Below, in pieces: positions 1 to 18,239 of a stretch of DNA of 18,239 nt (position 1 is its first letter; each line of letters opens with the position of its first letter). Position numbers and translations under genes: made by a program. The DNA is taken from positions 1 to 18,239 of the forward strand of contig DGRP01000005.1 of assembly GCA_002391065.1 (NCBI GenBank), written 5' to 3'. Source of the DNA: Ruminococcus sp. UBA4385 (lineage in GTDB: Bacteria; Bacillota_A; Clostridia; Oscillospirales; Ruminococcaceae). A model generated the notes under the pieces. It was not told where the DNA came from and did no database searches. It was given only the letters and a program-made list of their open reading frames with translations.

Positions 1-83
1 GTTTCTGAATTTAGGTTAATGGTCATCTACAAGTTATCCATGGCCTTCTGGTTTCTGACATAGGACTAAATGCTCTTGAAAAT

Positions 84-120
84 AACAAAAACGCTCGCAG
101 CAATGCGGGCGTTTTTTGTT
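84..120. terminator. Bidirectional rho-independent terminator
   Basis: The arms AACAAAAACGCTCGC and GCGGGCGTTTTTTGTT pair over almost their whole length, with one A bulge and one G-T pair, around the loop AGCAAT. There is a T-run on one side and an A-run on the other, so it could stop transcription both ways. It probably ends a gene lying left of the window and insulates the ATPase gene that follows. Confidence 0.7.
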
Positions 121-297
121 GTGAAAACATACAAATCTGCCTATCCCAAAAATATGCAAAACAGAGAACAATTGCAAACATCTTGTAAATCAGGGTTGTC
201 AAAACCCCGACTTCTTCCCCTATACAAGTGAGAAAAATTTTCAGCAGCCGTCTTGTAAAAACTGTGCGCCTGCAAAGGGTTGAAAGGAGTTGATCTA
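121..297 (+). promoter_or_regulatory. Leader region of the RepA-like gene with a weak candidate promoter
   Basis: No credible gene was seen in positions 1-297. A possible promoter is TTGTCA at 196-201 and TATACA at 221-226, but the 19-bp spacing is longer than ideal, so this is weak. A ribosome binding site, AAAGGAG at 283-289, precedes the TTG start at 298 by 8 nt. Confidence 0.3.
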
Positions 298-1596
298 TTG
301 AGAAACCTTATCACTAAAACAAGCGAGGAGATCATGACCACGCTGTACAAGCCGACCGTGTTCGCCGTGGACGGCTTGCTGGCGCAGGGACTGTTCATCC
401 TCGCAGGCTCGCCAAAGGTGGGGAAGTCGTGGCTGGCTCTGGAGCTGTGCCTTGCAGTTGCGAAAGGAGAAAAGATATTTGACAGAGAAACCTCACAAGG
501 CTCGGTACTGTACTTCTGTTTGGAGGACAGCTGCCCACGCATTCAAAGCCGGCTATATGAACTGACCGATGAACCAACGGACAAGCTGTTCTTTGCGCTC
601 AAGGCCGATACTATCGGCAGCGGATTGGAGGAGCAGATCATCAGGTTCAAATCCGAGCACGATGACCTGCGGCTGATTGTCATCGACACTCTGCAAATGG
701 TGCGTAACGAAACGGAGAGCAGCTACGGCAGCGACTACGCAGAGATAGTTCCGCTGAAAGCTCTTGCCGAGCAGCTCGGTATCACGATCGTGCTTGTTCA
801 CCACCTACGCAAGGCCGCGGACAGCGATCCGTTCAATATGATCTCGGGCAGCACAGGGCTGAGCGGTGCGACAGACGGACAGCTTGTATTGAAAAAGGAC
901 AAGTGCTGCGGCGGTCAGGCTGTGCTCTATGTGACGGGCAGGGACGTCGAGGATCAGGAGCTGTCGCTGACCAAGTGTGGCGCAAGGTGGGTGCTGGCTG
1001 ATGAACATGAGGACAAGCCACCAGACCTTTTTTCCTTCGCTGTTCACGACCTGATGGCAGAGCTGGTTTCGTTCAAGGGCTCGGCAACGGTGCTGTGCGG
1101 TTTGCTGAAAGACAAGTTCGGCGGTGAGTATTTCGCAAACCGACTGACCCGTGATCTGTTCCGTCACGCTTATGAGCTGCGTGACTTGGGCGTGACCTTC
1201 GAGCCGAAGCGCAGCAATGGGCAGCGGCTCCTCCTGCTGTGCTATGACACAAACAGTGACAGCAGTGACGGTAAAATGCTGATGCCCGAGCAACAGCAAA
1301 CTGCTGACCCTGCTGTCACTGCGGAGAGCGTTGACTGTTCGGGAAGCTCTGAAAATACGTTGTCTGCGATTGAGAGCAGCAGCTCGGACTCGGAAAGTCC
1401 TACTGACCCTACACCCACATCTGCTGTCCCTGCCGAGGGTGCTGCCGACCCTGAGTATGTTCTCATCGAAGGCAGGCAAGTACCTATCGTGAGGTTCTCG
1501 CTAGACGATGTTATCAACCGCAGTGCCTCAAAGATCAGAGCACAGATCTATCAGGAGCGTGGTATCCTCGTACCTGAATTCAGAAACGAAACGTGA
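298..1596 (+). CDS. RepA-like RecA-fold ATPase (AAA_25 type) of a mobile element
   Basis: Predicted cytoplasmic NTPase of about 432 residues. Walker A (GSPKVGKS) is at residues 37-44, the Walker B strand LIVID at 126-130, and a VHHLRKA segment at 167-173 fits the RecA-like core of the RepA/AAA_25 family. Proteins of this family act in replication or as helicase-like loaders on plasmids and integrative elements. Residues from about 335 to 385 form a low-complexity Ser/Thr/Pro/Asp linker, followed by a short conserved-looking C-terminal segment. I chose the TTG start at 298 because AAAGGAG lies 8 nt upstream. The in-frame ATG at 334 has its purine run only 3 nt away. An upstream TTG at 280 lacks a usable site. 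Excisionase and integrase genes follow in the same direction, suggesting a role in maintenance of element 1. Family assignment is fairly sure; a replication role is inferred. Confidence 0.75.
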   Translation: MRNLITKTSEEIMTTLYKPTVFAVDGLLAQGLFILAGSPKVGKSWLALELCLAVAKGEKIFDRETSQGSVLYFCLEDSCPRIQSRLYELTDEPTDKLFFALKADTIGSGLEEQIIRFKSEHDDLRLIVIDTLQMVRNETESSYGSDYAEIVPLKALAEQLGITIVLVHHLRKAADSDPFNMISGSTGLSGATDGQLVLKKDKCCGGQAVLYVTGRDVEDQELSLTKCGARWVLADEHEDKPPDLFSFAVHDLMAELVSFKGSATVLCGLLKDKFGGEYFANRLTRDLFRHAYELRDLGVTFEPKRSNGQRLLLLCYDTNSDSSDGKMLMPEQQQTADPAVTAESVDCSGSSENTLSAIESSSSDSESPTDPTPTSAVPAEGAADPEYVLIEGRQVPIVRFSLDDVINRSASKIRAQIYQERGILVPEFRNET

Positions 1597-2108
1597 GCCG
1601 ATTTGTGCCCTCCTACCACCGAGGTCGGGTAAACAACCGAGAGCAGACTGAAAACGGCACACAAGCGATTTGTGGGCGACTGTCGGGCAAACAGGACGGA
1701 GCACATAGTTCTGATGAAAGATAAAAACAGGCACATTAAAGCCGTGTTTTCGGTTTGCAGGTTAAAGTGCGGCGCCAAAGCTGCCTGCACAACCACCTCG
1801 GACGGGCAAAGCCCGCCGAAAATACGCGGTTTGCGAGCTATTAAAGATTGGTGTCAATCTCGGAAATTCGGAGATTTGGCGGCGCCAATTTTCTGAAAAT
1901 CGGGCTGAAATGGCGTAGCTACGGGCTTTTTCGATGGAGTCAAGGGCAGTTTCAGGCCGAGTAACAAATCGTGACGATGTCTCCAATGAGGGAACGAACA
2001 GTTCCGTCATAGGAAACCACATAATCAAAGCAGAAAGGACAGATGTATCATGAACATCACACATACCGAAAGCAACAAATCAAAGACATCAAGGAGAGTG
2101 ATAACACA
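1597..2108. other. Noncoding repeat- and hairpin-rich interval, possible replication origin
   Basis: About 500 bp without a convincing gene separates the RepA-like gene from the excisionase. It contains paired repeats (separate entry) and several small hairpins: CGGGC-aaa-GCCCG at 1803-1815, a GATTG/CAATC pair, and a TTGGC-ggc-GCCAA palindrome just before 1900. Two short ORFs here (1672-1896 plus, 1762-2064 minus) have no recognisable motif or good ribosome binding site. A location directly after a Rep-like gene would suit an oriV or oriT; this is inference. Confidence 0.35.
1599..1693 (+). repeat. Degenerate direct repeat pair (iteron-like)
   Basis: CGATTTGTG occurs at 1599-1607 and again at 1666-1674. 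Each copy is followed by TCGGGyAAACA, at 1625-1635 and 1683-1693. The second unit is shorter between the two blocks. Two related units next to a RepA-like gene resemble iterons, but two copies are few for an origin. Confidence 0.45.
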
Positions 2109-2145
2109 ATGGCAGAAAAGAATAACGAAACGAAGATCACAATGC
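2050..2145 (+). CDS. Possible 31-residue leader peptide overlapping the excisionase start
   Basis: An ATG at 2050 with AAAGGA 10 nt upstream (2034-2039) opens a 31-codon frame ending at TGA 2143-2145. It runs through the excisionase start in another frame. The peptide has no recognisable motif. Translating ribosomes could affect use of the excisionase start, whose own AAGGAG is 12 nt away. It may equally be chance. Confidence 0.2.
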
Positions 2146-2309
2146 TGACAATAAAAGAAGCCGCCGCTCTTGTGGAGGGTCTTACAGAGTACCGTGTGCG
2201 TCAGATGTGTAAGCAAGGGCAGCTGCCCTGCGTTATGGCAGGGAAGAAATATCTTATCAACAAAGCAAAGCTATTCAGCTACCTGAGAGGTGATGATTAT
2301 AAGAGTTGA
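2109..2309 (+). CDS. xis: Excisionase-family DNA-binding protein
   Basis: A 66-residue protein with the MerR/Xis-type winged-helix pattern: a TIKEAAALV opening helix, a recognition helix around EYRVRQMCKQGQLP, and a beta wing with GKKYLINKAKL. Such proteins bend DNA at att sites and direct the integrase towards excision. It lies 92 bp before the integrase start in the same direction, the usual arrangement. The ATG at 2109 was preferred over the in-frame ATG at 2043, whose AAAGGA is only 3 nt away. The AAGGAG at 2091-2096 is 12 nt from the chosen start, somewhat far, so initiation may be weak or coupled to the short upstream frame. Confidence 0.8.
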   Translation: MAEKNNETKITMLTIKEAAALVEGLTEYRVRQMCKQGQLPCVMAGKKYLINKAKLFSYLRGDDYKS

Positions 2310-2401
2310 TAACTTTCTATGTTGTCGGTGGAAACTTTTTCTGTTTCACTGGCTTTGCGGACTGCGTAGTGGTATCCTTGTGTGAGATCGGAGGTGATAT
2401 A

Positions 2402-3814
2402 ATGGCATATATCGAGCCAAGAAAAAACAAGTACGGTGACATCATCTCATACCGTATCAGGGTCAACAAGGGCTATGACGGAAACGGCAAAAAACTGAAG
2501 CCCTATGAACTTACGTTTAAGCCCGACCCCAACAAGACCGAGCGGCAGAATATGAAAGCCCTCAACGAAACGGCGGTCGAGTTTGAGAAGAAATGCAAGC
2601 AGGGGTATATTGCAGACAGCAGACAGACATTTGCCGAGTATGCAGAATATGTTATCGCATTAAAAGAGCGTACAGGAATAAAGCGCCGTACCATTGAGGG
2701 GTACAAAAAGCTGATGCCCCGCATCAACGAAGCGATAGGTCATATGAAGCTCAAAGACATTCGCCCCCAACATCTCAATATGTTTTACGAGCAGTTATCA
2801 AAACGGAACTCCCGCCGTTATGAAAATGTGGCGACTGCAAAAGCCGACCTGAAAGCTTTAATAAAAGAGAAAAAGCTGTCACAGCAAAAGATAGCCGACA
2901 GCAAAGGCATGGCAGTAAACACAGTCGCTCAGGCCTGCAAGGGCAGGAACATCAAAGAAAGCAAGGCCAGAGCGATAGCAGATGCGTTAGGGTTTCCGAT
3001 AACAAAGCTCCTTGTAATCTCACACGACAGCAGTCCGCTTTCAAACAAAACGATACTTGAATACCACAGGCTAATAAACACTATCTTCAAGCAGGCCGAC
3101 AAGGAGCTGCTTATCCCCTACAATCCCGCAAGCAAAGCCACACCGCCAAAGGCAGGCAAGGCAAAGATCAACTACTTTGAGATAGAAGAGCTTGAAGCCA
3201 TACAGCGTGAAGCTGAGACTCTGCCGATAAAATGGAAAACGATAATCCACCTCCTTATGATATCAGGCTGCAGACGAGGTGAGCTGTGCGGCCTGAAATG
3301 GGACGCTGTGGATTTCGAGAGAGGCAGGATATATATCCACCTCAATCTGCTGTACTCTCCGGAGATAGGTTTGTATGAGGACACGACCAAGACCGAATAC
3401 TCCGAGCGATATGTCAAGCTGCCCGACGAGTCAATGGATATACTTCGTGAATACAAAGCCTGGTACGAAAAACGCAAAGCCGCCTACGGCGACCGCTGGC
3501 ACGACAAAGGATTCCTGTTCTTTCAGGAGAAAACGGGGAACGAGGGTGAGCCGATGTCGCCCGACACAGTCACAAGATACCTTGATGAGTTCTCGGAAAA
3601 GAGGGGGCTGCCCCACATTAACCCCCATGCATTCAGGCACACAATGGCAAGCGTAATGTGCTTCAATCACATTGATCCGGTGAGCATTTCTCGCAGACTT
3701 GGGCACAGCAAGGTCAGCACAACTACAGATTATTATTCCCATATGCTAAAAGACGCAGACGACATCTCGGCTGAGACGATCGCTGATGTGATGCTAAGGC
3801 ACAAGGGAGCGTAA
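2402..3814 (+). CDS. int: Tyrosine integrase with an internal HTH insert
   Basis: A 470-residue site-specific recombinase. An AP2-like arm-binding region (about 1-65) and a SAM-like core-binding domain come before the catalytic domain (about 255-455). The catalytic set is visible: Arg291 in GCRRGEL, Lys330 in TTKTEYSER, His409 and Arg412 in HAFRH, His435 in LGH, and the nucleophile Tyr445 in YYSHM. Between the core-binding helices, residues about 145-207 look like an XRE-type helix-turn-helix (LSQQKIADSKGMAVNTVAQ). This makes the protein about 70 residues longer than the usual 390-400. The ATG at 2402 has a near-perfect GGAGGTGAT at 2390-2398. A longer in-frame TTG start at 2306 has no such site and adds an unrelated hydrophobic stretch. 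It is expected to integrate and excise element 1 with Xis. A terminator follows 20 bp downstream. Confidence 0.93.
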   Translation: MAYIEPRKNKYGDIISYRIRVNKGYDGNGKKLKPYELTFKPDPNKTERQNMKALNETAVEFEKKCKQGYIADSRQTFAEYAEYVIALKERTGIKRRTIEGYKKLMPRINEAIGHMKLKDIRPQHLNMFYEQLSKRNSRRYENVATAKADLKALIKEKKLSQQKIADSKGMAVNTVAQACKGRNIKESKARAIADALGFPITKLLVISHDSSPLSNKTILEYHRLINTIFKQADKELLIPYNPASKATPPKAGKAKINYFEIEELEAIQREAETLPIKWKTIIHLLMISGCRRGELCGLKWDAVDFERGRIYIHLNLLYSPEIGLYEDTTKTEYSERYVKLPDESMDILREYKAWYEKRKAAYGDRWHDKGFLFFQEKTGNEGEPMSPDTVTRYLDEFSEKRGLPHINPHAFRHTMASVMCFNHIDPVSISRRLGHSKVSTTTDYYSHMLKDADDISAETIADVMLRHKGA

Positions 3815-3834
3815 TCCCCACCGACAAATATTTA

Positions 3835-3873
3835 CCGCCCGACAGAAATAATAGATCTGTCGGGCGGTTTTTT
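3835..3873 (+). terminator. Rho-independent terminator after integrase 1
   Basis: A perfect 12-bp stem pairs CCGCCCGACAGA (3835-3846) with TCTGTCGGGCGG (3856-3867) around a 9-nt loop, and six T residues follow. It ends the rightward transcript of element 1. Confidence 0.95.
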
Positions 3874-3947
3874 CTACATACAGCAATATAAATATTTGAA
3901 ACCTCCAAAGCCCCTATCAGCGCCGTTTGCCAAGAGCCAAAACCAAA

Positions 3948-3969
3948 AATAGTGCCCTAATAGTGCCCT
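3948..3969. repeat. Two tandem 11-bp direct repeats, candidate integrase arm sites
   Basis: AATAGTGCCCT is repeated head-to-tail without a gap at 3948-3958 and 3959-3969. It lies between the two integrase genes and about 85 bp from the tRNA-derived junction. Short direct repeats near att sites are often arm-type integrase binding sites; that role is inferred here. Confidence 0.5.
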
Positions 3970-3987
3970 GAAACCGAATTTTGACAC

Positions 3988-4026
3988 AAAAAATCCCACC
4001 GCCGAATTTTATCGGCAGTGGGATTT
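3988..4026 (-). terminator. Leftward terminator beyond the tRNA fragment
   Basis: The arms AAATCCCACCGCCGA (3991-4005) and TCGGCAGTGGGATTT (4012-4026) pair with one mismatch around a 6-nt loop. On the minus strand a run of T follows the stem. It lies 28 bp beyond the 3' end of the tRNA fragment, so it may be the original terminator of that tRNA. It may also stop transcripts from integrase 2. Confidence 0.8.
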
Positions 4027-4053
4027 CCCCGATTTTACGGGCTTTCATCAACG

Positions 4054-4081
4054 TGCGCCAGAAGGGACTCGAACCCCTTCC
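4054..4081 (-). other. tRNA 3'-end fragment marking an attachment site
   Basis: Read on the minus strand, this is the 3' part of a tRNA. A T-arm has stem AGGGG/CCCTT and the invariant loop TTCGAGT. The acceptor strand CTGGCGC and discriminator A (4054) follow, with no encoded CCA. No D-arm or anticodon arm lies upstream: the sequence from 4082 on is AT-rich and shows no cloverleaf. A truncated tRNA beside an integrase gene is the classic product of integration into a tRNA 3' end. The isotype cannot be told from this part. A second copy was not found in the window, so the far end of element 2 is not defined. Confidence 0.8.
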
Positions 4082-4116
4082 AAAATGCACATATTTGCCG
4101 TAAATACGCATATTTT

Positions 4117-5184
4117 TCAGGTCTGTGTGACCTCTGTGTGTGATTTTTCGCCGTCTGACGAAATGCTATTGATAAGCCCCGTGAAAAACGTGTCGATGAC
4201 CGTCTGATACTTCTGCTCGTTTTCGGCACTAGTATGGGTATAAACAGATTTCATAATATTATCCGTTGACCATCCGCCCAGCTTTTGGATATAATCTGAT
4301 GGAATGCCTAAATCGTTGAGCGTTGTAGCAAACTCGTGCCGCAGGGTATGAAATGTCATTTCAAGAACATATTCTTCTCTGAGCTTATTAAAACGTCTGC
4401 TTATAACATCATAGCTTAAAGGAACAATAAAATCAGTATCTTTGGTGTGCGGAACCGCCATTATAAGAGAGTGCAGATATTCAGGAAGTCTGTTTGTCCT
4501 TGTGCTCTGTTCAGTTTTAGTAACATCTCTGATGATATTCTTTCCGTCGATGTAGAGATTTACCCGATTTACGGATAAATATTTTCCATCCTCGGAAACA
4601 TCCCTAAACTGTAAGCCTCTGACTTCACTTATTCTGAGCGACAGCCACATTGCAAGTAAACACGGCAGCTCTATATCCGAACCGATAACTGCTTTGAGAA
4701 CCTGCTGTGCAGAAGGTATGCTCTTCTTTATTTTGCTTGCTGTCGGCAGCGTTATCCTTTTGAGATTGAGCTCGATATCCTGCATCGAAAGTGCACTTTT
4801 AAGCAATGCAAGTGCTGATTTTATCGACTTCCTTGAAAGCCGTTTTGCATCAAAATTGACTGCCCTTTGGATATCCGCCGCAGTAAGCTCGCTTAGCTTA
4901 GTATCACGAATAAGCTGAAGTCTTGCCTCTCTGATAGTCTTGTAGCCCTTGATAGTTGACGGCGAAAGAATGTTACTGCGAGAATCCATATAAGCACTTA
5001 TCGCCTTGTATACTGTCATCTCGCTCGGTGCTTTGTAGATGCCCTTTTTGTATTCATCCGCCATTTTTAAGGCTTGCCATTCTGTCTCGGCCGTGAAGGA
5101 CTTGACTATTCTTTTGCCTCTGTCATCATGCCCTGCAACGACCTGTACTCTGTAGTTTCCCGAAGGAAGTTGTTTTGCTTTCAT
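4117..5184 (-). CDS. int: Tyrosine integrase of element 2
   Basis: A 355-residue tyrosine recombinase, slightly short for the family. An N-terminal arm-binding strand region occupies about 1-50, the SAM-like core-binding domain about 55-140, and the catalytic domain about 160-335. Catalytic residues visible are Arg184 (LRISEVRG), Lys223 (TKTEQS), His279 and Arg282 (HTLRH), Trp305 replacing the second His (LGGWS), and the nucleophile Tyr315 (VYTH). The ATG at 5184 follows AAAGGGG with a 6-nt gap. The gene ends 36 bp from the tRNA fragment, as expected for the enzyme that uses that att site. It is only distantly related to the other integrase in the window and faces it. Confidence 0.93.
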   Translation of the reverse strand: MKAKQLPSGNYRVQVVAGHDDRGKRIVKSFTAETEWQALKMADEYKKGIYKAPSEMTVYKAISAYMDSRSNILSPSTIKGYKTIREARLQLIRDTKLSELTAADIQRAVNFDAKRLSRKSIKSALALLKSALSMQDIELNLKRITLPTASKIKKSIPSAQQVLKAVIGSDIELPCLLAMWLSLRISEVRGLQFRDVSEDGKYLSVNRVNLYIDGKNIIRDVTKTEQSTRTNRLPEYLHSLIMAVPHTKDTDFIVPLSYDVISRRFNKLREEYVLEMTFHTLRHEFATTLNDLGIPSDYIQKLGGWSTDNIMKSVYTHTSAENEQKYQTVIDTFFTGLINSISSDGEKSHTEVTQT

Positions 5185-5272
5185 GTATTACCCCTTTCTA
5201 AGAAAGGGCAAATGAAAGTAGCTTTTTCATACTTTCATTATACCACTATCCCGTTCTTTTGTAAACCCCATA

Positions 5273-5503
5273 TCACGAATTTAACAGATCATTCAGAGTC
5301 AAATTGTTTATGTATAAAAAGCTGTCGAGCCTGCCAAAGGTGACATTCTCGGCAGTTTTATCATATTCCTTTAGTGTCCTGACGTGTACGCCGAGGGCAT
5401 TCGCAAGCGCCTCGTCGCTAATTTCATTAAGCTGCTGAAAATATCGTATCTTGCACCATATCACCCGATAAAGCGGCAGTCTGTTTGTTGTCTTTCTATT
5501 CAA
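5273..5503 (-). CDS. Small XRE-like helix-turn-helix protein
   Basis: A 76-residue protein. Residues about 28-50 (SDEALANALGVHVRTLKEY) have the spacing of a helix-turn-helix. It begins with TTG at 5503, preceded by AGAGGAG with a 7-nt gap. It lies between integrase 2 and the divergent STAND gene, so a role as excisionase or as repressor of the divergent promoters is plausible. Neither can be settled from the sequence. Confidence 0.65.
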   Translation of the reverse strand: MNRKTTNRLPLYRVIWCKIRYFQQLNEISDEALANALGVHVRTLKEYDKTAENVTFGRLDSFLYINNLTLNDLLNS

Positions 5504-5556
5504 ATGTTTTCTCCTCTCTAAAATATATTAAGTCCAAATCTTCGTACAGTTAAACA

Positions 5557-5585
5557 TTGCAATCAAATCCTTTTTGTGATATACT
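5557..5585 (+). promoter_or_regulatory. Sigma-A-type promoter of the STAND ATPase gene
   Basis: TTGCAA at 5557-5562 and TATACT at 5580-5585 are 17 bp apart, with a TG extension just before the -10 box. The start codon at 5616 follows GGGAGGT with good spacing. The -35 box lies within the palindrome ATTGCAAT, and the divergent HTH gene starts 54 bp to the left, so this interval may also hold an operator. Confidence 0.7.
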
Positions 5586-5615
5586 ATTTATAACGCTAAT
5601 TATGGGAGGTGTACT

Positions 5616-7910
5616 ATGAGCCGCTTTGATTTCTGCTCAATTATGCAGGTGATTTCTCAATATATTTCCGACGCCAAAGCCCCAAGCCAAACTGAGCTTG
5701 CCTATCTTCTTTTCAATCAGTTTGCTTTGAAGCATGATGATTTCGACTTCGACCAAGGCAGAGTCAACCGCTGGCTAAAGGGCAAGGACGCTGTCAGCCC
5801 TACTATCACACGTTTCTATTTGCAGGACGGTTATGCCGAATATCTTGCCGCTGACCTTGAAGAAAAGATATTCCCTTTGATGACTGATGTGAGCAAAGCC
5901 GTACAAGAAATATATTATTTGCTGATGAATGACATCGGCATTTCCGATACCAAGAAAAACGAATTAACCGAGTTATACCCTCCACAGAATCCCACCGATA
6001 CAGCCGACTTTATCTCCGTTGTTCTTCTGTTCGGCATGGAGCGCAAATTTCAAAAGCGTGACACCAAACTGCTCACAAGCGGAATGCTTTCACCCGTTGC
6101 CGCTGACATCATAATGTCGGGCGCCGTACCTGCTCCATGAAAGCATTTCTGTGGTCGTGACAATGAAATATCTGAACTGCATACTTTACTTGAAAATCAC
6201 AGTAAGATTTTCATAACCGGCATCGCAGGCATAGGCAAAAGCGAGTTTGTCAAAGCCTACGCTAAAATGCACCGAAAGGACTACACCAACATTCTGTTTT
6301 TCACCTACCCCGGGAGCCTGCAAGCGCTGATCGAGGACATAGATTTTGCCAACGATCTCCCGAGCGATGATAACACCACCCGTTTCAAAAAGCACAACCG
6401 CTTTCTTCGCTCACTTAAACCCGACACGCTGCTTATAATCGACAATTTTAACACCACCGCTGCTAACGAGCCACAGCTCGATGTTTTAATGAAATACGGC
6501 TGCAAAATTCTCTTTACAACTCGCAGCAGATTTGAGCTCAGCTATATCTACGAGCTGAACGAGATCACAGACCTTGAAAGCCTGATATCGCTCACAGCAT
6601 ATTTCTATACCAATACTCAAAATCAACGACCGACAGTAGAGAGCATAATTGAAACCGTCCACCGCCATACACTCTCGGTTGAACTCTCCGCAAGGCTTTT
6701 GCAGACTGGTATCCTTGAACCGAGCGAGATACTCGACAAGTTGATTGAAAGTGCAGCCGCCCCCGTATCGTCTGACAAAATATCAATCACCAAAGACGGA
6801 CACACAAAAAAGGCGACATATCACAACCACATCAAAACACTTTTATCGCTGTTTTCCTTGAATGAAGAAATGCAAGCGGTAATGCGTTATGCTGCTTTCA
6901 TTCCTGCCAGTGGCATTCGTGCCCGTCTTTTTGCAAAGCTGATAAGCCTTGAAAATATGGACGCTGTCAACGGCCTTACCGAGCTGGGCTTTATCCAAAA
7001 TCCCGAAATGGACAAGATCACGCTGCACCCTCTTGTGCAGGAAACTATCGTTGCCGACCTGCACCCCGACACCGAGAATTGCCGACCACTGCTTGACAAT
7101 ATCCACCGAATCTGCTTGCAGCATGGTGTTGACATTCCTTATTATTCTGTGTTGTTTGCAATCACGGAAAATATAGCGGATAAAATAGTGATTTGTGATA
7201 AATCCGATTATCTGTTTTTTATCGAGAACTGCTTTGCTTAAATGGAAAAATACAGATACGCAAGCGGTATGAAAAAACTTGTTTCTGTGATGACTGATTT
7301 GCTTTCCGATGACACCCTCGGCACACAAAATGACCGTGCCTTGCTGCTCAATAATCAAGCCTCCTGTGAGGGTCTGCTGAACGGCAATTATCGAAAAGCG
7401 ATAGAGCTTGAAAATCGTGCAATCAATATGTGTGAGCCGATAAGCAATCCCTTGCTTGCCACAAATCTGCACATGAATCTCGGCTATCTTTATCAAGCAA
7501 ACAGTCAGCTTGCTCTTGCAAAACAAAGCATGGAAAAAGCTATGCAGATAATTGCAGAAGTAAACCAACCCACGCATGATGTAATTATCATGTCACGCAA
7601 CTACGCCCGACTACTTGCAGAAACAGGCGATGTCAAAAGAGCAATCACAGCACTCCAAAAGTGCGCCGAGCTTGTCAAGGCGACAAACTCCGAACTGACC
7701 TCCGACTATGCCGACATTCTATTCGACATAGCCGTTATCACTTTGCAGTTAAGCGGCATTCAGACCGCCGAGCCGTATTTTATCAAGGCTTTCAAGATAT
7801 ATCGTGAGGTGCTTTCCGATGATGATCTGCGAGAGAAAGCCGAGCTTGCAGCAAAGTATTTGGGGCGTGCAGGCATAACGCAAATGCCGAAATATCTTGC
7901 GTTAGAATAG
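5616..7910 (+). pseudogene. HTH/NB-ARC/TPR STAND ATPase with two in-frame stop codons
   Basis: Three consecutive open frames (5616-6140, 6141-7241, 7242-7910) lie in one reading frame. Together they read as one 764-residue STAND protein. An HTH-like N-terminus (about 1-85) is followed by an NB-ARC domain with Walker A GIAGIGKS (codons 202-209), Walker B LLIIDN (272-277) and the RNBS-B-like TTRSR (301-305). A winged-helix region and TPR-type helices (543-764) complete it. The frame is cut by TGA at codon 175 (6138-6140) and TAA at codon 542 (7239-7241). After the TGA no ATG, GTG or TTG occurs in frame before the P-loop; the first ATG (6267) lies past Walker A. After the TAA an ATG follows directly but has no clear ribosome binding site. 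STAND proteins act as ligand-triggered switches in regulation or antiphage defence. As written the gene cannot make the full protein; nonsense decay, readthrough or sequence error are the options. Confidence 0.85.
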
Positions 7911-7914
7911 CATT

Positions 7915-8829
7915 TTATCTGCGGAGTTTTTTCTTAGGTATTGTTTTTGCAGGTGCAGTATTTTTTATCGTCATAGCCTTTTGCTGCAAAGCATATTCAA
8001 TTCCTTTTCTTATGTATTCCTCACCCAGCCTGCCGGCACGAATCGAGATTGGCTTGCCATTCTTGTCAAGGTACATCGGGTGGCGGTAAGAAACCGTATT
8101 CCCTGCGACCCTGCACTCAACTCCGTATTCAGACTGAATAAAATGAATAACATCATTAAAGGTTTTGTTGTCCGGCTTGCCGACAGCAATCTTGATTATC
8201 TGCCGCAGATCGTCTTTGTAGCTCTGCTCACCACGCTTATGTATTTGCGTTTCGCCAAAGGTCAGCTTATCTTTTTGACGTGAAATGTCGTGATTGTAAA
8301 AGCTCTCACGCACCGAATTTGTAAAGCCGTATTCAAGGCATTTCTCCCCGAAATACTCCGACATATCATACAAATCCTTTTGGCTTCTACGGTAAGACTT
8401 GCCCGTAACCATATTGCAGTTACTAATCAGAAAATGCACATGAACGTGCGGAGTATCGGTATGCACCGCAAACAGCACCTCAAAACCCATGCTGTGTATG
8501 AACCGCTCAGCAAAGTCCTCTGCAATTTCAAAGGCTTGCTTGTAACTCACATTGTCATCGGGGTGAAAAGAAATTGACATTTTATGAGCGAGTATCGTGT
8601 TTCCCTTGTGTTTTGAATAACTCTTGCCGTTAAGCTTGCGGGTGACAAGAATGTTATTCGCAAAGTTATCCCGATCACAGCCGAGTGCGGTGTAAAGCCC
8701 CTCGGCTGTTTTCTTTATGCCTTGCTCGATCTGCTGCTTTTGCCGACCGAGCATATATGCCGCAGCGCTTTTCAGTGCCCCGACCGACTTGCAGGGCTTG
8801 TAGCTGACATTGACATTTCCAAACGGCAT
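7915..8829 (-). CDS. MOBP-type relaxase (mobilization nickase)
   Basis: A 304-residue relaxase. It carries the metal-binding motif HTDTPHVHVHF (His123, His128, His130, His132) typical of MOBP/VirD2-like enzymes, which nick oriT and stay bound to the 5' end through a tyrosine. Tyr25 in AAAYML is a candidate nucleophile. The protein is short for the family and lacks a helicase or primase domain, which fits a mobilizable rather than self-transmissible element. Its ATG overlaps the stop of the MobC frame (TAATG), with GGAGGGG just upstream, so it is translated from the same operon. Its 3' end meets the convergent STAND gene with a 4-bp gap and no obvious terminator between them. Confidence 0.88.
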   Translation of the reverse strand: MPFGNVNVSYKPCKSVGALKSAAAYMLGRQKQQIEQGIKKTAEGLYTALGCDRDNFANNILVTRKLNGKSYSKHKGNTILAHKMSISFHPDDNVSYKQAFEIAEDFAERFIHSMGFEVLFAVHTDTPHVHVHFLISNCNMVTGKSYRRSQKDLYDMSEYFGEKCLEYGFTNSVRESFYNHDISRQKDKLTFGETQIHKRGEQSYKDDLRQIIKIAVGKPDNKTFNDVIHFIQSEYGVECRVAGNTVSYRHPMYLDKNGKPISIRAGRLGEEYIRKGIEYALQQKAMTIKNTAPAKTIPKKKLRR

Positions 8830-9166
8830 TACCCCTCCACAAGCGGCTTGTCAAGGAAAGCCGACAGCCTGTCCATCGTTGTGCAAAAACTTTTCTGATA
8901 ATACCCGATTGCGAACTGCGCCTTTTCGCTCTGAAAAGTGTTAGCAAGATATGCAACTTGATTCAGATTCACGCCGATCTTCCGCAGCTCGTGCATTATC
9001 GCCTTTAGTTCATCATCAAAGCGGTACACCTTTATATTAGAGCCACGCACCAGCTTCATAAAAAATCTGTCTTGCTCAGACCGCTTGCCTTACGCTTCTT
9101 TTCAAAAGTAGCAAGCTCTTTCTCCGTAAGCCTTATGTTGAATTGTCTATCCCTGTTTCTATTCAT
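8829..9166 (-). CDS. mobC: MobC-like relaxosome accessory protein, split at a -1 slippery heptamer
   Basis: Two overlapping frames together make a normal-sized MobC. The first (ATG at 9166, good GGAGG upstream) encodes 36 residues and ends at TGA 9056-9058. The second (ATG at 9059) encodes 76 residues and ends at 8829. The frames meet at GAT TTT TTA TGA, where T TTT TTA is a canonical -1 slippery heptamer; slippage would give a 112-residue fusion. The first piece holds the beta strand (QFNIRLTE) and first helix of a ribbon-helix-helix domain, and the second helix spans the joint. The 76-residue piece alone should therefore not fold as an RHH. It has no ribosome binding site of its own, though the ATGA overlap allows re-initiation. 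MobC proteins help the relaxase open oriT. A lost T in the T6 run, by mutation or sequencing error, is the plain alternative. Confidence 0.75.
9059..9065 (-). promoter_or_regulatory. Candidate -1 ribosomal frameshift site T TTT TTA
   Basis: On the minus strand the first MobC frame reads GAT TTT TTA TGA. The heptamer fits X XXY YYZ exactly in the zero-frame phase, with the stop codon directly after it. After slippage the next codon is the ATG of the second frame. I see no strong stimulatory hairpin downstream and no close upstream SD-like stimulator. Confidence 0.5.
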
Positions 9167-9175
9167 TTACCCTCC

Positions 9176-9565
9176 TTACCCTCCGACGAAATCAAAGTCG
9201 ATATCGTCGGCAGAAACGTTATTCTCATTTGTATTTGTTATATTTATCGTAGGTGCAGTTGCGTTATACGACATTACCATTTTAGAAAAGCAAGCCGCAA
9301 GAAAACTCGGCAGCACCTTCTCAACCGCTGATTCCACCGCCGCGACGATCTGCTCTACAAAGCGTTCCTCACGCTCTCTTGTTTCAAGGTATGGGTCATC
9401 TTTTATACGATAATAATTCTTGAAATACTCCGTCACAGCGACTGCAACCGCTTGGCTGTACGACTTGAATTTCTCCTTATCCATTCCTTGAAGATAATCC
9501 CATGCCTGTCTATCAAGAGGCTTATCTAGGTTGAAGCGCAGGGTAGTGCATTTGATATTGCTCAT
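9176..9565 (-). CDS. Putative ParR-type partner of the ParM-like protein
   Basis: A 129-residue protein encoded between the ParM-like gene and mobC. It starts 1 nt after the stop of the ParM-like gene (TAATATG) behind GGAGGGG, so the two are translated together. The N-terminus (strand TTLRFNL, then helices to about 50) could be a ribbon-helix-helix DNA-binding fold. The C-terminus is Asn-rich and ends in an acidic and aromatic tail (DDIDFDFVGG), reminiscent of ParR tails that contact ParM filaments. I do not recognise a specific family by sequence; the ParR call rests on position, size and the tail. Confidence 0.55.
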   Translation of the reverse strand: MSNIKCTTLRFNLDKPLDRQAWDYLQGMDKEKFKSYSQAVAVAVTEYFKNYYRIKDDPYLETREREERFVEQIVAAVESAVEKVLPSFLAACFSKMVMSYNATAPTINITNTNENNVSADDIDFDFVGG

Positions 9566-9566
9566 A

Positions 9567-10487
9567 TTACCCCTCCTTTTTCAGCTGTTCGTAGGCAATA
9601 GTCTCATAGCCCTTCGCCGCTGCGCAGATGTCATCAATGATCGTCACGCGGCTCATGTCGTACTCGCCGAAGTTCTTGATAATGCAGCCACCGTCGCCCG
9701 CAACGTAAAGCCTCATCAGCTCGGGGTCGTACTCATACTTTGCAAGCGTCTGGAACAGCTCGCCGCAGTATTTTTTGATCGTTTCCGTAATACAGTTTAG
9801 ATACTTCTCGGAAATATCCGCCTTGCCTGTGCGAATGACCTGCTCGATAATGCTCTCGTCTATCTTTGTGCAAAACCTGTCCATGACCGCATTTTTCGCT
9901 GCGATCACGCACTGATTTACGCCCAACTTTTCGGTGTAGCATTTGCTCTCGATCGGGCGCTTGTTGTTTATGAACATGATGTTCATCGTGCCGTTTCCGA
10001 TGTCAGCAAGCAAGTTCACACCCGTCAGCTGCGAAAGCCTATCCACCACGGCAGGATACCCCTGCGGATAGATCGAACAGCCGACGATGTGCAGCTTGTA
10101 TGCCACATCATTAAATGTGAATTTGACGCTTTTGTTCCTCATCATATACCTGCGGAAATCCTCACGTTGGGTCTTTACCCACGTCAGCGGCAGACCAGCT
10201 GCGATATGTACATTAGCCTCTGTTGTAAAAGTGCAGCGCAGTTCCTGTGCAATAGCTGCAAGTGTCAGCAAGTAGAAATCCTCGTCCATACTCTTGTCAG
10301 CAATGAATGCCTTGTGACCCTCACCGATACGGTAATACATTCCGTTGTATATCAGAATGTTACCGTCAAAGGTTGGCGCGGTCTTATACGCTGTAATGCC
10401 CGTCGGCATTATCGTATTCGCCGTCTTGATGTTTCCATAGCCGTGATCCACGCCTATGATCTTCGTTCCGTTTTTCAATTCTCTCAT
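9567..10487 (-). CDS. parM: ParM/StbA-like actin-family ATPase
   Basis: A 306-residue actin-fold ATPase. The phosphate 1 loop is VDHGYGNIK (Asp14), the phosphate 2 loop LLADIGNGT (Asp162), and the adenosine motif VAGDGG (about 262-267). ParM proteins polymerise into filaments that push plasmid copies apart with ParR bound at a centromere. This is the first gene of a tight leftward operon with the ParR-like, MobC and relaxase genes. The ATG at 10487 follows GGAGGG with 6 nt between. In an integrative element it may stabilise the excised circle or serve the transfer process; which one cannot be told. Confidence 0.85.
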   Translation of the reverse strand: MRELKNGTKIIGVDHGYGNIKTANTIMPTGITAYKTAPTFDGNILIYNGMYYRIGEGHKAFIADKSMDEDFYLLTLAAIAQELRCTFTTEANVHIAAGLPLTWVKTQREDFRRYMMRNKSVKFTFNDVAYKLHIVGCSIYPQGYPAVVDRLSQLTGVNLLADIGNGTMNIMFINNKRPIESKCYTEKLGVNQCVIAAKNAVMDRFCTKIDESIIEQVIRTGKADISEKYLNCITETIKKYCGELFQTLAKYEYDPELMRLYVAGDGGCIIKNFGEYDMSRVTIIDDICAAAKGYETIAYEQLKKEG

Positions 10488-10521
10488 TGAGATCCCTCCG
10501 TTTCATGTTCCGACGGTTTTA

Positions 10522-10536
10522 GTATCGCTCTGATAC
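10522..10536. promoter_or_regulatory. Palindromic operator candidate in the parM leader
   Basis: GTATC-gctct-GATAC is a perfect 5-bp inverted repeat between the parM promoter and its start codon. The same GATACC/GGTATC core recurs at 10632-10638, 10714-10721 and 10738-10745, so it may be a binding site for the ParR-like protein. Confidence 0.45.
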
Positions 10537-10551
10537 CTCCCGTCAAGAATA

Positions 10552-10580
10552 ATTATACCAGCGATCTCACGATTTGACAT
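10552..10580 (-). promoter_or_regulatory. Promoter of the parM-parR-mobC-relaxase operon
   Basis: On the minus strand an extended -10 box TGgTATAAT has its hexamer at 10552-10557. A partial -35 match, ATGTCA, lies 17 bp upstream at 10575-10580. The expected transcript would cover the palindromic operator and reach the parM start. Confidence 0.65.
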
Positions 10581-10650
10581 TGACTCAAAAATGACTGAAA
10601 AATGATTAATTTTTTGGCGTAAAATTCTTACTGATACCAAAAAATTGCGC

Positions 10651-10826
10651 GGCGCATACGCGCCTGAAATCAATTTGCAGAAAAATGGTATGAAAAATAT
10701 ACACAAAAAAACAGCGATACCGAACATAGTGCGTTTTGGTATCGCTGTTATGCGTTTATATTCGATTTTGCTGTCAGCCGCGAAAATCGCGCGGCAAAAC
10801 ATTTCATGCTGCGTAAATGGCAGCAT
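10651..10826. repeat. Series of short perfect hairpins upstream of the mobilization operon
   Basis: Separate inverted repeats are GGCGC-atac-GCGCC at 10651-10664, GCCGCG-aaaatcg-CGCGGC at 10777-10795, and ATGCTGC-gtaaatg-GCAGCAT at 10806-10826. ORFs crossing this stretch on either strand lack motifs. Clustering of hairpins upstream of a relaxase operon fits an oriT or single-strand origin, by inference. Confidence 0.5.
10704..10749 (-). terminator. Leftward terminator between the hairpin region and the parM promoter
   Basis: A perfect 12-bp stem pairs AACAGCGATACC (10710-10721) with GGTATCGCTGTT (10738-10749) around a 16-nt loop. Read leftward the stem is followed by seven T. It would stop transcripts entering from the right. 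Its stem also contains the GATACC core shared with the parM operator. Confidence 0.75.
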
Positions 10827-10828
10827 AG

Positions 10829-10900
10829 GCAGGTAGCACCGCTGGCTATACAAACCCCGACTTTAGGCGGGCTTTGCATAGTCTGTGCGGTACTACCTGC
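10829..10900. ncRNA. 72-nt long imperfect hairpin, candidate structured RNA or oriT
   Basis: The outer arms GCAGGTAGCACCGC (10829-10842) and GCGGTACTACCTGC (10887-10900) pair with one mismatch. After a small internal loop, 10846-10854 pairs with 10873-10881 with one mismatch. A further 4-bp CCCG/CGGG stem (10856-10859 with 10868-10871) closes an 8-nt loop. There is no coding frame here. The mismatches lie inside otherwise continuous stems, as in conserved structured RNA or folded single-stranded DNA. I do not recognise a known RNA family. Confidence 0.45.
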
Positions 10901-10903
10901 TCA

Positions 10904-10950
10904 GAGGGAGTGCCCTCCGAGACCTCCCCGATGCTGAGCATACGCTCGGG
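10904..10950. repeat. Two further hairpins downstream of the long hairpin
   Basis: GAGGG-agtg-CCCTC pairs at 10904-10917. CCCGA (10927-10931) pairs with TCGGG (10946-10950) around an inner GAGC-atac-GCTC. With the long hairpin on the left and the terminator on the right they form an almost continuous chain of structures from 10806 to 10990. Confidence 0.45.
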
Positions 10951-10954
10951 AAGG

Positions 10955-10990
10955 AAAAAGGCTTCTGCTGGGGTGTGTGCAGAAGCCTTT
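10955..10990 (-). terminator. Terminator ending the TIR/SPFH cluster
   Basis: A perfect 12-bp stem pairs AAAGGCTTCTGC (10957-10968) with GCAGAAGCCTTT (10979-10990) around a 10-nt loop. Read leftward, a run of five T overlaps the end of the stem. It lies about 36 bp after the last leftward ORF. Rightward reading gives TTTCTT, so weak bidirectional use is possible. Confidence 0.8.
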
Positions 10991-11025
10991 CTTGATATCA
11001 TTTAGTATGAATTCATATAACTATA

Positions 11026-11190
11026 TCAGCTAAATACAACAGTCTTATCATTTGAAAAAACATCAAAAGACTTGTTGATTTCTCCAAGCAGTTCATTAAA
11101 TCCAGTATTGAGAGTATCATTAATATATGCCTCTCTTGCTTTAGGCTTGTTAATAAGACTCCATTTTAATTGTCTATAAGAATTAGCCAT
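11026..11190 (-). CDS. 54-residue hypothetical protein at the end of the TIR cluster
   Basis: It begins MANSYRQLKW and starts 8 bp after the stop of the third TIR gene in the same direction. No proper ribosome binding site precedes the ATG, so it would depend on translational coupling. The composition is ordinary for a soluble, charged protein, with no membrane segment. I do not recognise the family. It could be a true small member of the system or the displaced tail of a longer homologue. Confidence 0.45.
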   Translation of the reverse strand: MANSYRQLKWSLINKPKAREAYINDTLNTGFNELLGEINKSFDVFSNDKTVVFS

Positions 11191-11198
11191 TGAGGATA

Positions 11199-12571
11199 CT
11201 AATCGTCAGATTCATCTGAAATGATATCAGCAGAATTAAAAACGATCGGAAGAATATTATCAAATCGATGCTCAAGCTCATCTAAATCTAATACCCTTTT
11301 ATGACTGTCTTTCTCGGATGTTTTATCTTCCTCTTTTTTCTTTAATAGTGCTTGAATATCATCCTCGGCTTTTGATAAAAATTCTTTTTGCTCTTCATTT
11401 CCAAATCTAATAACTTTAGAATAGTTTTTACTATCCTTAATTGAGTGGTCAAGTGATGATAATGATTCTTTAGTAGTACACTGATTTTCTATCATCAGTT
11501 TATAAAGATATGCATCAGCATTCATAGGATCATGATTTAATACTTGCTCACAAAAATCATCGGCACGGTCAAACTCACCATCCTCAAGAAACAGCTCTAT
11601 TCTTTTCAGAAGAGGATCTGTATCAAATTGTGTTGTATTATTAGCCATTGTATATGGTGTCGTAAGAATAACTGTCTGTTCAGTATGCAATACTTTCCTT
11701 ATCCCACGTATAACATCGTTTATAAACCCGATCTTACTCATATCCTGGGCCTGCAAATGAGAAAACTCCTCAGGCAGATCATAAGCATCCATATCTTTAT
11801 AGCAAGAAATCAGAAGCTTTGAATAATCGTTTTTTACGATATTTAAGTATCGGTTCCATTCGTTTTTGACCCATATCGCATTGAAGTATTCAGGCTTTGA
11901 CCCTATAACAAGCATTACCTTTGAAGAATTAAGAGCTGCAAAAATATAGGGCTCATATTCCTGACCAAGCTTGTCTTCAAGAGTTATTGCTGAGTAGAAT
12001 ACCTTGAACCCTTCCTGTGTCAGTTGATGATATATTTCATTTGCAATAACACTGTCTTTTGTTCGCTTCCCATTTTCGTCAGATTCCTTGTAGCAAAGGA
12101 AGACATCAAATGGATCCTCCTTATGAACTATAGACAAAATGTTCTTCTGCAGCTTGTCAATAAATAATGCTTCTCGTTCATAAATAGTTTTCTGAGAGTT
12201 GTCGGCATACACTAACGCTGCTTGATAATCTATATCAGACATTATAGATTCAAGTTGAGTACGATGGCAGGTAGGTCTCTTTTTTTAGTAATGGGATCTT
12301 CGACATATTCGATGCCATACTTACATAGTACTATACCCCAGTAAGCTTCAGCTTCATTCGGATTAGCAGATACTATCTTTTCGTATAGATCCTGAGCTTT
12401 ATCAAACTCACTTTTCATTCGGAGATTATTTGCCCTGTTAAAGTTGTTTGCCAGAATGTCATCGTGTTTTTTAGGTATAGTCTGATTGGTTCCGCAGTAC
12501 TAGCATTCACAGACTGTCATTCCGTCAGTGACCTCCAACGATCCACCGCACATTTTGCATTTTAAGATCAT
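11199..12571 (-). pseudogene. Third zinc-ribbon TIR/TPR protein, broken by a TAG stop and a frameshift
   Basis: The frame opens at ATG 12571, 4 bp after the membrane-protein gene, with KCKMCGGSLEVTDGMTVCEC, which closely matches the intact paralogue at 15205-16857. It is cut after 23 codons by TAG (12500-12502) where the paralogue has a Glu codon. The same frame continues with YCGTNQTIP and AEAYWG to about 12280. There, at a T7 run (12280-12286), homology moves to another frame, which continues through PTCHRTQLES into the 347-residue frame starting at ATG 12242. That part keeps a complete TIR domain (DVFLCYKESDENGKRTKDS, and Glu in IWVKNEW) and TPR helices with a charged C-terminus. The ATG at 12242 has no ribosome binding site. 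Probably a pseudogene; a zinc-ribbon-free TIR protein made by re-initiation is less likely but possible. Confidence 0.8.
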
Positions 12572-12575
12572 CTTC

Positions 12576-13262
12576 TCACCTTCTCTTACTACCCCTGCAA
12601 GCTGTATTTCTGTCGTCCAAAGCAGATTGGGTCTGAATAATAAGCTGGCTGATATCCTCGCTGCCTGACAGCACTGCCTTTTCAAGCTCTGCAAGTACGG
12701 AGCCCAGTTTCTGCTCCTCGGCAGCTATCGCAGGTGAGCTAACAGGGTCGCTGAATCTGATGTTCTCAGCGAGAGCTTCAAGCTGTTTTTTCAAGGAAGC
12801 ATCGCCTGTTTTATTGGTGAGCTTCTCCGACCTTGATCTGAGGTCCATCATAAGTGATGTATCGGGCTTTACAGCTGCTTCGATTTTCTCGACCTCTTCT
12901 CTTGCGGCTGCCGCAGAGACACTGCAAGCCAAAGCTGCACCAAGAACTATAATGCAAAGCACAAGTGACAGCCACGCAGGTATCGGAACATACCCCAGCG
13001 GAATCAGTGCAAGGCTTATTGTTGTCTGTATACCAAGATACATATAGCCTACCCGCATTATTGGGAAGCCCAGCACCTTGCTCTTCAGATCATTTTTGCC
13101 GTCAAATGCGACCTTGAATATCGGGAACTGGAGAGCTATCGCAATTACTTCAGCGGCATAAGCTATCCAGAAGGACGCTCCCTTGGGGAATGGAATGATA
13201 AATGCATAGGCACTGAATACTACAAACACTATTGCAAGGACTGCTATCGCTTTTTTACGCAT
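12576..13262 (-). CDS. Four-helix membrane protein with a cytoplasmic coiled-coil tail
   Basis: About 228 residues. Four hydrophobic segments (about 3-22, 29-50, 67-90, 94-118) are followed by a charged, coiled-coil-like C-terminal half of about 105 residues. The ATG at 13262 is preferred because AGGAG lies about 8 nt upstream; the in-frame ATG at 13268 is almost on top of it. The gene begins 2 bp after the SPFH gene stop and ends 4 bp before the third TIR gene, so all three are co-translated. I do not recognise the family. A role as membrane anchor for the SPFH assembly or TIR proteins is inferred from position only. Confidence 0.8.
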   Translation of the reverse strand: MRKKAIAVLAIVFVVFSAYAFIIPFPKGASFWIAYAAEVIAIALQFPIFKVAFDGKNDLKSKVLGFPIMRVGYMYLGIQTTISLALIPLGYVPIPAWLSLVLCIIVLGAALACSVSAAAAREEVEKIEAAVKPDTSLMMDLRSRSEKLTNKTGDASLKKQLEALAENIRFSDPVSSPAIAAEEQKLGSVLAELEKAVLSGSEDISQLIIQTQSALDDRNTACRGSKRR

Positions 13263-13264
13263 GG

Positions 13265-15109
13265 TCATTCTCCTCTCTTAGTTCCGCAGTCGGGGCAGAA
13301 GCCGCTGCTTATTCCTTTATGACCGCAGTTAGGGCAGTCCCATGTTGAGGGTTCTGCTGGCTTTGGGTTGCCGCAGTTTGGACAGAACTTAGACGTTATA
13401 TCCTTAGTACCGCAGTTCGGGCATATCCAGCCTGTGGGCTTTTCTGGCTTGGGAGAGCCGCAGTCGGGACAGAACTTGCTTGTTATTCCTTTTGTTCCGC
13501 AGTTGGGACAATCCCATCTGTCTGCCGACAAAGGTGCAGGCTTTGGTTTTCCGCAGTCAGGGCAGAACTTTGATGTGATGTTTTTCTGACCGCATTCACA
13601 GTTCCATGTATCACCCGTTGCTGAGATAGTCTCACCGATAGCCGTGCCCATGCCCTGTGCATTCTGGGCAACAGGGTTCAGAGCTTCCTTAGTCATACCC
13701 ATAACGCTACCCATAGCTCCGAGAGTTACTCCAAGACCTGCGATGTCACCAAATCCGCCGCCTGCTCCGCCGCTCTTGCCGATGCCTTCCATAGCCGCAA
13801 GGCCGACCTCACGGGCTGTCTCCTGCTGATAGGTGTAGCCCTTCATACGCATTTCGGCAGCCTCAGCCTCAGCTTTGAGCTTGTATGCCTCGGCCTCGCC
13901 CTGTGCACCAATGACTTTCATCTTTGCAGCTGTCTGAGCTTCAACAGTCTGACGCTCTGCACTTGCTTCGGCCTCAGCCTTTCTGATCTGCTCTTCACGG
14001 ACTTTGAGGAACAGGTCTGCGTGCTGCTGTTTGAGCCTCTTGAAGTTCGGGTCATCGTCGGGCGTTACTATTGTTGTGACGAAAAACTCGGGCATAAAGA
14101 GACCGTAATCGGCAAGGTTCTCGTTTATGGTGATGCATAATTGGTTTGAGATAGTTTCAAGGTGCTCATCAACTTCAAGAATATTGATATTGTTTTCCTT
14201 GATTATCCTTGCAAGGTGGCTTTTCACCTTAGTCATTATCATAGCACGGAACTTTGCTATAGTCGGCTTCATTCCGTAAACGCCGTCAATGACATCGGCC
14301 TGCGTAAACTCGCTTGCGGTGCCGACAAGCTTGATAAGAAGCTTCCTCGAGTCCTCGACACGCAGGTTGAACTGACCGCTTGCACCTATCTCGATAGGCA
14401 GGCCTGTTGCCGTGTCAAAGAAACGCACCTTGCTGTCAGTGCCCCATTTAATACCCATCTGAGTGGTCTTGTTGATAAAGTAGACCTCGCTGTGGAAAAT
14501 CGTATCAGCGTTGGTTGGGAGCTTATACAGGTTTTCAAGTATCGGAAGATTTTGTGTTGCAAGAGTGTAGCGTCCTGCTCCGAACAGATCAAGTGCCTGA
14601 CCATCGCGGAAGAACACAGCCTCCTGCGATTCATGAACGATAAGCTGCGAACCGAGATTGAAATCCTCGATCGGGTGCTTCCAAACAAAGGTCTGGTTGT
14701 CGCCTTCGTATTTGATGACGCTGGCAAGGCCTTTGTTTTTCTCGGCTTCTTTAGCAACAGCCTTCTGTACATCAATTTCGGTATCGCAGAGCGGGCATGT
14801 GTATGTATCCGCATTCTTATCCGCACTCAGCTCACAGGAGCAGCTTGGACAATGGAACTGAACAAGTGCAGCCATATTGTTGTATGTATTGATTTTCTCA
14901 TGACATACGGGACACTTAGCATCACTGCCCTTAGACTGGTCAAAAATGACCATATTTCCACAGTGAGGGCAAAGCCTTGAACTCATTTTTTCAGTTTTAA
15001 CATCAATAACATGACCGCAGACACAATCAACTTTTTTCTTTGCAAAAAAGCCTGATTTGGCCTCAGTATACCGCCCGCACTTCGGGCATTCTATTACGAA
15101 TTTGGACAT
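13265..15109 (-). CDS. SPFH/YdjI-type (virion core-like) protein with zinc ribbons at both ends
   Basis: A 614-residue protein. The N-terminus (about 1-110) has three pairs of CxxC or CxC knuckles (near 8/11 with 29/31, 47/50 with 66/69, 87/90 with 105/108), as in zinc ribbons. An SPFH/band-7 domain spans about 145-365, followed by an Ala/Glu-rich helix (about 370-435) typical of SPFH oligomers and a Gly-rich stretch (445-475). Four tandem CxxC or CxC ribbon units (502-611) with SKFCPDCG-type repeats end it. This layout resembles the COG4260/YdjI group; YdjI in Bacillus subtilis belongs to a PspA-linked membrane-stress operon. The start is ATG 15109, 9 nt after AAGGAG. The in-frame TTG at 15118 abuts the same site. 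It sits between TIR genes in one leftward cluster, so it may be a scaffold at the membrane that holds or senses for the TIR proteins (inference). Confidence 0.85.
   Translation of the reverse strand: MSKFVIECPKCGRYTEAKSGFFAKKKVDCVCGHVIDVKTEKMSSRLCPHCGNMVIFDQSKGSDAKCPVCHEKINTYNNMAALVQFHCPSCSCELSADKNADTYTCPLCDTEIDVQKAVAKEAEKNKGLASVIKYEGDNQTFVWKHPIEDFNLGSQLIVHESQEAVFFRDGQALDLFGAGRYTLATQNLPILENLYKLPTNADTIFHSEVYFINKTTQMGIKWGTDSKVRFFDTATGLPIEIGASGQFNLRVEDSRKLLIKLVGTASEFTQADVIDGVYGMKPTIAKFRAMIMTKVKSHLARIIKENNINILEVDEHLETISNQLCITINENLADYGLFMPEFFVTTIVTPDDDPNFKRLKQQHADLFLKVREEQIRKAEAEASAERQTVEAQTAAKMKVIGAQGEAEAYKLKAEAEAAEMRMKGYTYQQETAREVGLAAMEGIGKSGGAGGGFGDIAGLGVTLGAMGSVMGMTKEALNPVAQNAQGMGTAIGETISATGDTWNCECGQKNITSKFCPDCGKPKPAPLSADRWDCPNCGTKGITSKFCPDCGSPKPEKPTGWICPNCGTKDITSKFCPNCGNPKPAEPSTWDCPNCGHKGISSGFCPDCGTKRGE
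13277..13606 (-). repeat. Four tandem zinc-ribbon repeats in the SPFH gene
   Basis: On the plus strand CCGCAGT followed by (C/T)-rich variants of GGGCAGAA recurs about seven times, about every 40 bp. It encodes alternating WxCPNCG and FCPDCG knuckles. The first unit is divergent (NCECGQ). The pattern reflects protein repeats, not a DNA element. Confidence 0.85.
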
Positions 15110-15204
15110 AGGTATCAACTCCTTGTTGTCTTATTGTTTTGCGTTCAGGTTTTATGATCTTTCATCTTTTTACGTAGCATTTTCAATATTGACACACTAT
15201 CAGA

Positions 15205-16857
15205 TTAGCGAAGAATCATATAAAAAAGAATGGGTAATAGTATAACACACAAAAACGCTATACTTGAATATACTGTGGATTTAATCATTAGATTATTTAT
15301 CTTTTCTTGACACTTTTCTATCATTTCAGCAGAGTCTTTATAGTCTTTCAATTCCTTAAACTCTTCCGCTGCTTTTTGATAATCAGTTTCCTCTACTGCT
15401 GAATTCATATGTTGCACGGCTTTGTTATACCTATCTTCTATAGCCCCAGCTTCGCAAGCCTTTAATCTTTCAGCAGAATCTTTATAGTCTTTAAGACTCT
15501 TAAATTCTTCTGCTGCTTTTTGATAATCACCCTTTTCCATGCGAACGACGGCGGTATAATACAGATCATTTTTGATCTCATTATCTCTATTTTTACGTTT
15601 TCTGTATTCTGTTAAAACTTTAGCCATACGGCTAATCAAATGCTTTTTATCTGCAGTTTCTTTGATTTTTAGAAGCTCTTCTTTATATTGTTCATCTGCA
15701 TATCTAATTGCTTTTTCAAAATCCTTTGAATTACTTAAATCGATACACACATTGTTAATATCATTAGTACCCAGCTTTGCCATAAGCAGATAGAAATAAG
15801 CCTGAGCGCACTCAGGGTCCTGGTCGAGGACTCTGTTGCAGTAGTCTTTTGCATTATCCCAGTCGCCGTCTTCGAGGAACAGAGCTGCACGTTTAAGCAG
15901 TGGAGCAGTTGAAGCATTCGCTGTCTGGACAACCGTCTCCTTGATGACTACCTGCTTAGGCTCTTCCTTGGCGATCTTGGTGATGCCCCTGATAAGATCC
16001 TGCATAGCACCAAGCTTATTCATATCCTGTGACTGCTTGGTAGTCAGCATTGCAGGCAGATCTTCAGGGTCAATATTCGAATAGCAAGGAATAAGCACCT
16101 TTGAGGTGTCCTTCTGAGCAAGCCTTGAAAATCTTGCCCACTCATTCTTCACCCATACAGACTCCACATATTCAAGCTTGGTCGTGACAACAAGCATCAC
16201 CTTTGCAGATTTCAAAGCCGCAAAGATATATGGTTCATAGTCAACTCCAAGTTTGTCTTCCAGAGTGATTCGGGAAAAGAACACTTTCAGCCCATTTTGC
16301 GTCAGCTTATCGTATATCTCCTGTGCTAGAACGCTGTCTGGAGTTCTCTCTTTGTTTTCGTCTGTTTCCTTGTAGCAGATGAAGACGTCATAAGGCTTTT
16401 CATTTTTTACCACAGCAAGGATTTTCTGCTGCAAAACATCAATAGCTTTTGCTTCTTTCTCATAGACAGTCTTTGCTACACTATCAGCATTCTTGACAGC
16501 AGACAAGTAGTCGGAGTCGTTGAGAATAGATTCATAGGCCGTTCTGTGACAGGTCGGTATTTTGTTTCCTGTCAACGGATCCTCTACATACTCAATACCA
16601 TACTTGCACAGACACAAACCCCAATAAGCCTCGGCTTCTGTGGGAAATTCCGAGACTATATTCTGGTATATACCTTCTGCACCATCGAAATCGCATTTGA
16701 ATCTCAGGCGGTGTGCTCTGTTGAACAAGTTGATCTTCTTTTCGTTATCAAAGGCAGGGAGAGTCTGTTCTGTTCCGCAGTACTCACATTCACAGACTGT
16801 CATTCCGTCTGTGACTTCTAACGAACCTCCGCACATTTTGCACTTGAACACTGGCAT
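15205..16857 (-). CDS. Zinc ribbon-TIR-TPR protein with a C-terminal membrane anchor
   Basis: A 550-residue protein. The N-terminal zinc ribbon uses Cys6/Cys9 and Cys24/Cys27. A helical, TPR-like linker (about 42-130, with AEAYWG) leads to a TIR domain at about 156-290. That domain opens with YDVFICYKETDENKERTPDS and carries Glu239 in VWVKNEW, the position of the catalytic glutamate in NAD-cleaving TIRs. TPR helices occur at about 318-355. Two copies of a DYQKAAEEF/LKDYKDSAE repeat (441-468, 489-516) follow, then one transmembrane helix at 529-549. The ATG at 16857 has AAAGGA 9 nt upstream. The gene starts 17 bp after the neighbouring TIR gene. The TIR faces the cytoplasm if the C-terminal anchor is a tail anchor. 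NADase activity and a defence role are inferred from family knowledge. Confidence 0.88.
   Translation of the reverse strand: MPVFKCKMCGGSLEVTDGMTVCECEYCGTEQTLPAFDNEKKINLFNRAHRLRFKCDFDGAEGIYQNIVSEFPTEAEAYWGLCLCKYGIEYVEDPLTGNKIPTCHRTAYESILNDSDYLSAVKNADSVAKTVYEKEAKAIDVLQQKILAVVKNEKPYDVFICYKETDENKERTPDSVLAQEIYDKLTQNGLKVFFSRITLEDKLGVDYEPYIFAALKSAKVMLVVTTKLEYVESVWVKNEWARFSRLAQKDTSKVLIPCYSNIDPEDLPAMLTTKQSQDMNKLGAMQDLIRGITKIAKEEPKQVVIKETVVQTANASTAPLLKRAALFLEDGDWDNAKDYCNRVLDQDPECAQAYFYLLMAKLGTNDINNVCIDLSNSKDFEKAIRYADEQYKEELLKIKETADKKHLISRMAKVLTEYRKRKNRDNEIKNDLYYTAVVRMEKGDYQKAAEEFKSLKDYKDSAERLKACEAGAIEDRYNKAVQHMNSAVEETDYQKAAEEFKELKDYKDSAEMIEKCQEKINNLMIKSTVYSSIAFLCVILLPILFYMILR
15310..15537 (-). repeat. 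Internal TPR/SEL1-like duplication in the TIR gene
   Basis: Two 84-bp units at 15454-15537 and 15310-15393 encode nearly the same 28-residue block, sharing DYQKAAEEFK and LKDYKDSAE. The nucleotide similarity points to a fairly recent internal duplication. Confidence 0.8.
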
Positions 16858-16874
16858 GATGATTAATCCTTTCG

Positions 16875-18239
16875 TTATTTAAGTATATCCTCATATTCTT
16901 CTTTTAGATCTTTCTCTTTTTTTGCAAGATCAGACAATAAGTATTCGATTTCTTGCTTTCTTTTCTTTGAGAAAACTCCTAAATGCTTTAATTCTTCATA
17001 AAGGTTCTTTCTATCGCTGGATATTTCTTTTATTTTTCTTTCGTACTCTTCATTTCTAGCTATTTTTTTCAATCTAGTTTTAGCTCTGCTTTTTAGTTCT
17101 TCAGAGTTTTTATATGTTCCTGTTTCTTCCAAGATTGAGATTGCACTATTAAGTGATTCAACATCATCATTTCTTAGTAGTTGATTTGCTTTTTGATATT
17201 TACTTTCATTGTTTTTTACAGCATCAAATCTTTCGTTTTTTAACTTTTTGATTTGAGTTAGATCCATATAATCTTCAAGATCCTTGAAGCGCTGTTCTAC
17301 ATAATCCAAATCGTTAGTATAATATGTAGTTTGAACCAGCCTCAAAAGAATGTTGTACATATTTTCAGTACACTTTGGAATCATTTCATTCTTTTTTTCA
17401 CAAAGCTCAAGATTTTCAAACTTTGTTCTTATATCTTTATATTCATCATATTTGGAAGCCGAGTTATATGCATCTGTTGTCAAATTAAATAAAGAACTGT
17501 TAAGAAAAGTTTTGATTCTTACTTTGTAGTCATCATCAGCGAATCTATATGCCTTTTTGTAGTTGTTATTATTACTATAATCAACGGCAATCTCACCCAG
17601 TTCTTCTTCAGAGGATACTTCAAGATGAGCCTGTAGCTTTCCTATATAAGCTCTGGCTTCCTCGACATCTTCATTAAGAATCTGTTCAAAGAAATTGTCC
17701 GCTGCATCCCAATCCTTGTCTTCAAGTGCGAGCTTTCCCCTTTTGATAAGGTTTTCTATATTGGACGAATTGGTTTTCACTACAGTTTCTTTTACAGCTT
17801 CCTGTTTTGGCTCTTCCTTAGCAATCTTTGTGATACCTCTGATAAGATCCTGCATAAAGCCGAGCTTTGACATATCTTGTGCCTGGAACATTGACAAAGC
17901 GTCGGGCAGATCGTAAGGGTCCATATCCTTGTATGCAGGGATAAGAGTAAGGCTTCTGTCCTCGTTCATAAGCATAAGATAACGGCTCCACTCGTTCTTG
18001 ACCCACACAGCGTTGAAGTATTCGGGCTTAGTTCCCACAACTACCATCACCTTCGCTGAATTCAGGGCAGCAAAAATGTAGGGCTCATACTCTGAACCCA
18101 GCTTTGATTCAAGCGTTATTCTCGAGAAGAACACCTTAAAGCCCTCACGCTCCAGCTGATAATAAAGCTCCTGAGCGAGAACGCTGTCCTGAGTACGCTT
18201 GCCGTTTTCATCAGTCTCCTTGTAGCAGATGAAAACGTC
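16875..18239 (-). CDS. TIR-TPR-coiled-coil protein, 5' end outside the window
   Basis: The frame is open to the window edge, so the N-terminus is missing; by analogy with its neighbour it may carry a zinc ribbon and helical linker. The 454 residues present begin inside the TIR domain at DVFICYKETDENGKRTQDS. They keep the Glu of VWVKNEW, followed by PYDLPDALS and the conserved LIRGITKIAKEEPKQ linker. TPR-like helices follow (KLALEDKDWDAADNFFEQIL), then a long charged helical tail ending in a Lys/Glu-rich coiled coil. Unlike its neighbour it has no C-terminal membrane helix. A GTG at 18134 is internal and is not the start. It is transcribed with the TIR gene 17 bp downstream. Confidence 0.85.
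   Translation of the reverse strand, partial: DVFICYKETDENGKRTQDSVLAQELYYQLEREGFKVFFSRITLESKLGSEYEPYIFAALNSAKVMVVVGTKPEYFNAVWVKNEWSRYLMLMNEDRSLTLIPAYKDMDPYDLPDALSMFQAQDMSKLGFMQDLIRGITKIAKEEPKQEAVKETVVKTNSSNIENLIKRGKLALEDKDWDAADNFFEQILNEDVEEARAYIGKLQAHLEVSSEEELGEIAVDYSNNNNYKKAYRFADDDYKVRIKTFLNSSLFNLTTDAYNSASKYDEYKDIRTKFENLELCEKKNEMIPKCTENMYNILLRLVQTTYYTNDLDYVEQRFKDLEDYMDLTQIKKLKNERFDAVKNNESKYQKANQLLRNDDVESLNSAISILEETGTYKNSEELKSRAKTRLKKIARNEEYERKIKEISSDRKNLYEELKHLGVFSKKRKQEIEYLLSDLAKKEKDLKEEYEDILK

Follow-up and report, generated by a model that had tools for sequence, protein, structure and literature searches.

Organization of the gene cluster

The window analysed here is a stretch of 18,239 nt from Ruminococcus sp. 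UBA4385 (GCA_002391065.1, contig DGRP01000005.1, positions 1 to 18,239). From its open reading frames, a minus-strand cluster of TIR genes, an SPFH gene, a gene for a four-TM protein (TM4), and a 54-residue ORF was confirmed at the places assigned by a first-pass annotation (Table 1), and the gaps given there (17, 95, 2, 4, and 8 bp) are correct with starts at 16857, 15109, 13262, 12571, and 11190. The terminator said to close the cluster was likewise recovered as a hairpin followed by a U run, which is absent from a consensus terminator scan because the loop limit of the scanner is 8. The 54-residue ORF is an open frame but is doubtful as a gene, no tblastn match (E ≤ 1e-3) being found across 80 related loci. 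The window is without any Rfam match at the gathering score.

Three paralogous TIR genes had been described in the cluster. The TIR_2 domain (Pfam) is present in all three frames, with scores of 47.2 (TIR1), 50.9, and 42.6 (last piece of TIR3) bits against a cut-off of 28, but only TIR1 and TIR2 are open. TIR3 is broken: its ribbon holds an in-frame stop and a frame break follows near 12240, which leaves three pieces (12500-12694, 12242-12418, and 11199-12242). Its span of 1373 bases is not a multiple of three. A recoded stop in TIR3 was set aside, as the same codon also terminates the gene.

Table 1. Features of the cluster and its flank in the window.
Feature	Position	Strand	Evidence
MobP/TraI-like relaxase, flanking mobile element	7915..8829	-	NCBIfam TraI_MobP_relax 37.7 bits, under cut-off of 250
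ParM-like actin, flanking mobile element	9567..10487	-	ALP_N 47.8 bits; 49% identical relative in L038
Intrinsic terminator-like hairpin closing the cluster	10955..10992	-	Fold -20.7 kcal/mol, z -5.9
54-residue ORF, doubtful gene	11026..11190	-	Open reading frame
TIR3, broken ZnR-TIR gene	11199..12571	-	In-frame stop in ribbon, later frame break; TIR_2 in last piece
TM4, 228-aa four-TM protein, C-terminal domain helical	12576..13262	-	135 homologues found; model pLDDT 89.7
SPFH (Band_7_1) protein, 614 aa, with N- and C-terminal ribbons	13265..15109	-	Pfam, alignment
SPFH C-terminal zinc-ribbon repeats	13286..13600	-	Pfam DZR / Zn_Ribbon matches; alignment
SPFH N-terminal zinc ribbons	14786..15088	-	Five CxxC motifs in first 130 residues; alignment
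TIR2, 550 aa: intact zinc ribbon / TPR-like linker / TIR / TPR / one predicted C-terminal TM helix	15205..16857	-	
TIR2 predicted catalytic Glu239 (WVKNEW)	16141..16143	-	Kept in 91/91; phmmer alignment
TIR2 N-terminal zinc ribbon (Cys6, Cys9, Cys24, Cys27)	16777..16842	-	Four Cys kept in 91/91 distinct relatives covering the columns
TIR1, TIR domain and tail, N-terminal ribbon lost to window edge	16875..18239	-	Open frame to edge, TIR_2 match, WVKNEW motif

Constant heads and exchangeable tails of the TIR proteins

A TIR_2 match was found in 56 of 56 relatives at E ≤ 0.001. The four ribbon Cys, Trp235, and Glu239 are invariant in all 91 distinct TIR heads, a count that covers rows compared over residues 6-239 only (94 by an earlier, broader count). 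A phmmer alignment pairs the Glu239 motif with the WCLMEL of the flax L7/L6 TIR, and the TIR2 head (residues 1-310) was modelled with a mean pLDDT of 89.3. The best Foldseek matches of the TIR head are the TIR domains of SARM1 and AbTir, both known NADases. As judged from these alignments, the zinc-ribbon TIR (ZnR-TIR) proteins carry, on helix C, the putative catalytic Glu expected of TIR NADases, and they would be expected to cleave NAD.

The tails are diverse. Among the families listed (25 of 35) for the 56 TIR proteins, DUF6273 occurs in 14, RCC1 in 8, LRR in 2, and ankyrin in 1; TPR tails also occur, and a TM segment is predicted in 36 of the proteins. Between neighbouring TIR paralogues, heads are 0.93, 0.91, and 0.85 identical vs 0.42, 0.34, and 0.33 for the tails, although a counter-case exists at locus L054, where the head is more diverged than the tail (0.53 vs 0.69). 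These comparisons show constant heads and exchanged tails.

The SPFH and TM4 core

The SPFH protein had been annotated with zinc ribbons at both ends and likened to YdjI, and both statements were borne out by a Band_7_1 score of 134.1 bits (cut-off 24), ribbon matches, and the lack of a predicted TM segment in 72 of 75 family members (predicted in 3/75 only). Its sequence has no match in PDB. The annotation of TM4 as a four-TM protein agrees with a simple hydropathy count, by which 75 members of the family have 3 to 5 TM segments. In the TM4 model the N-terminal helices are long and the C-terminal part is helical; TM4 has no Pfam match at E ≤ 0.1 and its model no PDB match at E ≤ 0.001. The distances of SPFH and TM4 correlate (r 0.525, p 0.002, 75 loci), and those of the TIR heads do not track SPFH (r 0.069, p 0.18, 44 loci).

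Association across loci and genomes

Using TM4 alone as bait, we fetched the loci of the best 80 of 129 relatives, of which 77 have SPFH and 48 have TIR. SPFH and TM4 share a strand in 78/78 loci (window included), 73 of these with the two genes no more than 64 bp apart. Loci with SPFH present and at least 3 kb of flank on each side were counted (n = 47, window included), and an N-terminal zinc-ribbon protein (hereafter, client) lies within 6 kb in 46 of them, 31 with TIR and 15 with the non-TIR kind only. TIR is found in 24/25 loci with N-terminal SPFH ribbons vs 7/22 without (raw counts, Fisher p 4e-6); on the SPFH tree, however, there are just 4 changes of client class, which makes the loci anything but independent, and the rule that N-terminally ribboned SPFH goes with TIR is unsupported after relatedness is considered (6 independent pairs, ∼2 the same way and 0.2 opposite).

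The non-TIR ribbon proteins beside the core (28 proteins) include RCC1 in 3 and DUF6273 in 2, tail types common to the TIR clients. Since these TIR-less proteins lie beside the same core and have tail types in common with the TIR clients, the common working part need not be TIR, and it is conceivable that TIR is a non-enzymatic assembly domain with the varied tails as the working parts of a scaffold. This is highly improbable, however, with the catalytic Glu kept in 91/91 heads and the NADases SARM1 and AbTir as the best structural matches.

In two order-wide samples of 147 and 146 genomes, ZnR-TIR is present in 16 and 13, respectively, and ZnR-TIR, SPFH, and TM4 coincide in a small set of genomes (Fisher p from 2e-17 to 2e-10). 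After removal of pre-selected genomes, 13/15 (N = 146, p 8e-15) and 9/11 (N = 144, p 2e-10) TIR genomes have TM4, and 14/15 (p 2e-17) and 9/11 (p 5e-11) have strong SPFH, the strength limits of 1e-80 and 1e-70 having been chosen after the lists were seen. With a looser SPFH limit (E ≤ 1e-30) in the first sample, 15 of the 16 TIR genomes are among 27 SPFH genomes (p 2e-12). The core is without a match in three TIR genomes (G056, G259, and G181). By the first-pass annotation, rarity of the SPFH and TIR genes as neighbours would have refuted its reading; this was not seen, the linkage of SPFH, TM4, and ZnR-TIR being strong both among loci and in the two genome samples. SPFH is very common (8000 hits scored), which could favour an accidental or loose link between two widespread families; yet the co-occurrence in two samples (p 2e-10 to 2e-17), adjacency, and shared strand contradict this explanation, to which we give practically no probability, and chance adjacency was rejected.

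A distance of more than 10 kb to SPFH, or a separate contig, was found for 24 of 56 TIR places (15/34 in one sample and 9/22 in the other; some at contig ends). Such places were found in 12 genomes, 9 of them with the core, leaving out one genome (G005) whose far TIR places are 10-12 kb off on the cluster's own contig. The 16 regions fetched round unlinked TIR genes contain no SPFH or TM4, though in 5 of these regions the contig breaks off next to the TIR gene. The occurrence of distant TIR places mostly in genomes with the SPFH-TM4 core suggests that TIR clients act in trans.

Mobile elements, phages, and the genomic neighbourhood

Relaxase-, ParM-, and integrase-like genes adjoin the cluster in the window, relatives of the window's mobile genes lie no more than a few kb from the cluster in three loci (L001, L038, and L050), and some of the loci have genes of the integrase or resolvase type. 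SPFH matches 21 plasmid records, with more than 80% of the query covered only in the Butyrivibrio plasmid pNP21, which carries the core with a non-TIR client (the TM4-like frame was recognized by eye and missed by tblastn). Plasmid origin was rejected: TIR has no match in 72,556 plasmid records, TM4 has none by tblastn, and no plasmid comes close to the entire window at the DNA level. The mobile genes and the pNP21 core are what one would expect of a mobile-element conflict or addiction module, in which TIR toxins, restrained by the SPFH-TM4 hub, would penalize cells for losing the element or admitting a rival; however, TIR clients may sit far from the hub and TIR is missing from the plasmid records, and the module has a small probability. 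Phage or viral origin was also rejected: no relative of TM4, SPFH, or TIR was found in viral contigs (part of the searches being single-protein queries that reach close relatives only) and no TIR match in phage records, in which SPFH has weak, incomplete matches (6 records, at most 62% coverage).

Scanned for defence-island context with no control set, 130 proteins from the neighbourhood gave a mixed picture in which many look ordinary (e.g., AraC, cellulase, and ABC). The mad3 match inspected among them (L020) groups with ABC-type ATPases and was therefore not counted as MADS. The mixed neighbours, along with the 15/47 counted loci that have only a non-TIR client, would suit a membrane-stress system rather than defence, in which SPFH-TM4 watches the envelope and the TIR enzymes, under stress, slow metabolism or produce signals of the ADP-ribose type. 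Among characterised SPFH-ribbon platforms the closest, YdjGHI-PspA, is a sigma-W envelope-stress operon (PMC8581546). Nevertheless, among the 14 core genomes searched PspA was found in 6, in none of them on the contig that carries the cluster, and a PspA operon was rejected; the patchy distribution of TIR across both samples, the strongly varied tails, and the mobile-gene relatives near the cluster also weigh against membrane stress, which appears somewhat unlikely.

A putative membrane hub for TIR effectors

TIR effectors require a means of clustering and switching on. From the gene set, co-occurrence, conserved residues, and tail exchange, all directly observed, we propose, with about even confidence, that an SPFH-TM4 membrane hub holds TIR NADase effectors with trigger-sensing tails, like YdjI-YdjG/H with PspA. 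TM4 would anchor an SPFH oligomer that lacks a TM helix of its own, and the N-terminal zinc-ribbon proteins would be clients of this membrane-bound hub, docking probably via their ribbons. The clients in the window would be TIR proteins with a constant head (ribbon, TPR-like linker, and TIR with the NADase Glu) and an exchangeable tail. On contact of a tail with its trigger, or on detection of membrane disturbance by the hub, the TIR domains may cluster and cleave NAD, and the resulting growth arrest or death may limit the phage or protect kin. Ribbon docking, the trigger, NAD cleavage, and phage defence by the hub and its TIR clients are what we infer. In some gut bacteria, SPFH-TM4 with ZnR-TIR would seem to make up a so far undescribed system of immunity or stress response.

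More tentatively, the cluster could represent a 'one hub, many sensors' immune platform, in which SPFH-TM4 would serve linked and unlinked ribbon-tagged TIRs, the RCC1, LRR, DUF6273, ankyrin, and TPR tails would recognise different invaders or damage, SPFH oligomers would do what NLR wheels or inflammasomes do in other systems, and non-TIR ribbon clients would share the hub. If true, a flotillin-like membrane ring would be the clustering device, tying NAD-based immunity in gut Clostridia to proteins of membrane microdomains, and a role would be found for a zinc-ribbon TIR family that the defence libraries used match weakly. Ribbon-tagged proteins in SPFH-TM4 genomes would then be the rule for finding further clients.

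Comparison with known systems

In the literature searched, we found no described system with SPFH, TM4, and ZnR-TIR, in keeping with the earlier claim that no named defence system has this gene set. The earlier SPFH/TIR reading thus stood in this respect and in the linkage of the genes, but had overlooked the broken TIR copy. Matches of ZnR-TIR to PADLOC and NCBIfam are weak. PADLOC PDC-S66 has a weak match over the TIR region in 25/29 heads; however, the best E is only 7e-8, and the model has 282 positions and no description in PADLOC.

According to PMC8581546, the SPFH protein YdjI, which lacks a membrane anchor and has a Zn finger at its C terminus, brings PspA to the membrane with YdjG/H. 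The cluster resembles pspA-ydjGHI of B. subtilis, as described there, in having a TM-less SPFH whose C-terminal end bears a ribbon, an operon with membrane partners, and a client brought to the membrane (putatively so in the cluster). It differs in that the client here is ZnR-TIR and not PspA, and in that the window's TM4 is without a ribbon and without a Pfam match.

Other likenesses lie with TIR-based immunity. SpbK (ICEBs1) and Thoeris ThsB are TIR NADase antiphage proteins, which share with the window TIRs a TIR with the predicted catalytic Glu and, in the window, proximity to mobile genes, whereas the window TIRs add an N-terminal ribbon, the SPFH-TM4 link, and exchangeable tails. Membership in Thoeris was rejected, as no ThsA-type partner (SIR2-SLOG or Macro) is among the window's cluster genes and profile scores are weak (ThcB4 28.3 bits, far under the cut-off of 220). 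TIR-NLR and STAND sensors combine a constant effector head with changing repeat domains that possibly recognise triggers. No NB-ARC or NACHT ATPase was seen in the window's TIR proteins, nor among the families listed (25 of 35) for the 56 relatives. ZnR-TIR proteins also have a constant head and varied repeat tails, but in the proposed model oligomerisation would be supplied by SPFH.

Organization of the cluster and its mobile neighbors

The cluster comprises three TIR genes, an SPFH gene, the gene of a four-transmembrane protein (TM4) and a short ORF. The gene coordinates bear out the intergenic gaps of 17, 95, 2, 4 and 8 bp given in the first-pass annotation, and its three TIR genes stand in presence and order, but the third is not a whole gene. 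TIR3 carries an in-frame stop inside the zinc ribbon (ZnR) and a frame break near 12240, and it spans 1373 bases, a length not divisible by three; its broken state may reflect decay or an assembly error. The C-terminal ribbons of the SPFH protein (13286-13600) matched the Pfam Cas12f1-like TNB model above cut-off; we took this as ribbon similarity and rejected a Cas gene.

Features of the cluster and of the adjoining region in the window
Feature	Position	Strand	Remark
RepA/DnaB-like, two tyrosine recombinases, relaxase-, MobC- and ParM-like genes	280-10487		
Terminator-like hairpin	10955-10992	-	cluster end
54-residue ORF	11026-11190	-	after TIR3
TIR3, third TIR gene	11199-12571	-	broken; directly behind TM4
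TM4, four-TM protein	12576-13262	-	fourth in reading order
SPFH protein	13265-15109	-	third in reading order
TIR2	15205-16857	-	second in reading order
TIR1	16875-18239	-	first in reading order; truncated at window edge

The cluster looks to adjoin a mobilisable element, or part or remains of one, because past the terminator lie a ParM-like and then a relaxase-like gene on the same strand, with two tyrosine recombinases and a RepA/DnaB-like gene further left. Relatives of the RepA-like protein (63% identical in L001, 46% in L050) and of ParM (49% in L038) lie within fetched cluster flanks. Besides the window, sequence clustering and inspection by eye placed resolvase-type genes in 13 loci and genes of integrase type in 10; for these, and for the HEPN- and AbiH-like genes below, we claim no enrichment. 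Small HEPN-like proteins in or beside clusters (L011:3277-3711 and L016:11991-12527) both match Pfam HEPN pEK499_p136, that of L016 above cut-off, and a gene flanked by two TIR genes (L068:2036-3040) matches AbiH and SIR2_2 weakly, in each case below the Pfam cut-off. By eye, small proteins with the HEPN-like RxxxxH motif were also seen at L002:2742-3215 and L022:6561-7196. Three consecutive plus-strand frames of the window (5616-7910) resemble a larger ATPase/TPR-type protein in pieces; a PADLOC search with them gave no informative match.

Conservation of the gene set

The gene set is a real, conserved and modular system of strongly associated parts, with a putative function. TM4 is the rare part: 5.8 billion proteins searched yielded 135 homologues, versus at least 8000 for SPFH. 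The best 80 of 129 TM4 relatives found in genome contigs were kept as loci, and SPFH, TIR and ribbon profiles were run over all their frames. SPFH was present in 77 of the 80 loci (exceptions L010, L034 and L053) and TIR in 48, contig ends cutting many loci. SPFH and TM4, together termed the core, lay on one strand in all 78 loci that carried both (window included), separated by at most 64 bp in 73 and by 212 to 6086 bp in the other five. Clients, i.e., proteins with an N-terminal ribbon, were counted where SPFH is present and 3 kb of sequence is available on either side, which left 47 loci (window included); the other 34 were excluded. A same-strand client within 6 kb was found in 46 of them (exception L063), of which 31 had a TIR client (ZnR-TIR) and 15 another client only. 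The co-occurrence of SPFH, four-TM and ZnR-TIR genes on which the first-pass annotation had made its proposal depend is thus upheld, and it extends to whole genomes.

Two samples were drawn, 147 genomes from the order of Ruminococcus flavefaciens YAD2003 (L014, G001) and 146 from that of Lachnospiraceae bacterium UBA2864 (L070, G011), which we take to be Oscillospirales and Lachnospirales, respectively. Matches were found in 16/147 and 13/146 genomes for the ZnR-TIR profile (E<=1e-30, a few spanning the TIR part only), 16/147 and 14/146 for TM4 (E<=1e-8) and 27/147 and 19/146 for SPFH (E<=1e-30); strong SPFH matches numbered 16 genomes in the first sample (E<=1e-80) and 13 in the second (E<=1e-70). 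With the pre-selected genomes taken out (G001; G011 and G005), TM4 occurred in 13/15 and 9/11 TIR genomes and strong SPFH in 14/15 and 9/11 (p 2e-10 to 2e-17, genomes being treated as independent, though relatives are not). As read off the match lists, SPFH lay within 10 kb of 19/34 TIR matches in the first sample and of 13/22 in the second. The system can be placed safely in Clostridia only, because binning errors may lie behind some of the MAG titles (Chloroflexi and Kiritimatiellaeota, among others).

Of 24 TIR places not close to SPFH, 17 were fetched, in 16 regions, and none of these regions held SPFH or TM4 even at loose limits. Five of the regions break off with their contig at or next to the TIR gene, where a linked core could be missing; the other 11 have at least 2.8 kb on both sides. 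The core was present in 9/12 genomes with far TIR places and not found in G056, G259 and G181, while about one-tenth of genomes have it overall; G005 was excluded, its far TIR places sharing a contig with SPFH at a distance of 10-12 kb. Taken most simply, this means that clients with a ribbon rely on the core and are able to act in trans. Separately, we observed one genome of 1.6 Mb (G014; e.g., L187-L190) with seven ZnR-TIR matches scattered over contigs and only one SPFH-TM4 pair.

Anatomy of the TIR clients

TIR clients share a constant head (numbered by TIR2, 550 aa) made of a ribbon with Cys 6, 9, 24 and 27, a TPR-like linker with a PTCHR motif, and a TIR domain from residue 156 with Glu239 in WVKNEW. 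The four cysteines, Trp235 and Glu239 are kept in 91/91 distinct sequences covering those columns. The model of residues 1-310 (mean pLDDT 89.3) had as top Foldseek ranks the TIR domains of SARM1 and AbTir, which are NADases, and phmmer aligned Glu239 with the catalytic Glu in the TIR of flax L7 and L6.

The C-terminal tails are variable. In 56 proteins from 72 ribbon + TIR ORFs (the others being cut, fragmentary or omitted for size), Pfam gave TPR_2 in 43, DUF6273 in 14, RCC1 in 8, BspA-type LRR in 2, and ankyrin and TM2 in 1 each; a TM segment was predicted in the tail of 36 and in the head of none. Among 12 same-locus paralogue pairs, head/tail identity was 0.93/0.42 in L048, 0.91/0.34 in L014 and 0.85/0.33 in L047, and it was reversed in L054 (0.53/0.69); on these sequences, client parts appear to have been exchanged both ways.

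Evolution of the core and non-TIR clients

SPFH and TM4 distances are correlated (Spearman 0.525, Mantel p 0.002, 75 loci; 0.396 in 44 TIR loci), and TIR-head distances, with one TIR taken per locus, follow neither SPFH (0.069, p 0.18) nor TM4 (0.056, p 0.18). A quick SPFH tree shows 4 changes of client class; the class therefore, unlike TIR sequence, mostly tracks SPFH lineage. TIR accompanies SPFH with N-terminal ribbons in 24/25 counted loci and SPFH without them in 7/22; an independent-pairs test, with too few pairs, gives no support to a causal tie.

Where SPFH is short (∼390 aa), TM4 is in many loci followed by the gene of a ribbon protein belonging to another, non-TIR subtype; these proteins often share a conserved CYVATAVYGS stretch in the C-terminal part. 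TIR and non-TIR clients have tail modules in common, since RCC1 and DUF6273 also occur in 3 and 2, respectively, of 28 non-TIR and similar ribbon proteins. TM4 of G062 and G094 (L143, L144) has an extension of TPR-like repeats with, as judged by eye, a tail resembling DUF6273, which many TIR clients also have. On the 20.5 kb Butyrivibrio fibrisolvens plasmid pNP21 (L081 6700-10053), SPFH, a frame that looks TM4-like by eye and a non-TIR ribbon client are consecutive; they are annotated as SPFH and hypothetical proteins.

Proposed mechanism and comparison with known systems

TIR enzymes are activated when brought together, and an SPFH ring could gather TIR domains and so activate them. The client tails, which look sensor-like because they are variable and largely made of repeat domains, may act as sensors. 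Defence against phage as the outcome is the weakest step.

Full-text literature on SPFH/Band 7 with TIR, ribbons and defence, a scope outside which most subscription journals fall, describes the gene set nowhere among the matches listed, in agreement with the first-pass annotation, which knew of no named defence system with these genes. The one mention of SPFH in PMC7159879 stands in its reference list; PMC13142454 mentions RCC1 together with TIR in an amoeba, and PMC13239085 concerns a phage SPFH gene. Related statements in PMC11237479 and PMC9239133 deal with Band-7, ribbons and PspA; in the former, ‘Tir’ denotes the CesT/Tir chaperone and not the Toll/IL-1 receptor domain.

The nearest likeness is to the Bacillus subtilis SPFH protein YdjI, which, according to PMC8581546, has no membrane anchor, requires the membrane proteins YdjG and YdjH, and recruits PspA to the membrane. 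The SPFH family of the cluster likewise mostly has no predicted TM segment (72/75 proteins), and TM4 offers an anchor. The client is PspA in B. subtilis, whereas here we read it as TIR, no PspA having been found on the cluster’s contig in the 14 genomes searched. Because SPFH mostly lacks a predicted TM segment, TM4 could anchor it and PspA is off the cluster’s contig, SPFH-TM4 may, by analogy, be a membrane hub of the YdjI sort with a TIR client.
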